Below are positions 1 to 56,884 of a stretch of DNA of 56,884 nucleotides, in pieces. The position numbers and the translations under genes are program-made. The notes under the pieces were generated by a model. That model worked only from the letters and a program-made list of their open reading frames with translations. It had not been told where the DNA came from and ran no database searches. This stretch comes from an uncultured Alphaproteobacteria bacterium (lineage in GTDB: Bacteria > Pseudomonadota > Alphaproteobacteria > Rhodobacterales > Rhodobacteraceae): assembly GCA_902524655.1 (NCBI GenBank), contig CABZEG010000007.1, positions 1 through 56,884 on the forward strand, in the 5' to 3' direction. The first letter of the stretch is position 1; each line of letters begins with the position of its first letter.

Positions 1-695
1 GCTTCCAATAATTGTTTTTTTTCTAATTTGTTTGTTTTTCCCTCAAGAACAAATCTTCCTCGCTTCATCACATAAGTATAATCAGACAATTCATAAGCAA
101 AATCAAAATACTGCTCTACCAGAACAATAGCTATTGAACCTTCTTCTCTTAGAGAACCAATAACTTTCCCAATCTGCATGATAATATTTGGCTGAATACC
201 CTCTGTTGGTTCATCAAGTAGTAGTAGTCTTGGTCTAGTAACTAAAGCTCTTGCAATTGCCAATTGCTGTTGCTGACCACCAGATAAATCCCCCCCTCTT
301 CTATTTAGCATATCGAAAAGGACTGGGAACATTTCAAATATCTGTCTTGGTATATATCTTTTTTCTTTTTCAAGGCAAGAAAACCCTATCTCTAAATTTT
401 CTTTAACGGATAATAAAGGAAAAATTTCTCTTCCCTGAGGAACATAAGCAATGCCATTTCTTGCCAAATTATACTGATTTGAGTTGTTCACATTGCTATC
501 TAATGCGTAGTAAGTTCCCTTTGAAATTGGATGCGACCCTGACATTACTTTGAGTAGCGCCGTTTTCCCAACTCCGTTTGGTCCAATGACACTTGTTATC
601 TTTCCAATTTCGGCTTTAAAATTAATATCAAATAAAATCTGTGAACCAGAATAGTGCATATCGATATTCTCCAGAATGAAATGCTTAGCGTCCAA
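1..695 (-). CDS. urtE: Urea ABC transporter ATP-binding protein UrtE (C-terminus cut by window edge)
   Basis: This is the second ATPase of the urea importer; it acts on the cytoplasmic face and pairs with UrtD to drive UrtB/UrtC. My translation shows a Walker A GPNGVGKT shortly after the start, a signature LSGGQQQQLAIARAL and a Walker B LLLLDEPTEG, all normal for the LivF/UrtE branch. The reading frame leaves the window at base 1, so a short C-terminal piece is missing. I chose TTG at 695 as start: it overlaps the urtD stop, and the only nearby ATG (at residue 13) would begin inside the first beta strand. CTG or ATT codons between them are also possible. It is the last gene of the urtABCDE operon, and the overlap with urtD implies coupled translation. 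Family assignment is firm because the whole operon is present. Confidence 0.93.
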   Translation of the reverse strand, partial: MDAKHFILENIDMHYSGSQILFDINFKAEIGKITSVIGPNGVGKTALLKVMSGSHPISKGTYYALDSNVNNSNQYNLARNGIAYVPQGREIFPLLSVKENLEIGFSCLEKEKRYIPRQIFEMFPVLFDMLNRRGGDLSGGQQQQLAIARALVTRPRLLLLDEPTEGIQPNIIMQIGKVIGSLREEGSIAIVLVEQYFDFAYELSDYTYVMKRGRFVLEGKTNKLEKKQLLE

Positions 696-1425
696 GATAA
701 ACCTCTACAACTTCTTTATTTTTTGAGACATGGTCAATGCTACCTTCTGCTAGAACTGAGCCCTCGTGCAGTACTGTAACTCTACAACCCAAATTTCTTA
801 TGAAGTCCATATCATGTTCGACGACAATTATTGACTTCGTTTTTGATAAGTCACGTAGCAATTGAACGGTCATATTCCGCTCCTTTGTAGTCATTCCTGC
901 CGCTGGCTCATCAATAAGCAACAATTTTGGGTCTTGAGATAGTAACATCCCTATTTCAAGCCATTGTTTCTGTCCGTGACTAAGTTCACCTGCTTTTTTT
1001 GAAAGCAGACTTGTTAATTTTATTGTGCTTGCAATTTCGCCAACTCTTAATTTTTCTTGATCGGTATACTTGTAAGTCAGGGCGGCAAAAAAGCCCCTGT
1101 TGTTTTTTAGTGAAACTACTATATTTTCTTCCACAGATTGCTCTTCGAATATAGTAGGGCGCTGAAATTTTCTTCCTATCCCCAATTTAGCAATTTGGTA
1201 TTCACTCTTCTGAGTGAGTGGTATTGCCACCTCATCCCAGAGTACCTTACCGCTATCAGCCTTTGTTTTTCCAGATATTATATCCATAAGTGTGGTTTTC
1301 CCAGCACCATTAGGGCCGATAATTGCTCTTAGCTCAGGGTATCCTATCGACCAGCTTAAACTGTTGATTGCTTTGAACCCGTCAAAAGAAACAGATATGT
1401 TCCGAACTTCTAACAAATCGTTCAC
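685..1425 (-). CDS. urtD: Urea ABC transporter ATP-binding protein UrtD
   Basis: ATPase subunit of the high-affinity urea importer, cytoplasmic, partner of UrtE. The 246 residues are typical for LivG/UrtD. Visible motifs are Walker A GPNGAGKT (residues 37-44), signature LSHGQ (148-152), Walker B LLLIDE (168-173) and the H-loop VVEHD. The early FDGFKAINSL segment matches the UrtD pattern. The start ATG overlaps the end of urtC by 4 bp and its own end overlaps urtE by about 11 bp, so the three genes look translationally coupled. UrtD rather than LivG is chosen because of the flanking urtC and urtA. Confidence 0.95.
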   Translation of the reverse strand: MNDLLEVRNISVSFDGFKAINSLSWSIGYPELRAIIGPNGAGKTTLMDIISGKTKADSGKVLWDEVAIPLTQKSEYQIAKLGIGRKFQRPTIFEEQSVEENIVVSLKNNRGFFAALTYKYTDQEKLRVGEIASTIKLTSLLSKKAGELSHGQKQWLEIGMLLSQDPKLLLIDEPAAGMTTKERNMTVQLLRDLSKTKSIIVVEHDMDFIRNLGCRVTVLHEGSVLAEGSIDHVSKNKEVVEVYLGR

Positions 1426-2582
1426 TTGTTTATCACTCTTTCTTTTATTTTTTCTATCAAACCAAACAAGCCATTTTGAGTAGCTAGGGTGATACTTACA
1501 AAACTAAGACCAAGTATAATAAGCCACCAGTCGACCCAGTTGATATTAATAATCCAAAAATCAATATTAGGTATTTGACCACTTGTAAAAAAGCTAGATA
1601 TTAAAGATACAAACGCAGCTCCCAAAACGGCACCAATTAACTTTCCTCTCCCTCCAATTGAGACCCAAACAGCTAGATATATTGACGCTATTGGTGCCAG
1701 TTCAGTTGGATTAACTATTCCTGCTTGGGGATAGTATAGGCTTCCAGCAATTGCTGCCATTATCGCCGTAACAACAAATATAAGTAACTTATAAAGCTCG
1801 ACATTATATCCTAGAAAACGAACTCTAGCTTCATCATCGCGAATACCCACTAGCAAGTTACCAAGCTTTGATTTGGTAATGATAGAAGCTAAGTAAAAGC
1901 CGCAACAGAGAGCAAATGTCGATAGCCAAAGAAATATGACTGAAATTAAATCTTGTGTAAGGTTTCCATATCCAGGAATATTTTGTAATCCGGAAAGCCC
2001 ATTATTGCCTCTCAATCCGCTATCATTTTGGAATAAGTAGAGAGATAATGCTAAAGTCATGGCTTGAGTTAGAATTGACAAATATACGCCAGTGACTCTT
2101 GAGCGAAAGGCTAGCCAACCAAAAACCAATGCCAGTAGGCCTGGTATTATTACAATGAGTAGAAGATGAATTATTAAAGAGTCCGCAAAAATCCAAATGA
2201 TTGGAATATCAGATCCACCTACCACCCCAAATATCTGATTTCCAATAGCTTCTTTAGTCTCTTCTGGAGTTAAAGGGATTAACTGCTCACTTGCAGCACT
2301 TATAACTATTTCTTTTGTCCTTTCATACATTAGCCACATGCCAATTAGATAACCGCCCAATGCAAAAAACGCCATATGGCCTAGTGAAAGTATTCCACAG
2401 TATCCCCAGACTAAATCTAGGGCAATCGCAGCCAGACACAGCATCATGGTTTTTCCTAACACTTTAACAAAACTAGTAGACAATAAACCCATTGCAAGTT
2501 CACTCGCTATTGTTACAAAAAGAGAAAATAGAAAAAAAAATATCACAAAATTTAAACTTTGATTTCTTTTTATAAAATTCAT
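1422..2582 (-). CDS. urtC: Urea ABC transporter permease UrtC
   Basis: Inner-membrane permease of the urea importer, LivM-type. The 386 residues hold around ten hydrophobic segments. The conserved LivM/UrtC stretch around residues 55-75 (ALDLVWGYCGILSLGH) and the later GLRGNNGLSGLQNIPG motif, characteristic of UrtC, are both visible. The region near residue 245 (GIRDDEARVRFLGYN) is the cytoplasmic loop that contacts the ATPase. It follows urtB with a 2-bp gap and overlaps urtD by 4 bp. UrtC heterodimerises with UrtB in this family. Nothing is truncated. Confidence 0.95.
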   Translation of the reverse strand: MNFIKRNQSLNFVIFFFLFSLFVTIASELAMGLLSTSFVKVLGKTMMLCLAAIALDLVWGYCGILSLGHMAFFALGGYLIGMWLMYERTKEIVISAASEQLIPLTPEETKEAIGNQIFGVVGGSDIPIIWIFADSLIIHLLLIVIIPGLLALVFGWLAFRSRVTGVYLSILTQAMTLALSLYLFQNDSGLRGNNGLSGLQNIPGYGNLTQDLISVIFLWLSTFALCCGFYLASIITKSKLGNLLVGIRDDEARVRFLGYNVELYKLLIFVVTAIMAAIAGSLYYPQAGIVNPTELAPIASIYLAVWVSIGGRGKLIGAVLGAAFVSLISSFFTSGQIPNIDFWIININWVDWWLIILGLSFVSITLATQNGLFGLIEKIKERVINK

Positions 2583-2584
2583 AC

Positions 2585-4588
2585 TTAGTCTCCCGCGGCT
2601 CTTCCTCGTAGAGCTACGATCCCTCGAGGTCTAAACTGTATAAAAATAATTATGAAAATAATCATATATGTCTGGGCGGCCAACGTGTTTGAGGGATTAA
2701 ACCACTCAATTACTTTTTGTAAAAAGCCAATTAAAGTAGCTCCAGCCAATGTTCCCCATATACTACCCACACCTCCAACCACTACTGTCATGAAGCTTTG
2801 TACAATATAATCATTGCCAAGCTCAGAAGTAACTTTTGCATATAAACCAATGCCAACACCCGCGATGCCTGCTATCCCAGAACCTAAGCCAAAAGTAAAC
2901 ATGTTTATCTGATCAGGATTAACTCCCATACTAGCAGCCATGGAGGGATTTTGGGTAACGGCTCGCGTCTCCAGTCCAAAGCGAGTTCTGTTTAGAATGT
3001 AAATTAAAATAATTGTAAAGGCGATGCTCAAAACAAAAATAGCTACCCTAATCCAACTTATTGAAATAATCTCATTGAATATCAACGCTCCATCTAGCCA
3101 TTCAGGTGATGTCAAAGGTCTAGCCTGGGTTCCAAATATATTTTTTGCTAGTTGTTGGAGTGCGATGCTTATTCCGAACGTAGCCAGTAAAGTTTCTAAT
3201 GGTCTTTTATACAATTTTTTAATTACCAATCTTTCCATTACAATTCCGGCGAAAAAGGTAACGAGAAAAGCGACAGGAATAGCAATAAGTATAGATAAAG
3301 TATAATTTGTTACGAAAAGTTGGACTACATATCCTGAATAAGCACCCATCATGATAAATTCACCATGTGCCATATTAATTACTCGCATGACACCAAATGT
3401 TATTGCTAAGCCGATTGCAGCTAAAAAATAAATTGACGCAAGACTAAGACCCTCTAATATCAAATCTACGAAGCTAAAGACTGATACCCGACCATTAATT
3501 ACATTGAGTGTCTCTGTTGCAGCATTTGTTACCTCTCTCGAACTTTCCGCGTACTCTTCATAAAACACATATTGCGCGACAATATTCTTCATATCTTCTC
3601 TTGAAACCACGGGCTCTACTTTCCCATTTTTTATCAGTCGGTTAAGCACCCTATTTCTTTTATGATAACTATCAAGTGAATGCGCCTCCTCTATCTTGAT
3701 ATTTCCAATCTCGGCCTGTTGAGTGAGAATATCTTTAAGTTTTTTTTGTGTTAAAATTTCAGGCGCTTTTTCTTCTTTAACTAGCATTAAATATGCATCA
3801 AGGTCAGTAAATGAACCGTCAGTCGTGCTAGAATGATTTGTCTCTATAAAGTCGTATTGGTCAATTGCTCCTGTCTCGGGCTCCAATATCTGAGAAATAT
3901 TAATATTGTCTGGGATTACCTTCTCAGCTTTTAATGCAGTCCTTATAATTTGGTTTAAAACTCCTCTTACATCGATGCCTAGGTCATTTTTTAGAGATCG
4001 AATTACTTCAACTCTGTGTGAAATATTCTTCTCAAACCTTACTGTTAATAACTTTTCCAATCTGATCATTCTATTTTTTATTTTCAGATTATTTTCTATT
4101 TCAATAGCCTTTCTCAATGGCACCCTAAATCTTTCTTCTGGTTTTCTTGCAATGGAGTCTAAGGTCTTTGATCGTATAGAGGGATCTGCATTCAAAAGTT
4201 GAAATTGTACTAGGGCCGAAGAAATAATTGCCCTTACACCACTGTTTGGCTTAATTTGCTTTATCTTTTTCTTGTCAATGACTTCAATCAGTTGTTCGTC
4301 AATTACATCAAATATCTCATAAGATCTCTTCTCCAGTTTCTTTGCCGTTACGACTAATCCATCAGATTTCCTAAACCAAAGTTCTTTATTGAGCCACCTT
4401 AATAAGAACTTCTCTGTACCGCCAGAATTTAGTTCCAAAAGGCTGTCAATTACAGGACTTATCGTCTTTGAAGAACTCTTATGGAAACTAGCTTTATTCG
4501 TCCAAATAAACTCACTTAGATCTTTGTCAGATGCAACTGACGCAGAGGCAAACAACATTACTCCAACAAAAATAAAAAACCTTTTCAC
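2585..4588 (-). CDS. urtB: Urea ABC transporter permease UrtB with long N-terminal domain
   Basis: Inner-membrane permease of the urea importer. At 667 residues it is much longer than a bare LivH permease (about 300). Residues 1-20 are a signal-like hydrophobic segment; residues 20 to about 365 form a charged, helix-rich extension; the permease domain starts near residue 370 (VDLILEGLSLASIYFL) and contains GLAITFGVMRVINMAHGEF, the LivH/UrtB hallmark, and a C-terminal QFRPRGIVA. UrtB proteins commonly carry an extracytoplasmic extension, but this one is at the long end as far as I recall. It lies downstream of the hairpin that follows urtA, which would lower its expression relative to the binding protein. 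No frameshift is visible. Confidence 0.95.
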   Translation of the reverse strand: MKRFFIFVGVMLFASASVASDKDLSEFIWTNKASFHKSSSKTISPVIDSLLELNSGGTEKFLLRWLNKELWFRKSDGLVVTAKKLEKRSYEIFDVIDEQLIEVIDKKKIKQIKPNSGVRAIISSALVQFQLLNADPSIRSKTLDSIARKPEERFRVPLRKAIEIENNLKIKNRMIRLEKLLTVRFEKNISHRVEVIRSLKNDLGIDVRGVLNQIIRTALKAEKVIPDNINISQILEPETGAIDQYDFIETNHSSTTDGSFTDLDAYLMLVKEEKAPEILTQKKLKDILTQQAEIGNIKIEEAHSLDSYHKRNRVLNRLIKNGKVEPVVSREDMKNIVAQYVFYEEYAESSREVTNAATETLNVINGRVSVFSFVDLILEGLSLASIYFLAAIGLAITFGVMRVINMAHGEFIMMGAYSGYVVQLFVTNYTLSILIAIPVAFLVTFFAGIVMERLVIKKLYKRPLETLLATFGISIALQQLAKNIFGTQARPLTSPEWLDGALIFNEIISISWIRVAIFVLSIAFTIILIYILNRTRFGLETRAVTQNPSMAASMGVNPDQINMFTFGLGSGIAGIAGVGIGLYAKVTSELGNDYIVQSFMTVVVGGVGSIWGTLAGATLIGFLQKVIEWFNPSNTLAAQTYMIIFIIIFIQFRPRGIVALRGRAAGD

Positions 4589-4606
4589 TTAACTAGTTCC
4601 AAAAAA

Positions 4607-4632
4607 GTTGTGGGGATAAAATATCCCCACAA
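4607..4632 (-). terminator. Rho-independent terminator/attenuator between urtA and urtB
   Basis: Read on the minus strand, an 11-bp perfect stem (TTGTGGGGATA pairing with TATCCCCACAA) closes a 3-nt loop and is followed by C and a run of six T. It lies just after the urtA stop and before the urtB start. In an operon this would let the abundant binding protein be made in excess over the membrane and ATPase subunits. Partial read-through is inferred, because urtB-E have no other obvious promoter. Confidence 0.85.
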
Positions 4633-4648
4633 TAATCCAAAATCATGG

Positions 4649-5923
4649 TCAATAATTGGACTTCATCTGCACACACGTCTTAGTTTCAGTGTTATACATA
4701 CCACAACCCATATCTTTCCAATCTGACATCAAAGGCTTGGACTCTGCCAAGTAATCCGTCCACGCATCTCCAGGTACCTCAGAGGTCTGACTGATAATAT
4801 CGAACTGCCCATCCGCTTGTATTTCGCCAATCAATACAGGCTTCGCAAGATGGTGATTTGGAAGCATTTCAGCCATTCCACCCGTCAAATTTGGCACCTT
4901 TAAACCGTACATTGCTTTTCGAACTGCATCTACATCGGTCGTTCCAGCTTTTTCGACAGCCTTAACGTACATCTCAAACCCGATTACATGTGCCTCCATT
5001 GGATCATTAGTAACGCGATTATCGCCCATGGTCGCTTTCCAATCTTTAATAAAGGCATCATTCAAATCAGACTCTGCACTTTGAAAATAATTCCATGCCG
5101 CTAAGTGCCCTACTAAATTTGCTGTATCAAGCCCAGACAGCTCTTCTTCACCAACAGAAAACGCAACTACTGGAATATCATCTGCTGAAATACCTGCAGC
5201 GGCCAACTCCTTATAAAATCCAATATTAGCATCACCATTAATTGTTGAAATTACACCAACCTTTTTTCCATCTGCTCCCAAAGCCACTACGTCAGCAACA
5301 ATTTTAGACCAGTCAGAGTGACCAAATGGTGTATAGTTAACAAAAATATCTGATGCCGGTACTCCTTTATCAATCAGGTACTGATTGAGAATTTTATTGG
5401 TAGTTCTAGGATAAACATAGTCCGTACCTAACAATGCAAATTTCTCTACACCGAGTTCTTCCAAATAGTAATCTGTTGCCGGGATGGCCTGCTGGTTTGG
5501 TGCTGCTCCGGTGTAGAAGACATTTTTGGAACTTTCTTCCCCCTCGTACTGGACAGGATAAAAAAGTAACCCATTGAGTTCTTCTATGACAGGTAATACG
5601 GACTTTCGGGAAACAGAGGTCCAGCATCCAAACATAACGTCCACTTCTTGAACTGTTAATAACTCTCTAGCTTTTTCTGCAAAAAGTGGCCAGTCAGAAG
5701 CTGGGTCAACAACTACTGGAACTAGTTTCTCTCCATTTATACCACCCTTTGCATTCTGCTTTTCTATAAGCATCAGCATTGTATCTTTTAGAGTTGTTTC
5801 GGATATAGCCATCGTACCAGATAATGAATGTAATATCCCTATTTTAATATCTGAAAACGAAGGCACGGTTGATGTTAAAAGAACTATACTCGTTACTAAG
5901 CCATATAAATTTTTTCTTATCAT
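4649..5923 (-). CDS. urtA: Urea ABC transporter substrate-binding protein UrtA
   Basis: Periplasmic urea-binding protein. The 424 residues begin with a signal peptide (positively charged MIRKN, hydrophobic core, likely cleavage near residue 24 after PSFS). The mature part shows UrtA diagnostic segments: GILHSLSGTMAISE (about residues 29-42), FGCWTSVSRKSVLPV, and YPVQYEGEESS. The C-terminal Cys pair in the last 25 residues could form a disulfide. It is the first gene of the operon, with SD-like GGAG about 10 nt before the ATG. No urease genes are in the window, so urea use is inferred from the transporter alone. Confidence 0.97.
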   Translation of the reverse strand: MIRKNLYGLVTSIVLLTSTVPSFSDIKIGILHSLSGTMAISETTLKDTMLMLIEKQNAKGGINGEKLVPVVVDPASDWPLFAEKARELLTVQEVDVMFGCWTSVSRKSVLPVIEELNGLLFYPVQYEGEESSKNVFYTGAAPNQQAIPATDYYLEELGVEKFALLGTDYVYPRTTNKILNQYLIDKGVPASDIFVNYTPFGHSDWSKIVADVVALGADGKKVGVISTINGDANIGFYKELAAAGISADDIPVVAFSVGEEELSGLDTANLVGHLAAWNYFQSAESDLNDAFIKDWKATMGDNRVTNDPMEAHVIGFEMYVKAVEKAGTTDVDAVRKAMYGLKVPNLTGGMAEMLPNHHLAKPVLIGEIQADGQFDIISQTSEVPGDAWTDYLAESKPLMSDWKDMGCGMYNTETKTCVQMKSNY

Positions 5924-5959
5924 AATATTTTAACTCCAATAAGCGCGCCAGCACGAAGT

Positions 5960-5980
5960 AAATAAAAAGCTTGTTTATTT
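5960..5980. promoter_or_regulatory. Inverted repeat upstream of urtA
   Basis: Seven-base arms AAATAAA and TTTATTT flank a 7-base centre holding AAGCTT, 37-57 bp before the urtA start. The position and symmetry fit an operator or a leader hairpin of the urt operon. The arms are pure A/T, so chance occurrence in this AT-rich DNA cannot be excluded. Confidence 0.3.
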
Positions 5981-6019
5981 CTGCTTATCTATTAGCTTAG
6001 ACCGGCACTATGTTGCATT

Positions 6020-6053
6020 TGCGTGCGGTCTTCCTAGCAGTCGGCTGCACGCG
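6020..6053. other. GC-rich hairpin in the urtA upstream region
   Basis: GCGTGCGGTC and GGCTGCACGC can pair over 10 positions around a 12-nt loop. On the plus strand two of the pairs are G-T wobbles, whereas on the minus strand they become A-C mismatches, so an RNA would fold better if read on the plus strand. The surrounding 6001-6090 is a GC-rich island in very AT-rich DNA and carries three TGCAC/GTGCA pentamers. The function is unknown; it may be a structured RNA, a terminator or a protein-binding region. Confidence 0.35.
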
Positions 6054-6136
6054 TCTTTTGGCACATGCACCCCCCGATTCTTATGTGCATTTCTAAGATA
6101 TAATTTGAACACTAAAAGTGAAGCGACAAGACTTTA

Positions 6137-6149
6137 TTACGTCACGTAA
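6137..6149. promoter_or_regulatory. TTAC-N5-GTAA palindrome between urtA and the HMG-CoA lyase remnant
   Basis: The 13-mer TTACGTCACGTAA is a perfect odd-centred palindrome. The same TTAC-N5-GTAA form occurs three times in the 37024-37503 intergenic region. It is a candidate operator for an unidentified regulator; position 214 bp upstream of urtA makes a urt role possible but unproved. Confidence 0.35.
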
Positions 6150-6194
6150 GATGCGATTATTATGCACATTTTTTAATCAAAATTCATTAATTGA

Positions 6195-6836
6195 TTAGTT
6201 TTTAAGCAAATTAAACAAATATTTTTCAGCAAATAACAGCATTTCTAAGTCTGAAATACCCAAAAAATTCTCGATTCCAATAGCGTTTATCAGCTGTACC
6301 GTGCTTAAGTTCCCCTTTGCACCGGGGGCATAAGGGCAACCTCCAAGTCCACCTATCGCGGTGTCAAATGTTTTTATTCCATATTTGAGACCGACTTCAA
6401 CATTTTTAATTGCATTATCTGATGTATCGTGAAAATGCCCAGCAAGTTGCTCTGGATTTAAACTTTCACATATAACATCAAGTAGTTCATCAATCTTTTT
6501 TGGAGTTCCCTTTCCAATTGTGTCTCCCAAGGAAACTTCATAGCATCCCATGTCAAGAAGCTTTGAGGTGACCTCCAAAACACGTTTTGGAGAAACATAA
6601 CCTGCATAAGGACACTCTATTACACATGACACATACCCTCTTACGGGTATCTTTTTTTGCCTAGCCTTTTCGAAAATATCTCGAAATCTTGCTAAACTTT
6701 CGTCTATTGAGCAATTGACATTTTTTTGAGAAAAAGTCTCTGAAGCAGCAGCAAAGACTGCTACCTCATCTACCTTAGCGTGCAATGCATTTTCAAAACC
6801 CTTCAGGTTTGGTGTCAAAGCGGTGTAACCGTATGG
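6195..6836 (-). pseudogene. HMG-CoA lyase remnant lacking its N-terminal third
   Basis: Residues from about YTALTPNLKGFENAL to the end match the C-terminal two thirds of hydroxymethylglutaryl-CoA lyase, which cleaves HMG-CoA to acetyl-CoA and acetoacetate. The family signature GGLGGCPYAPGAKGN with its catalytic Cys is intact near the C-terminus, as are GHFHDT and SLGDT. Normal length is near 300; only about 214 residues align, and the start of the TIM barrel with the metal-binding and substrate-binding residues (the usual EVGxRDGLQNE segment) is absent. Upstream in frame there are about 11 unrelated residues and then a TGA. The break lies near 6837, next to non-coding, GC-variable DNA, so I read it as a truncated, probably inactive gene left by a rearrangement. 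A shortened expressed protein from the TTG at 6818 is less likely. Confidence 0.8.
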
Positions 6837-6858
6837 CGAATTTGAGCTTGATGCAGTT

Positions 6859-6866
6859 TGTATACA
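6859..6866. promoter_or_regulatory. TGTATACA palindrome at the truncation junction
   Basis: An 8-bp perfect palindrome of the kind bound by GntR/FadR-type repressors lies 22 bp upstream of the HMG-CoA lyase breakpoint. It may be the operator of whatever gene formerly stood here. Short and AT-rich, so weakly supported. Confidence 0.2.
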
Positions 6867-6955
6867 GTTAAACGCCCTTCAAATGCACCACTAGCAAATG
6901 AAATACAGCAATAACAGTAACTTAGGTATCTCCGTGTTCATATCAATAGGCACGA

Positions 6956-6979
6956 TTTGTTTCACAGTTTGTTTTACAG
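6956..6979. repeat. Tandem 12-mer direct repeat
   Basis: TTTGTTTCACAG is followed directly by TTTGTTTTACAG (one mismatch) and then a further TTTAAG. It abuts a GC-rich patch at 6985-7060. It could be a regulatory repeat or part of a recombination scar. Confidence 0.5.
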
Positions 6980-7013
6980 TTTAAGTGACCCCTGCCACGC
7001 ATGGGACACAGAG

Positions 7014-7034
7014 GGGGGGTACTCACGTAGTACT
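7014..7034. other. GC-rich patch with a GTACT/AGTAC inverted repeat
   Basis: After a run of G residues, GTACT and AGTAC flank CACGT at about 7019-7033. The patch (about 6985-7060) has no open frame and stands out by composition from its AT-rich surroundings. It lies between the truncated lyase and the NTF2-like gene and may be a mobile-element scar. No match to a known RNA is evident. Confidence 0.25.
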
Positions 7035-7076
7035 TTCTTGGCGTGTGCAGCAGATGGGGTGTTTAATAGCTGTATC

Positions 7077-7397
7077 TTAACTAATTTGAATAGCATTGCT
7101 CATTTCTCTCCAAACCTTGCCATCCTTGTAAAGTTGTATTTGCGTAACCCTGAACTTTTTACCAGTTTTTTGGGTTACTACATGCTTAAACGCCATCATA
7201 TCGTCATCTTCATGTAATAATTCGTTCTGATTAATTGCTTGCTTTGATGCAAACTCTTTTTCTAAATTTTTTACATGTTCTTCACGATCCATCAACGCGG
7301 TCTCTTTAATGTACATAAAGTCCTCGTGGAGCCATTCCTCCATTTCTTTCCAGTTTCGTTCTGCTACGAGCCTAAGAACTTTATTGTATTTTTCCAC
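7077..7397 (-). CDS. Small NTF2/SnoaL-like protein
   Basis: A 106-residue soluble protein with the alpha-helix then mixed alpha/beta pattern of the SnoaL/NTF2-like fold: an N-terminal helix (KVLRLVAERNWKEMEEWLHEDFMYI), a helix with DREEHVKNLEKEF, and C-terminal strands ending in a KVWREMSNAIQIS edge. It lacks the full length (about 130-140) of typical ketosteroid-isomerase-like enzymes, so it may be a minimal or shortened member. Start is GTG at 7397 with GGAG eight bases upstream. It sits between the lyase remnant and a phage terminase gene, in a stretch I regard as accessory. No substrate can be inferred. Confidence 0.65.
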   Translation of the reverse strand: MEKYNKVLRLVAERNWKEMEEWLHEDFMYIKETALMDREEHVKNLEKEFASKQAINQNELLHEDDDMMAFKHVVTQKTGKKFRVTQIQLYKDGKVWREMSNAIQIS

Positions 7398-7532
7398 TTA
7401 AATCTCCAAAAAATATTCTGAATAATATTTCATTTGATTTGCAATTCCTAGTCTAATTATTTTTGATTTTGTGCTGAAGGAAGTAACTTTTGGGGTTCGT
7501 ACTATTGTTGGCGTTTAGGTTCATCAGAATGT

Positions 7533-7547
7533 AAGTGAAAGCACTTT
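7533..7547. other. Small inverted repeat downstream of the terminase gene
   Basis: AAGTG and CACTT flank AAAG just beyond the stop of the terminase-like gene. It could be a weak terminator stem, but the T run is poor on either strand. Confidence 0.2.
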
Positions 7548-7552
7548 TGCTA

Positions 7553-7957
7553 TTAAAAAATTTTCTGAAGCCTTTTGTGAATTTCACCAAGTATCTCTTC
7601 TGAGGTTCTATCGTCTGCACTTTCTTTTTGGGGGGTGAAAAAGCCGATATGTTTTCCAATTAGTTCCATTGCTTTAAGCTTTCCTGCCATAGGTCCATCA
7701 CCAAAGGCTATGCTCTCCAATTCATTAAGCACTCTCTCTTCTCTAGAGACCGCTTGTAAGCGTCGTCTAGCTTCTTTTTCCTTCTCTAGCTCTAAAATCC
7801 TTGTACTGACCTTGGGGTGTCTCCTGAGCCTTGAGGCTTCCTCCCAGACGGTCTTATCAGACATATTTTGAGTATCATAAGCACCTTTATAGGCTGAAGT
7901 CTGACTAGTACCTTGAGTAAGGAGTTCAACAAAGTTTTCTTGCTTAGCTGTTAACAT
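7553..7957 (-). CDS. Orphan phage terminase small-subunit-like protein
   Basis: The N-terminal half (LTAKQENFVELLTQGTS, then AYKGAYD and SDKTVWEEASRLRRHPKV) is the helix-turn-helix DNA-recognition domain typical of the Terminase_2 small-subunit family, which binds phage packaging sites. The remainder is a charged helix (ILELEKEKEARRRLQ) with a short tail, for 134 residues, close to a normal small terminase. AAAGGATGA eight bases upstream gives a good ribosome-binding site. No large terminase, portal or integrase is nearby. It stands about 200 bp from the 3' end of tRNA-Ser, a common integration site, so it is probably what remains of an integrated phage or phage-derived island. It may alternatively serve a host role such as a DNA-binding regulator. 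Confidence 0.7.
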   Translation of the reverse strand: MLTAKQENFVELLTQGTSQTSAYKGAYDTQNMSDKTVWEEASRLRRHPKVSTRILELEKEKEARRRLQAVSREERVLNELESIAFGDGPMAGKLKAMELIGKHIGFFTPQKESADDRTSEEILGEIHKRLQKIF

Positions 7958-8079
7958 TTTAGGTCATCCTTTGAGCATTTTTCAGTACATAGATTATGCT
8001 GATGATTAAACAGTTTGGGGGGTAGGGATTAGGTGGGGTATTGAAATTTCAATTCTTCATACATCATGCTTAGTTATTG

Positions 8080-8108
8080 CCTTGTTGTGGGTAAGGTTGT
8101 GGGTAGAT
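8080..8108. repeat. Short direct repeat between terminase gene and tRNA-Ser
   Basis: TTGTGGGTA occurs twice within about 20 bp here. The 7958-8160 stretch is otherwise non-coding, with no convincing frame. It may be part of an attachment region next to the tRNA 3' end; no second copy of the tRNA end was found by eye. Confidence 0.3.
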
Positions 8109-8160
8109 ATCGATAATATAACATAAAATTCAATTTAAACAATGATTTAAGGGGTATTTA

Positions 8161-8250
8161 TGGCGGAGGAGGTGGGATTCGAACCCACGGTAGACTTTCA
8201 CCTACGTCGGTTTTCAAGACCGGTGCATTCAACCACTCTGCCACTCCTCC
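8161..8250 (-). tRNA. tRNA-Ser(TGA)
   Basis: A 90-nt cloverleaf read on the minus strand: acceptor GGAGGAG pairing with CTCCTCC, discriminator G, encoded CCA, a long variable arm as expected for a serine tRNA, T-loop TTCGAAT, and anticodon loop CTTGAAA giving anticodon TGA (reads UCN codons). The 3' end faces the phage-like terminase gene. Confidence 0.97.
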
Positions 8251-8260
8251 AGCTACCGAG

Positions 8261-8288
8261 ATAATATAAAGAATTTTTTTTTTTTCAA
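8261..8288 (-). promoter_or_regulatory. Promoter of tRNA-Ser
   Basis: On the minus strand TTGAAA (8288-8283), a 16-base A-rich spacer and TATTAT (8266-8261) precede the tRNA by ten bases, as expected for a sigma-70-type tRNA promoter. Confidence 0.6.
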
Positions 8289-8374
8289 TTGAAAAGATCT
8301 TTATTAAATAATGTCATATATCTATACTAAAGTCTTAACGAAATATCATATCTTTATGTATCTGGGAGAGAGTA

Positions 8375-9382
8375 ATGAAAGTTAAAGCATATGCCGCAAA
8401 AAATGAAAAAGGCCTGTTAGAACCTTATGAATATGAATTGGGAGAAATAGGTCCTGATGATGTTGATATAGAGATAGAAAACTGCGGACTTTGCTACAGT
8501 GATGTTCATTACATAGACAACGATTTTTCAAACAATGAATATCCCTTTGTCCCTGGCCACGAGGTTATAGGTAAAATTACGGCAATTGGTAGCCAAGTTA
8601 AAGACAGGCATGTTGGGCAAAGAGTTGGAGTGGGCTTTCAGGCTGGGTACTGTAAGACATGTGAATGTTGTTATAATGGTGATCATAATCTTTGCGATGA
8701 CAGAGTGGGTGTTTTTGTAGGCCGAAACGGAGGTTTCGCCGATAAAATAAGAGTTCAAGATTTAAGTGCTATTCCAATCCCTGACGCACTTGATCCCCGA
8801 ACTGCCGGTCCACTCATGTGCGGTGGTATTACCGTTTTCAATCCATTTGTCCAATATGCAGTAAAGCCCACAGATAGCGTTTGTATTTTTGGAATAGGTG
8901 GGCTTGGACATATGGCTATAAAGTTTGCAAATGCTTGGGGTTGTGAAGTCACCGCTATTACTGGTTCTGAAAATAAGGTGGAAGAAGCTAAGAGTTACGG
9001 CGCCCACAATGTAGTCGTTGCTAGTGATATTGATGCAATTAAAAAGCTTAAAAAATCTTTCGACTATTTGTTTTTCACCGGTCATGCATTTAAGGGTAAA
9101 TGGGGACTATTTATGAATACTCTTAAGCCAAAAGGTAGACTTCATTTCCTTGGTCTATTACCTGAGCCTCTAAATATAACTATGTTTCATATGTTGAGGG
9201 GTCAAAATTCAGTGTCGGCGAGTCCTGTCGGAGGCCCAGAAGCTATGAAGAAAATGGTAGAGTTCTGCGCAAGACACAAAATAATACCCGAGGTAGAATT
9301 TTTTAAAATGTCAGAAATCAATGATGCCATATCTCACCTTAAAAGTGGTAAGGCAAGATATAGGATCGTTCTAGAAAACTAG
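8375..9382 (+). CDS. Zinc-dependent alcohol dehydrogenase (CAD/YahK type)
   Basis: Medium-chain dehydrogenase of 335 residues, cytoplasmic, oxidising an alcohol or reducing an aldehyde with NAD(P). Catalytic zinc ligands are visible as CGLCYSDVH, the GHEVIG histidine and the Cys in LMCGG. A four-cysteine structural-zinc lobe (GYCKTCECCYNGDHNLCD) lies near residues 90-108. The nucleotide-binding GIGGLGH is near residue 175. This arrangement belongs to the cinnamyl-alcohol dehydrogenase/YahK group, which acts on broad aldehydes. SD GGGAGAG precedes the ATG. It is monocistronic between tRNA-Ser and a convergent gene that ends 6 bp away. The substrate is not determinable here. Confidence 0.9.
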   Translation: MKVKAYAAKNEKGLLEPYEYELGEIGPDDVDIEIENCGLCYSDVHYIDNDFSNNEYPFVPGHEVIGKITAIGSQVKDRHVGQRVGVGFQAGYCKTCECCYNGDHNLCDDRVGVFVGRNGGFADKIRVQDLSAIPIPDALDPRTAGPLMCGGITVFNPFVQYAVKPTDSVCIFGIGGLGHMAIKFANAWGCEVTAITGSENKVEEAKSYGAHNVVVASDIDAIKKLKKSFDYLFFTGHAFKGKWGLFMNTLKPKGRLHFLGLLPEPLNITMFHMLRGQNSVSASPVGGPEAMKKMVEFCARHKIIPEVEFFKMSEINDAISHLKSGKARYRIVLEN

Positions 9383-9388
9383 CTAGAT

Positions 9389-10123
9389 TCAGTTTTTGAT
9401 TTTAATTGATATCATTTCAGCTACTGAGTTTTGATTTTCGTTGACCTTTTCTTGTAGGTCATTGATACGTTCACGCCTTTCAGATATCTGAACTGAGTTC
9501 TTCATAATATCTATTGCGTTTGTCTGTGTCTTTGATTGAATTTCAATAATTCGTTTCTGATTTTCAGTGGCCATCTCCTCTATTTTTGTGCACCTTTTTG
9601 TGTTTTGGTCTATACGCTTTTTATTGTCTTTTACAGTAGCTTTTGAGGGATGAAACTCACCTTTTAGAAATTTTTCATTGGTAGCTAAATTTTCTTTATT
9701 AAATTGAAGTGTCTCCTCATTTTTTTTCATAATCATTCTGTTTAGCTCGATAAGCTTTTTATTGATCTCTGTGAGTTGCTTGTTTACTTCAAGGATTGTT
9801 TTATTAACTGAAGATTTGTGCTCTAAAAAATCTAACTGGGCTTTGTTATTCATTGATTCTCTAAAGTTTATTTCAACATCTTGCTCGGCAATCATATTAC
9901 TCATTATAGCCAGTCTGTTTCTCAGAATTTCATCTGTTTCTTGATTAGCCAAGTGATGGTTGCCCATGTAAGCTGCATTATAGTTTCTCATAATAGAGGC
10001 GTAATTTTGTTCTATAGAGGCCCTGCATACTTCCACTTTTGTTTTATTTGAATTTATAAGTATCTCAAGCTCGAATATTTTTCGGCGATTAGATTGTATT
10101 TGGGCCTTATTTTCGGGATTCAT
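9389..10123 (-). CDS. Unknown asparagine-heptad coiled-coil protein
   Basis: I do not recognise a family. The 244 residues are almost wholly predicted helix, with no signal peptide or membrane segment and one Pro-containing break near residues 155-160. Asn recurs every seven residues: N5, N12, N26, N40, N47 in block one; N107, N114, N121, N128, N135, N142, N149 in an unbroken block two; N167, N174, N188, N202, N209, N230 in block three. Block two has the form xNKxxLx, with hydrophobic residues just before and three after Asn, so Asn probably lies in or beside the coiled-coil core, which usually enforces a set oligomeric state. SD AGAGG lies six bases before the ATG. It is transcribed alone, divergent from a crotonase and convergent with the alcohol dehydrogenase. 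It is likely a structural or scaffold-like cytoplasmic protein; this is inference. Confidence 0.75.
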   Translation of the reverse strand: MNPENKAQIQSNRRKIFELEILINSNKTKVEVCRASIEQNYASIMRNYNAAYMGNHHLANQETDEILRNRLAIMSNMIAEQDVEINFRESMNNKAQLDFLEHKSSVNKTILEVNKQLTEINKKLIELNRMIMKKNEETLQFNKENLATNEKFLKGEFHPSKATVKDNKKRIDQNTKRCTKIEEMATENQKRIIEIQSKTQTNAIDIMKNSVQISERRERINDLQEKVNENQNSVAEMISIKIKN

Positions 10124-10204
10124 GCGTTACCTCTTTCTAAATGGATTAGTTGATAAAACTTTACTACCTTGAACATTAAACTACTATAACGTAATAAGCG
10201 TATA

Positions 10205-10227
10205 AAATTCAAAAAAATATTGAATTT
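10205..10227. promoter_or_regulatory. Inverted repeat in the divergent promoter before the crotonase
   Basis: AAATTCAA and TTGAATTT flank seven bases, 29 bp before the crotonase start. A perfect 8-bp-arm palindrome in a divergent intergenic region suggests a repressor operator; the binding protein is unknown. Confidence 0.4.
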
Positions 10228-10255
10228 CGGTGAACCAGTTTAGGATTAGATAAAA

Positions 10256-11107
10256 ATGTATAAAGAATTATTAACTTCGCAGCATCGCGATACTTTCGTG
10301 ATTTCCCTCAACAGACCAGAAAAGTTAAACGCCTTTACTAAAACCATGCAAGACGAACTTATTAGAGTTTTTGATTACACTGATCAGAATGATGACATTA
10401 AATCAGTTGTGATTACTGGGAAAGGACGTGCCTATTGTGCAGGAGCTGATTTGGTTGATGGGCCAAACACTTTTAATTATGCAGAAGCAGGAAACAGGCT
10501 CTCTAACGATGATCATCGTGATGGAGGAGGGTTAGTGGCGCTTAGAATTTTTAGATCTAAAAAGCCAGTAATAGGTGCAATCAATGGAGATGCTGTTGGT
10601 GTAGGGGCAACAATGACTTTACCAATGGATATAAGAATTGCATCAAAATCGGCTCGGTTTGGATTTGTGTTTTCAAGAAGAGGTGCAGTACCCGAAGCGT
10701 GTTCTAGCTGGTTTCTTCCTAGAATAGTAGGTATCTCTAAAGCTCTGGATTGGTGCTACACGGGGAAAGTTTTCACTTCTCAAGAGGCCTTACAATATGG
10801 ACTAGTCTCCGATGTAATCTCCGATGATAATTTGATAGAAAGAGCACTTGAGATTGGATCTAGCTATAGCAGTAAAAGCTCTGCAATATCTGTTTCTCTT
10901 GCCAGACAAATGATGTGGAATATGCTAGCCGCAACCCACCCAGAGGAAGCACATATTTTAGACTCCATCGCTATGGAGAGAATGGGAAAGTCCCCAGATA
11001 TTAAAGAAGGAATAGCTTCTTTTTTAGAAAAGAGAGCTCCTAATTTTTCGATGAAAGTCAGCAAAGATTTGCCTGACCTATCGGCTGCTATAAAATCCAA
11101 GTATTAA
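10256..11107 (+). CDS. Enoyl-CoA hydratase/isomerase family protein (crotonase)
   Basis: Crotonase-fold enzyme of 283 residues acting on an acyl-CoA thioester in the cytoplasm. The N-terminal FVISLNRPEKLNAFT, the CoA/oxyanion segment AYCAGADLVDG (about residues 60-70) and the second oxyanion loop GDAVGVGATM are intact. The downstream segment FSRRGAVPEACSSWFLPR keeps one acidic residue in the active-site region, but the first hydratase Glu position is Ala/Thr (VGAT), so classical hydration is not assured. C-terminal residues (FLEKRAPNF) match the family end. It is a single gene whose stop is 5 bp from that of a convergent oxidase. Hydratase, isomerase or hydrolase activity cannot be separated from sequence alone. 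Confidence 0.88.
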   Translation: MYKELLTSQHRDTFVISLNRPEKLNAFTKTMQDELIRVFDYTDQNDDIKSVVITGKGRAYCAGADLVDGPNTFNYAEAGNRLSNDDHRDGGGLVALRIFRSKKPVIGAINGDAVGVGATMTLPMDIRIASKSARFGFVFSRRGAVPEACSSWFLPRIVGISKALDWCYTGKVFTSQEALQYGLVSDVISDDNLIERALEIGSSYSSKSSAISVSLARQMMWNMLAATHPEEAHILDSIAMERMGKSPDIKEGIASFLEKRAPNFSMKVSKDLPDLSAAIKSKY

Positions 11108-11112
11108 AAAGC

Positions 11113-12378
11113 TTACATTTTTAAAGACATTAAAGAATTATTCGCCACTGCTGCCATTTCAAAGAAAGTACTCTTTTCTCTCGTGAAAACCTCTTTATAT
11201 TGTTGTACCGCAGAAACAGGTAGCATAGATAAGTTTTCCGATAATAAAGCTGCTGCACACGTTTTCCCAAAAAGAGTTCCGGGGGCAATACCCCTACCTG
11301 AATATCCAAAACTCGATAGAGCATTCTCTTCAAAGTTCACGATTTTTGGTATGTGATCTTTAGTCATGGCAATTTTACCCGACCAACGATAATTAAACTC
11401 TATCTCGGGTAAAAAAGGAAAAAGGTCCTTCAGTTTTTTGTTTGCCCAATTCGTATGAACATATTTTCCAAAGCCTTCAGAGTTGCCCATTGTTCCTAGA
11501 ATGAGACGTCCAGCGTCATCTACTCTAAAGGAAGACATAATTCTGGCTGTATCCCAACAACCCTCTTTGCCAGGCAAGATCGTGCTCATTTCATTAGAGT
11601 TTAGAGGTCTCGTTGCAAATTGTGAGTAATAAACAGTAGAAAACTTACCTGAATTGTTTGTTTTATCTAAATCTTCATAGGCATTCATAGCAAGGAATAA
11701 ATATTTGCTCTTTATTACAATGTCTTGGACATGGACTTGCCACAAACCATTTTGTTTTTTAACCTGAGATACTTTTGATTTTTCATATATCTTTGCGCCC
11801 AATTCTTTTGCTTTTCGTGCAAGGCCTCTGCAATAAGCCAGAGGTTGTATTGTTCCAGCTCTAGAGTCATGAAGTGATCCAATAAATTTTGAACTTCCTA
11901 CTTTACTATCAGTCTCAGTTTTATCGAACAGTGATAATGGCTCTTTAAATAATTCTCCTTGCTTAAATCTTTCAATTAGATATTCCATTCCCTTTTCTGA
12001 GTGAGCACAATGTAAAGTTCCATTTCGTTTGGGATCGCATTTAATTTTGTTTTCTTCAATAATTGAGAAAACCAAGTCGGGAGCTGAACCAAGAGCGGAT
12101 ATAAGCCTTTCCCCAGGCTTTTTTCCTAAAATAGAAATGATTTTTTTAGGTGGCAGCCATAACCCTGCATTTACTAAGCCAACGTTCCTACCGGAACCAC
12201 CAAACCCAATGGTTTCACATTCAAGTAATGTGACTTTAGCGCCTTGCCTTGCTGCTTCTAAGGCAGCAGAGCAACCTGTAAAGCCTCCCCCAATTATTAA
12301 CAAGTCCACCGTCTGATTGTGAGGAGAATTAGAAAAATTTACTAATTCTTTTGAAGTGGTATCCCATAAATTACCCAT
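11113..12378 (-). CDS. FAD-dependent oxidoreductase, DAO family
   Basis: A 421-residue flavoenzyme of the D-amino-acid oxidase/glycine oxidase family. The Rossmann dinucleotide motif LLIIGGGFTGCSAALEAARQG lies at about residues 26-46, followed by the acidic LLECE and the FGGSGRNVGLV segment seen in gamma-glutamylputrescine oxidase (PuuB) type enzymes. The C-terminal GYSGRGIAPGTLFGK is the second FAD-contacting motif. Such enzymes oxidise secondary or primary amines to imines with hydrogen peroxide release. It is cytoplasmic, with no signal peptide. It precedes by 62 bp no gene in its own strand direction other than the SDR upstream, so it may be co-transcribed with that SDR. The amine substrate is unknown. 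Confidence 0.88.
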   Translation of the reverse strand: MGNLWDTTSKELVNFSNSPHNQTVDLLIIGGGFTGCSAALEAARQGAKVTLLECETIGFGGSGRNVGLVNAGLWLPPKKIISILGKKPGERLISALGSAPDLVFSIIEENKIKCDPKRNGTLHCAHSEKGMEYLIERFKQGELFKEPLSLFDKTETDSKVGSSKFIGSLHDSRAGTIQPLAYCRGLARKAKELGAKIYEKSKVSQVKKQNGLWQVHVQDIVIKSKYLFLAMNAYEDLDKTNNSGKFSTVYYSQFATRPLNSNEMSTILPGKEGCWDTARIMSSFRVDDAGRLILGTMGNSEGFGKYVHTNWANKKLKDLFPFLPEIEFNYRWSGKIAMTKDHIPKIVNFEENALSSFGYSGRGIAPGTLFGKTCAAALLSENLSMLPVSAVQQYKEVFTREKSTFFEMAAVANNSLMSLKM

Positions 12379-12440
12379 AGCAAGCCTTTATGATTGTTAT
12401 TTCTATTTATCTAAAAACTGACAAAATCTATCGTTCTTAT

Positions 12441-13229
12441 TCACTCTATTTTTAATGGCATGCCGTTTAACATTCCTCCATCAACTGCTAATAATTGGCC
12501 AGTTACATGGTTGCTGAGATCGCTAGCAAAAAAAATTATAGATCCGACAATATCTCGCGCGGTTGGGGTTTCTCCAAGAGGATTAGTCCTTTCATACTTT
12601 TTAATACTTTTTCTAAACTTCTTATCTCCCAACTTATTTTTCCACCAGTCGGTCGCCACAAATCCCGGACATACCGCATTTACTCTTATCCCATCAGGGC
12701 CAAGAGACCGAGATAGTGCAAGGGTCATGGTATTTAATGCACCCTTCGAAGAAGCATAAGCGATTGACGACCCTAAACCTTTCAAACCTGCAACTGAGGA
12801 AATATTAACAATTGAACTGTTCTTACTATTTGCAAGATATGGTCGTGCTTTTTTGACTATTTCATAGTTGCTAATTAAATTTAGGCTAAGGATATTTTCA
12901 AAGTCATTTCTATTTAAAGCATTTAAATCAGAATGATCAGCAAACTTTGTTCTGCCTGCATTATTTATTAAAATATTGAGCGATTTGAATTCTTTCACTG
13001 CACTAGAGATTAAATGCTCGCAGCCTTCATCCGTAGCCACGTCAGCCTTTATAAGAATGGGAGCATTGCCAAGATTGGAGCATTCATGTGCCACCTCTTC
13101 TGCCAACTTTTTACTTTTCGAGTAATTAATAGTTACTCTGCCACCTAGCGATGTTATTTTTTTGGCAGTCTCGGCTCCAATACCGTTAGATGAGCCTGTT
13201 ATCACAGCAAACTTCCCATCAAAATTCAT
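12441..13229 (-). CDS. Short-chain dehydrogenase/reductase (FabG-like)
   Basis: Classical SDR of 262 residues. The NAD(P)-binding TGSSNGIG lies at about residues 11-18, the NNAG motif near 88, the catalytic Ser in NISSVAG and the catalytic YASSK follow, and the C-terminal AVDGGM is typical of 3-oxoacyl-ACP/CoA reductases. I chose ATG at 13229 (MNFDGKFAV): GGAGG sits five bases upstream of it, whereas a TTG four codons earlier would overlap that site. Downstream on the same strand is the DAO-type oxidase, 62 bp away. It is divergent from the GST operon. The substrate is unknown; beta-keto or hydroxy acyl-CoA is an inference. Confidence 0.9.
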   Translation of the reverse strand: MNFDGKFAVITGSSNGIGAETAKKITSLGGRVTINYSKSKKLAEEVAHECSNLGNAPILIKADVATDEGCEHLISSAVKEFKSLNILINNAGRTKFADHSDLNALNRNDFENILSLNLISNYEIVKKARPYLANSKNSSIVNISSVAGLKGLGSSIAYASSKGALNTMTLALSRSLGPDGIRVNAVCPGFVATDWWKNKLGDKKFRKSIKKYERTNPLGETPTARDIVGSIIFFASDLSNHVTGQLLAVDGGMLNGMPLKIE

Positions 13230-13358
13230 CAAATCCTCCAATACTGAACTTTTTATATATAAGGATAATTTAAAACAAAAAAAAATTTAAGACATACTTT
13301 ATATTTCCCTCAGATTGGTTCATGATGTAAACTTAAGGTAAAAAAAAGGAAAACGCAC

Positions 13359-13964
13359 ATGAAGCTTTATTTTGCACCTAATTCAAGAGCAGTAAGAATA
13401 GCTTGGTTGCTTGAGGAGCTAGGTTTGGATTATGAAATTGAAAAATATACGGTCGGAGACAGAGCACTTCGAACACCTGAATATTATAAGATACATCCTA
13501 TGGGGCGTATTCCGGTATTAGAGGATGGACAAGTGAAAATATATGAGTCAGGTGCTATTGTTCAATATTTATTGGCGCGATATGGAAATGGCAAATTTTT
13601 GCCTGATGTCCAAGATCCCACCTTTCCTGAATACCTACAATGGCTGCATTATGCTGAAGGGTCGATAATGGGCCAGGTAAATATTTTAGTCGTAGAAACA
13701 ATACTTCTTCCTGCAGAAAAGAGGAACGAAGTAAATGTAAACCGAGCAAAAAAATTGCTTAGCGTAGCACTCGGTAACGTCGATAGCAGGCTAGTAGACC
13801 GAGATTATTTAACCGGCACTTTTTCAGGAGCAGATATAATGACAGGCCACGCCTGCTTTGGTGCTATGAGAGCAGGTGCAGATATTTCAGAAATGACGAA
13901 CCTAAATTCTTATGTCAATCGTTTATTAGAGAGACCAGCTTTAGAAAAGGCGAGATCTCTATGA
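13359..13964 (+). CDS. Glutathione S-transferase
   Basis: Cytosolic GST of 201 residues. The thioredoxin-fold domain has MKLYFAPNSRAVRIAWLLEE with Ser9 as candidate thiol-activating residue, the cis-Pro region GRIPVLEDG near residue 52 and the glutathione-binding YESGAIVQYL near residue 66. The all-helical C-terminal domain has GxFSGADIMTG, the usual N-capping box with Asp. It is first in an eight-gene operon with crotonases, a DsbA-fold isomerase, a reductase, a CoA ligase and SDRs, and overlaps the next gene by 4 bp. It lacks the SSCS motif of maleylacetoacetate isomerase. The context suggests glutathione conjugation or thioether chemistry during breakdown of an organic substrate. Confidence 0.92.
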   Translation: MKLYFAPNSRAVRIAWLLEELGLDYEIEKYTVGDRALRTPEYYKIHPMGRIPVLEDGQVKIYESGAIVQYLLARYGNGKFLPDVQDPTFPEYLQWLHYAEGSIMGQVNILVVETILLPAEKRNEVNVNRAKKLLSVALGNVDSRLVDRDYLTGTFSGADIMTGHACFGAMRAGADISEMTNLNSYVNRLLERPALEKARSL

Positions 13965-14791
13965 TAAAAAGCAACATAATAAAACACACTGATCACTTGC
14001 AAGCGGAAATAAGAGAGAATATTGGGTTGATAGCATTTAATCGACCTGAGTCAAAAAATGCACTGTCTGATGAGCTAACACCAGCATTGAGAACGATCTT
14101 GGAAAATTTTGAAAGTGATAAAAATGTACGGGTAATTTTAATCACGGGTAATGGAGGAGCTTTCTGCTCTGGGGGAGATGTAAAAAGCTTTGCAAACAAT
14201 AGTGATCCGGGATTATCGAGTGATTTGTCTGTTGAACAGAAAGTTAGAAAATTACAAATAGGTCAGGAGGGAGTTTCGTTAAAAATACATGAAATGCCAA
14301 AACCAACTATAGCCGTACTTCCGGGAGCAGCAGCTGGTGCCGGAATGTCAATCGCGTTGGCTTGTGATATTAGAATTGCCTCAGAAAATGCATTTTTGGT
14401 TCCTGGGTTTGGCGGTATCGGGCTCTCGGGTGATTATGGGGGAAGTTGGTCCCTTGGACAACTAGTAGGACCGTCAAAGGCAAAAGACATTTATTTTTCC
14501 AATAAAAGAATTAGTGCGTCCGAGGCATTAAATGAAGGTATTGTCAATTATGTAGTTTCAAACGAAGAACTTGAAGATTTCTCATTTAAAAAAGCACAAA
14601 ATATAGCTTATTTCTCTCCTACTGCTCTTCAATATATGAAAGAAAATCATAATAGAGCTACTTTCTCCACAATGAAAGAAAGCCTGGCTATGGAAGCAGA
14701 TAGAATGATCAGATGCTTTCAAACAGAGGATCATAAAAATGCAGCAAAGTCTTTCGTAAATAAAGAGAAGCCAATTTTCAAGGGTCAATAA
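13961..14791 (+). CDS. Enoyl-CoA hydratase/isomerase family protein (crotonase)
   Basis: A 276-residue crotonase. LIAFNRPESKNALS marks the N-terminus, GAFCSGGDVKSF the CoA/oxyanion segment (about residues 64-75) and AAAGAGMSIALACDIRIAS the second oxyanion loop. Neither of the two classical hydratase Glu positions is occupied: the first is Ser (GMS), and the second lies in GFGGIGLSGDYGG, which offers an Asp. An isomerase or other acyl-CoA reaction is therefore more likely than simple hydration. The ATG overlaps the GST stop by 4 bp and a strong AGGAGG follows for the next gene. It is second in the operon. Confidence 0.9.
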   Translation: MIKSNIIKHTDHLQAEIRENIGLIAFNRPESKNALSDELTPALRTILENFESDKNVRVILITGNGGAFCSGGDVKSFANNSDPGLSSDLSVEQKVRKLQIGQEGVSLKIHEMPKPTIAVLPGAAAGAGMSIALACDIRIASENAFLVPGFGGIGLSGDYGGSWSLGQLVGPSKAKDIYFSNKRISASEALNEGIVNYVVSNEELEDFSFKKAQNIAYFSPTALQYMKENHNRATFSTMKESLAMEADRMIRCFQTEDHKNAAKSFVNKEKPIFKGQ

Positions 14792-14804
14792 TAGGAGGAA
14801 CTAT

Positions 14805-15410
14805 ATGGTCGAATTTAAATTTATATTTGATTTTGGAAGCCCAAAAGCATATCTCGTTTACAATATGGTTCCGGGTATTGAGGAACGAACTGGAGTTAAA
14901 GCAGACTATGTCCCTGTTTTACTTGGTGGCATATTTAAATCAACAAACAACGTTTCACCGATTGAGGCGTTTAAAACGGTTCCTGCTAAGGCTAAATATG
15001 ATGATCTAGACACAGAGAGATTTGTAAAGAAGCATGGTATTGATTTTAACTTTAATTCTCACTTTCCTATAAATACTTTAAACCTTATGCGGGGAGCAAT
15101 ATATGCAAAGGAAAATGGTTTTTTTGAAGATTATGTTAAGGCCATTTTCAAAAGTATGTGGGTTGATAACAAAAAAATGGATGAGTTAGATGTTATAAAA
15201 ACTGTTTTGGAGGAAAATAAGTTGCCAGCTCAGCGTATTTTCGAAGGCACTCAAGATCAAAATATTAAATCGAAGCTTATAGAAAATACTGCTAAAGCAG
15301 TGGATGATGGATTATTTGGAGTTCCAAGCTTTTTGATTGATAACGAACTTTTTTTTGGTAAAGAAACACTTCAAGATGTTGAAGACTTAATTAAGCGTAA
15401 AGTTGCTTGA
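14805..15410 (+). CDS. DsbA-fold, 2-hydroxychromene-2-carboxylate isomerase-like protein
   Basis: A 201-residue protein of the GST-kappa/HCCA isomerase branch of the DsbA fold. The N-terminal FIFDFGSPKAYLVYN contains the family's D-F-x-S-P with Ser in place of a CxxC, the site where glutathione binds in HCCA isomerase. The C-terminal GVFGVPSF-like segment (LFGVPSFLIDNELFFGKETL) includes the cis-Pro loop. HCCA isomerase acts in naphthalene-type aromatic breakdown using glutathione as cofactor. An excellent AGGAGG site precedes the ATG, which is 13 bp after the preceding stop. The pairing with a GST gene in the same operon points to glutathione-dependent steps; the actual substrate is unknown. 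Confidence 0.88.
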   Translation: MVEFKFIFDFGSPKAYLVYNMVPGIEERTGVKADYVPVLLGGIFKSTNNVSPIEAFKTVPAKAKYDDLDTERFVKKHGIDFNFNSHFPINTLNLMRGAIYAKENGFFEDYVKAIFKSMWVDNKKMDELDVIKTVLEENKLPAQRIFEGTQDQNIKSKLIENTAKAVDDGLFGVPSFLIDNELFFGKETLQDVEDLIKRKVA

Positions 15411-15412
15411 TT

Positions 15413-16426
15413 ATGAAACAATTTATCCTGAGAGAGGCTCCAGATGCAAAATTGAATGTCTCTAATTTTGAGTTGCAAGAAGCAGAGTTACCCAAACCAG
15501 TGGATGGTCAAGTCTTGGTTCGCAACATCTTACTATCAATTGATGCTGCAAATAGAACTTGGATGCAGGGAAGAACTTATAGGGACCAAGTTATAGCTGG
15601 GGATGTAATGCCTAGTTACTCGGTCGCTGAGATTATAGAAAGCAAAGATCCAGAGTTTGAAAAAGGCCAGATAGTGACAGCGGATAGCTTTTGGGCTGAA
15701 TATAGCGTTATTGAGTCAAGAGACTTAAATAAGTGTCCAGAAAATATCTCTTTACCCAATTTATTGTCTCTTTTTGGCATAGCTGGCTTGACGGCTTATC
15801 ATGGATTATTCGATGTAGGAGAGGTAAAAGCTACTGACACGGTAGTAGTATCAGCTGCAGCAGGCTCAGTTGGAGTATATGTTGGTCAGTTGGCAAAAGC
15901 TATTGGCTGCAATGTAGTTGGAATTGCGGGTGGTGATGCAAAATGCAAAAAAGTAGTTGAGGAATTGGGCTTTGACGGCTGTATAGATTATAAAAATGCA
16001 AATTTAGTGCGGGATCTAAAAACTCATTGTCCCGAGGGGATTGATCTTTATTTCGATAATGTAGGAGGGACAGTGCTTGAAGCCGTTTTAATCAGAATGA
16101 AAAACAAGGGAAAAGTAGTTTGCTGCGGGGCAGTTAGTCAATATGAAAGTGCTTCTCCGACTGGACCTAGGAATATACCAGGCTTTGTTATAACAAAAAG
16201 GCTTAAATTGGAGGGATTTATCGTTATGGATTTCAAAGAGAAGCATCTGGAAGCAATTAACCACATGAAAAAACTATTAAATGAAGGAAAGATTACCATA
16301 GTTGAAGATATAACTGAGGGGCTTCAAAGTGCCCCAATGGCACTCGTAAATCTCCTGAATGGAAAAAACTTTGGTAAGAGTATGGTGAGAGTGGGTCCGG
16401 ATCCCGATAAGCAAAAAATGAACTAA
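15413..16426 (+). CDS. Zinc-independent NADP-dependent MDR reductase (CurA/leukotriene B4 dehydrogenase type)
   Basis: Medium-chain reductase without zinc-ligand cysteines, about 337 residues. The SIDAANRTWM segment near residue 40, the AGLTAYHGL near 125 and the nucleotide loop SAAAGSVGVYVGQLAKAIG match NADP-dependent 2-alkenal/prostaglandin reductases such as E. coli CurA, which reduce alpha,beta-unsaturated carbonyls. The late YFDNVGGTVLEAVL is also diagnostic. The ATG at 15413 lies two bases after the previous stop; a TTG at 15407 would add only two residues. It is fourth in the operon, followed after six bases by the CoA ligase. It likely reduces an enone or enoyl intermediate of this pathway. 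Confidence 0.9.
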   Translation: MKQFILREAPDAKLNVSNFELQEAELPKPVDGQVLVRNILLSIDAANRTWMQGRTYRDQVIAGDVMPSYSVAEIIESKDPEFEKGQIVTADSFWAEYSVIESRDLNKCPENISLPNLLSLFGIAGLTAYHGLFDVGEVKATDTVVVSAAAGSVGVYVGQLAKAIGCNVVGIAGGDAKCKKVVEELGFDGCIDYKNANLVRDLKTHCPEGIDLYFDNVGGTVLEAVLIRMKNKGKVVCCGAVSQYESASPTGPRNIPGFVITKRLKLEGFIVMDFKEKHLEAINHMKKLLNEGKITIVEDITEGLQSAPMALVNLLNGKNFGKSMVRVGPDPDKQKMN

Positions 16427-16432
16427 TTCAAA

Positions 16433-18121
16433 ATGAATTTTGAAGAGGCAACTAAAAAGGTGTTAGAGACTGATGATTTATACCAGTTTTCCGAATACAC
16501 ACATGATGGTCAAATTTACAAGACCTTCGTAAATACCCCACAGACATTGCATGAATTGCTTGAGTATGGAAAAAAAAATCGTCAGTGGGACGAATTTATT
16601 ATTTATGAGAATGAACGAATTACATATTCGGAGTTTTTAGAAAAAGTGAATAGCGTGGCCGCTTTCCTTCAGAAAGAGTTGGGAGTAAAAAAAGGTGACA
16701 AAGTCGCAATAGCAATGCGAAATTTTCCCGAATATCCAATTCTATTGATGGGTATCGTATCCTTAGGAGCGATAGTTGTTTTTGTAAATGCTTGGTGGAC
16801 AACACGTGAAATGGAGTATGGTTTTAATGATAGTTCGGCAAAAATATGCTTCGCAGATAAGGAAAGATTAAATGTTATTCTTCCGTTCGCAAAAGCCTAC
16901 GGAATTAAATTAATTGGTATTCGATCGGAACATGATAATAACGTTTTGGACTATGAAGAGGAAGTGGCCTCCTATCCATCAAAAAAGTTGAAGGCAACTA
17001 ATATTGATCCAAAAGACGATTTTGGAATTATGTATACTTCTGGATCAACTGGAAACCCTAAAGGCGTTGTTCTTACTCATAGGGGAGCTATCTCAGCGGT
17101 ATTTTCTTGGTTAATGATGGAAAAGATAGGTTCATATGTGTATCCTGAAAAAGTGGCTGCTAAGAAACCATCTAGCATTCTTCTATTATCTCCTTTTTTT
17201 CATGTGAATGGTTCTCATCCAAACTTCTTATACGGGATTGCGAAAGGGTCAAAGATTGTCTTAATGTACAAGTGGGATCCAAAACAAGCCGTTGATATAA
17301 TCGAAAATGAAACCATAACTCTAATTCGAGCAGTTCCAACTGTTATTTCTGATCTCGTTGAGGAAGCTATCGCGCAAAGTAAATCTTTGAGCTCTTTGGA
17401 AACACTAAATGCTGGAGGTGCAAAACGACCGCCTCCAAATGTAGCACATGAAAAAAAAGCGCTGCCTTCGACAGATATTTCTTCTGGATATGGAATGACA
17501 GAGACCAACGCTTTAGGCGTGAGTGTATCTGGTGATGAGTATTTAGAAAATCCTGAATTAGCTGGTAGGCTAATTGGCGTCCTTCAAGACATAAAAATTG
17601 TTGATGAAAATGATAAGCAAGTTAAGTCTGGAGAAGTTGGTGAAATTGCAATAAAAAGTCCAGCAAATATGCGGTGTTACCTCAACAAAAAGATAGAAAC
17701 CGACCAGGTTCTTATAAATGGCTGGATGCATACCGGTGATTTAGGTTTTATAAATAGTCAAGGTTTGGTAACGATTGTTGATCGCAAAAAAAATATAATC
17801 ATCAGAGGAGGTGAAAATATATCGTGTTTAGAGGTTGAGGGTGTGCTTCAAAAGCATCAATCAATACTAGAATCTATAGTTTTTGCAGTACCAAATGAAC
17901 GATTTGGAGAAGAGGTTGGTGTCTGTATTAATTTAAAGAAAAAAGAAACTTTAAAAAAAGAAGACATAAATCAATTTCTTAATGATAAGCTAGCGAAGTT
18001 TAAAATACCTACCCATTATTGGCTGACAGATGATATCCTGCCTAGAGGTGCTACCGATAAACTTGATAGAATTACAACGCGTGAGCTTTGCTTGGATAAT
18101 AAAATAAAAAGTTTGCTGTAA
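16433..18121 (+). CDS. AMP-forming acyl-CoA ligase
   Basis: ANL-superfamily ligase of 562 residues that activates a carboxylic acid to its CoA thioester via an acyl-AMP. The P-loop YTSGSTGNPKGVVLTHRG lies near residues 202-219, the aromatic motif SGYGMTETN near 353 and the hinge region MHTGDLGFIN...DRKKNIIIRGGENI follows. The C-terminal lysine is in PRGATDKLDR rather than the usual TGK. It is fifth in the operon, with crotonases on both sides, so it probably charges the operon's substrate. Substrate size is not predictable. The ATG is preceded only weakly by a purine run, perhaps relying on coupling from the gene 6 bp upstream. Confidence 0.92.
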   Translation: MNFEEATKKVLETDDLYQFSEYTHDGQIYKTFVNTPQTLHELLEYGKKNRQWDEFIIYENERITYSEFLEKVNSVAAFLQKELGVKKGDKVAIAMRNFPEYPILLMGIVSLGAIVVFVNAWWTTREMEYGFNDSSAKICFADKERLNVILPFAKAYGIKLIGIRSEHDNNVLDYEEEVASYPSKKLKATNIDPKDDFGIMYTSGSTGNPKGVVLTHRGAISAVFSWLMMEKIGSYVYPEKVAAKKPSSILLLSPFFHVNGSHPNFLYGIAKGSKIVLMYKWDPKQAVDIIENETITLIRAVPTVISDLVEEAIAQSKSLSSLETLNAGGAKRPPPNVAHEKKALPSTDISSGYGMTETNALGVSVSGDEYLENPELAGRLIGVLQDIKIVDENDKQVKSGEVGEIAIKSPANMRCYLNKKIETDQVLINGWMHTGDLGFINSQGLVTIVDRKKNIIIRGGENISCLEVEGVLQKHQSILESIVFAVPNERFGEEVGVCINLKKKETLKKEDINQFLNDKLAKFKIPTHYWLTDDILPRGATDKLDRITTRELCLDNKIKSLL

Positions 18122-18137
18122 AAAAGAGAGGAATAAC

Positions 18138-18923
18138 ATGAAAGAGTATGAATTTGTTAGGGTACACATAGATGATCACATAATGTCGGTAACAATTAAT
18201 CGGCCAGAGGTTTATAACGCGGTGCATCCACCATTGAGTTTAGAATTAAATGAAATATGGGATAATTTTGGTAAAGATAAAGACCTTTGGGTTGCTGTTT
18301 TGACTGGAGAAGGAGACAAGGCTTTTTCAGCTGGGAATGACCTAAAATATTCGGCTTTACCGGCGGATCAAAAAGTTCAGCAACCGTCATCAGGATTTGC
18401 TGGATTAACTAGAAGGTTCGATAGAACAAAACCAATTATAGCAGCTGTTAACGGCTTCGCAATGGGAGGAGGCATGGAGACTGCTTTATGCTGCGACATA
18501 ATTATAGCCTCTGAAAATGCTAAATTTGCTTTGCCAGAAGTGAAGGTAGGATTTTTTGCTGCGGCAGGAGGAGTTCAAAGGCTTAGTCGTCAAATTGGTA
18601 AAAAGGCAGCTGTGGAAATAATGTTAACAGGAAGAAATGTTTTAGCAGCAGAGGCTTTGGAATTGGGAATTATTAATGAAGTCGTGCCGCATTCTTCTCT
18701 AATGGAATTAGCGATGGAAAAAGCGAAAGCTATTGCCTCCAATTGTCCATCATCGATACGGTATTCTATGGAAGCGCTAAACCATATGGACCACCTTGAA
18801 AACTATCCCGATGCTTTACGTAAAAGTGCGGAATTGATTGAGCTACTCCGACAAACTGAGGACCATAAAGAAGGTGTTTCTGCTTTTGTAGAAAAAAGAA
18901 AACCTAATTGGAAAAATCAATAA
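18138..18923 (+). CDS. Enoyl-CoA hydratase
   Basis: A 261-residue crotonase with both classical hydratase glutamates apparently in place: one in AMGGGMETALCCDI and one in FALPEVKVGF. The N-terminal MSVTINRPEVYNAVHPP, the oxyanion FSAGNDL and the C-terminal FVEKRKPNW are standard. It would add water across a 2-enoyl-CoA to give a 3-hydroxyacyl-CoA in the cytoplasm. GAGAGGAATA precedes the ATG. It is sixth in the operon, 16 bp after the ligase and 15 bp before two SDRs that could oxidise its product, so a short beta-oxidation-like sequence is plausible. Confidence 0.92.
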   Translation: MKEYEFVRVHIDDHIMSVTINRPEVYNAVHPPLSLELNEIWDNFGKDKDLWVAVLTGEGDKAFSAGNDLKYSALPADQKVQQPSSGFAGLTRRFDRTKPIIAAVNGFAMGGGMETALCCDIIIASENAKFALPEVKVGFFAAAGGVQRLSRQIGKKAAVEIMLTGRNVLAAEALELGIINEVVPHSSLMELAMEKAKAIASNCPSSIRYSMEALNHMDHLENYPDALRKSAELIELLRQTEDHKEGVSAFVEKRKPNWKNQ

Positions 18924-18938
18924 AAAAAAGGAAATCTT

Positions 18939-19712
18939 ATGACCAATCTTTTTGATCTAACAGGAAAGACTTGTCTTCTAACGGGCGCATCCAAGGGTAT
19001 TGGAAAATCGATGGCGATTGCTCTCGCACAACATGGAGGCACTGTAATAATTTCAAGTAGAAAGATAGACGTCCTTAAGAAGACAGCTGAAGAAATAAAT
19101 GAAACAATAGGGGAAGAGAGAGTTTTTCCGGTAGCAGCAAATGCGGGGAGAAAGGATGAACTGGAGAACTTGGTTAATGCATCAAGGCAGCTTTCTGGGA
19201 AAATAGATGTATTGGTTTGTAATGCTGGGGTTAATCCTCACTATGGACCAATGTCAGATATATCAGACGAAGCATATGATAAAACAATGGCGACAAACGT
19301 AAAATCAAATCATTGGCTATGCCAAATGGTTGTTCCAGATATGATGGCGAGGGGAGGAGGATCAATTATGATTACCTCTAGTGTAGGAGCATTCGAACCA
19401 TCTCTGAATTTGGGCACTTACCATATTTCAAAATTAGCGGTAATAGGATTAGTTAGAAATTTAGCTGCTGAATATGGTCCCCAAAATATTAGGGTAAATG
19501 CAGTATGCCCCGCTATAATAAAAACAGATTTTGCAAAAGCATTATGGGATGACGACTTAAAGGCTAAGGAGGCAGTTTCTAAAATACCGCTTGGTCGTTT
19601 AGGGGAACCAGAGGATCTACAAGGGCTCGCGGTATTTCTAGCATCTAACGCAAGTAGTTATATCACCGGCCAGGCGATGACTGTGTGTGGTGGTGGATAT
19701 ATGTGGCGTTAA
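18939..19712 (+). CDS. Short-chain dehydrogenase/reductase (DHRS4-like)
   Basis: Classical SDR of 257 residues. TGASKGIG lies at about 15-22, CNAGVNPHYGP near 93, the catalytic Ser in ITSSVGAF and the catalytic dyad in YHISK; the C-terminus VCGGGYMW is typical of the DHRS4-type carbonyl reductase group. SD AAAAAAAGGAAA precedes the ATG. It is seventh in the operon. It probably oxidises the 3-hydroxyacyl-CoA or an alcohol intermediate; NAD versus NADP use is uncertain, though SSRK after strand 2 (Arg) favours NADP. Confidence 0.9.
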   Translation: MTNLFDLTGKTCLLTGASKGIGKSMAIALAQHGGTVIISSRKIDVLKKTAEEINETIGEERVFPVAANAGRKDELENLVNASRQLSGKIDVLVCNAGVNPHYGPMSDISDEAYDKTMATNVKSNHWLCQMVVPDMMARGGGSIMITSSVGAFEPSLNLGTYHISKLAVIGLVRNLAAEYGPQNIRVNAVCPAIIKTDFAKALWDDDLKAKEAVSKIPLGRLGEPEDLQGLAVFLASNASSYITGQAMTVCGGGYMWR

Positions 19713-19728
19713 TAATAAGGAAAAAGAT

Positions 19729-20499
19729 ATGGATATCAAAGATAGAGTAATAGTTGTAACTGGAGCTGCCAGCGGAATAGGTAGATCTCTCGTTAAAATC
19801 TTTTATAAGTATGGAGCAAAGCATGTTGTAAGTGCTGATGTAAATAAGGACGGAATAAACGAGGTCGCAAAGGAGTTTGGCGGAACTGCGATGAAATGTG
19901 ATGTCAGTCGAGAAGGGGATATTGCAAAAGTTATAAGAACAACGGAAAGAGAAATTGGTCCAATATCAATTTTTTGTTCAAATGCTGGCATTGGTCATCT
20001 GGGAGGAATTGAGGTTCCGAATGATGATTGGCAAAAAATTTGGGAAATTAATTTAATGTCACATGTATGGGCAGCCAGACACTTGGTCCCTTTAATGGAG
20101 AAAAGAGGAGAGGGATACTTATTAAATACGGCATCTGCCGCTGGTCTATTGTCACAAGTTGGTGATGCATCCTATTCAACGACTAAACATGCTGCAATTG
20201 GTTTAGGAGAATGGCTTGCATTTTCATATGCGAGGAAGGGTATAAAGGTTTCTATGTTGTGCCCTCAGGGAGTAAGAACCGCGATGACGGATGGATTGGA
20301 TCCAGAGCTCGCTGTTGCTATGAAAGATGGAATGCTTGAACCCGATGATGTTGCCGAGGAATGTGTTAAAACGATAAATGAAGAACGCTTCTTGGTATTG
20401 CCTCACACCGTGGTAGAAAAATATATACAATATAAGACGTCCAATTATGATGGATGGATAGCTGGGATGGCAAAATTAAATGAGAGATTTAGGTATTAG
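19729..20499 (+). CDS. Short-chain dehydrogenase/reductase
   Basis: Classical SDR of 256 residues with TGAASGIG at about 12-19, CSNAGIGHLGG near 85, Ser in TASAAGLL and YSTTK as catalytic dyad. The Asp in SADVN after strand 2 favours NAD. I start it at ATG 19729 with an AAGG site upstream, rather than at the GTG/ATG inside the previous gene, because MDIKDRVIVVTG is the natural SDR N-terminus. It is last in the eight-gene operon, and its stop lies inside the convergent tesB gene, which overlaps it by 11 bp. Substrate unknown. Confidence 0.9.
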   Translation: MDIKDRVIVVTGAASGIGRSLVKIFYKYGAKHVVSADVNKDGINEVAKEFGGTAMKCDVSREGDIAKVIRTTEREIGPISIFCSNAGIGHLGGIEVPNDDWQKIWEINLMSHVWAARHLVPLMEKRGEGYLLNTASAAGLLSQVGDASYSTTKHAAIGLGEWLAFSYARKGIKVSMLCPQGVRTAMTDGLDPELAVAMKDGMLEPDDVAEECVKTINEERFLVLPHTVVEKYIQYKTSNYDGWIAGMAKLNERFRY

Positions 20500-21358
20500 G
20501 TTTGCGTTTCAGAGGACGCATCAGTCCTTCTTGAGCAACGCTTGCAACAAGGGTTCCGTTCTGTGAAAAAACTTTTCCTCTGTTGAGACTTCTTGCAGCC
20601 CCTGAAAATGGACTATCCATTTCATACAAGTACCAATCATTAAAGTTAATTTTTTCATGAAACCACATTGCGTGATCCAAACTTGCCAGCATAACATCTC
20701 CCGAATACGCTGATACACCGTGAGGCCGGTTACCAGAGCCCAACAATGATACATCAGAGGCGTATGCGAGAAAGCAATGATGTACCCATTGATCTTTGGT
20801 ATCAAGGGTACCATCCACTTTAAACCACAAAAAGTTTTTGTCTGAAGTTGGTTCCGGATTGAATAAGTCGGGTGGATCAACATCTCTTATTTCAATTGGC
20901 TTTGGATTTAAAAAATTTGCACGCCTTTTTTCAGGAACTTTATTCGCAATGAGTTTTCTCTGTTCATTCCTATTAAGAACTCCCGAAGGCCCTTTTACTT
21001 CTTTCATCTTATGCTGATGAGACCAACCCTCTTCTTCAATATGAAATGATGCAGCCATATTGAATATTTGTTTTCCATTTTGTATAGCAACCACTCTTCT
21101 TGTTGTGAAGCTTCCACCATCTCGTGCTCTGTCAACCTCGTAAATAATAGGTGTTGATGGATCTCCAGGTCGTATAAAATAAGCATGAAGAGAATGACAA
21201 AGTCGTTTATCAACAGTTTTATAAGCTGCAGCTAACGCTTGAGCAATAACGTGACCTCCAAATACCCTTGATGCGACTTCGCCACCTTCCCCTGAACCTC
21301 GAAATAGATTGCGATCCAATATTTCGATATCAAGAAGTTTCTCTATTTTTTCTTTCAT
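20489..21358 (-). CDS. tesB: Acyl-CoA thioesterase II
   Basis: Double-hotdog TesB thioesterase of 289 residues, hydrolysing acyl-CoA to free acid and CoA. The N-terminal FRGSGEGGEVASRVFGGHVIAQAL is typical. The C-terminal catalytic triad region shows Asp in ASLDHAMWFH, Ser (for Thr) in DSPFSGAAR and Gln in VAQEGLMR. It overlaps the ACAD11-type kinase by 4 bp (ATGA) and is last in the minus operon that starts at the thiolase. Its end overlaps the convergent SDR by 11 bp. In this context it probably relieves trapped CoA esters. Confidence 0.94.
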   Translation of the reverse strand: MKEKIEKLLDIEILDRNLFRGSGEGGEVASRVFGGHVIAQALAAAYKTVDKRLCHSLHAYFIRPGDPSTPIIYEVDRARDGGSFTTRRVVAIQNGKQIFNMAASFHIEEEGWSHQHKMKEVKGPSGVLNRNEQRKLIANKVPEKRRANFLNPKPIEIRDVDPPDLFNPEPTSDKNFLWFKVDGTLDTKDQWVHHCFLAYASDVSLLGSGNRPHGVSAYSGDVMLASLDHAMWFHEKINFNDWYLYEMDSPFSGAARSLNRGKVFSQNGTLVASVAQEGLMRPLKRKPNT

Positions 21359-22380
21359 AGTGCCTTCATTAGTTCATACGCACGCTTAGCTAGCTTTGGA
21401 ACAGATAATGTTTCACGATTTGAGCGTTCAGGATTAGCGGCAATTCCAGACAAAGCCCTCTTTTTTACACCCTGTATAACACATGCCATTCGAAAAAAAC
21501 AGAACGCGAGATAAAAATTAAAATCTTTTATATAGTCGATGTTTCTTAACTCGCAATATTCTTTAATAAAATTTTCATCACTTGGTATTCCTAGAGGCTC
21601 TCTTTTAACACCTTTTAATCCCCTACTAATTTTTCCTGCTGTTTGCTCCCACTGCATGATTAAAGATGCGAGGTCAGCAATCGGATGTCCAGTTGTACAA
21701 ATTTCCCAGTCTATAATTGCAAGTAGTTTTGGCTCATTTTTATCAAATATCATATTATCAAGTCGAAAATCACCATGCACTAGTGAACGAGGAGAGTTAT
21801 CTATAGGTATCCTTTTCGGAAGTTCTTCCATCATTTCGCTCATTTCACTAATTTTTTCCGTTTCCGATGACAAATATTGTTTTGCCCACCTGCTTATCTG
21901 CCTTTCATAGTAATTCCCGTCTGCACCAAAATCTGTTAAACTCACCCTATCGATATTTACTTCGTGTAACGAAGACAATCCTCTATTTATTTCGCTATAA
22001 ATCTTTGCTCTATCGTTTTTAGCTAAACTTGGTAAAGCAGGGTCTTCATAAACTACTCCATCAACGAATTCCATTATATAGAAATCAACGCCTAAAATAG
22101 ACTGATCATCACAATAATGAAGCATCTTTGCGACAGGTACGGGTGTATCATATAAAGCCTTTTGCACTCTATATTCTCGGTCTATGGCGTGTGCCGATTT
22201 TAGTAAGGGTCCATCTGGTTTTCGCCTAATAACATAACTAGTGGTATCTGTCTCCAGTAAAAAGGTTGGGTTCGATTGGCCAATAGAAAATTTTTTTACA
22301 TTATTTAAATGTGAAAACCCGTCGATGGTGTTTGCTAGATAGGGGAGCAGTTTCTCTTTGTTTAATGGATCTTTAGACAT
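21355..22380 (-). CDS. ACAD11-like phosphotransferase (aminoglycoside-phosphotransferase fold), putative hydroxyacyl-CoA kinase
   Basis: A 341-residue APH-fold kinase. It tracks the N-terminal kinase half of human ACAD10/11: SIGQSNPTF (about 32-40), IRRKPDGPLL, SAHAIDREYRV, YIMEFVDGVVYEDP, the catalytic loop HGDFRLDN (202-209, Asp204 as base) and the metal-binding IDWE (223-226), then FYLAFCFFRMACVIQGV. In ACAD11 and in bacterial LvaA this kinase phosphorylates the hydroxyl of a 4-hydroxyacyl-CoA; that is established for those homologues and inferred here. It overlaps tesB by 4 bp and follows the histidine-phosphatase gene by 4 bp, with the matching ACAD gene just beyond. Resistance to aminoglycosides is not implied. 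Confidence 0.93.
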   Translation of the reverse strand: MSKDPLNKEKLLPYLANTIDGFSHLNNVKKFSIGQSNPTFLLETDTTSYVIRRKPDGPLLKSAHAIDREYRVQKALYDTPVPVAKMLHYCDDQSILGVDFYIMEFVDGVVYEDPALPSLAKNDRAKIYSEINRGLSSLHEVNIDRVSLTDFGADGNYYERQISRWAKQYLSSETEKISEMSEMMEELPKRIPIDNSPRSLVHGDFRLDNMIFDKNEPKLLAIIDWEICTTGHPIADLASLIMQWEQTAGKISRGLKGVKREPLGIPSDENFIKEYCELRNIDYIKDFNFYLAFCFFRMACVIQGVKKRALSGIAANPERSNRETLSVPKLAKRAYELMKAL

Positions 22381-22384
22381 TTTC

Positions 22385-23032
22385 CTAACTATAGGTCAGC
22401 AAATGAGCGTTGTCTCCATCGAATTGCGGTGCGTAGTTAAAGCTGTGAAGGTAAAAGGCTTTGGGAGTGTAAATGAACTTTGAGATTGATGTATTTTTTA
22501 TTTGTAAGTTTAATGTCATCATTTCTTCTTTAGGAGCATTGAGGGTTGTTGCTACCACTCTACTTATTGGTCCTCCTGATGTGACAACAACAACTTGTTT
22601 ACAGTCAAGATCACAACTAAACTCGAGCGCACTACTAATTCTTGAAGAAAAGTCTTCCCAGCTTTCAGTCGCATTTGGTAGTTTTGCATTCATCCAGTTG
22701 GTTACCGTTGATCTAAGAGTTTTAAAGTGCGTCTTCCTGTCAGTAAAAATCTCTTCTGGGATATTCGGGCCAAACTCTGCTAATAATAAGTCTCTAAAGT
22801 CATATTCGTTCCAGCCAGGGTGCTTATCAACTTGGCATTTCAAATTAAAATTTTCCAGTGTTTGCTGATGTCTTTTTTGGGTCCCTATAACAACCCTTTC
22901 AGGGGCTATATTTAGTTTGTCGAAAAAGGAACCTAAAAGAGCTGCTTGGTCATGACCTAACTCGGATAAGTTATCGTAATTTTCATGACCAAAAGATGCC
23001 TGAGCATGTCTAATTAGGATTAGCTCACTCAT
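22385..23032 (-). CDS. Histidine phosphatase superfamily protein
   Basis: A 215-residue phosphoglycerate-mutase-fold protein. The first catalytic motif LIRHAQAS places the phosphorylatable His at residue 9. The second, normally SHGG near the C-terminal third, reads VTSGGP (151-155), so the second His is replaced by Ser. A partial substrate pocket is visible at IGTQKRHQQT. It lies between the ACAD11-type kinase (4-bp gap) and dehydrogenase (15-bp gap), which suggests a role in handling phosphorylated acyl-CoAs or in controlling the kinase. Because of the altered second motif the activity is uncertain. Confidence 0.88.
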   Translation of the reverse strand: MSELILIRHAQASFGHENYDNLSELGHDQAALLGSFFDKLNIAPERVVIGTQKRHQQTLENFNLKCQVDKHPGWNEYDFRDLLLAEFGPNIPEEIFTDRKTHFKTLRSTVTNWMNAKLPNATESWEDFSSRISSALEFSCDLDCKQVVVVTSGGPISRVVATTLNAPKEEMMTLNLQIKNTSISKFIYTPKAFYLHSFNYAPQFDGDNAHLLTYS

Positions 23033-23047
23033 AAAGATTTAAAACTG

Positions 23048-24274
23048 TTAGTTTGAGTATCGTCTTAGTTCAGCTCTAGCGACCTGTCTTCTGTGAACGG
23101 CATCTGGGCCATCAGCAAGTCGTAATGTCCTAACGTGTGTCCACATATGAGCAAGAGGCGTGTCTTGACTGATCCCCATTCCGCCGTGCATTTGTATTGC
23201 CTCATCAATAACCTTTAATGCCATTAAGGGTGCCACTACTTTAATTTGGCTAATCCAAGGTTGCGCTGCTTTGACGCCTGCGGTATCCATCATCCAAGCA
23301 GCTTTTAAGCAAAGTAAGCGGCTTTGCTCTATTTCCATCCGGCAGTTCGCAATAATATCGTAGTTTGCTCCAAGTTCTGTTAATTCCTTTCCAAAGGCTG
23401 TTCGTGTTTTAGAGCGCCTTATCATCAACTCAAGGGCTTTCTCTGCTTGCCCAATGGCTCTCATACAATGATGGATTCTTCCTGGCCCTAGTCTTCCTTG
23501 TGATACCTCGAAGCCACGCCCCTCACCAAGAATTAGATTTTCTGCTGGAACCTTCACATCTGTGAATTTACAGTGTCCATGCCCATGCGGAGCATCGTCT
23601 GCACCAAAAACATTCATATATCTAAGTACTTCAAATCCTTCAGAGTCGGCATCTACAAAAAACATTGAATGCCTGGAATGCTTTGCAGCATCTGGGTCAG
23701 TTAGCGCCATAACAATAAAAACTTTACACCTGGGATCTCCAACACCGGAAGACCACCATTTTTGACCATTCAATACCCAATGATCTCCGTCTTTTTTTGC
23801 TTCGAGCGATATATTTGTTGCGTCTGAAGAGGCAACATCAGGCTCCGTCATTAAATAAGCAGATCGGATCTCTCCTTCTAGTAACTTTGTTAACCATTTC
23901 TTTTTGTGGTTTTCATTGCCATAGCGCTCAATTACTTCCATATTTCCCGTGTCCGGTGCGCTGCAGTTAAATACTTCAGCTGCGATACCAACTTTTCCCA
24001 TCTCTTCTGCAAGATAAGCATACTCAACGGTTGATAAACCGTAGCCTTTCTCTGAATCGGTAAGCCAAAAGTTCCAAAGGCCTCTTTCTTTAGCAAGAGA
24101 CTTTAGATGGTTTAATATTTCCACTTGTCGTTCGGTAAATTGCCACCTGCTTCCGGATGGATGCTTTCCTACTTCTTCGTGAAACTCTTGGTCAAGTGGT
24201 TCTATGTCATCTGAAACCATCTGCCTTACTTTATCAATTAATGGTTTTACTTTATCGGTAACGCCTAAATCCAT
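23048..24274 (-). CDS. ACAD11-like acyl-CoA dehydrogenase
   Basis: A 408-residue FAD enzyme matching the C-terminal dehydrogenase half of ACAD10/11. Seen in order: NCSAPDTGNMEV, YLMTEPDVASSDATN (FAD/substrate signature near 140-155), NGQKWWSSGVGDPRCKV, GRLGPGRIHHCMR near 265-277, and HGGMGISQDTPLAHMW near 362. At the C-terminal position where classical ACADs have the catalytic Glu region it reads LADGPDAVHR with Asp388. In ACAD11/LvaC this domain converts a 4-phosphoacyl-CoA to an enoyl-CoA; ordinary dehydrogenation is the alternative. It sits in the minus operon after nitronate monooxygenase (13-bp gap) and before the phosphatase and kinase. Confidence 0.94.
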   Translation of the reverse strand: MDLGVTDKVKPLIDKVRQMVSDDIEPLDQEFHEEVGKHPSGSRWQFTERQVEILNHLKSLAKERGLWNFWLTDSEKGYGLSTVEYAYLAEEMGKVGIAAEVFNCSAPDTGNMEVIERYGNENHKKKWLTKLLEGEIRSAYLMTEPDVASSDATNISLEAKKDGDHWVLNGQKWWSSGVGDPRCKVFIVMALTDPDAAKHSRHSMFFVDADSEGFEVLRYMNVFGADDAPHGHGHCKFTDVKVPAENLILGEGRGFEVSQGRLGPGRIHHCMRAIGQAEKALELMIRRSKTRTAFGKELTELGANYDIIANCRMEIEQSRLLCLKAAWMMDTAGVKAAQPWISQIKVVAPLMALKVIDEAIQMHGGMGISQDTPLAHMWTHVRTLRLADGPDAVHRRQVARAELRRYSN

Positions 24275-24287
24275 GTCTTTCTCCTAA

Positions 24288-25283
24288 CTAACTAAATTTT
24301 AATTTAAACTCTGAAACAGCTGCCGTAAATTCCGAATCTAAATTATGAACAAACTCCGAAACAGTTTCAATTGCTTTAATTGACGCAATGCCTTGCCCGC
24401 ATCCAAAAATTTGTGACCACGCCTTTGGCTTTTCAGATGAAGGGTCAAAATTCATATCTTTGACTGATCCCTCCTGAAGGTTGTCTGGGTCCATGCCAGC
24501 ATTGATAACGGATGGTTTCAAATAATTTCCAGAAACTCCAGTAAAAAGTGATGAAAGAAGTATATCTTCAGCAGAGGAATCGACGATCATATTTTTATAT
24601 GCATCAGTGGCATTTGCCTCTTTTGTTGCAATGAATGGTGAACCGATGTATCCCATGTCTGCTCCCATCATGAGTGAAGCAAGCAAAGCTCGTCCTGTTG
24701 CAATGGAGCCTGAAAGCAACAAGGGTCCCTTGAACCATTCTCTGATTTCTTGAATTAGAGCAAAGGGTGATTGAGGTCCAGCATGTCCTCCGGCACCGGC
24801 CGCCACTGCAATAAGCCCGTCGGCTCCTTTTTCGATAGCTTTTCTAGCGAAAGTATTATTAATAATATCATGTAAAACAGTGCCACCGCATGAATGAGCT
24901 GCTTCATTAACTTCTGGTCGAGCTCCAAGTGAAGTAATCCAAACAGGTACATTCCATTTTACACATATTTCAATATCTCGCATCAATCGTGGATTTGATC
25001 TATGCACTATTTGATTTACGGCAAAAGGTGCCGCAGGATTATCTGGATTTTCTTGGTTATGTCGATCAAGTTCCTCTGTTATACGTTTGAGCCATCTCTC
25101 CAGTTCAATAGGTTCACCCTCTTTCTCGCGGGCATTCAAGGCTGGGAAGCTACCAATAACTCCAGCTTTACACTGTGCAATTACCAAATCCGGTACCGAT
25201 ATAATAAATAGCGGGGCCGCTACCACTGGAAGCTTTCCCGATGTCAATACTGCCGGAAGATTTGTACTACTATGTATATTCAT
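24288..25283 (-). CDS. Nitronate monooxygenase-like FMN protein
   Basis: TIM-barrel flavoprotein of the nitronate monooxygenase/2-nitropropane dioxygenase family, 331 residues. The FMN/phosphate region GADGLIAVAAGAGGHAGP includes the family's catalytic His in GGHAG. Further motifs are PVVAAPLF at the N-terminus, LSGSIATGRALLASLMMGADMGYIGSPFIA for the flavin phosphate, and GCGQGI near the C-terminus. Its start overlaps the thiolase stop by one base and the ACAD gene follows after 13 bp. Members of this family near beta-oxidation genes are often assigned as NMO by homology only; some are enoyl-reductase-like, so the reaction here is uncertain. Confidence 0.87.
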   Translation of the reverse strand: MNIHSSTNLPAVLTSGKLPVVAAPLFIISVPDLVIAQCKAGVIGSFPALNAREKEGEPIELERWLKRITEELDRHNQENPDNPAAPFAVNQIVHRSNPRLMRDIEICVKWNVPVWITSLGARPEVNEAAHSCGGTVLHDIINNTFARKAIEKGADGLIAVAAGAGGHAGPQSPFALIQEIREWFKGPLLLSGSIATGRALLASLMMGADMGYIGSPFIATKEANATDAYKNMIVDSSAEDILLSSLFTGVSGNYLKPSVINAGMDPDNLQEGSVKDMNFDPSSEKPKAWSQIFGCGQGIASIKAIETVSEFVHNLDSEFTAAVSEFKLKFS

Positions 25284-26485
25284 CAGAGAACCTCAAAAAG
25301 GCCTGCGCCTCCCATTCCTCCTCCAATGCACATGGTGCATACGACATATTTCGCGCCTCTCCTCTTCCCTTCAATAAGCGCGTGCCCAACCATGCGAGCG
25401 CCAGACATTCCATATGGATGGCCAATGGAAATTGCCCCACCATTTACATTTAGATTTTCATCTGGAATACCTAACTTGTCTTTACAATACAGAACCTGTA
25501 CGGCAAAAGCTTCATTTAGCTCCCAAAGGTCTATGTCATCCATTTTTAAGCTATGCTTTTCGAGTAGTTTTGGGACAGCAAAAACAGGTCCGATACCCAT
25601 TTCGTCAGGAGCGCAACCAGCAGCCATCATTCCAACATATCTTCCTAGAGGCTCCAAACCCTTCTTTTCTGCGATTTTGGCTTCCATTAGCACAGATGCT
25701 GATGCGCCGTCAGACAGCTGGCTTGCATTGCCTGCAGTTATGTAGCCACCTTCAGACATAGTCAATCCATTTTTAAAAACTGGTGACAACGAAGATAGCC
25801 CTTCAATGTTTGTGCTTGGTCTATTTCCTTCATCTTTCTCGAGCGTTACTTCTTTATCACTTATTTCGCCCGTTTCTTTATCTTGAACTTTCATTGTCGT
25901 TTTGAGTGGCACGATTTCGTCATCGAATGCTCCTCTTTGTTGTCCAGATGCCGTTCTCTGTTGAGATTGAAGTGAATATTCGTCCTGATACTTTCTACTT
26001 ACATTATATCGAGATGCAACGGTCTCGGCAGTCTCAATCATAGTCATATACATGTCAGGTTGATGATCCTTAAACCACGGATCGTAAGCTCTGTATCCAT
26101 TCATCTTATCATTTTGAACAAGGCTAATGGACTCTACTCCTCCGCCTACTGTTACATCCATACCGTCGTTAATTATTTGTTTCGCGGCCGTCGCAATAGC
26201 CATCATGCCACTTGCGCATTGACGATCTATAGACATACCCGGGACTGTAACCGGTAATCCAGCTCTTATAGCGGCCTGTCGAGCAATATTACCTCCGCTA
26301 GATCCTTGCTGTAAGGCAGCGCCCATAATAACATCACTTATCTCATTAGGTTCTATCCCTGCTCTTTCAACTGCCTTTTCAATTGCATGCCCTGCTAACT
26401 CTTGGGCTGACGTGTCATTGAAAGCTCCTCGGTAGGCTTTTCCTATAGGTGTTCTCGCAGTTGATACTATTACGGCTTCTCGCAT
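25283..26485 (-). CDS. Acetyl-CoA acyltransferase (thiolase)
   Basis: Thiolase of 400 residues that cleaves 3-ketoacyl-CoA with CoA to acetyl-CoA and a shortened acyl-CoA. The nucleophilic Cys is in [12 protein letters not shown] (about residue 88), the His in [17 protein letters not shown] and the second Cys in [17 protein letters not shown], all intact. The substrate-type loop NELNEAF is present as [10 protein letters not shown]. It is the first gene with a clear operon link to the following NMO, ACAD, phosphatase, kinase and tesB genes. A degradative thiolase fits this context better than a biosynthetic one. Confidence 0.95.
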
Positions 26486-26579
26486 TTCTTTTCTCCGATA
26501 ATTAAATGAAAACTTTCGTATTAAATATGGCCAATACTACCATACAAATTTTTTCGTACAATCTTTAAACTTAAGACTT

Positions 26580-27071
26580 TTAAGGCTTAACAAACGCTTT
26601 TGTAACCCACTCGGCTGCCAAGATGGGTTTTTCTTGGTTTTCTAATTCTACGATAACATCATAGATCATAGTTATTTCACCAGTATCTTTCTTCTCTATA
26701 TCCTTTAAAGTAAAATGCCCTCTTATTCTTGAGTTTACTGGTACAGGCGAAACAAACCGTAACTTGTTAAATCCATAATTAAGGCCAAAATGTGCCCCTT
26801 TTATTCCCGGGACACAATCGTAAGACATTGCTGAAAGTAACGACACGGACAGAAACCCGTGCGCTATCGTTGAATTTAGGGGGGTCTCTTTCTTTACTCT
26901 TTCAGTATCAAGGTGAATAAAGAAGTGATCCTTTGTTAGATCTGCAAAACTGTTAATCATAGCTTGATCGATAGAGTACCACTCTGATTTTCCAACCAAT
27001 TTTCCTAATTTTTCAGTGACTTTATCCAAACCCAATTTTGTAAGTGCACCATCATTATTTACTTCTCTCAT
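26580..27071 (-). CDS. MaoC-type (R)-enoyl-CoA hydratase
   Basis: Hot-dog-fold hydratase of 163 residues. SIDQAMINSFADLTKDHFFIHLD is the MaoC active-site segment: Asp and His correspond to the catalytic pair of (R)-specific enoyl-CoA hydratases. TIAHGFLSVSLLSAM is the conserved following helix. It would hydrate an enoyl-CoA to a 3(R)-hydroxyacyl-CoA. It lies 94 bp upstream of the thiolase in the same direction and faces the liv operon, so it may open the operon or carry its own promoter. Confidence 0.9.
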   Translation of the reverse strand: MREVNNDGALTKLGLDKVTEKLGKLVGKSEWYSIDQAMINSFADLTKDHFFIHLDTERVKKETPLNSTIAHGFLSVSLLSAMSYDCVPGIKGAHFGLNYGFNKLRFVSPVPVNSRIRGHFTLKDIEKKDTGEITMIYDVIVELENQEKPILAAEWVTKAFVKP

Positions 27072-27229
27072 TAGTAGACCTCCACGATTCGATCATTAAG
27101 CTTCAATTATAGCTATAAAAAGACACCTATTTAATGATATTTCTGAAAATCAGTAGTGTAATAATTAAATTGATAACGCAATAATACAAAAAAAGGACAA
27201 AACTACATCATAAAGGAGAAAATTTAGGG

Positions 27230-27259
27230 TTGACCTCTTAAAAAAATTTAATCTATCAT
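27230..27259 (+). promoter_or_regulatory. Promoter of the liv-type operon
   Basis: TTGACC (27230-27235), an 18-bp spacer and TATCAT (27254-27259) lie about 53 bp before the binding-protein start, with GGGAGG as ribosome-binding site. Both hexamers are close to sigma-70 consensus. Confidence 0.6.
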
Positions 27260-27312
27260 TTAAATATTGAACGGTTAATGAAATTAAAATTACTTTTGGG
27301 AGGAAAGTATTT

Positions 27313-28554
27313 ATGAAACTATTTAAAAAATTTGCGAGTTTTGTGTTGGCTTCGGGAGTATTTTTTAGCTCCTCTACATTTGCAGATACAGTGAAAATTG
27401 CGTTTATTGAGCCTTTATCCGGACCTTATGCCGCGTCAGGTTCACAAGGTTTAGCACAGTTTAAATTTGTAGCTGAGGATCAAATCAACAAAAAAGGTGG
27501 AGTGCTTGGTGGCAAAAACTTTGAAATAATTGGGTTTGATAATAAGCTAAGCGCTAAAGAAGCTGTTATACAAGTAGAGGTTGCAATTGATCAAGGTATC
27601 AGATTCATTGCCCAGGGAAATTCGTCTGGAATAGCGAATGCGATCACCGATCATGTAAAGAAACACAACAAGAGAAATCCAGATAAACGAGTGCTATTTA
27701 TAAATTATTCAGCAGTCGATCCAGCACTTACAAACGACAAGTGTAATTTTTGGCACTTTAGATTTGACGCGAATGCTGACAACAAAATGGACGCTATAAC
27801 TGATGTGATAGCAGGACAACCAGACATAAAAAAAATGTATCTAATTGGTCAAGATTATTCATTTGGGAAGGCCGTTGCAGCAGCTGCTGAGAAATATTTA
27901 GCAGAGAAAACATCTGTTGAAATTGTTGGAAATGAACTTCATCCGATATCAAAAGTTCAAGATTTTACACCATATGCTCGAAAGATCATGGCATCAGGCG
28001 CCGATGCGGTTATTACCGGTAACTGGGGTGCCGACATGCTAAACCTAGGAAAATCTCTAACGGAAGCTGGATATAAAGGACCGATCTATTGCTACTACTG
28101 CTTTGGTGTAGGTATTACCTCAGTGTTCGGTGAAAAAGGTGTTGGGATGCTTAAAGCCGTTGGTGAGGGATTTCATAATCCTGCCCCATCAGACGAATTT
28201 AGGCAGTTTCACAAGAGATTTAAAGCAAAATACCCTGATAATGACTTCGACCAACCTCGAGTTATTAACGCCCTATCAATGTTAGCGTTAGCAATCGACA
28301 AAGCTGGAACGGCAGATGATGTTGTTGCAGTTGCGAAGGCGTTGGAAGGTATGACTTTCGACAGTAAGCTTTTAAATACAAAAGTTTACATGAGGCCTCA
28401 GGACCATCAAGCCATTCAAAACTTACATATTGGAGATCATTCTGCCGATGTTGAGTTTGATATGGATAACTCTGGTTATGGAATGAAAATTTTTAAAACT
28501 GTAGAGATGGCTTCAATGGATAGTCCGACTACATGCAAGATGAAAAGACCATAG
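27313..28554 (+). CDS. Branched-chain-amino-acid-type ABC transporter substrate-binding protein
   Basis: Periplasmic binding protein of the Peripla_BP_6/LivJ family, 413 residues. The N-terminal signal peptide runs from MKLFKKFAS through a hydrophobic core to a likely cleavage near FADT (residue 25). Mature segments include VKIAFIEPLSGPYAASGSQG, VLFINYSAVDPALTNDKCNFWHFRFDANAD, which marks the subgroup that includes aromatic or amide transporters, and GQDYSFGKA. It is the first gene of the operon; a hairpin follows its stop. The ligand is not fixed: LivJ homologues bind branched-chain amino acids, amides or aromatic acids, and the catabolic setting favours an organic acid or amide. Confidence 0.92.
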   Translation: MKLFKKFASFVLASGVFFSSSTFADTVKIAFIEPLSGPYAASGSQGLAQFKFVAEDQINKKGGVLGGKNFEIIGFDNKLSAKEAVIQVEVAIDQGIRFIAQGNSSGIANAITDHVKKHNKRNPDKRVLFINYSAVDPALTNDKCNFWHFRFDANADNKMDAITDVIAGQPDIKKMYLIGQDYSFGKAVAAAAEKYLAEKTSVEIVGNELHPISKVQDFTPYARKIMASGADAVITGNWGADMLNLGKSLTEAGYKGPIYCYYCFGVGITSVFGEKGVGMLKAVGEGFHNPAPSDEFRQFHKRFKAKYPDNDFDQPRVINALSMLALAIDKAGTADDVVAVAKALEGMTFDSKLLNTKVYMRPQDHQAIQNLHIGDHSADVEFDMDNSGYGMKIFKTVEMASMDSPTTCKMKRP

Positions 28555-28569
28555 GCTGAAACAAAATCT

Positions 28570-28598
28570 AAAGCCGAATCTAGTTTAGGTTCGGCTTT
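28570..28598 (+). terminator. Hairpin terminator/attenuator after the binding-protein gene
   Basis: AAAGCCGAA and TTCGGCTTT form a 9-bp perfect stem with an 11-nt loop, followed by a T-rich stretch (TGAAGTTTTT). It lies between the binding-protein stop and the first permease, the same arrangement as in the urt operon. Probably allows partial read-through so the binding protein is in excess. Confidence 0.7.
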
Positions 28599-28625
28599 TG
28601 AAGTTTTTAGAGCTAGAGTTACGAT

Positions 28626-29582
28626 ATGGATTTATTTATTATAAATTTTCTAGACGGCCTAATATATGGGTTATTGCTGTTTATGCTATCCAGCGGATTG
28701 ACCCTTATTTTCTCGATGATGGGTGTTCTAAATTTAGCTCACTCAGCCTTCTTTATGTTGGGAGCGTATTTTGCATATCAGATAAGCCTTTACCTTGGTT
28801 TTTGGGTTGGTCTTTTAGTAGCTCCGCCGATAGTAACTGTATTGGGAGCGCTGGTTGAGCGTTATGGATTGAGGCAAGTGCATCAATATGGTCATGTTCC
28901 TGAATTGATATTTACTTTTGGGCTATATTTCGTGATCGAGGAGTTAGTGCAATATATTTGGGGTAAAAACTTCGTAGAATATCGAGCTCCAGAGTCATTA
29001 GATTTTGTTGCTTTCACGCTAGCAGGAGGGTCTATTCAAGCCTACAAAGTGTTTATGTTATTATGCTCTGTAGCTATTTTCCTTGGGTTATACTATGTTT
29101 TGGCACGAACACGGGTAGGCATGATTATTCAAGCTTCTTTAAGTTATCCGAAAACAGTAGAGTCATTAGGTCACAACGTTCCATTAGTCTTTATGGGCGT
29201 TTTTGGCGTTGGTACTGGATTGGCGGGCATAGCGGGAGTTATTGCGGGGCCTACTTTACAAACCTATCCAGGTATGGCTTTCGCTCTAGGTTCTATAGTG
29301 TTTGTATGCGTCGTTGTAGGTGGACTTGGCTCTCTTTTTGGAGCTTTTGTTGCATCTCTTATTATCGGGTGGATGAAGACATTTGCGGCAGCTTATAATG
29401 TTGGAGCAGCTGAAATACTAATATATTTTGGGTTTGAATATCCCGATAATGTTTACTACCATCCGTGGCGAGACCTGTGGACACTTACGTTGCCACAAAT
29501 AGGACCTTTGCTCCCTTACCTTCTTTTAGTCTTAATATTGATTTTTAGACCTTATGGGCTTTTTGGGAGAAGGGACGCTTAA
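28626..29582 (+). CDS. livH: LivH-type ABC transporter permease
   Basis: Inner-membrane permease of 318 residues with about eight hydrophobic segments. The LivH hallmark SSGLTLIFSMMGVLNLAHSAFFMLGAY lies near residues 21-47, the VVGGLGSLFGAFVASLIIG motif near 230 contacts the ATPase, and the C-terminal IFRPYGLFGRR is typical. Its stop touches the start of livM (one base apart). Works with LivM as the membrane channel. Complete. Confidence 0.92.
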   Translation: MDLFIINFLDGLIYGLLLFMLSSGLTLIFSMMGVLNLAHSAFFMLGAYFAYQISLYLGFWVGLLVAPPIVTVLGALVERYGLRQVHQYGHVPELIFTFGLYFVIEELVQYIWGKNFVEYRAPESLDFVAFTLAGGSIQAYKVFMLLCSVAIFLGLYYVLARTRVGMIIQASLSYPKTVESLGHNVPLVFMGVFGVGTGLAGIAGVIAGPTLQTYPGMAFALGSIVFVCVVVGGLGSLFGAFVASLIIGWMKTFAAAYNVGAAEILIYFGFEYPDNVYYHPWRDLWTLTLPQIGPLLPYLLLVLILIFRPYGLFGRRDA

Positions 29583-30845
29583 ATGGTATCCTATACTTCA
29601 CGGTATTCAAACAACATACTCAAAAGCTTGCTTCCGTGGATAATTAGTACTCTAATTCTGATCATCCTACCTTTTATTTTCACAGGTGGGGGCTCTGTAA
29701 CTATAATGAATCAAATTGGCATTACTATTGTAATGGCCATGAGCTATAACATGTTGCTAGGTCAAGGGGGTATGTTAAGTTTTGGACATGCGGTCTACAT
29801 GGGACTCGGAGGGTTTATTGCTGTTCACATAATGAATTTTGTTGAAGACGGTCTTTGGTTGCCACTGCCTCTCTTGCCTTTAGTCGGAGGATTGGTTGGC
29901 CTCGGGATGGCTACTATAGTTGGAAGTTTTTCTACACGAAAGGCCGGGGTGGTATTTGCAATGATTAGCTTGGGTATAGGTGAACTATTAGCCGCTTCTT
30001 GTATAGTGATAACTGCCTTTTTTGGGGGTGAAGAAGGGGTGTCTGGGGATAGGACATGGGCACCTCCAACTTTTGGCATAGAATTCATAACACAAATCGA
30101 AGTCTACTATTTGATAGCTTTCTGGGTACTCATATCAATCTTTTTAATGTATCTTTTTACCCAAACACCAGTTGGAAAAATGGCTAATGCTGTAAGAGAT
30201 AATCCGGAGAGAGCTGAATTTGTAGGTTATTCTATGCGATGGGTTCGGTATGTCTCTTTTTGTGGAGCTGGTTTTTTTGCAGGTATAGCAGGAGCTTTAT
30301 TTGCTATTAATTTTGAAATTCTCACCGAAGAAAATTTATCAATGGGTATGTCCTTTAACATTTTGTTAGCGACCTATATCGGTGGTATCGGGTTTTTTAT
30401 AGGCCCAGTTATTGGAGCGGTTGGGTTTACTCTTCTTCAGACTGTTCTTGGGCTTCAGACAGATCTCTGGGCACTCTACACAGGTGTTATTTTTATATTA
30501 ACAGTTATGTATGCTCCCAGCGGGTTTACAGGAATTGTTACAATGCATTATGTTCCGTGGCAACTGGGCAAAATTCATCTTCTGTTTAAGCCTTATGCGA
30601 AGATATTGGTTCCTGCTTTGATATTTGTTGCTGGACTTACATCACTTATAGAACTTACCAACCATGTTAGGCATCACAGTCAAGAAACTTCTATAACGCT
30701 TTATTGGATAACGTTTGAAAGTAACACTATCATCCCATGGATAGTGCTGTTAGCAATGACTTTAGGCGGATTTTATGTCTGTAGAGTTTTTGCCAAAGAA
30801 GTCGTAGATGCTTGGGGCGAAGCCAACTATGTTGAGAAAGGCTAA
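29583..30845 (+). CDS. livM: LivM-type ABC transporter permease
   Basis: Inner-membrane permease of 420 residues, about ten hydrophobic segments. YNMLLGQGGMLSFGHAVYMGLGG near residues 55-80 is the LivM core; VRDNPERAEFVGYSMRWVR is the coupling-loop region. The last about 100 residues are an extra C-terminal stretch with two further hydrophobic segments, longer than a standard LivM (about 300-350). This extension is shared with some amino-acid-transporter relatives and its role is unknown. It starts immediately after livH and precedes livG by 4 bp. Confidence 0.9.
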   Translation: MVSYTSRYSNNILKSLLPWIISTLILIILPFIFTGGGSVTIMNQIGITIVMAMSYNMLLGQGGMLSFGHAVYMGLGGFIAVHIMNFVEDGLWLPLPLLPLVGGLVGLGMATIVGSFSTRKAGVVFAMISLGIGELLAASCIVITAFFGGEEGVSGDRTWAPPTFGIEFITQIEVYYLIAFWVLISIFLMYLFTQTPVGKMANAVRDNPERAEFVGYSMRWVRYVSFCGAGFFAGIAGALFAINFEILTEENLSMGMSFNILLATYIGGIGFFIGPVIGAVGFTLLQTVLGLQTDLWALYTGVIFILTVMYAPSGFTGIVTMHYVPWQLGKIHLLFKPYAKILVPALIFVAGLTSLIELTNHVRHHSQETSITLYWITFESNTIIPWIVLLAMTLGGFYVCRVFAKEVVDAWGEANYVEKG

Positions 30846-30849
30846 ATAG

Positions 30850-31611
30850 ATGACATTGGAGGCATTAAAGATCGACAACGTAACAAAAAGCTTTTCTGGA
30901 ACGGAGATAATCAGAGGTTTGAATTTATCTGTAGGAAAAAACGAAAGACACGCTGTAATCGGACCGAATGGAGCAGGAAAGTCTACTTGTTACAACTTGA
31001 TCACTGGACGCTATGAGGTAACGTCTGGAAAAATATTTTTGCATGGTGAAGATATAACAAACTTAAGCCCTTACGAAGTGAAGCGAAAGGGCTTAAGCCG
31101 GTCCTTTCAGATCACAAATATTTTTCCAAAGATGTCAGTTTTTGAAAATGTGAGGTGCTCGCTTTTATGGTCAATGAACTATAAATATTCATTTTGGCAT
31201 TTGTTGGGAAGTCAAAAAGAACTTAACGATCGAGCAGAAAAAATTATTGTTGAGCTCAATCTGGCAGAGAGAAAAAATACTCTTGCCGGTGTGCTTAGTT
31301 ATGCAGAGCAAAGAGCCCTCGAGATTGGAATAACAATCGCTGGCGGCTCAGAAGTCATTCTGCTTGACGAACCTACAGCTGGTATGAGTGTGTCTGAGAC
31401 TGAATACATAGTTGGGCTTATCCGTAAGGTTACGGAGGGCAAAACTTTAGTAGTTGTTGAGCATGACATGGGAGTTGTCTTCGATTTAGCAGACAGAATT
31501 TCGGTTCTCGTATACGGTGAGATTATCGCCACAGGTTCACCTCAGGAGGTGAAAGATAATCAAGCTGTCCAAGAAGCATATTTGGGTGCCGCGTTGGAGG
31601 AGGAACATTAA
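30850..31611 (+). CDS. livG: LivG-type ABC transporter ATP-binding protein
   Basis: ATPase of 253 residues. Walker A GPNGAGKST (about 38-46), the Q-loop region SFQITNIFPKMSV, signature LSYAEQRALEIG (slightly off the LSGGQ form, as is common in LivG), Walker B EVILLDEPTAGMSV and the H-loop VVVEHDMG are visible. Its stop overlaps the livF ATG by one base. Couples ATP hydrolysis to the LivH/LivM channel. Confidence 0.93.
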   Translation: MTLEALKIDNVTKSFSGTEIIRGLNLSVGKNERHAVIGPNGAGKSTCYNLITGRYEVTSGKIFLHGEDITNLSPYEVKRKGLSRSFQITNIFPKMSVFENVRCSLLWSMNYKYSFWHLLGSQKELNDRAEKIIVELNLAERKNTLAGVLSYAEQRALEIGITIAGGSEVILLDEPTAGMSVSETEYIVGLIRKVTEGKTLVVVEHDMGVVFDLADRISVLVYGEIIATGSPQEVKDNQAVQEAYLGAALEEEH

Positions 31612-32312
31612 TGCTTGAAGTAAAGGGTTTAAACGCTTTTTATGGCAAAAGCCACATTTTAAGAGGAGTTGACTTCCACATCTCGAAGGGAGAAATTGTA
31701 GCTTTGCTGGGAAGAAATGGGGTTGGTCGATCAACAACATGTAAAGCAATAATGGGAGAAGTACCTCCTGTAGGGTCAATAAAATTTAAAGATGAAGAGA
31801 TTGTGGGTAGAAAAGCCTTCGAGATCGCTAAGTTGGGGTTAGGATATGTTCCTGAGAACAGAGATATTTTCCCGGGTTTGACGACTAAGCAGAACTTACA
31901 GCTTGGAATTAAGCCTGGTCAAGATGTGGCTAATTCAAGATGGAATTTGGAAGATATGTACGATTTGTTTGAGAACCTAAAGAACCGAGCAGACGTTGAG
32001 GCGTCATTTCTTTCTGGTGGAGAACAGCAAATGTTAACTATGTGTAGGACACTTATGGGAGATCCTGAGGTCATAATGATAGACGAACCTACGGAAGGTC
32101 TTAGTCCACAAATGACGAAGCGGGTAGCTGACCTTCTAAATGAAATAAGTAATAGAGGTGTATCAATACTACTCGTTGAACAAAAGCTTTCTATTGCAAT
32201 GAAAATCAGTCATCGTGTTTATGTTATGGGGCATGGTCAAATTGTTTTTGAAGGCACCCCTAAGGAGCTGGAAAAAAGGGATGATATCAGGAAAGAGTGG
32301 CTTGAAGTATAA
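31611..32312 (+). CDS. livF: LivF-type ABC transporter ATP-binding protein with Arg in the Walker A motif
   Basis: ATPase of 233 residues, last in the liv operon. Motifs in order: Walker A reads GRNGVGRST, with Arg40 (codon CGA, 31728-31730) where nearly all ABC ATPases have Lys; signature LSGGEQQML near 138; Walker B EVIMIDEPTEGLS; H-loop region LVEQKLS. The Arg substitution would be expected to weaken ATP hydrolysis at this site while LivG keeps the Lys. I have the impression that a LivF subgroup with GRST exists, so it may be a lineage trait rather than a fault. Ends 3 bp from a convergent gene. Confidence 0.92.
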   Translation: MLEVKGLNAFYGKSHILRGVDFHISKGEIVALLGRNGVGRSTTCKAIMGEVPPVGSIKFKDEEIVGRKAFEIAKLGLGYVPENRDIFPGLTTKQNLQLGIKPGQDVANSRWNLEDMYDLFENLKNRADVEASFLSGGEQQMLTMCRTLMGDPEVIMIDEPTEGLSPQMTKRVADLLNEISNRGVSILLVEQKLSIAMKISHRVYVMGHGQIVFEGTPKELEKRDDIRKEWLEV

Positions 32313-32315
32313 TCA

Positions 32316-33476
32316 TTAAATCAATGAGTAAGATGTTGCTCTAAAGTCATCTGCAATCGTTATATAACCACCTATATATTGGGTCATAATAATACCAGTC
32401 AAATGGTTCTCTCTATCGACCCAAAAATAAGTACTTGCTGCTCCGGACCAACCAAGCTCACCATTTTCAGTGAGACTCATAGCTAATCCTTTATCGGTCA
32501 TAACTCTACCGATAAGGTTCCATCCGTACCCGGATAATGCTATTGGCCCAAGTCTTAACGGAAGCATCTGGTCAGAAATTCTATTCGTTAACATAAAGTC
32601 GTGCATGGTTTTTGAGATTAATGGTGTGCCGTTTTTATCTTTTCCGCTTAACAGGAAATTACAAAAAAGTTGATAATCGTCAATTGTTGAAAAAAGACCA
32701 GTTCCCCCTCTTAGGTTTATAAATTCACCATTTGAAGGATGGCTTTTTTCAGCATCAACCAACTTTAAAGGGGCTTGTTGAAATGATATCAGTTTGTTTG
32801 CATCTGGGTCACCATGCATAGGCATTATCTTTGTAATATTTGTTTTGCTTACGCTAAACGCCGTATCTTTCATTTCTAAAGGAGTTAAAATTTGTTCACG
32901 CAAAATGTCATTGAGTTTTTTATTTTCAACAACTTCTAAGAGCCTTCCAATGACATCTGTGGCGACCGAGTACCTCCAAGCCTCTCCTGGCTGGAACGCT
33001 AAGGGTAAAGTTGCAATTTTATCTACCATTTCTTCTAAAGAAATATCTGGGTCATTTAAAATGTTTTCTTGTTGATAAAATTGAGCAACTGAACAACCCA
33101 TATTAAAATTATAAGAAAGGCCAGCCGTATGGGTCAGAAGATCAGCTAAGGTAATTGGTCTTTTTAGCCTTTCTAAATCTCCGTCGGATCTCAATACTTT
33201 TAAATATTTGAAAGAAGGAATAAATTCTTGAACAGTTGAGTATAGGCTTAGTTTACATGCTTCTATAAGTCGTATTGCCGCAACGGATACTATTGGTTTG
33301 GTCATAGAATATATACGATATATCTGGCCTGGTTTTAAGATAGTTTTATTTTCAATGTCACTGTAGCCATATACATCCTTTGAAACAACTTTATTGAAAT
33401 GCCTTATTTCCCATTCAAGACCGGCTATAAGACCTTTATCTACATATTTTTTTGCCACTCGAGAAAATTGATCCAC
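32316..33476 (-). CDS. Serine hydrolase, class C beta-lactamase/esterase family
   Basis: A 386-residue penicillin-binding-like serine hydrolase. The nucleophile motif YSMTKPIVS places Ser-x-x-Lys near residues 55-60, YSVAT near 167 fits the Tyr motif, and the GWSGAASTYFWVDRE segment near the C-terminus is typical of the EstB-like esterase branch. No signal peptide is visible, so it is probably cytoplasmic and more likely an ester hydrolase than a drug-degrading beta-lactamase. It is between liv and a PaaI thioesterase, divergent from the latter. Substrate unknown. Confidence 0.88.
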   Translation of the reverse strand: MDQFSRVAKKYVDKGLIAGLEWEIRHFNKVVSKDVYGYSDIENKTILKPGQIYRIYSMTKPIVSVAAIRLIEACKLSLYSTVQEFIPSFKYLKVLRSDGDLERLKRPITLADLLTHTAGLSYNFNMGCSVAQFYQQENILNDPDISLEEMVDKIATLPLAFQPGEAWRYSVATDVIGRLLEVVENKKLNDILREQILTPLEMKDTAFSVSKTNITKIMPMHGDPDANKLISFQQAPLKLVDAEKSHPSNGEFINLRGGTGLFSTIDDYQLFCNFLLSGKDKNGTPLISKTMHDFMLTNRISDQMLPLRLGPIALSGYGWNLIGRVMTDKGLAMSLTENGELGWSGAASTYFWVDRENHLTGIIMTQYIGGYITIADDFRATSYSLI

Positions 33477-33549
33477 TAAATATTTCCTTGTCTTTACTCT
33501 TTAATTAATTAAATAATAGCACCGTATTCTGGAGTGAAATAGAAAAAAT

Positions 33550-33960
33550 ATGAATGTGAAAAAACTTCGTAATAATCCTTTTCAACATTTTGTTGGTATC
33601 GAGGTATTGAAATTAGGAGAAGGTAAGTCAGTACTGCAACTGGAACTCAAAGATCACCATTTTAATTTATACGGAATTCCGCACGGAGGGGTTCATGCCA
33701 CCCTATTAGACATAGCTATGGGAACGGCCGCAAGCTTTCCAGATAGTTCGGGTAAAGAGGTAGACTCAGTTACTTTAAATTTGTCCGTTGATTATATTGC
33801 GCCACCGTCATCAAGAATTCTTACAGCAAAAGGAAAAGTTACAAAGAAGGGTAAGTCAATTGCTTATTGTACGGCAGAAATATTCGATGAAGATAAGACA
33901 CTCGTTGCTTCAGGCAGAAGTATTTTCAAATTATATGATCGGGAGGGTAGTAAAAGATAA
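33550..33960 (+). CDS. PaaI-type hotdog thioesterase
   Basis: A 136-residue hot-dog thioesterase. The YGIPHGGVHATLLDIAMGTAAS segment (about 44-65) is the PaaI/4HBT active-site pattern, with the HGG backbone and the acidic residue in the following helix. VTLNLSVDYIAPP and KGKSIAYCTAEIFD follow as expected. PaaI releases CoA from hydroxylated phenylacetyl-CoA derivatives; here that is suggestive, because genes for aromatic catabolism are nearby. It is transcribed alone, its stop 7 bp from that of the convergent amidase. Confidence 0.88.
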   Translation: MNVKKLRNNPFQHFVGIEVLKLGEGKSVLQLELKDHHFNLYGIPHGGVHATLLDIAMGTAASFPDSSGKEVDSVTLNLSVDYIAPPSSRILTAKGKVTKKGKSIAYCTAEIFDEDKTLVASGRSIFKLYDREGSKR

Positions 33961-33966
33961 GCTCTA

Positions 33967-35382
33967 TTAACCCCTTGCAAATAGCTTTTCAGCCATAATC
34001 CCTACCCTCTTTTCTATTTCTTCACAAGCATTTAAAATAATATCTTCACGAAACCTAGTGGAAATTATTTGAACACCTACAGGAAGTCCATCATTGTAGT
34101 TCGCACTTACAACTCCCGCAGGAATTCCCAAGTAGTTCATGGTATGTGCATAAAACATGCCCGCTAGAACCTCCTTAGTGCCTTCAATCCCCTGAGTATC
34201 TCGATTCCACTCGTAGGTTGGGTAGAGAAGAAAAGGTGTTAGGACGAGTGGGTATTTTCTAAAAAAGAGATTCCACTCTCGGAAGAAATATGACCTTTTT
34301 GCCATCCCAAGTAGTAAATCTTCTCCCTCAAACGGAGAAATTATTTCAAAATAGTTGTCTGCTACTAGTTTAAAGTTTTCACTCCCTAGGTTTTTGTAAT
34401 CTTTTTCATGCAGAGCTTTTATCTCTCCAAAAAGAGTTTTAGCAGAAAAGTTTGCTGCATCTTCAAATTCGGGTAACTCAATTTCTTCAAGAATATAACC
34501 AGCATCCTTTAACGCAGCAATTGAATTTTCTAGAGCTTTATTAATTGCCGGATGCAGAGGTTCTCCTAATGTTTCTTTTGTAAAGCCAACTTTTATTAGG
34601 GCCTTTATTTCCTTGCTTTGGAAAGGCATATCTACCATCCAAGGATCGCGAGGATCATAATTGATTAGTGACTGCATACCTAGACGGACGTCTTTTATTT
34701 CCCTTGCTATCACTCCTTGTACAGACATTAGCTGAGCGATAAGCCCTCTCTCTTGAGTTTGGCTAGGATTATAGGCAGGGACGCGCCCCAACCCCGGCTT
34801 TACAGTGCAGGCGCCGGTTGCTGTCGAAGGAATTCTTAATGAGCCTGCAATATCATTTCCATGGGCTAAACTTCCCATGCCACTCATAACAGCTGCTGAG
34901 GCGCCCCCTGATGAGCCTCCTGGACTTGCCCAATCATTCCATGGGTTATAGGTTCTTCCATGTATTACATTGTCGGTTGTTCCTCTCATGGAAAATTCAG
35001 GAGTATTTGTTCTTCCAATAACAATTGCTCCATCTTTTTCTAAATTATCAACCACAGGAGCATTACCTGGTGCAATTAAGTTTTTTAGAGCTTCCAATCC
35101 ATTGGGTGTTGCATATCCCTTTTGATCTATATTTTCTTTGATTGTAATGGGAACCCCATGTAATGGTCCTTTAAACTGTCCTTTTTTTGCAAGCTTATCC
35201 AATTCGTGTGCTTTTTCTAAAGCAGACGAGCTTAAATTATCAACTATTGCATTTATTTTATTATTAGTTTGGTTAACTCTTTCAATACAGCTGGAAACAA
35301 GATCTTCAGCTAATATGCTGCCATCCTTTATTAACTTAGCGCTTTCATAGGCACTAAGTTTCCAATAGTCATTATTCGGCAT
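33967..35382 (-). CDS. Amidase (amidase-signature family)
   Basis: Amidase-signature hydrolase of 471 residues that splits carboxamides into acid and ammonia. The Ser-cisSer-Lys triad is visible: Lys in VPITIKENID (about 82), the cis-Ser in PGGSSGGASAAV and the nucleophile Ser in GNDIAGSLRIP. The glycine-rich signature carries IAGS instead of the more usual GGGS. No signal peptide. It is next to an AMP-ligase gene 9 bp upstream in the same direction, so amide hydrolysis followed by CoA activation of the acid is a plausible pair. The natural amide is unknown. Confidence 0.92.
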   Translation of the reverse strand: MPNNDYWKLSAYESAKLIKDGSILAEDLVSSCIERVNQTNNKINAIVDNLSSSALEKAHELDKLAKKGQFKGPLHGVPITIKENIDQKGYATPNGLEALKNLIAPGNAPVVDNLEKDGAIVIGRTNTPEFSMRGTTDNVIHGRTYNPWNDWASPGGSSGGASAAVMSGMGSLAHGNDIAGSLRIPSTATGACTVKPGLGRVPAYNPSQTQERGLIAQLMSVQGVIAREIKDVRLGMQSLINYDPRDPWMVDMPFQSKEIKALIKVGFTKETLGEPLHPAINKALENSIAALKDAGYILEEIELPEFEDAANFSAKTLFGEIKALHEKDYKNLGSENFKLVADNYFEIISPFEGEDLLLGMAKRSYFFREWNLFFRKYPLVLTPFLLYPTYEWNRDTQGIEGTKEVLAGMFYAHTMNYLGIPAGVVSANYNDGLPVGVQIISTRFREDIILNACEEIEKRVGIMAEKLFARG

Positions 35383-35391
35383 TGCTTTATC

Positions 35392-37023
35392 CTATGAAGC
35401 TAGTGTGTAATTTTCGTATTTTTGTCTAAGTATAAGCTTTGATACTTTACCTGTAGCGGTAAGCGGTAGTTCATCTTCATACACTACATCGTCAGGCATT
35501 TGCCACTTCGCAAAATGCCCTTCCAAATGTTTAATTAACGCTTCTTTTGACGGTTTTTTGCCTTCTGCGGGAACGACAACTAATAATGGTCTTTCATCCC
35601 ATTTTTCATGAGGAATAGCAATCACAGCACAATTTTCTACATCTGGATGTGACATAGCTCTGTTTTCTAAATCAATTGAACTAATCCACTCTCCACCTGA
35701 TTTGATTAAGTCTTTTGCGCGGTCAGTTAATCTCAAAAAGCCTTGCTCATCAATTGAGGCGACGTCTCCTGTCCCAAAGTAACCTTCTTCGTCTATAGCT
35801 GCTTTACTCGCTTCTTCATTATTATAATAACCTCCTGCGATGGTATTGCCGCGAATATAAAGGTTTCCTATGCTCTTTCCATCTTCAGGCAATCTTTTTC
35901 CATCATCGTCAACAATTTTTAAGTCAACCATAAAAATCTTTCTCCCCTGTGATGTCTGAAGATGCCTTTGTTCTTCAACAGGTAGCTCAGAAAACGGTGA
36001 TATAAGGCGACCAGAGGTACCTAATGGACTTGTTTCCGTCATACCCCAGGCATGGATCACTCTTACACCCATATTTTCAAAAGCTTCAATCAGCGATTTG
36101 GCGGCAGCCGAACCACCAACTAGCATTTCTTCTAAACCATCTGGCTTTTTTCCTCTTCGTCGTGCAATTTCTTCGAGTAATCCCATCCAAACCGTTGGAA
36201 CACCCCAAGCTGAATTAACAGAGTACTTCTCAAGTAAATCATATACGCTTTTCCCATCTAGGTTTGCTCCTGGAAAAACGAGCGAAGTACCACTTATCGG
36301 GGCACTGTAAGGTATTCCCCAAGCGTTTGCATGGAAAAGGGGTACTATCGGTAAGATTTTCTTTTTTGGCGAAAATGAACCAGCGTTGTAAAAGCACTGG
36401 ATTAAGGCATGTAAAACAGTTGATCTGTGAGAATAAAGTACACCTTTGGGATTTCCGGTAGTACCAGATGTGTAACAAAGGCCAGATGCAGTATTTTCAT
36501 CAAATTCAGGCCATTCAAAGTCTGAACTTTCTTTTTCAATTAGATCTTCATAGCAAATAACATTCGGAATTTTACATTCAGGCATATGCTCTTTATCAGC
36601 CATCAAAACATATTTTGTTGAGGAAGGAAATTTATCCAAATGTGCCTCAATTATTGGAATAAATGTTAAATCTAGGAAAATTAGTTTGTCCTCTGCGTGA
36701 TTGACTACATAAGTCATTTGTTCGCTTGAGAGGCGTGGATTAATAGTATGACAAATAGCACCAATTCCGGAGATAGCAAAATACAATTCTAAATGTCTAA
36801 AGCCATTCCAGGCCAATGTAGCAATTCTATCACCCATTCTTACACCTAGTGATATGAGTGCCTTAGACATTTGCCTCGATCTTAGCGCTATCTCCGCATA
36901 ATTGGTGGTATGGAGAGTTCCCTGAAGCGTTTTTGAAATTATTTCTTCATTTGGATGAATTTTTTCGGCTAGTGTTATTATGTCGGCAATTCTTAAAGGC
37001 CGATTCATCATCATTCCATGCAT
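35392..37023 (-). CDS. AMP-forming fatty-acyl-CoA ligase
   Basis: ANL-family ligase of 543 residues. P-loop CYTSGTTGNPKGVLYSHRS, HAWGMTETSPLG, YFGTGDVASID, RLTDRAKDLIKSGGEWISS and the C-terminal catalytic LTATGKVSK are all intact. The N-terminal MHGMMMNRPLRIADII matches the medium/long-chain acyl-CoA ligase group found in proteobacteria and mycobacteria. I start at ATG 37023, because GGGAGC stands eight bases upstream; a TTG five codons earlier overlaps that site. It probably co-transcribes with the amidase. Upstream lies the 480-bp gene-free region. Confidence 0.93.
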   Translation of the reverse strand: MHGMMMNRPLRIADIITLAEKIHPNEEIISKTLQGTLHTTNYAEIALRSRQMSKALISLGVRMGDRIATLAWNGFRHLELYFAISGIGAICHTINPRLSSEQMTYVVNHAEDKLIFLDLTFIPIIEAHLDKFPSSTKYVLMADKEHMPECKIPNVICYEDLIEKESSDFEWPEFDENTASGLCYTSGTTGNPKGVLYSHRSTVLHALIQCFYNAGSFSPKKKILPIVPLFHANAWGIPYSAPISGTSLVFPGANLDGKSVYDLLEKYSVNSAWGVPTVWMGLLEEIARRRGKKPDGLEEMLVGGSAAAKSLIEAFENMGVRVIHAWGMTETSPLGTSGRLISPFSELPVEEQRHLQTSQGRKIFMVDLKIVDDDGKRLPEDGKSIGNLYIRGNTIAGGYYNNEEASKAAIDEEGYFGTGDVASIDEQGFLRLTDRAKDLIKSGGEWISSIDLENRAMSHPDVENCAVIAIPHEKWDERPLLVVVPAEGKKPSKEALIKHLEGHFAKWQMPDDVVYEDELPLTATGKVSKLILRQKYENYTLAS

Positions 37024-37218
37024 TTTTTGAGCTCCCAATACAGTTTTATATGTTTTGCAAAGTAATTTATATGAGTAATTATTATTAGTTATTTCTAATC
37101 TGTCTATTATTAATTATAGGTAAAAATGGTATGTTTCAGCCTATTGAAAATTATTGGCGAAATAATTCGAATGCTTAAAAAATCCCATTAAATTAATTTT
37201 AAGAATGTAAGAAAAATA

Positions 37219-37252
37219 TTACATTATGTAAATATTATATTACATTAAGTAA
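37219..37252. promoter_or_regulatory. Paired TTAC-N5-GTAA palindromes
   Basis: TTACATTATGTAA (37219-37231) and TTACATTAAGTAA (37240-37252) start 21 bp apart, that is two helical turns, so two dimers could bind the same DNA face. They lie about 200 bp upstream of the acyl-CoA ligase and before a promoter-like sequence at 37285. Confidence 0.45.
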
Positions 37253-37284
37253 CTGATTTTTAAGCATTTTTTTGTAATTAAAGA

Positions 37285-37312
37285 TTGTTTTTCACTTTAT
37301 ACTCTATATACT
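37285..37312 (+). promoter_or_regulatory. Promoter-like sequence before the GC-rich island
   Basis: TTGTTT (37285-37290), a 16-bp spacer and TATACT (37307-37312) read on the plus strand. Transcription would begin near 37319, at the edge of the GC-rich hairpin island. Confidence 0.4.
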
Positions 37313-37318
37313 GAGGTC

Positions 37319-37437
37319 ACCTTTATTCAGATTACATCCTCTGGATAGGTCGGCTGCGTCCGTGGGGGGACTGCGGGCGCGGTTCATTTCCCCATCAATA
37401 GTACGTTTCTAAAGTTTTACCTTAAGTCCGCTTTTTT
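37319..37437 (+). ncRNA. Possible small structured RNA
   Basis: A GC-rich island in AT-rich DNA. CTGCGTCCG and CGGGCGCGG (about 37354-37382) can form a 9-bp stem with an 11-nt loop using G-T wobbles only on the plus strand, and ATCC-TCT-GGAT gives a smaller hairpin just before. A CCGC followed by six T (37428-37437) could end the transcript; pairing of CCGC with the upstream GCGG is possible. I match it to no known RNA family. It could equally be a leader or a recombination remnant. Confidence 0.25.
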
Positions 37438-37450
37438 ATATTAATTTGCT

Positions 37451-37483
37451 TTACGCTACGTAATAGTGTGTTACTATTTGTTA
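37451..37483. promoter_or_regulatory. TTAC-N5-GTAA palindrome and partial second copy before the 80-residue gene
   Basis: TTACGCTACGTAA (37451-37463) is followed 20 bp later by the imperfect TTACTATTTGTTA (37471-37483), again two helical turns apart. The pair ends 20 bp before the start codon, where a repressor would block transcription or initiation of this gene. Confidence 0.4.
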
Positions 37484-37503
37484 TAAATTATGGAGTATAT
37501 GAC

Positions 37504-37746
37504 ATGAGCAATAATATTATTGAGACGAACCTTGGTAAAAAAGTTGATCTGCAAAGAATTTCAGAGGGATCTGCTTCGCCAATTACCAAAGCAGGCGCTT
37601 TTTATGTATTCTCTTTAAGAGTAGCAGTAGATGATGTTAGAGAATATTCCTTTACCAATAGGGACAGAGCTGTTTCCATGCGCTCAGTTTTGGTAAGTCA
37701 CCTTGCACAGAAAATGCAATTAGATACAAAGAAAAAAGTTATCTAA
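37504..37746 (+). CDS. Unknown 80-residue protein
   Basis: I do not recognise a family. The protein is small, soluble and basic at its end (KKKVI), with a central beta-like stretch AFYVFSLRVAVDDVREYSF followed by a helix-like SMRSVLVSHLAQKMQLD. There is no signal peptide, membrane segment or cysteine. ATG 37504 is chosen over the GTG at 37468 because GGAG sits eight bases upstream and the extra residues would overlap the palindromic operator. The gene is convergent with the NTF2-like gene, with a 3-bp gap between stops. The pair of operator-like sites before it suggests tight control. Confidence 0.6.
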   Translation: MSNNIIETNLGKKVDLQRISEGSASPITKAGAFYVFSLRVAVDDVREYSFTNRDRAVSMRSVLVSHLAQKMQLDTKKKVI

Positions 37747-37749
37747 AAC

Positions 37750-38169
37750 TTACTTTTCTTTTTCTTGTAAGCTTTTGAAAAAAGGATCATTGGAGGTAAG
37801 AAAAGTCATAGACTTTCTTAGTTCTCCTACAGATTTATATGGTCTCATGACAACCTCAAATTTTTCAATTAAGCCTCTTTTATTTAGAGTGATCATATCC
37901 ACCCCAGTTGCATCCAGATCACCAATTTTACAGTTAAACTCGAGAAAATAGTCTAAGTCATTACATAACACTCGCTTGTACTCCAGATTTTTGAATACGG
38001 AACCTACGTGGCTTAATATCCTCGCAACAACTTCTTTTCCTTGCCATTCCTTCCAGTAAGTTGGTGGCTTGAAGAGTATATTTTCATCAAAAATAGCTTT
38101 AAGTTGATCCACATTATTTGATTTTATAGCTATAAAAAAACTTTCGATTGTTGGGTGGTATGAATGCAT
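37750..38169 (-). CDS. NTF2/SnoaL-like protein
   Basis: A 139-residue NTF2-fold protein: helix [30 protein letters not shown], then the strand region [25 protein letters not shown], and the final [13 protein letters not shown] strand with Arg-Pro, typical of SnoaL-like polyketide cyclase/isomerase relatives. It is soluble with no signal peptide. It is divergent from hmgA (76 bp) and convergent with the small gene at 37504. It may be an accessory isomerase of the aromatic cluster, but no active-site residue can be assigned. Confidence 0.75.
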
Positions 38170-38245
38170 AAAATTTTATATTTTTAACGAGTTATGTTAT
38201 GATGTTTTCTATATTACTCATATAAAATATCAGATCGAGATAATA

Positions 38246-39604
38246 ATGCCAGATGGTAGTGTAAAATCTAAAAATAAATCATTAGAAACTAATTTAAAAT
38301 TTAAATATATGCCAGGCTTTGGTAATGACTTTGAAACTGAGGCTCTCGCTGGTGCATTACCACAGGGTATGAACAGCCCGCAAAAATGTGCTTATGGTTT
38401 GTATGCTGAACAATTATCAGGTACGCCTTTTACAGCTCCTCGTTCTCGAAATGAAAGAACTTGGTGCTATAGGATACATCCGTCCGTCAAGCATCTTAAT
38501 AAGTTAGAAAAAATTAGTCTCCCATATTGGAAAAGTGCGCCCAGCATAAATGATGATGTTATTAGCCTTGGTCAATATCGATGGGATCCAATTCCTATTA
38601 CTAAAACGGGACATACTTTTATTACTGGAATGCGTACTATTACAACCACAGGTGATGTCAGTATGCAGACGGGAATGGCTTCACATGTCTATGTTGCTAA
38701 TAAATCAATGGATAAAGAATATTTTTATTCAGCAGATAGTGAGTTATTAGTTGTTCCACAATTAGGCGGTTTAGTATTTAAGACGGAGCTTGGGTTAATT
38801 GACATTGCGCCAGGTGAAGTAGCGCTAATCCCACGGGGACTTGTTTTCTCAGTATTACTTCAAGACGAGATCTGCCGTGGTTTTGTTTGCGAAAACTATG
38901 GTCAAAAGTTTATTCTCCCTAACAGAGGCCCTATTGGGGCTAACTGTCTTGCAAATTCTAGAGATTTTAAAGTTCCACAAGCTTATTTTGAGGATAAAGA
39001 AGAAAACAGTAACCTTACAGTTAAATGGTGTGGTTCGTTTCACTCGTGTCGTTTATCAAGATCACCATTGGACATTGTTGCCTGGCATGGAAATTACGCA
39101 CCATGGAAATATGATCTTAGAAACTTCTCTCCTGTAAGTGCTGTATTATTCGACCATCCCGATCCATCTATTTATACAGTTTTAACATCACCTTCAGGAA
39201 TTGAAGGAACAGCAAATATAGACTTTATTTTATTTAGGGACAGATGGAATGTTGCTGAAAATACGTTTAGACCACCTTGGTATCATAAAAATGTTATGTC
39301 CGAATTGATGGGAAATATTGTAGGTAAATATGATGCAAAACCTACTGGATTTATGCCTGGGGGGATAAGTCTTCACAATATGATGCTACCTCATGGTCCA
39401 GATAAAGATGCTTTTGAAGGGGCTTCAAACGCGGATTTAAAACCCCAAAAATTAGAAAACACGATGACTTTCATGTTCGAGTCACGATTTCCTCAACATC
39501 TTACCGAATTCGCAGCAAAAGAAGCGCCACTGCAGGATGATTATGCAGAATGTTGGACCGGGCTTGAGAAAAAGTTTAATGGAACTCCAGAAGGCAACTG
39601 GTAG
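38246..39604 (+). CDS. hmgA: Homogentisate 1,2-dioxygenase
   Basis: Non-haem Fe(II) dioxygenase of 452 residues that opens the ring of homogentisate to 4-maleylacetoacetate. N-terminal [25 protein letters not shown] is diagnostic. The Fe ligands can be placed: His in PPWYHKN, Glu in MSELMG and His in LPHGPD. The C-terminal [14 protein letters not shown] is standard. Its stop overlaps the GTG of fahA by one base, so the two are coupled. Maleylacetoacetate isomerase is missing from the cluster. Confidence 0.97.
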
Positions 39605-40842
39605 TGTCGCTCGATTTAATTAAGTCATTCGTTGAGACAGCGAATAATAGAGATTGTGACTTCCCTCTAAATAATCTTCCCTTTGGTGTTTGTTTCGAAA
39701 AAAGTGAAAAGAAGTGCTTTTCTGCTACTGCAATTGGCGATCAGGTTCTTAACCTCACTTATGCTGAGGAATTAGGTCTTATACCCGACCTCGGATTTAA
39801 ACACGTTTTATTGAACTGCTTTATGTCAAAGGGATCATGTTCTCGAAAAGAGATTCGTAAATTTTTGCAAGAATTATTAGCAGAAAACTCAAAAAAAAGA
39901 AGTGAAGTAAAGAAATGCCTTGTACCTTTAAACAATTGTTACAATAGTAAAGCGTTTGAAATTTCAGAATATACTGACTTTTACTCCTGTAAAAATCATG
40001 CGCTCAATGCAAGCAAAATTATAAGAGGGGAAAATGCTGAATTATCAAAAAATTGGTATACTTTACCTGTTGCCTATAATGGACGTGCTTCATCTGTAGT
40101 GATATCCGATAGTGATATTCGAAGGCCAACCGGACAAATTTATGAACAAACCAATGGTATTGTAAAATTTGAGCCAACCAAGAAGCTTGATTTTGAACTT
40201 GAGATGGGCACAGTAATTGGTGGCAGTTTGCCAATAGGCGAAACATTAGATTTTGAGGGAGCTGAAAATTTAATTTTTGGGTATGTTTTGCTAAATGATT
40301 GGTCTGCCAGAGACATACAAGCGTGGGAATATCAACCTTTAGGTCCATTCCTCTCAAAGTCATTTGGAACAAGTATTAGTCCCTGGATAGTTTCTCCGGA
40401 AGCTCTTGAGCCTTTTAAAACAACTCCCCCCGAGAGGGACTTTCAACTACTCCCACATTTTGAGGACGATAAGGCGTTTGTATTTGATATTGACCTCTCG
40501 GTAACCTTAATTGAGGATGGTGGTATGGAAACTGATATAGTGGAAACCAATGCTAAAGAGCTTTATTACTCGCCAGTTCAACAGATTATACACCATGCAT
40601 CAGCTGGATGTGGTATCTCGACAGGAGACTTGATGGGTTCGGGAACAATATCAGGGATAGAAAAAGGAAGTTTTGGTTGCATGCTGGAGTTATCGTGGGG
40701 TGGAAGAGAAAAAATAGCTTTGAGCTCTGGGGAAAATCGTGATTTCCTACTAGATAACGATACAGTTGTTTTGAACGGAACTGCATCTGCTAAAAAGTTT
40801 AAAGTAGGATTTAGTTCGTGCTCTGGAAGAATTATAAAATAA
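39604..40842 (+). CDS. fahA: Fumarylacetoacetase
   Basis: Fumarylacetoacetate hydrolase of 412 residues, last enzyme of homogentisate breakdown, giving fumarate and acetoacetate. Active-site segments LPVAYNGRASSVVIS, DFELEMGTVIGG and LLNDWSARDIQAWEYQPLGPFLSKSFGTSISPW are intact, holding the metal-binding Asp/Glu residues. Start is GTG at 39604, sharing one base with the hmgA stop. It is followed by the MBL gene with 10 bp. Full length for the long (FahA-type) form. Confidence 0.96.
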   Translation: MSLDLIKSFVETANNRDCDFPLNNLPFGVCFEKSEKKCFSATAIGDQVLNLTYAEELGLIPDLGFKHVLLNCFMSKGSCSRKEIRKFLQELLAENSKKRSEVKKCLVPLNNCYNSKAFEISEYTDFYSCKNHALNASKIIRGENAELSKNWYTLPVAYNGRASSVVISDSDIRRPTGQIYEQTNGIVKFEPTKKLDFELEMGTVIGGSLPIGETLDFEGAENLIFGYVLLNDWSARDIQAWEYQPLGPFLSKSFGTSISPWIVSPEALEPFKTTPPERDFQLLPHFEDDKAFVFDIDLSVTLIEDGGMETDIVETNAKELYYSPVQQIIHHASAGCGISTGDLMGSGTISGIEKGSFGCMLELSWGGREKIALSSGENRDFLLDNDTVVLNGTASAKKFKVGFSSCSGRIIK

Positions 40843-40852
40843 TAGGAAAAAA

Positions 40853-41797
40853 ATGAAGAAATTTGCGTCACAAAATGATTTAGATGAGAAAAAAATTTCA
40901 TTTGAAGAAATAGGTAATGATCTCTTTGCTTTTACAGCTGAAGGTGACCCAAATTCAGGCATAATAGTTGGTGATGATAGCGTAATGGTCATTGATGCTC
41001 AGGCAACACCAACCTTAGCGAGACAGGTAATCCAAAAAGTCAGGTCTGTTACTGATAAACCTATATCGCACTTAGTTCTGTCGCACTATCATGCTGTTAG
41101 GGTGCTAGGTGCAGCTGAGTATAAGGCAAGTAATATCATAATGAGTAGCAAAGCAAGATCAATGGTTGTAGAAAGAGGACAAGAAGATTGGGATAGTGAG
41201 TTTGATAGGTTTCCCCGACTATTCAAGGGACATGAAGAGATCTCAGGGCTTACTTGGCCAACGACAACATTTGATAAAAAAATGTCACTATTTTTAGGTA
41301 AACGACGGGTTGATTTATATTTTTTAGGTAGAGCGCATACTGCTGGAGATATAGTTATTCATGTACCAGACTCAAATGTATTATTCACTGGCGATATTGT
41401 TGAATATAAGTCGGCTTGTTACTGTGGTGATGCGCATTTACAGGATTGGCCGAAAACGTTAGGAAAAATTGCAAAATTTCAGGCTGTTTCTTTAGTTCCA
41501 GGAAGGGGTGATGCTCTTACAGATCCAAGACAAATAAATGATGCAATTGAATTGACAGAAGACTTTGTTACGTCAACGTTTAAATCAGTCTCAAAAATAG
41601 CTTATGCAGGCGGCGATTTAAAAGAAGCCATGTCTTCTTGTAGAGATGAGTGTGATAAAAAGTTTTCCGGTTATGCTATTTATGAGCATTGTTTACCTTT
41701 TAATGTCTCAAGAGCTTTTGATGAGGCAAAAGGTATTGATCATCCCAGAATTTGGACGGCTGAACGAGATAAAGAAATGTGGGATTTATTACAGTGA
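40853..41797 (+). CDS. MBL-fold hydrolase with altered metal motif
   Basis: A 314-residue metallo-beta-lactamase-fold protein. The typical HxHxDH reads HYHAVR (residues 78-83): the first two His remain, but the Asp and third His are Val and Arg. A later His (GRAHTAGD) and Asp (LFTGDIVEY) are present, so a reduced metal site may remain. I recall this HYHAVRVLG form from relatives next to homogentisate genes, so it looks like a conserved subgroup. It lies in the hmgA-fahA operon, and the downstream monooxygenase starts inside its stop. Role unknown; lactonase or thioester hydrolase are guesses. Confidence 0.88.
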   Translation: MKKFASQNDLDEKKISFEEIGNDLFAFTAEGDPNSGIIVGDDSVMVIDAQATPTLARQVIQKVRSVTDKPISHLVLSHYHAVRVLGAAEYKASNIIMSSKARSMVVERGQEDWDSEFDRFPRLFKGHEEISGLTWPTTTFDKKMSLFLGKRRVDLYFLGRAHTAGDIVIHVPDSNVLFTGDIVEYKSACYCGDAHLQDWPKTLGKIAKFQAVSLVPGRGDALTDPRQINDAIELTEDFVTSTFKSVSKIAYAGGDLKEAMSSCRDECDKKFSGYAIYEHCLPFNVSRAFDEAKGIDHPRIWTAERDKEMWDLLQ

Positions 41798-43407
41798 ATC
41801 GTGCGGCGAACTTTTCAAAAAACTATAACTATAAGGAATTTCCCTTTAAAATACCTCCAGAGATTGCGGAGGGAAGTCAAGGAATATATCCTGTGGTCAT
41901 TGTGGGTGCTGGGCCAATTGGTTTGTCCTTAGCAATTGATTTAGCTCAAAGAGGTGTAAAAAGTGTCCTTTTGGACGACAATAACATTGTTTCAACTGGT
42001 TCAAGAGCAATTTGTTGGGCTAAGAGAACTTTAGAAATTTTTGATCGACTAGGTGTTGCCTCAAAAATGATGGCAAAGGGAATTACTTGGGAAACAGGAA
42101 GACTTTTCAACGGAGATAAGGAAGTTTTTTCATTTAACTTGCTCCCGGATAAAGGTCAAAAGTTCCCAGCATTTATTAATTTACAGCAATATTATGTCGA
42201 GGAGTATTTAATTGAAAGATGTTTTCAACTCGAAGATTATATTGATCTCAGATTTAGTAACGAAGTTATTAGTCACTCACAAAATAAAGACAATGTAGAA
42301 ATCACCGTAAGTTGTCCTGAAGGAAAATATTTATTGAGAACTTGTTATATGGTTGCTTGCGATGGTGCAGACTCCCCAACTAGGAAACGTATGAACCTTT
42401 CTTTTGAAGGTGAGATTTTCGACGAACATTTTTTGATAGTTGATATTTTTATGGAAAAGCCGCCTTTTGAGAGCGATAATCCCGAGCGATGGTTTTGGTT
42501 CGCACCTACATTTCATGAAGGGCAATCTGCATTATTGCATAAGCAAGCTGAGAATATTTATAGAATAGACTTACAGCTTGGTGAGAATATTGACAGAAAA
42601 AGTGAGCTTGATCCGGAGAGGGTTAGAAAGAGAATAAAAAAAGTTGTTAAGTCCGACAGTTTTGAAATTGACTGGATGAGTATTTATAAATTTAAATGTG
42701 CCTCTTTGGATAGAATGGTATTTGATAGAATTATTTTTGTTGGAGATAGCGCACACGTAGTCAGTCCTTTTGGCGCTAGGGGAGGTAATGGCGGGATACA
42801 TGATGTCGATAATTTAGGATGGAAACTTGCTTCTATATTCAACGATAACACCTCAGACAATATCTTAAATACTTATAATGAGGAACGGATTGAAGCTGCA
42901 GAAGAGAATATAGCAAATTCCTCTAGATCAACTAATTTTATGACTCCAAAAAATAAGATGGCTAAAGCCTTTCGTGATCAGGTTCTCGATTTATCCGTAA
43001 ACAATCAATTTTTTAGAAATATAATTAATTCAGGTAGGCTCTCTGTTCCATTTAAGCTGAGCGGTTTAAAGCTTGATAATGATTATAGAGATGATCCTCT
43101 GCTTGGATCGATTTATGTAGATTTTCCAATTCTTGATAGGAAAGGAAACCGACTATTTCTTACTGATGTCATTGCTAACAGCTATAATTTGCTGTCATTT
43201 TCAAAAATAAAAATCGAGTTTCCCTTTAATTTAAATATAATAAGCGTTGGTGAAGAAAACAATGAAGATTTTGATTTCTTAGATTTTGAAGGCAAGGGGT
43301 TAGAAAGATACAGAGCGGATCTAAGTTACCTCATCAGACCGGATGGGTATATCGTGGGAATATTTAAAGAGATAAATATCAGTGCATTAGAAGAATGTAT
43401 GCTGTAG
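41794..43407 (+). CDS. FAD-dependent aromatic hydroxylase (MhpA/MhaA-like)
   Basis: Class A flavin monooxygenase of about 538 residues. VIVGAGPIGLSLAIDLAQRG (Rossmann), the VACDGADSPTRKRM DG-motif near 190 and FVGDSAHVVSPFGARGGNGGIHDVDNLGWKLAS (GD motif) are clear. The family includes hydroxylases of hydroxyphenyl-propionate or hydroxyphenylacetate. Being in the hmgA-fahA operon suggests it makes homogentisate from a hydroxyphenylacetate, as 3-hydroxyphenylacetate 6-hydroxylase does; this is inference. I start at GTG 41794, overlapping the preceding TGA by three bases; GTG 41779 would add five residues. The thioredoxin-like C-terminal domain of MhpA relatives appears present but degraded. Confidence 0.87.
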   Translation: MNRAANFSKNYNYKEFPFKIPPEIAEGSQGIYPVVIVGAGPIGLSLAIDLAQRGVKSVLLDDNNIVSTGSRAICWAKRTLEIFDRLGVASKMMAKGITWETGRLFNGDKEVFSFNLLPDKGQKFPAFINLQQYYVEEYLIERCFQLEDYIDLRFSNEVISHSQNKDNVEITVSCPEGKYLLRTCYMVACDGADSPTRKRMNLSFEGEIFDEHFLIVDIFMEKPPFESDNPERWFWFAPTFHEGQSALLHKQAENIYRIDLQLGENIDRKSELDPERVRKRIKKVVKSDSFEIDWMSIYKFKCASLDRMVFDRIIFVGDSAHVVSPFGARGGNGGIHDVDNLGWKLASIFNDNTSDNILNTYNEERIEAAEENIANSSRSTNFMTPKNKMAKAFRDQVLDLSVNNQFFRNIINSGRLSVPFKLSGLKLDNDYRDDPLLGSIYVDFPILDRKGNRLFLTDVIANSYNLLSFSKIKIEFPFNLNIISVGEENNEDFDFLDFEGKGLERYRADLSYLIRPDGYIVGIFKEINISALEECML

Positions 43408-43436
43408 ATATTTAGGCTTTGGAAAGAAAATAACTC

Positions 43437-43631
43437 ATGACTCTAAACGATCAACTCTACTCAAGACTTGTAAATCTTTACCAAGGTCTAGATGATGAAA
43501 AAATTCATCAGTTAAATGCAAGACTAATTTTACTTTTATCACAGGAGATATCAGACCCACTAGTTATAAAAAAAATTATTGATCAAATGGAAACTGAACA
43601 CAAAATCCCTAGCAATTCACTTTCTCTATAA
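43437..43631 (+). CDS. DUF2783 family small protein
   Basis: A 64-residue soluble protein, LYSRLVNLYQGLDDEKIHQLNARLILLLSQEI, mostly helical. It fits the DUF2783 family, whose genes typically follow a flavin monooxygenase in aromatic catabolic clusters. GGAAAGAAAA precedes the ATG, 29 bp after the monooxygenase stop, so it is the operon's last gene. It may act as a small partner or effector of the hydroxylase; this rests on context only. Confidence 0.8.
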   Translation: MTLNDQLYSRLVNLYQGLDDEKIHQLNARLILLLSQEISDPLVIKKIIDQMETEHKIPSNSLSL

Positions 43632-43637
43632 TAACTT

Positions 43638-43925
43638 TTAAAAGGGTAAAATTCCGCGCAAAGTCGATATCAGTGGAACGATCTTTTGAAATAATGAAAG
43701 AAGGTTTATTCCAAGTTTTGGTAAAAGCCACAAAAATAAAGCAAATAAAAGCACAACTGAAATAACAATAAAAATGGTATTTGGCTGCCTAAAGGTACTT
43801 TTATCAGAGTTCATAATATTTTCTAATTTGTTGTTTTTTTCATCTCCGTTTTTTGTTTTTAAAAACGGCCGTAATATCCATATTATGAATAAAATTAAAA
43901 CTAAAAAAAGAATAAGGCGAACCAT
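43638..43925 (-). CDS. Small membrane protein with two transmembrane segments
   Basis: I do not recognise the family. The 95 residues hold one N-terminal segment (LILFLVLILFIIWIL, residues 4-18), a charged middle with Lys and Asn, then IFIVISVVLLFALFLWLLPKLG (about 51-72) and an amphipathic end. It lies convergent to the homogentisate operon, 7 bp away, and upstream of it is the cupin gene, with which it may be co-transcribed. Similar short proteins occur widely in alphaproteobacteria with no assigned role. Confidence 0.65.
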   Translation of the reverse strand: MVRLILFLVLILFIIWILRPFLKTKNGDEKNNKLENIMNSDKSTFRQPNTIFIVISVVLLFALFLWLLPKLGINLLSLFQKIVPLISTLRGILPF

Positions 43926-43971
43926 AAAAAGATACTTTCTATTTTTGGTGTAACACTACAGGAAATTAAAC

Positions 43972-44367
43972 TTACTTCTTTTGAAAAATATATTCTACTT
44001 CTTCCCAACAGTCAGTAGGAAAAATCCATAATATTTCTAAATCTTCATCACCAGTATTTCTCAATCCGTGATCAACATTTTTAGGAATATACACAAAACT
44101 ATCTTTACAAACCTTCTTTGAACTCAAAGAGCTTAGAAGCAGTCCTTCTCCTTGCCGAATGATGTAAACTTCCTGAGGTGAGTGGTGATGAAGGGGTAGC
44201 TCTTCTCCAGGTGGTAAAACTAATACTCCACACGAAAGTCCATGGCTCATTAATTGTGTACTATCAGCGATATATTTCCACCTAAGGTTACCTTGCTTTT
44301 TATCCTCAATCCAAGCTTGGTCCTTCAAATGAGATACAACAATTTTTTCTTTATCCCTGTTTTTCAT
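43972..44367 (-). CDS. Cupin-domain protein
   Basis: A 131-residue single-domain cupin. The metal-binding first motif is PLHHHSPQEVYIIRQGEG, with two or three His and a Glu, and the second is VYIPKNVDHGLRN with the final His. The pattern is intact, so a metal ion is probably bound. Cytoplasmic, no signal peptide. It is followed by a small membrane protein and preceded by unknown small proteins. Function could be an isomerase, dioxygenase or lyase; DMSP-lyase cupins share this fold but no specific feature is visible to support that here. Confidence 0.82.
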   Translation of the reverse strand: MKNRDKEKIVVSHLKDQAWIEDKKQGNLRWKYIADSTQLMSHGLSCGVLVLPPGEELPLHHHSPQEVYIIRQGEGLLLSSLSSKKVCKDSFVYIPKNVDHGLRNTGDEDLEILWIFPTDCWEEVEYIFQKK

Positions 44368-44373
44368 TTTTTA

Positions 44374-44592
44374 TTAAAGAGTTGAAAACATGGTCATCGC
44401 CACCATCTCTTTCCAGTTATTTGGATGTCTATCCTTTATTTTCTTTACTTCAACAACCATTCTTTCACTTATTTCAAAAAATTGGTCTGCATTTTGGGTA
44501 ATAAATATATACAGCTCATTTTTCTCATTTTCGTTGTTCGACAAGTTTTTTATATATTTTTCAACTAAGTCTAGTTTTCTGTTTACGTTCAT
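44374..44592 (-). CDS. Unknown small helical protein
   Basis: I do not recognise a family. It has about 72 residues (MNVNRKLDLVEKYIKNLSN...), acidic-basic mix, wholly helical, no signal peptide. I start at ATG 44592, with a nearby GGG; an ATG at 44631 would overlap the preceding gene by 22 bases and has no ribosome site. It ends 7 bp before the cupin start, so co-transcription is likely. Confidence 0.5.
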   Translation of the reverse strand: MNVNRKLDLVEKYIKNLSNNENEKNELYIFITQNADQFFEISERMVVEVKKIKDRHPNNWKEMVAMTMFSTL

Positions 44593-44609
44593 TTCCCAAA
44601 ACCCAAATT

Positions 44610-44906
44610 TTAAGAAGGAATTCCCAAACATTGAAATGCATTTACAACTATTCTCTCGTTATTTGCTAGAGGTTTGTAATCAGTAATAATGTAAGATTTT
44701 TCCAGATTGAAGGAGTCAACTCTCTTAAGGTTCTTATTTCCTTTTAATTCCCTAAGATTTTGCTCGCACTCTATTTTCGTGTTGTAAGAATTTGATATCA
44801 TTTTTATTTCGTTAGTCATTTGTTTTGCAGTTGTGAGACCAGAAAAAATAATTTCTCCATCTGGAGTGCTAACTAATACCTGAAAGAATACTATAATCCA
44901 TTTCAT
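44610..44906 (-). CDS. Unknown small protein, possibly secreted
   Basis: I do not recognise a family. The 98 residues begin with the hydrophobic MKWIIVFFQVLVS, a short signal-like or anchor segment, and continue with a polar part having Cys48 and Cys93, which could form a disulfide outside the cytoplasm. It lies between tRNA-Met and another small unknown gene, both in the same direction. No catalytic motif. Confidence 0.5.
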   Translation of the reverse strand: MKWIIVFFQVLVSTPDGEIIFSGLTTAKQMTNEIKMISNSYNTKIECEQNLRELKGNKNLKRVDSFNLEKSYIITDYKPLANNERIVVNAFQCLGIPS

Positions 44907-44967
44907 TTTGTAATAATCACCTTCAAGTTTTTTAAGAGATTAGAAGTTTTTGTAACAACCTACTAAG

Positions 44968-45044
44968 TGGTAGCGGAGGAGGGACTTGAACCCCCGACAC
45001 AAGGATTATGATTCCTCTGCTCTAACCGCCTGAGCTACTCCGCC
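44968..45044 (-). tRNA. tRNA-Met(CAT)
   Basis: A 77-nt cloverleaf: acceptor GGCGGAG with CTCCGCT (the first pair being G-U), D arm GCTCAGGCGGTTAGAGC, anticodon loop ATCATAA (CAT), T-loop TTCAAGT and encoded CCA. This is the elongator methionine type as the first choice. The CAT anticodon could also be an Ile tRNA modified by TilS; sequence alone does not separate them. It lacks the initiator's C1-A72 mismatch. Confidence 0.95.
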
Positions 45045-45135
45045 AAATAAAACTGTCATTGTGTTTTAAACTTAACGTGGAAAAGTGCAAGCTCTTTTTG
45101 TCATACGAATTTCATGCACCTCATACAACACGCTG

Positions 45136-46173
45136 TTACCCTCCAGTCAAGCTCATGTGTCTATCTATCTTGCCTTCAATGCGCTGTTTTGAGAAGTCGT
45201 AGGCGAAGGAATGTTTTTCTGGCTTTTGCTTTATTGATCTTCTAATGTTTTCAAAAAGATCTGCATCGGTTGAATTAGGGTCTCTAAGTATTTTTCGAAA
45301 GTCTAAACTGTTACTTTGGCCCAGACACTGATGTAAGACGCCAGTTGCGTCAACTCTAATTCGATTACAACTAGAGCAGAAATTGTGTGATAAGGGAGTA
45401 ATAAAGCCAAGCTTTATGTCAGATCCTTTTATCCTAGTGTATTTCGCAGGACCTCCTGAGCTAAATGAAATGTCTTCCAGTCCAAATTTTGAGGAAATAT
45501 TTTTTTTTAGTTCATCCAGGGATAAAAAATGGTCTAATCGGTTCTCATTACCGATATCTCCCATTGGCATAGTTTCAATAAAGGTAAGATCAAAATCGTT
45601 CTTAATACACCAATTAATAAAGTCATCTATTTCATTATCATTTATATTTTTCAAAGCTACGCAATTAATTTTAATTTTTAAGTTTGCATCTTTTGCGGCC
45701 TGTATCCCTAACAAAACGTCCTGGAGATTGCCAAGCCTCGTAATCTGCTTGAATTTTTTTTTATCTAGTGTATCGAGTGACACATTTAAGCGCTTAACTC
45801 CGTTAGAGTAAAGTTCATCGGCATATTTATGCAATTGTGTACCGTTGGTAGTCAAGGTAAGCTCTTCTAAATCTGAAGATAAATGTGGTTTTAACATTTC
45901 AAAAAAATCCATTATACCTTTTCGAACTAAAGGTTCTCCACCGGTTATTCTAATTTTTTTAATACCTAAGTGGATAAATCCACTGCATAGTTTGTACATT
46001 TCCTCGAAAGTGAGCACTTCTTTTTTATTTAAAAAAGTCATCTTTTCAGGCATACAGTAGGTGCATCTTAAGTCACAGCGATCTGTAACAGATAACCTCA
46101 AATAGGTTATATGTCTGTTAAAAGGATCTATAAGGTTACTTTTGTCTAATAATTTTTTCACTTGTTCAGTCAT
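45136..46173 (-). CDS. moaA: GTP 3',8-cyclase MoaA (molybdenum cofactor)
   Basis: Radical SAM enzyme of 345 residues starting molybdopterin synthesis from GTP. The N-terminal CxxxCxxC is Cys33, Cys37, Cys40 in TDRCDLRCTYC. ITGGEPLVR binds SAM, and the C-terminal second cluster site is NFCSSCNRIRVDATGVLHQCLG with three Cys. It ends in SLTGG, the conserved Gly-Gly tail. The ATG overlaps the glmU stop by four bases, an unusual pairing of cofactor and cell-wall genes. Other moa genes are not in view. Confidence 0.96.
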   Translation of the reverse strand: MTEQVKKLLDKSNLIDPFNRHITYLRLSVTDRCDLRCTYCMPEKMTFLNKKEVLTFEEMYKLCSGFIHLGIKKIRITGGEPLVRKGIMDFFEMLKPHLSSDLEELTLTTNGTQLHKYADELYSNGVKRLNVSLDTLDKKKFKQITRLGNLQDVLLGIQAAKDANLKIKINCVALKNINDNEIDDFINWCIKNDFDLTFIETMPMGDIGNENRLDHFLSLDELKKNISSKFGLEDISFSSGGPAKYTRIKGSDIKLGFITPLSHNFCSSCNRIRVDATGVLHQCLGQSNSLDFRKILRDPNSTDADLFENIRRSIKQKPEKHSFAYDFSKQRIEGKIDRHMSLTGG

Positions 46174-47516
46174 TTCCTCATTTTATCAGCTACTTTTTGT
46201 AGTTTAAGCATAATTTTTTTGGCTAAGCCAATTTTATTCTGCTGTATAGGTCTTGCTATTGCCAAACTTTCAGATGGAACGTCTCTATTTATTACTGACC
46301 CAGCTGCCACTATTGAAGCATCACCAACTTTAAGCGGAGCAATAAGGGAGGCATTTGAGCCAATAAAGACATTATCACCAACGACACTAAGATGTTTATT
46401 TTTTCCGTCATAATTACAAAATATAGTTCCGGCACCAATATTTGTATGCGCACCAACTTTTGCATCTCCGATATATGTTAAATGATTGGCTTTAGCTTTT
46501 GAAGCTAGAGTAGTATTTTTAACCTCTACAAAGTTTCCAATTTTTACTTCCTCTAAAAGATTGGTGCCTGGTCGAAGTCGTGCAAAAGGACCAATTTGAC
46601 AATGCCTGCCAATATGAGTTCCTTCTATGTGGCTGTACGACTTTATGATAGTGGAGCTTTGAATTTTTACACCTGTACCAAAAAAAACATTCGGCTCTAT
46701 GATGCATCCGCTTTTGATAATCGTATCATATGAAAAGAAACAGGTTTCAGGTGATTGCATAGACACACCAGACGCCATTAGCTTTTCCCTAAAGTTATCT
46801 TGAAATTTTTTCTCAGCAAACGATAATTCAAGTTGAGAATTTATGCCAATACATTCATCTTCCTTGCACTGCACATAGGTTGATGAGTGTCCATGTTTGG
46901 CTGCCAGTTTTACGATATCGGTTAGATAATACTCTTGTTTAGCGTTATTGTTTGTAACTTTTTGGATCAGATCAGCTATTATACCTGACTGAGCTAAAAC
47001 TATACCAGAGTTTGATAAACTGTCGGGCGAATTATACTCAGGCTCTTTTTTTTCGATGATATCAATGAGTGTTCCTTTCGGCCCAAGCTTGAATTTTCCA
47101 TAACTATTTTTTTTTCTTGCATGGAAACCAAGGAAAATAAATTCAAAACCCTTCTCTGCTTTTGATATCATTTTCTTTATTGTATTACTTTTAATGAACG
47201 GAGTATCACCATACAAAATGAGAGTATATTTAGATTTTATTTTAAAACCTTCTAGTGCTACTTTGACAGCATCTCCAGTGCCCAGTTGACTTTTTTGAGT
47301 GCAAAAGTTTACCGCTTCACCCGAGAGAGCCACTTTTGTAGCGTGTTCGTTTTCGTTGCCAACAACTACAATGGTTTCTTTGGATTTAATGGCTTTTGCC
47401 AAATCCACACTGAATGCTATAAGGTGCTTACCAGCAATCCTATGAAGGATCTTTGGTGTAGGGCTTCTCATTCTTGTACCCTTGCCAGCCGCTAAGATTA
47501 TAGTTGAAACAGTCAT
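46170..47516 (-). CDS. glmU: Bifunctional UDP-N-acetylglucosamine pyrophosphorylase/acetyltransferase GlmU
   Basis: A 448-residue enzyme making UDP-GlcNAc for peptidoglycan and lipopolysaccharide. Residues 1 to about 225 form the uridylyltransferase, with LAAGKGTRM near 8-16 and GDTPF near 100. The C-terminal left-handed beta-helix (hexapeptide repeats such as IGAGTIFCNYDGKNKH) is the acetyltransferase. Start ATG 47516 follows AAAGG. Overlap with moaA suggests co-transcription. It is divergent from a Gph-like phosphatase gene. Complete and typical. Confidence 0.96.
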   Translation of the reverse strand: MTVSTIILAAGKGTRMRSPTPKILHRIAGKHLIAFSVDLAKAIKSKETIVVVGNENEHATKVALSGEAVNFCTQKSQLGTGDAVKVALEGFKIKSKYTLILYGDTPFIKSNTIKKMISKAEKGFEFIFLGFHARKKNSYGKFKLGPKGTLIDIIEKKEPEYNSPDSLSNSGIVLAQSGIIADLIQKVTNNNAKQEYYLTDIVKLAAKHGHSSTYVQCKEDECIGINSQLELSFAEKKFQDNFREKLMASGVSMQSPETCFFSYDTIIKSGCIIEPNVFFGTGVKIQSSTIIKSYSHIEGTHIGRHCQIGPFARLRPGTNLLEEVKIGNFVEVKNTTLASKAKANHLTYIGDAKVGAHTNIGAGTIFCNYDGKNKHLSVVGDNVFIGSNASLIAPLKVGDASIVAAGSVINRDVPSESLAIARPIQQNKIGLAKKIMLKLQKVADKMRK

Positions 47517-47583
47517 CAACACCTTTATTCTTAAAATGTCACCTTAATTTATTTCATTTAATCTGATTATGTAAGGAAAAGTT

Positions 47584-48255
47584 ATGAAGGCGCTAGTATT
47601 TGACCTAGATGGGACACTTGTGGACACAAAATACGATATGCTTGAGGCAGGAAATTTAGTGTTTGAAAGTCAGGGTTGGGCTACAAGGCTTGAAGGTTTT
47701 AGTGGCCTGCAAACTGCGATTCAAGGTGGAAGAGCAATACTACGTTACGGGCTAAAAGAGGAGGGTATTAGTTTTAACGACGAGTTGTTAAAGGATTATT
47801 ATCAATTATATCTTAATAATTATGATACTGTGTTAGACAATAAGTCTGTGAATTATGACGGAGTAGTTGCCACTCTCGAAAAACTACAAATAATGGGCGT
47901 TAAGCTGGGGCTTTGCACAAACAAACCGGAAAAACACGCTCGAGAGCTATTAAAACGCTTAGGCATAATTAATTTTTTCAAAACTTCTTTTATTGGATCA
48001 GATACTGTTGGAGTAGCAAAACCAAATCCAAAGCCACTCTTTGAAGCAATTTACAGGCTAAATAAAAGACCAGAAGAAGTTTTCTTTGTTGGCGATACAA
48101 ATACAGATGCAGAGGCTGCAAAAAATGCAAATGTTGATTTTATCTTTTGTGAATACGGCCATGGCAGTATCTATGAATTAGCGAAGGGCGAGAGTGCTGT
48201 TTTCAAAATTGCAACCTTTGGAGATTTAATTGGTATATTTGAAGATAAGACTTGA
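47584..48255 (+). CDS. gph: HAD-family phosphatase, phosphoglycolate phosphatase-like
   Basis: HAD hydrolase of 223 residues. Motif I is VFDLDGTLVDTKYD (nucleophile Asp7), motif II CTNKPE, motif III a Lys in AKPNPKPL, motif IV FVGDTNTDAEAA; together they match Gph-type phosphatases, which remove 2-phosphoglycolate from oxygenase by-products or DNA repair. The substrate is not certain, as other small phosphatases share the pattern. AAGGA precedes the ATG. Divergent from glmU. Confidence 0.85.
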   Translation: MKALVFDLDGTLVDTKYDMLEAGNLVFESQGWATRLEGFSGLQTAIQGGRAILRYGLKEEGISFNDELLKDYYQLYLNNYDTVLDNKSVNYDGVVATLEKLQIMGVKLGLCTNKPEKHARELLKRLGIINFFKTSFIGSDTVGVAKPNPKPLFEAIYRLNKRPEEVFFVGDTNTDAEAAKNANVDFIFCEYGHGSIYELAKGESAVFKIATFGDLIGIFEDKT

Positions 48256-48306
48256 TGTTAGACAGTAATTTTTATACAAGTGGTGAGTGTTAAATAGGAG
48301 TCCATT

Positions 48307-48966
48307 GTGAAATTTTTTTTTGACCTGTTTATTCTACTGGCACTTTTATCAGCTGGGACAAAATTATTTCCACAAAGCGCTGCTAATCTTGGAATTGCCT
48401 ATGGTTCTTTTAATTATGATATTTCTGGAACAAAATATACGGGAGATGGAGGAGTTTTGACACTCGATGGGCAGTTATCACCAACAGCCGATTTTAGTTT
48501 GATTATGAGTGATGGCAAATTTGATGATCGAGTGATAAGTAGCAATGAAGGCTCAATAACATATAAGGTGAATCCAAACATTGGAGTCCTTTTAATGGGG
48601 TCTCAAATCAAGCTAGCAACTGTTCAGGAAACCGATGCTTCACTTGGTATATCTTACAATATTAATGCTTCTGAACTAGGATTTAAAGTATTTGCTGGTA
48701 GCAATATAAGTAATTATGGTAAATTTTACACCTACGGAACAAAAGTAAATTTGGCCATTGCAGAGGGAGGTAGTTTAATATTAAGCTATAAAACGGAAGA
48801 TAGAAAGCAGAAAGCAACCACAGTAGATGCAAGGTTTGTATACGAACTTACTTCAAAATTAGGTTTTAACCTTGGCTATAGATCGACAGAAGCAAAAAAT
48901 GCCGCGGGTTCAGCTGTTGCTCTAAAAGGCAGCACTACTTACGCAGGTATTTTTTATAAGTTGTAA
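48307..48966 (+). CDS. Putative secreted outer-membrane beta-barrel-like protein
   Basis: A 219-residue protein with an N-terminal signal peptide (MKFFFDLFILLALLSAG, likely cleavage after residue 17-27) and a long series of alternating polar and hydrophobic strands, ending YAGIFYKL. Repeated pairs such as GIAYGSFNYDI, NIGVLLMGSQIKL, SLGISYNIN, GSLILSYKTE and GFNLGYRSTE look like barrel strands. I cannot name a family; an OmpA/porin-like small barrel is the best guess. Start is GTG with AGGAG seven bases upstream. The tRNA-Gly begins 5 bp after its stop. Confidence 0.65.
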   Translation: MKFFFDLFILLALLSAGTKLFPQSAANLGIAYGSFNYDISGTKYTGDGGVLTLDGQLSPTADFSLIMSDGKFDDRVISSNEGSITYKVNPNIGVLLMGSQIKLATVQETDASLGISYNINASELGFKVFAGSNISNYGKFYTYGTKVNLAIAEGGSLILSYKTEDRKQKATTVDARFVYELTSKLGFNLGYRSTEAKNAAGSAVALKGSTTYAGIFYKL

Positions 48967-48971
48967 CTAAT

Positions 48972-49045
48972 GCGGGTGTAGCTCAATGGTAGAGCAGCAG
49001 CCTTCCAAGCTGAATACGTGGGTTCGATTCCCATCACCCGCTCCA
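48972..49045 (+). tRNA. tRNA-Gly(TCC)
   Basis: A 74-nt cloverleaf: GCGGGTG pairing with CACCCGC, D arm GCTCAATGGTAGAGC, anticodon loop CTTCCAA (TCC), T-loop TTCGATT and encoded CCA. The top pair of the anticodon stem is a G-A mismatch. It lies 5 bp after a stop codon and 20 bp before the next start codon. Confidence 0.96.
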
Positions 49046-49065
49046 AAACTTAATTAAGTAAAAAA

Positions 49066-49914
49066 TTGAGCAAAGTTGAACTGGAAATTAGTGGGAAGAT
49101 AGCCCGCATCTACCTTAACAGACCTCAAGTGCTAAATGCTATAGATGCGGAACTTCCTAGTCTTTTATCTAAAGCCGTAAAAGAAGCTGATGATAATGAT
49201 GAAGTACACGTTATCATCCTTGCTGGCAGGGGGGAGGCCTTCTGCGCAGGGTACGATCTAACCGCTTTTGCTCAAGATAAAGATAATCCTTTAACACAAA
49301 AAATGCCTTGGGACCCAATAAAGGATTACAAGTTTATGTGGGAAAATAATGAACATTTTATGTCATTATTTCATTGCTTGAAGCCGGTCATATGTAAAAT
49401 TCATGGCATAGGAGCTTTAGCAGGAGGAAGCGATATCGCACTTTGTAGCGATTTTATCTTTATGGAAAATGAGGCCAAAATAGGGTACATGCCAACCAGG
49501 GTTTGGGGTACACCAACAACTGCAATGTGGATGTATCGACTTGGTCCAGAAAAGGCCAAGAGAATGCTATTTACCGGAGATAAAATCACTGGTGTAGAGG
49601 CAGAAAAACTTGGTTTAGTATTGAAGGCAGCTTCAAAGGAAGCACTTGACAATGAAGTTGATAGCTTCGCGATGCGTATGACTACCGTTCCTCAGAACCA
49701 GTTGGCTATGCAGAAAATTTTGATAAATCAAGCTGTTGAGTCAATGGGACTTCTAAATAGTCAAAAATTTGCTACTATTTTCGATGGTATATCTAGGCAT
49801 TCTCCTGAAGGATTAAACTTTAAAAAAATGTCAGAAGAACATGGATGGAAAAGAGCGGTCAAAGAAAGAGATAACGGAACGTATGATTGGACTAAAGACA
49901 GGTCGTCTAACTAG
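49066..49914 (+). CDS. Enoyl-CoA hydratase/isomerase family protein (crotonase)
   Basis: A 282-residue crotonase. IARIYLNRPQVLNAID, the oxyanion EAFCAGYDLTAF and GIGALAGGSDIALCSDFIF are typical; the Glu of the second site is in the region GYMPTRVWGTPTTAMW and appears replaced by Pro/Thr, so hydratase activity is doubtful. Start is TTG at 49066; no ribosome-binding site is visible upstream, and the tRNA-Gly CCA ends 20 bp before. The stop is 8 bp inside the convergent permease. Substrate unknown. Confidence 0.87.
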   Translation: MSKVELEISGKIARIYLNRPQVLNAIDAELPSLLSKAVKEADDNDEVHVIILAGRGEAFCAGYDLTAFAQDKDNPLTQKMPWDPIKDYKFMWENNEHFMSLFHCLKPVICKIHGIGALAGGSDIALCSDFIFMENEAKIGYMPTRVWGTPTTAMWMYRLGPEKAKRMLFTGDKITGVEAEKLGLVLKAASKEALDNEVDSFAMRMTTVPQNQLAMQKILINQAVESMGLLNSQKFATIFDGISRHSPEGLNFKKMSEEHGWKRAVKERDNGTYDWTKDRSSN

Positions 49915-50800
49915 AAGATTTTTTCTTTTCTCTATAGAGAATAAATAGAGTAGAGCCAACAATAAAAAAAGTACCAATCAAAAAGTTCAAATCGATTTTT
50001 TCATTAAATACTATTATTCCAATCACTACTCCCATTGGAATGGTAGTATAATGTACAGGAGCAAGAGACGAAGCAGACGCGTACGTGTGGCTTAACGCCA
50101 TAAAAATTTGTTGTGCGCTTGCCATAACTCCAACGATAATTAGCATGGCCCATATTCCAGGTGATATATTATCAAACGTTAATGTTGAAATACAATATAT
50201 GCTGAAGACAAATGAGCCAAATAAGTTGTACCAAAATGCTGTCGCGACAGCATTTTCAGTCATACCTAGCCTCCTCAGCGAAACAAACATTATTGATGCA
50301 AAAAGAGTCCCAAGAAAAATATAAAGTAAACCTATATTATACCAGTTTTTGGAGTCTGGATCGATTATTATTACAGCACCTGATAAGCCTACGAGTATAG
50401 CAGACCATCTATAGATGCCCACGTTCTCGCCAAGAAAAAGAATTGAAAGGATACAAATAAAAATCGGCATAACTTGTGATAAAGCCAATGCTTTGCTTAT
50501 ATCTAAATGAATTACAGATAGATACCAAAAGGATAATCCCAATAAACCGGCAACACTACGAAGAGACATTACTTTTTTGTTTTTTATTTTAAAATAACTT
50601 GTTCCGCCAATCTTCAGACCTATTGCTACTAATATTGGTAAGCAAAATAAGTATCTAAACATTAAGACGATAGATAAAGAAACATCACTCGAAAAGTATT
50701 TTATAATGGCAACAATCGAAGTGCCCAATACTATTTCTAAAAATAAAAAAAGAGCGCCGAGAAAATACGATTCGCGTGAGAAGATAAATGATCCATTCAT
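49907..50800 (-). CDS. EamA/DMT-family permease
   Basis: An integral membrane protein of 297 residues, about ten hydrophobic segments in two five-helix EamA repeats (starting near LFLFLEIVLGTSIVAIIKYF and near WYNIGLLYIFLGTLFASI). SALLVGLSGAVIIIDPD-like and APVHYTTIPMGVVIGIIVFNEKI are conserved elements of drug/metabolite transporters. The substrate may be an amino acid or metabolite. Downstream of the P450 with 3 bp between, so likely co-transcribed. Confidence 0.88.
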   Translation of the reverse strand: MNGSFIFSRESYFLGALFLFLEIVLGTSIVAIIKYFSSDVSLSIVLMFRYLFCLPILVAIGLKIGGTSYFKIKNKKVMSLRSVAGLLGLSFWYLSVIHLDISKALALSQVMPIFICILSILFLGENVGIYRWSAILVGLSGAVIIIDPDSKNWYNIGLLYIFLGTLFASIMFVSLRRLGMTENAVATAFWYNLFGSFVFSIYCISTLTFDNISPGIWAMLIIVGVMASAQQIFMALSHTYASASSLAPVHYTTIPMGVVIGIIVFNEKIDLNFLIGTFFIVGSTLFILYREKKKSSS

Positions 50801-50803
50801 TTT

Positions 50804-51967
50804 TCACCATTCGCATTCAAGAGACGAAATACCTCTAAAAGCCCAGCCATCAAAATTGTACTCCTTTTTATCAACCAATTTTAACTTAGGAAATGCTGAA
50901 AATAGTTTTGGTAACGCAACTAAGCTTATCATGGTACTCGCTATTGATGCTCCTGCGCAAAAATGAGGTCCTGCACCAAAATGAATTGATTTAGAGCAAT
51001 CTCGTTCTAACTGAAACTTTTCAGGATTAGTGAACACTTTTTCGTCTCGGTTAGCGGAGGAAAACATCAGGAACACTCTGTCTCCTTTTTTTAAAAAAAC
51101 ATTTTTATATAAAAAATCTTTCGCTATTTCTCTTGGAGACATACCAATAGGAGACATCCAACGACAAAATTCATTAAATAATTGATCCCAATCAGCCTTT
51201 TCAATTAAACGCTTTTTTAATCCAAAATTTAAAGCAGCCCATATACATCCGGCTATTGCGTCGCGAGGTTCATTTTGCCCTCCAGAGATTGCTAACTTGA
51301 TATTAGCACTGATTTGATCTGCGCTAAGGTTGCCCTCTAGCATCGTACTAATCATTGAAAAATCAGAGTCTCTATTTTTTGTCCTGACAATTTCATTAAT
51401 ATGTGCATCAATACTTTCAGTACAGTTATTGCAGTATTTTTCAATATTTTTATCTCCAGTATAATTAGAACAGCCATCGATCATACCCTGACTCACTCTG
51501 TCCATTTCATCTGCCGTCATATTAGTAAGCCCAGTAACTAGTTTAAGACATTCGGCGGAAAACTCCTTGGCATATAATGTGAGAAGGTCTCCAGTTTTGA
51601 GCATCTTAATTTTATCAACTATATTATCGGCAATAGTCTCAAATCTATCTTTCCAATGATCCCTAGATGTTTTAGGAGAAATTGTCTTAAATATAGTTTT
51701 TCTTTCCATCAAATGGTCTTTCCCATCTTTTCTCATCATGTTTTGTCCCATTAAAAGCGTCATAAGTCCTTGAGGCTGAACAGAAGAAAATACATCGATA
51801 TTCTTTTCACACTCATAGATTGATTCTCTATCACAAATCATTGTCGCTTTCACTTGGGGAACAAAACAAATAGGATTGAGCGTTCGCATTTCCTTTAAAT
51901 CGGGATACGGATTACTAGTGAAATTTGAAATATCTATATTAAAAACCGGTTTTTCTTTCATAATCAT
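50804..51967 (-). CDS. Cytochrome P450
   Basis: P450 monooxygenase of 387 residues, soluble bacterial type. Haem-binding loop FGAGPHFCAGA (with the Cys ligand near residue 345), K-helix ExxR as EFCR and the I-helix with GGQNEPRDAIAG replacing the usual AGxDT; NEPRD is a pattern I recall in some alphaproteobacterial P450s. No membrane anchor. Needs ferredoxin and reductase, not encoded here. Gene end is 3 bp from the downstream DMT permease. Two ATGs (51967 and 51961) are possible starts; no strong ribosome site. Confidence 0.92.
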   Translation of the reverse strand: MIMKEKPVFNIDISNFTSNPYPDLKEMRTLNPICFVPQVKATMICDRESIYECEKNIDVFSSVQPQGLMTLLMGQNMMRKDGKDHLMERKTIFKTISPKTSRDHWKDRFETIADNIVDKIKMLKTGDLLTLYAKEFSAECLKLVTGLTNMTADEMDRVSQGMIDGCSNYTGDKNIEKYCNNCTESIDAHINEIVRTKNRDSDFSMISTMLEGNLSADQISANIKLAISGGQNEPRDAIAGCIWAALNFGLKKRLIEKADWDQLFNEFCRWMSPIGMSPREIAKDFLYKNVFLKKGDRVFLMFSSANRDEKVFTNPEKFQLERDCSKSIHFGAGPHFCAGASIASTMISLVALPKLFSAFPKLKLVDKKEYNFDGWAFRGISSLECEW

Positions 51968-52170
51968 TTTAGCAAACCATGAGTTTCAAACATGTACAAT
52001 TAAAATCAGCTAAAAAAAAAATATTTGTCTTGGATTTAACAAATATTTCACTATTTTTCATTGAGTACCTGCGACCAGCATACGTATATATTTTTTTCGA
52101 AATGAGACCAACTCACTTAAGCTACAAAGTACACAAATTCACATCTATTGGAAAAATGGAATAAAATACC

Positions 52171-53931
52171 GTGGATAATAAGCACAGTAATCTTCAAAGT
52201 CCTAAAGGCTACCAGTTGAAGCAGCTCTTTAAACAAATTTTCATACCACACTTATTCTGGGCATTGGTAGCCCTTGTATTTCTCCTTGTTACAGTTTTGA
52301 TAACGTTATCACTACCCGTAATGGTGCGCTACATCGTTGACGGTTATGTATTTAATATTGAAACCGGTCAAAAATATCTTTTTATAAGTTGTGTCTTAGT
52401 AACTGTCGCGGCGTTTGGCACAGCTATTCGTTTTTATTTAGTAACATTACTTGGAGAACGATTGGTTTCTGATCTAAGGCAAGAGTTATTCGAAAAGATT
52501 ATAAATTTGAGCCCGAATTTTTTTGAGAAAAATTTAACCGGTGATCTAGTGTCTAGAATAAATGCAGATACAACTCTTGTGCAAAGCGTTGCGGGATCTA
52601 CTTTATCTCTTGCTATAAGAAATACATTGCTATTCTTAGGGGGGATAGTACTGATGTTTTCTACATCTATAAAATTAGCATCCTTTTCTCTTCTTATCAT
52701 CCCGCTAATAGTTTTCCCCTTACTGTACTTTGGAAGATTTTTACGAAAGCTAACCCGTCAAACACAAGATAAATTGGCGGACAGCGCCGGGCTGGCGTCT
52801 GAATACATTTTTGCTGCAACAACAATTCAAACAAATAGCTATCAAGACCATTCGGTAGCAGAATATAACGAATTAATAGAGGATAGTTACATCAAATCAA
52901 AAATGCGAGTTTTCGCTAGATCAATTATGGTTTTTTTAATTATTATTTTGGTATTTTTAGCTATTTCTTTTGTTGTTTGGGCAGGCCTTAAGGATGTTGA
53001 GAGTGGTAGTTTTTCGATAGGTGAATTGCTTCAATTTTGTCTCTACTCTTTGGTTGTGGGAGTAAGTGTAGGAGCCATAACGGAGACTTACGGAGAGATT
53101 AGTAAATTTTTAGGCGCTTTGGATAGAATAGGAGAAATTTTTAATACGTTGGATCCAGTGCAAGAACCCTTTGATCCAATGCCGATAAAAACTCCAATAA
53201 ATGGATCGATCACTTTTAAAAAAGTTAGATTTTCTTACCCAATGAGAGAGGAAATCGCAGCTTTAGATATTCCTAGACTTACTATACATAAAAATGAAAA
53301 GGTAGCCTTGGTAGGCCTTTCAGGAGCGGGGAAGACCACCTTCTTTCAACTGATACAGAGATTATATGATACTAGTAAAGGGTCTATTTTAATTGATAAC
53401 TATCCTATTACTAAGGTTTCTAAATCTCATTTAAGGCAACAGATGGCCTATGTTCCTCAGGAACCTGTTATTTTTTCCAAATCAGTATTAGACAATATTC
53501 GCGTTGGAAGGGTTAAGGCGTCATTGGAAGAAGTCAAAAAGGCTGCAAAGCTTGCTTGTGCAGAGGAATTCATAAAGGACTTGCCGCAGGGATACGACAC
53601 TGTTTTGGGTGAAAGAGGACTATTGATTTCGGTTGGACAAAAGCAAAGGATAGCAATTGCAAGGGCGATATTAAGAGATGCTCCAATCCTTCTTCTGGAT
53701 GAAGCAACTTCTTCTCTAGACGCAATATCAGAAAACGCAATAAAGAAAGCAATTGATAATGTGTCTGGAAATAAGACAATAATTGTAATTGCGCATCGGC
53801 TTGCAACTGTAAAAAATGCAGACAGAATAATTTTCCTTGAGAATGGGATGATTAAAAATGAGGGGTCTCATAAAGAATTGATGCAATCAAATAAAAAATA
53901 TAGAAAATTAGCTGATCTACAATTCTTGTGA
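52171..53931 (+). CDS. ABC-transporter exporter (MsbA/ABCB half-transporter) with altered signature motif
   Basis: A 586-residue half-transporter: six transmembrane helices (about residues 30-310) and an ATPase domain. Walker A is VGLSGAGKTTF near 385; Q-loop VPQEPVIFS. The signature, normally LSGGQ, reads ISVGQ (486-490, nucleotides 53626-53640, Val488 for Gly). Walker B is PILLLDEATSSLDA and the H-loop VIAHRLATV. The start GTG has only a weak ribosome site. Probably exports a lipid or other hydrophobic compound; the altered signature may slow ATP turnover. No partner gene; a homodimer is likely. Confidence 0.92.
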   Translation: MDNKHSNLQSPKGYQLKQLFKQIFIPHLFWALVALVFLLVTVLITLSLPVMVRYIVDGYVFNIETGQKYLFISCVLVTVAAFGTAIRFYLVTLLGERLVSDLRQELFEKIINLSPNFFEKNLTGDLVSRINADTTLVQSVAGSTLSLAIRNTLLFLGGIVLMFSTSIKLASFSLLIIPLIVFPLLYFGRFLRKLTRQTQDKLADSAGLASEYIFAATTIQTNSYQDHSVAEYNELIEDSYIKSKMRVFARSIMVFLIIILVFLAISFVVWAGLKDVESGSFSIGELLQFCLYSLVVGVSVGAITETYGEISKFLGALDRIGEIFNTLDPVQEPFDPMPIKTPINGSITFKKVRFSYPMREEIAALDIPRLTIHKNEKVALVGLSGAGKTTFFQLIQRLYDTSKGSILIDNYPITKVSKSHLRQQMAYVPQEPVIFSKSVLDNIRVGRVKASLEEVKKAAKLACAEEFIKDLPQGYDTVLGERGLLISVGQKQRIAIARAILRDAPILLLDEATSSLDAISENAIKKAIDNVSGNKTIIVIAHRLATVKNADRIIFLENGMIKNEGSHKELMQSNKKYRKLADLQFL

Positions 53932-53936
53932 TTTCA

Positions 53937-53957
53937 ACACTTTGTTCTTGAAAGTGT
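53937..53957 (+). other. Inverted repeat after the ABC exporter gene
   Basis: ACACTTT and AAAGTGT flank seven bases just beyond the stop. It lacks a T run, so is either a weak terminator or an operator for the acyl-CoA ligase whose promoter-like TTGAAA-N18-TATTGT begins within it. Confidence 0.35.
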
Positions 53958-53997
53958 GACGGATTGCCGTTTATTGTATAAGAAAGGGAAAATGTAA

Positions 53998-55887
53998 ATG
54001 AAATGGGAAACGCTAGCAAGCACTGAAGCTATAGAGAAAGAAATGCCTTTCGAGAAACGCCTCGAGGCGAAAACTGTATATTCCTTATTATCAAGAACTG
54101 CAATGAAATACTCGGGAAGACCTGCCGTATCTTTTCAGCTCGAATCTGATCCAAAGTCAAGTGCAGAAACTTTAAATTGGGGCCAGCTGCAGTCGAAAGT
54201 AACACAGGCTGCTAATGGTTTTAAATCATTAGGAGCGTCAGAAGAAAATAAGGTGGCGTACATATTGCCCATCTGTACTGAAGCTATTATTTCTTTTCTC
54301 GCTGGCACAACATCAGGTATTGTTGTCCCTATTAGTCCACTTTTAGAGTCTAAACAAATAGCTGGAATACTAAAGCTTGCGGGAGTAAAAATAGTGGTTA
54401 GCATTAAATCTTTACCAAAGACAGATGTCGCCCAGAAGGTATCTGAGGCACTAGAGGAGTGCCCAGATGTTTCCCATCTAATTGAAGTTGATTTAGTCAG
54501 ATATTTGAATTTTCCAAAGAGCTGGATCGCACCTTTGATAAGACCAAAGGTAAAGTCTAAGCACTCTGCCACGATTGTATCATTTGATGATTTGTTGGCT
54601 GCACAATCTGGTTCCTCTTTAACTTTTAAGGATGACGTTAAGGATCGTACAGCTGCTATGTTTCATACAGGAGGAACAACGGGAGTGCCAAAGCTTGCGC
54701 AACACTCTTTTATCGGGATGTTATATCAGGGATGGGCTATTCCAGCAATTCTGCCAAAGTGGAATGATAAGGATACTATACTCTGCCCTCTGCCACTGTT
54801 TCATGTTTTTGCCGTTTATCCTAACTTAATGACTTGTGTTACCTCTGGTGCTCATATAGTTTTCTTGACACCACAAGGCTATAGAGGAGAGGGTGTTTTT
54901 GACAATTTCTGGAAATTGGTTGAAAGATGGAAACCCGCTTTTATTACTTTGGTGCCCACGGCTGCAGCAGAATTGATGCAAAGACCTGTAAACGCGGATG
55001 TATCTTCACTTCGCTTTGCCCTTTGTGGATCAGCTCCAATGCCAAGTGAGTTGTTTAAAAAGTTTGAAAATGCAACAGGAATTACTATCATGGAGGGCTA
55101 CGGGATGACCGAGGCTCACTGCAATATATCTTGTAATCCTATAGAGGGAGAAAGAAAAATTGGAACGGTAGGCATTCCTGTTCCTTACACAAAAGTAAAA
55201 TTGGTAAAGCATGAAGGTAACCGAAAAAATTTAATTGAGTGTGATATTGGTGAAATTGGTGAAATTTGTGTCTCAGGCCCTGGGGTCTTAGCTGGGAGAA
55301 CTTATACAGATTCCGAAAAAAACAATGAATTATATTTTGAAGAAAAATTTTTAAGAACTGGTGATTTGGGGTTTTTAGATAATGATGGATATTTAAAGAT
55401 TACCGGGAGAGCAAAAGATTTGATTATAAGAGGCGGTCATAATATTGATCCAGCAATAGCTGAAGAGGCTCTAGCGTCACATCCTTCCGTAGCTATGGTT
55501 GGGGTAGTAGGGCAACCTGATGCTAGAGTTGGTGAGATGCCGTGTGCTTTTATCGAGCTCACTAAAGGATCTAAAGTTGACATTGAGGAGTTGGTTGAAC
55601 ATGTGGAGAAAAATATAGGCGAGAAAGCAGCGGCTCCCAAGCATTTTGATTTAGTAGAAGAAATGCCAAAAACTCCTATCGGTAAGATTTTCAAACCTGA
55701 ATTGAGAAAGAGAGCGATAACTCGAGTTTATAACGAGGCGTTGGAACAATCTGGGCTTAGCTCGAGGGTGCAAGAAGTAATTGATCATCCCAATAAGGGC
55801 TTAACAGCTGTAATTGCAAAAAATGGGGTGAACGATAAAAAGAAAATTGCCAAAATATTGGACAAATTTATTTTTTCTTGGGAGTAG
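53998..55887 (+). CDS. Acyl-CoA synthetase (AMP-forming), long form
   Basis: ANL ligase of 629 residues. The P-loop MFHTGGTTGVPKLAQHSF replaces the usual SG(S/T)TG and retains Gly-Gly-Thr-Thr-Gly. EGYGMTEAHCNIS, RTGDLGFLDNDGYLKITGRAKDLIIRGGHNIDP and the C-terminal catalytic PKTPIGKIFK are all present. The C-terminus continues beyond the ligase core by about 75 residues (QEVIDHPNKGLTAVIAKNG...), longer than most ligases. AAAGGG precedes the ATG. Substrate class not determined; a fatty or branched acid is likely. Confidence 0.92.
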   Translation: MKWETLASTEAIEKEMPFEKRLEAKTVYSLLSRTAMKYSGRPAVSFQLESDPKSSAETLNWGQLQSKVTQAANGFKSLGASEENKVAYILPICTEAIISFLAGTTSGIVVPISPLLESKQIAGILKLAGVKIVVSIKSLPKTDVAQKVSEALEECPDVSHLIEVDLVRYLNFPKSWIAPLIRPKVKSKHSATIVSFDDLLAAQSGSSLTFKDDVKDRTAAMFHTGGTTGVPKLAQHSFIGMLYQGWAIPAILPKWNDKDTILCPLPLFHVFAVYPNLMTCVTSGAHIVFLTPQGYRGEGVFDNFWKLVERWKPAFITLVPTAAAELMQRPVNADVSSLRFALCGSAPMPSELFKKFENATGITIMEGYGMTEAHCNISCNPIEGERKIGTVGIPVPYTKVKLVKHEGNRKNLIECDIGEIGEICVSGPGVLAGRTYTDSEKNNELYFEEKFLRTGDLGFLDNDGYLKITGRAKDLIIRGGHNIDPAIAEEALASHPSVAMVGVVGQPDARVGEMPCAFIELTKGSKVDIEELVEHVEKNIGEKAAAPKHFDLVEEMPKTPIGKIFKPELRKRAITRVYNEALEQSGLSSRVQEVIDHPNKGLTAVIAKNGVNDKKKIAKILDKFIFSWE

Positions 55888-55890
55888 AAA

Positions 55891-56884
55891 TCAAGAACCA
55901 ATACCAAGAATTTCAAATATGGCTCTGACATCCTCTACTTGTTGTAATCTTTGAGTTGACAACAAAGTGTTCTTAAAAACATTATCTTGAAAGAATTCTG
56001 TACTTTCTGGATCAGATAGGCTGGCATTGGCAGTTGATGAAACCAACCGCGTATCCGTGTTTTCTATCGGAGTATCTCCTAACTCTTTCAGCATTCTAGT
56101 AATAGTATCGTCTAAAATATTATTAGTTGCTTCTATTGTTTCATTAACTAATTGAAGCTCTTGAACAGTAATATTTGGAGTTTCTGCTAATAAAGGAGGC
56201 GACGAAGGTGGAGTAGAACTTTTATCTTGGGGGGGAATCTCAAAGTTAAATTTCTCAAGCCTTGAAGTTAGAGATCGCGGTTGAAAACTAATATTTAAAC
56301 GTCTGTCTTCAGCAATCTTTTCTTGCAGCGCATCTGCTATACTTTCGCCTAAACCAACATTTAATTCTATTAAGGGAATATCATTATCAATTAAGCCTTC
56401 AGTGGTATTTATAGCACTCGGTGTATTATTAATGGAATTTATTACATCGGTAAAAAATTTAATTTGGTTTATGACTCTTTGACTCTGAATTGATTGAAAT
56501 AATGCTGTCGAGGAGTTAGGATCTACTTCAATGGGATCAATTAGAAAATCGGATAAAGATTGATTGTCTCCATCATAGCGAAGTGAAGATGCAATCGCCA
56601 ACACATCATTCTGTAATTGGATTTGTTCTAATATTTGATCTACACTTTTTGACCCAACAGAAAAATTTACTTCCTGATTTTCAAGTATCTCGAATCCTAA
56701 GTTAGTTAAGTCTGACGAGAATTTATATATAATAAGATTATAGATTTTCGATAGCTCTTTTTGAGATAAATTGGTATTTAGTATTAAGTTCAAATCTGTT
56801 GGGTCTTGTATTCTTGAAAACTCATCATCCAAGAACTTCTTTGGATCTTTTATTAGTTTGAACTTTTCATCAGGATTTGCCAAA
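55891..56884 (-). CDS. Unknown protein, 5' end cut by window edge
   Basis: I do not recognise a family. At least 330 residues are visible to the window edge; a TTG at 56883 could be the start but the frame is probably open beyond. It is soluble, rich in Asn, Ser, Thr, Gln and acidic residues, no cysteine seen, with a proline-rich linker (SSTPPSSPPLLAETP) near residue 225-240 between two predicted helical parts. The C-terminal part has QQVEDVRAIFEILGIGS. No signal peptide or membrane segment in the visible part. The stop is 3 bp from that of the acyl-CoA ligase, convergent. It could be a structural or scaffold-like protein; this is a guess. Confidence 0.5.
   Translation of the reverse strand, partial: LANPDEKFKLIKDPKKFLDDEFSRIQDPTDLNLILNTNLSQKELSKIYNLIIYKFSSDLTNLGFEILENQEVNFSVGSKSVDQILEQIQLQNDVLAIASSLRYDGDNQSLSDFLIDPIEVDPNSSTALFQSIQSQRVINQIKFFTDVINSINNTPSAINTTEGLIDNDIPLIELNVGLGESIADALQEKIAEDRRLNISFQPRSLTSRLEKFNFEIPPQDKSSTPPSSPPLLAETPNITVQELQLVNETIEATNNILDDTITRMLKELGDTPIENTDTRLVSSTANASLSDPESTEFFQDNVFKNTLLSTQRLQQVEDVRAIFEILGIGS

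Follow-up and report, generated by a model that had tools for sequence, protein, structure and literature searches.

Enzymes of the ACAD11 type add a phosphate and then expel it, readying 4-hydroxy fatty acids for burning, and a split form of this machinery occurs in a marine bacterium, within a window of 56,884 nucleotides (contig CABZEG010000007.1 of an uncultured Rhodobacteraceae member). Between the kinase and the acyl-CoA dehydrogenase (ACAD) of the operon lies a single gene, encoding a histidine-phosphatase-fold protein (HP). What does such a protein do between these two enzymes?

Table 1. Genes of the operon and its surroundings, in window coordinates
Feature	Position	Strand	Evidence
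Acyl-CoA ligase, enoyl-CoA hydratase and two SDRs, convergent to the operon	16433..20499	+	
TesB-type acyl-CoA thioesterase	20489..21358	-	Pfam PF02551, 122 bits
APH-fold kinase, ACAD10/11-LvaA type, predicted 4-hydroxyacyl-CoA kinase	21355..22380	-	294 bits to 3dxp, 250 bits to mouse ACAD11
Histidine-phosphatase-fold protein (HP), Ser152 subfamily	22385..23032	-	Pfam PF00300, 72 bits; Arg8, His9, Arg54, Glu76, Ser152
ACAD10/11-LvaC-type dehydrogenase, predicted to convert 4-phosphoacyl-CoA to enoyl-CoA	23048..24274	-	402 bits to mouse ACAD11; pocket residues
Nitronate-monooxygenase/FabK-like flavoprotein (NMO)	24288..25283	-	Pfam PF03060, 80 bits
Thiolase (acetyl-CoA C-acyltransferase)	25283..26485	-	Pfam PF00108/PF02803; NCBIfam TIGR01930, 433 bits, above cut-off
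MaoC-type enoyl-CoA hydratase	26580..27071	-	Pfam PF01575, 73 bits
Branched-chain-amino-acid-type ABC transporter, five genes, divergent	27313..32312	+	Pfam match for four of five genes

All seven open reading frames of the operon were found where a preliminary description had placed them, on the minus strand and each with a Pfam match above cut-off. Because the gaps between them are so short (94, 0, 13, 15, 4 and -4 bp, in order from MaoC to TesB), the seven genes very probably form one predicted transcript; promoter and terminator scans returned nothing above shuffled sequence. Scores against narrower family models were lower, with the thiolase slightly below the NCBIfam cut-off for PRK07108 (613 against 615 bits), the thioesterase below that for TIGR00189 (258 against 293) and the flavoprotein reaching merely 70 bits against an NCBIfam FabK cut-off of 453. 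Searches of 21 further genomes from the genus (58-91% complete) found an ACAD with 93-100% identity in 12. The order thiolase-NMO-ACAD-HP-kinase is retained in all 12 of these loci (L012-L023), which were taken with 1.5 kb flanks that cut the end genes and leave MaoC and TesB outside. This conservation of order within the genus far exceeds chance.

By their sequences, the kinase and the ACAD are orthologues of ACAD10/11 and of LvaA/LvaC. In phmmer searches the ACAD scored 402 bits to mouse ACAD11 and 149 bits to the best ordinary ACAD, a medium-chain enzyme, and the kinase scored 246-250 bits to mouse ACAD11. Residues R261, R266, H269-C-M-R272 and D388 of the ACAD correspond to mouse ACAD11 R626, R631, H634-R637 and D753, so that the HCMR motif, its upstream Arg (mouse R626) and the catalytic Asp that replaces the usual Glu (mouse D753) are all present, the offset to mouse numbering staying constant at one residue. 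Across the loci examined, 111 of the 112 such ACADs retain HCMR; the exception, L044, reads HTMR. In the kinase, D204, N209 and R160 match the catalytic D220 and N225 and the CoA-binding R176; its DRE arginine falls at position 84 by offset, and the CoA-binding R86 of the ACAD11 paper adjoins the alpha-C Glu. The preliminary description had read the locus as a split ACAD11, matched motif by motif and serving a phosphorylation route. The score margins over ordinary relatives, the phosphate-binding residues and the orthologues described in the accessible parts of PMC12440821 and PMC11342911 bear out the match and the split, and argue for the predicted route. Burkholderia orthologues of both parts can replace the ACAD10 domains, according to a portion of PMC11342911.

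The split pair is nevertheless the normal bacterial form and nothing special: all 85 carriers of this ACAD type among 299 Pseudomonadota genomes also carried the kinase type. A candidate bacterial kinase-ACAD fusion, a 778-residue open frame in genome G011, was discarded when the kinase proved to sit in another frame, overlapping just upstream. The phosphorylation-elimination route is likewise already known. To call the operon a self-contained version of it, as the preliminary description did, is too strong because the seven genes include neither a CoA ligase nor a 3-hydroxyacyl-CoA dehydrogenase. A ligase, an enoyl-CoA hydratase and two SDRs nevertheless adjoin the operon in convergent plus-strand genes that possibly share its pathway (the first SDR, at 18939-19712, was named by eye from the ORF list). 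The divergent ABC transporter is a possible importer of the operon's substrate. On three Sulfitobacter plasmids, a similarly annotated transporter lies downstream of the HP-kinase genes.

Several known systems combine similar parts. Mammalian ACAD10 and ACAD11 have orthologous kinase and ACAD domains with the same pocket (R626, H634-C-M-R637, D753), to which ACAD10 adds a phosphatase-type domain whose catalytic set is incomplete; in the operon, unlike in these proteins, the genes are separate and the extra protein has a histidine-phosphatase rather than a HAD fold. The Pseudomonas putida lva operon also splits the kinase (LvaA) from the ACAD (LvaC), with the same chemistry according to parts of papers citing Rand 2017, whereas the operon studied here has HP alone between the two and includes the thiolase, MaoC, TesB and NMO genes. 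Closest in content is the levulinate cluster of P. citronellolis LA18T, which, in the sections of PMC6692424 available to us, brings together kinase, histidine phosphatase family protein and ACAD, together with an SDR and no LvaB; its phosphatase, PCLA_07f0393, is likened to HP by description and not by sequence. In genome G513, from P. delhiensis, the only A2 match precedes the kinase rather than following it.

The new part of the locus, judged within the open-licence PMC literature, is HP with its subfamily. The predicted structure (pLDDT 72) matches histidine phosphatases, and the best PDB match by both sequence and fold is 9mmh, an Aquifex histidine family phosphatase of riboflavin synthesis. 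HP has the branch 1 fold and an RHG-type motif, in the variant RHA (found in 7 of 87 subfamily members), with nucleophile His9, R8 and a second Arg, R54; equivalents of R8, H9, R58 and E82 of 9mmh are aligned in it. At the second catalytic His, H149 of 9mmh, HP instead carries Ser152. This serine is the main oddity of the protein and was absent from the preliminary description.

The closest named relatives of the operon's ACAD point to Alphaproteobacteria as the class of the window. Single-sequence searches with HP found five matches in 190 genomes of this class and missed distant members, so we used a profile built from six serine-bearing sequences. It bounded the subfamily sharply, with at least 49 members scoring no lower than 136 bits and the next match at 59 bits, among the best 9, 6 or 7 candidates scored per genome, a sampling by which members may be missed. 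One column of the profile cannot account for the 77-bit gap. Ser replaces the second catalytic His in all 87 members compared, and that His is retained in 40 of 40 control histidine phosphatases. Arg8, His9, Gln11, Arg54 and Glu76 are invariant across the 87; the His9 nucleophile and the Glu76 acid therefore look strictly selected, unlike those of a decayed protein. Loss of a catalytic His need not abolish hydrolysis either, since in rat fructose-2,6-bisphosphatase it costs less than 10-fold (cited in the consulted part of PMC10728186). A histidine at position 203, possibly compensating, occurs in 81 of 87 members; HP itself has Gln203, in a segment (residues 197-215) modelled at pLDDT below 50. 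On a tree made by a quick method the subfamily needs two label changes, compatible with one origin, and L190 joins a long control branch. For annotation, RH[GA]QA plus Ser for the second catalytic His, mostly within [TS]SGG, can tell members of the Ser152 subfamily apart from phosphoglycerate mutases and from alpha-ribazole phosphatases.

Does HP keep company with the kinase and ACAD? Among the 299 Pseudomonadota genomes, the kinase was present in 45 of 47 genomes with the Ser152 protein and in 42 of 252 without it, and the ACAD in 44 of the 47 (Fisher 1.5e-26 for kinase and 2.7e-25 for ACAD, kinship ignored). Genomes G402 and G431 have HP and neither partner at the cut-offs used, and G422 has HP and no ACAD of this type. 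Outside Alphaproteobacteria, all 34 HP-bearing genomes in this sample carried both partners, and HP was missing from 1 of 35 genomes with the pair. Within Alphaproteobacteria outside Rhodobacteraceae, 40 of 40 pair-bearing genomes in the sample are without the subfamily, and HP is thus dispensable for the route. Found elsewhere than in this count, G051 and Azospirillum do carry the subfamily.

Gene order tells a similar story. HP lies within 4 kb of a kinase in 50 of 87 members, on the same strand in all 50, and both the kinase and an ACAD11-type ACAD fall within the stretch for 30 members. No kinase or ACAD lay within about 7 kb of any of 40 controls, lower-scoring matches that were hand-picked, not randomly drawn, from those listed (39 from ACAD-bearing genomes). 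This control is soft because 29 of the 40 share one motif type, HGNSLR, which we take to mark the housekeeping phosphoglycerate mutase. The linked or unlinked state changes at least nine times on a quick tree, and kinase-HP neighbours occur in Sulfitobacter, Azoarcus, Caballeronia, Pseudoalteromonas, Ideonella and Azospirillum and, beyond Pseudomonadota, in Deinococcus radiodurans and Streptomyces. In a plasmid collection, 38 records carried HP and 15 were examined, near-copies and others being left out; on three Sulfitobacter plasmids the ACADs adjoining HP-kinase are not of ACAD11 type. In 14 named loci that lack the subfamily, no other phosphatase was recognised by eye beside the kinase, a weak result because a simple ORF picker chose wrong frames in GC-rich loci. 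Together, co-occurrence and linkage support a partnership of HP with the kinase-ACAD pair.

We give roughly even chances to a route in which HP acts as an accessory phosphatase on off-line 4-phosphoacyl intermediates. Acyl-CoAs of the 4-hydroxy (or a similar) kind would enter beta-oxidation through the operon: the kinase would phosphorylate the hydroxyl, the ACAD would expel the phosphate through FAD and its Arg/His pocket to give 2-enoyl-CoA, MaoC hydratase and thiolase would handle this product, and TesB would release stalled acyl-CoA. For orthologues, others have established what the kinase and ACAD do chemically; the same is expected here by analogy. HP would be a functional third partner and no bystander, most likely stripping phosphate, away from the main line, from any 4-phosphoacyl-CoA or 4-phosphoacids unusable by the ACAD, for example those of the wrong stereoisomer or chain. 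His9, the nucleophile still in place, would carry out the hydrolysis, and Ser152 would give the phosphate pocket another shape; catalytic activity and substrate of HP are matters that we only infer. The preliminary description was correct that the role of HP is not explained, but the idea is not quite new, since a portion of PMC6692424 (2019) notes that the P. citronellolis LvaA-LvaC region includes a gene for a histidine phosphatase and proposes that this protein may remove phosphate. If this meant productive removal from 4-phosphoacyl-CoA on the main line, it is highly improbable for HP: in ACAD10/11 and LvaC, as far as the published passages describe, the ACAD itself eliminates the phosphate, plain hydrolysis would merely give back hydroxyacyl-CoA, and the 40 alphaproteobacterial genomes above have the pair without HP.

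It is rather unlikely, in our estimate, that HP is a non-phosphatase sensor or regulator that binds 4-phosphoacyl-CoA or the kinase and curbs phosphorylation. The HAD domain of ACAD10 does so, restraining the kinase with one DxD Asp missing and negligible phosphatase activity (from a part of PMC11342911), and the Ser152 subfamily is likewise without one core residue, always the same one. The P. citronellolis gene occupies the place of P. putida LvaB, which interacts with LvaA (per sections of PMC6692424), and, in the passages seen of PMC10728186, histidine-phosphatase-fold proteins losing catalytic residues can turn into binders. Those flea binders, however, had lost the nucleophile, whereas the Ser152 subfamily keeps His9, both arginines and Glu76 throughout, residues with no obvious use in a pure binder; nor was HP found fused to kinase or ACAD among the ORFs searched. 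That HP serves another phosphate ester, such as a CoA or nucleotide fragment, and meets the kinase through shared acyl-CoA degradation regulons, seems improbable. Such a role would fit the 37 of 87 members more than 4 kb from any kinase, those inspected sitting among unrelated genes, and the two genomes with HP and neither partner, but not the near-complete overlap outside Alphaproteobacteria or the linkage recurring in Pseudomonadota, Deinococcus and Streptomyces. HP-linked kinases are also diverse, with identity to the operon kinase down to 26% (A3), and the kinase might target a hydroxyl at another position or another hydroxylated acyl-CoA; given the conserved 4-phosphate pocket of the ACAD, and ACAD10/11 group enzymes as closest relatives of both proteins, we consider this quite improbable.

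By its sequence the Ser152 protein is phosphatase-like, and it is widespread. One tentative idea, more apt to fail than to hold, is that bacteria and animals each gave the 4-hydroxyacyl-CoA kinase a phosphatase-fold partner with altered catalysis, a HAD domain minus one Asp in ACAD10 and a histidine phosphatase with His changed to Ser in bacteria, both acting like a governor or safety valve to limit 4-phosphoacyl-CoA build-up. On that view, a single substitution that never varies would set the Ser152 subfamily apart as a functional class new to the histidine phosphatase superfamily. Phosphorylated hydroxyacyl-CoAs may be harmful when they accumulate; Paquay et al. speculate, in the part of PMC11342911 available, that 4-phospho-hydroxybutyryl-CoA contributes to the symptoms of a human disease. 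With HP linked to this type of kinase across three phyla and marked by one catalytic swap, cellular control of this intermediate becomes testable with simple enzymes.

The preliminary description had read seven open reading frames in the window as one operon, and all seven lie where it placed them, on the minus strand, each with a Pfam match (MaoC, thiolase, NMO, ACAD, His_Phos_1, APH and Acyl_CoA_thio across the operon) and with intergenic gaps of 94, 0, 13, 15, 4 and -4 bp. On the plus strand, converging on the operon, are genes for an acyl-CoA ligase, an enoyl-CoA hydratase and SDRs, and the operon sits inside a larger stretch of acyl-CoA and ester/amide catabolism. The source genome is 1.77 Mb in 72 contigs and 71% complete. 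The operon's acyl-CoA dehydrogenase (ACAD) was found in 12 of the 21 other same-genus genomes searched, and all 12 loci keep the order thiolase, NMO, ACAD, histidine-phosphatase-fold protein, kinase; beyond this group, the nearest named ACADs belong to Rhodobacteraceae and kin, at 73-76% identity.

Coordinates of features in the window and in fetched loci (L numbers)
Feature	Location	Strand or setting
Seven-gene operon	window 20489-27071	minus
APH-fold kinase, ACAD10/11-LvaA type	window 21355-22380	minus
Ser152 protein	window 22385-23032	minus
ACAD, ACAD10/11-LvaC type	window 23048-24274	minus
Branched-chain-amino-acid-type ABC transporter, five genes	window, start 27313	divergent from operon
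GST, enoyl-CoA hydratase, DSBA-type protein, zinc-type reductase, beta-lactamase-family esterase, amidase, hotdog thioesterase, second acyl-CoA ligase	window 13359-16426 and 32316-37038	
Ordinary histidine phosphatase (RHGD and LHGG motifs)	L102:6079-6813, L109:5868-6776, L115:5186-6766, L120:5970-6791	before kinase and ACAD
Extra histidine phosphatase, HGG kept	L268:2-673	~6 kb upstream of Ser152 protein, same strand
103-104-residue protein	L299:7717-8028, L188:6564-6872	between Ser152 protein and kinase
Second kinase, ACAD10/11 type	L198:6877-7947	window genome, contig C16

The window ACAD scored 440 bits against PDB 4hr3, 402 and 399 bits against mouse ACAD11 and 394 bits against PDB 2wbi (named ACAD family member 11), the next match being a medium-chain ACAD at 149 bits. 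The kinase scored 294 bits against 3dxp and 250 and 246 bits against mouse ACAD11; its next match reached 143 bits. Excerpts of a study of mouse ACAD11 (PMC12440821) place the phosphate pocket and base at R626, H634, R637 and D753 and single out kinase residues D220, N225 and R176; all seven are matched in the window proteins at a constant one-residue offset, and kinase residue R86 could not be placed. A Burkholderia pair substitutes for ACAD10 domains, according to excerpts of PMC11342911, and the chemistry can therefore be taken as established for orthologues. By orthology, the main line would run from kinase to ACAD and on to MaoC and thiolase. Such a split pair is ordinary, since all 85 of the 299 Pseudomonadota genomes with the ACAD type also carry the kinase type (the kinase occurs without the ACAD in two further genomes). 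The HCMR motif is retained in 111 of the 112 ACADs of ACAD11 type in the loci examined, the exception, L044, reading HTMR. The second kinase of the window genome is preceded by a carboxyltransferase-like ORF (named by eye), with no ACAD of ACAD11 type within the 16 kb taken; a second such ACAD is found elsewhere in the genomes of two relatives (G200 and G204).

In the histidine-phosphatase-fold protein, Ser152 replaces the second catalytic histidine. A profile built from six members of this subfamily found 49 members at or above 136 bits in 47 of the 299 genomes, scoring at most the nine best candidates per genome, and among the matches listed none fell between 136 and 59 bits. Arg8, His9, Gln11, Arg54 and Glu76 are invariant in 53 of 53 members (the 49 plus four relatives). 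Position 152 is serine in these 53 and, once plasmid records and further named genomes were added, in 87 of 87 distinct sequences, versus histidine in all 40 control histidine phosphatases drawn from lower profile matches. Likewise, Ala12 and Gly50 are present in 87 of 87 members, versus Ser or Thr in 38 of 40 and Ser in 40 of 40 controls; 29 of the 40 controls are of the HGNSLR type, which we take to be the phosphoglycerate mutase motif. A model predicted from three sequences has the expected fold (pLDDT 72, pTM 0.72). Its top Foldseek match is 9mmh, an Aquifex histidine family phosphatase for riboflavin synthesis, which is also the top profile match among solved structures; at only 57 bits this lies well below the subfamily gap, which places all 42 distinct solved chains listed by the profile outside the subfamily.

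Across the 299 genomes, the kinase was present in 45 of 47 genomes with the Ser152 protein versus 42 of 252 without, and the ACAD in 44 of 47 versus 41 of 252, counts on which Fisher tests treat genomes as independent and ignore kinship. Distribution follows lineage: the pair stood without the Ser152 protein in none of 10 in the window's family, in 40 of 40 among other members of its class and in 1 of 35 in the rest of the phylum. Beyond this sample, class exceptions carry all three together (G051, Azospirillum thermophilum), and another member of the class, G117, has the Ser152 protein alone in its stretch.

The kinase lay within the stretch for 28 of the 53 members (mostly ~7 kb per side, shorter at contig ends), on the same strand in all 28, and within 4 kb in 50 of 87, again always on the same strand; at L272 it is 5.6 kb off on the opposite strand. 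Kinase and ACAD11-type ACAD were both in the stretch for 30 of 87. By source, linkage held for 25 of 49 members in the phylum sample, 13 of 15 plasmid records (chosen from 38 with the Ser152 protein) and 9 of 19 from named genomes, and a quick tree that includes the 40 controls beside the 87 members needs at least nine changes of the linked state. The 40 control loci, most of one housekeeping type, had neither such a kinase (threshold 30 bits) nor an ACAD of ACAD11 type. Inspected unlinked members had unrelated neighbours, such as mreB, leuA, gatB and recQ homologues (named by eye from translations). From the ACAD side, 80 named loci chosen for ACAD closeness held the kinase inside 8-kb flanks (some shorter) in 28 and the Ser152 protein in two (L041 and L043). 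Adjacency is thus common seen from the phosphatase but uncommon seen from the ACAD in that sample. In four of the 80 (Paraburkholderia, Trinickia), the gene immediately upstream of the kinase encodes an ordinary histidine phosphatase that retains the His motif, which may reflect a second, independent recruitment of a phosphatase to the pair; Pfam confirms the two scanned, at 113 and 119 bits.

Ser152 protein, kinase and HCMR-bearing ACAD cluster in 10 of the 15 fetched plasmid records: Azoarcus, Caballeronia, Burkholderia arboris, Pseudoalteromonas, Ideonella, Azospirillum, Rhodobacteraceae S2214, Deinococcus radiodurans and two Streptomyces. In Haematobacter and Cupriavidus metallidurans no kinase lies near the Ser152 protein. 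The gene set of Sulfitobacter plasmids mirrors the window, with SDRs, thiolase and/or NMO, Ser152 protein, kinase, an IclR regulator and a like-annotated ABC transporter; ACAD genes adjoining the phosphatase and kinase there gave no match to the ACAD11 profile at 130 bits. One such plasmid carries an extra histidine phosphatase, which scores 53 bits against the profile. A small protein separates Ser152 protein and kinase in two Pseudomonas-type loci; it is close in size to P. putida LvaB (12 kDa), and the one of the two tested, L299, is an SCP2 domain.

A histidine phosphatase family gene beside LvaA and LvaC homologues, with no LvaB, is described for P. citronellolis in excerpts of PMC6692424, whose authors propose that it may strip phosphate from 4-phosphovaleryl-CoA and call for its functional analysis; the word "serine" is absent from the text of PMC6692424. 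Among titles and abstract openings of open-licence PMC literature, we recognised no study of the Ser152 protein or of the missing histidine.

Because the pair occurs without it in many genomes of the class, the Ser152 protein is accessory. Strict retention of His9, both arginines and Glu76 points to retained phospho-transfer chemistry, and that of Ser152 to a specialised pocket rather than decay. The main rival, by analogy with the HAD domain of ACAD10, would make the protein regulatory, which we consider rather unlikely. In two genomes of the window's family (G402, L164; G431, L156) the Ser152 protein is present, and the cut-offs applied detected neither kinase nor ACAD, so part of the subfamily may have a different role. 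Retained chemistry, a specialised pocket and accessory status together favour repair: the Ser152 protein would be an accessory that repairs stranded phospho-acyl intermediates, a statement that, taken whole, we hold with about even confidence, its chemistry being predicted from conserved residues.
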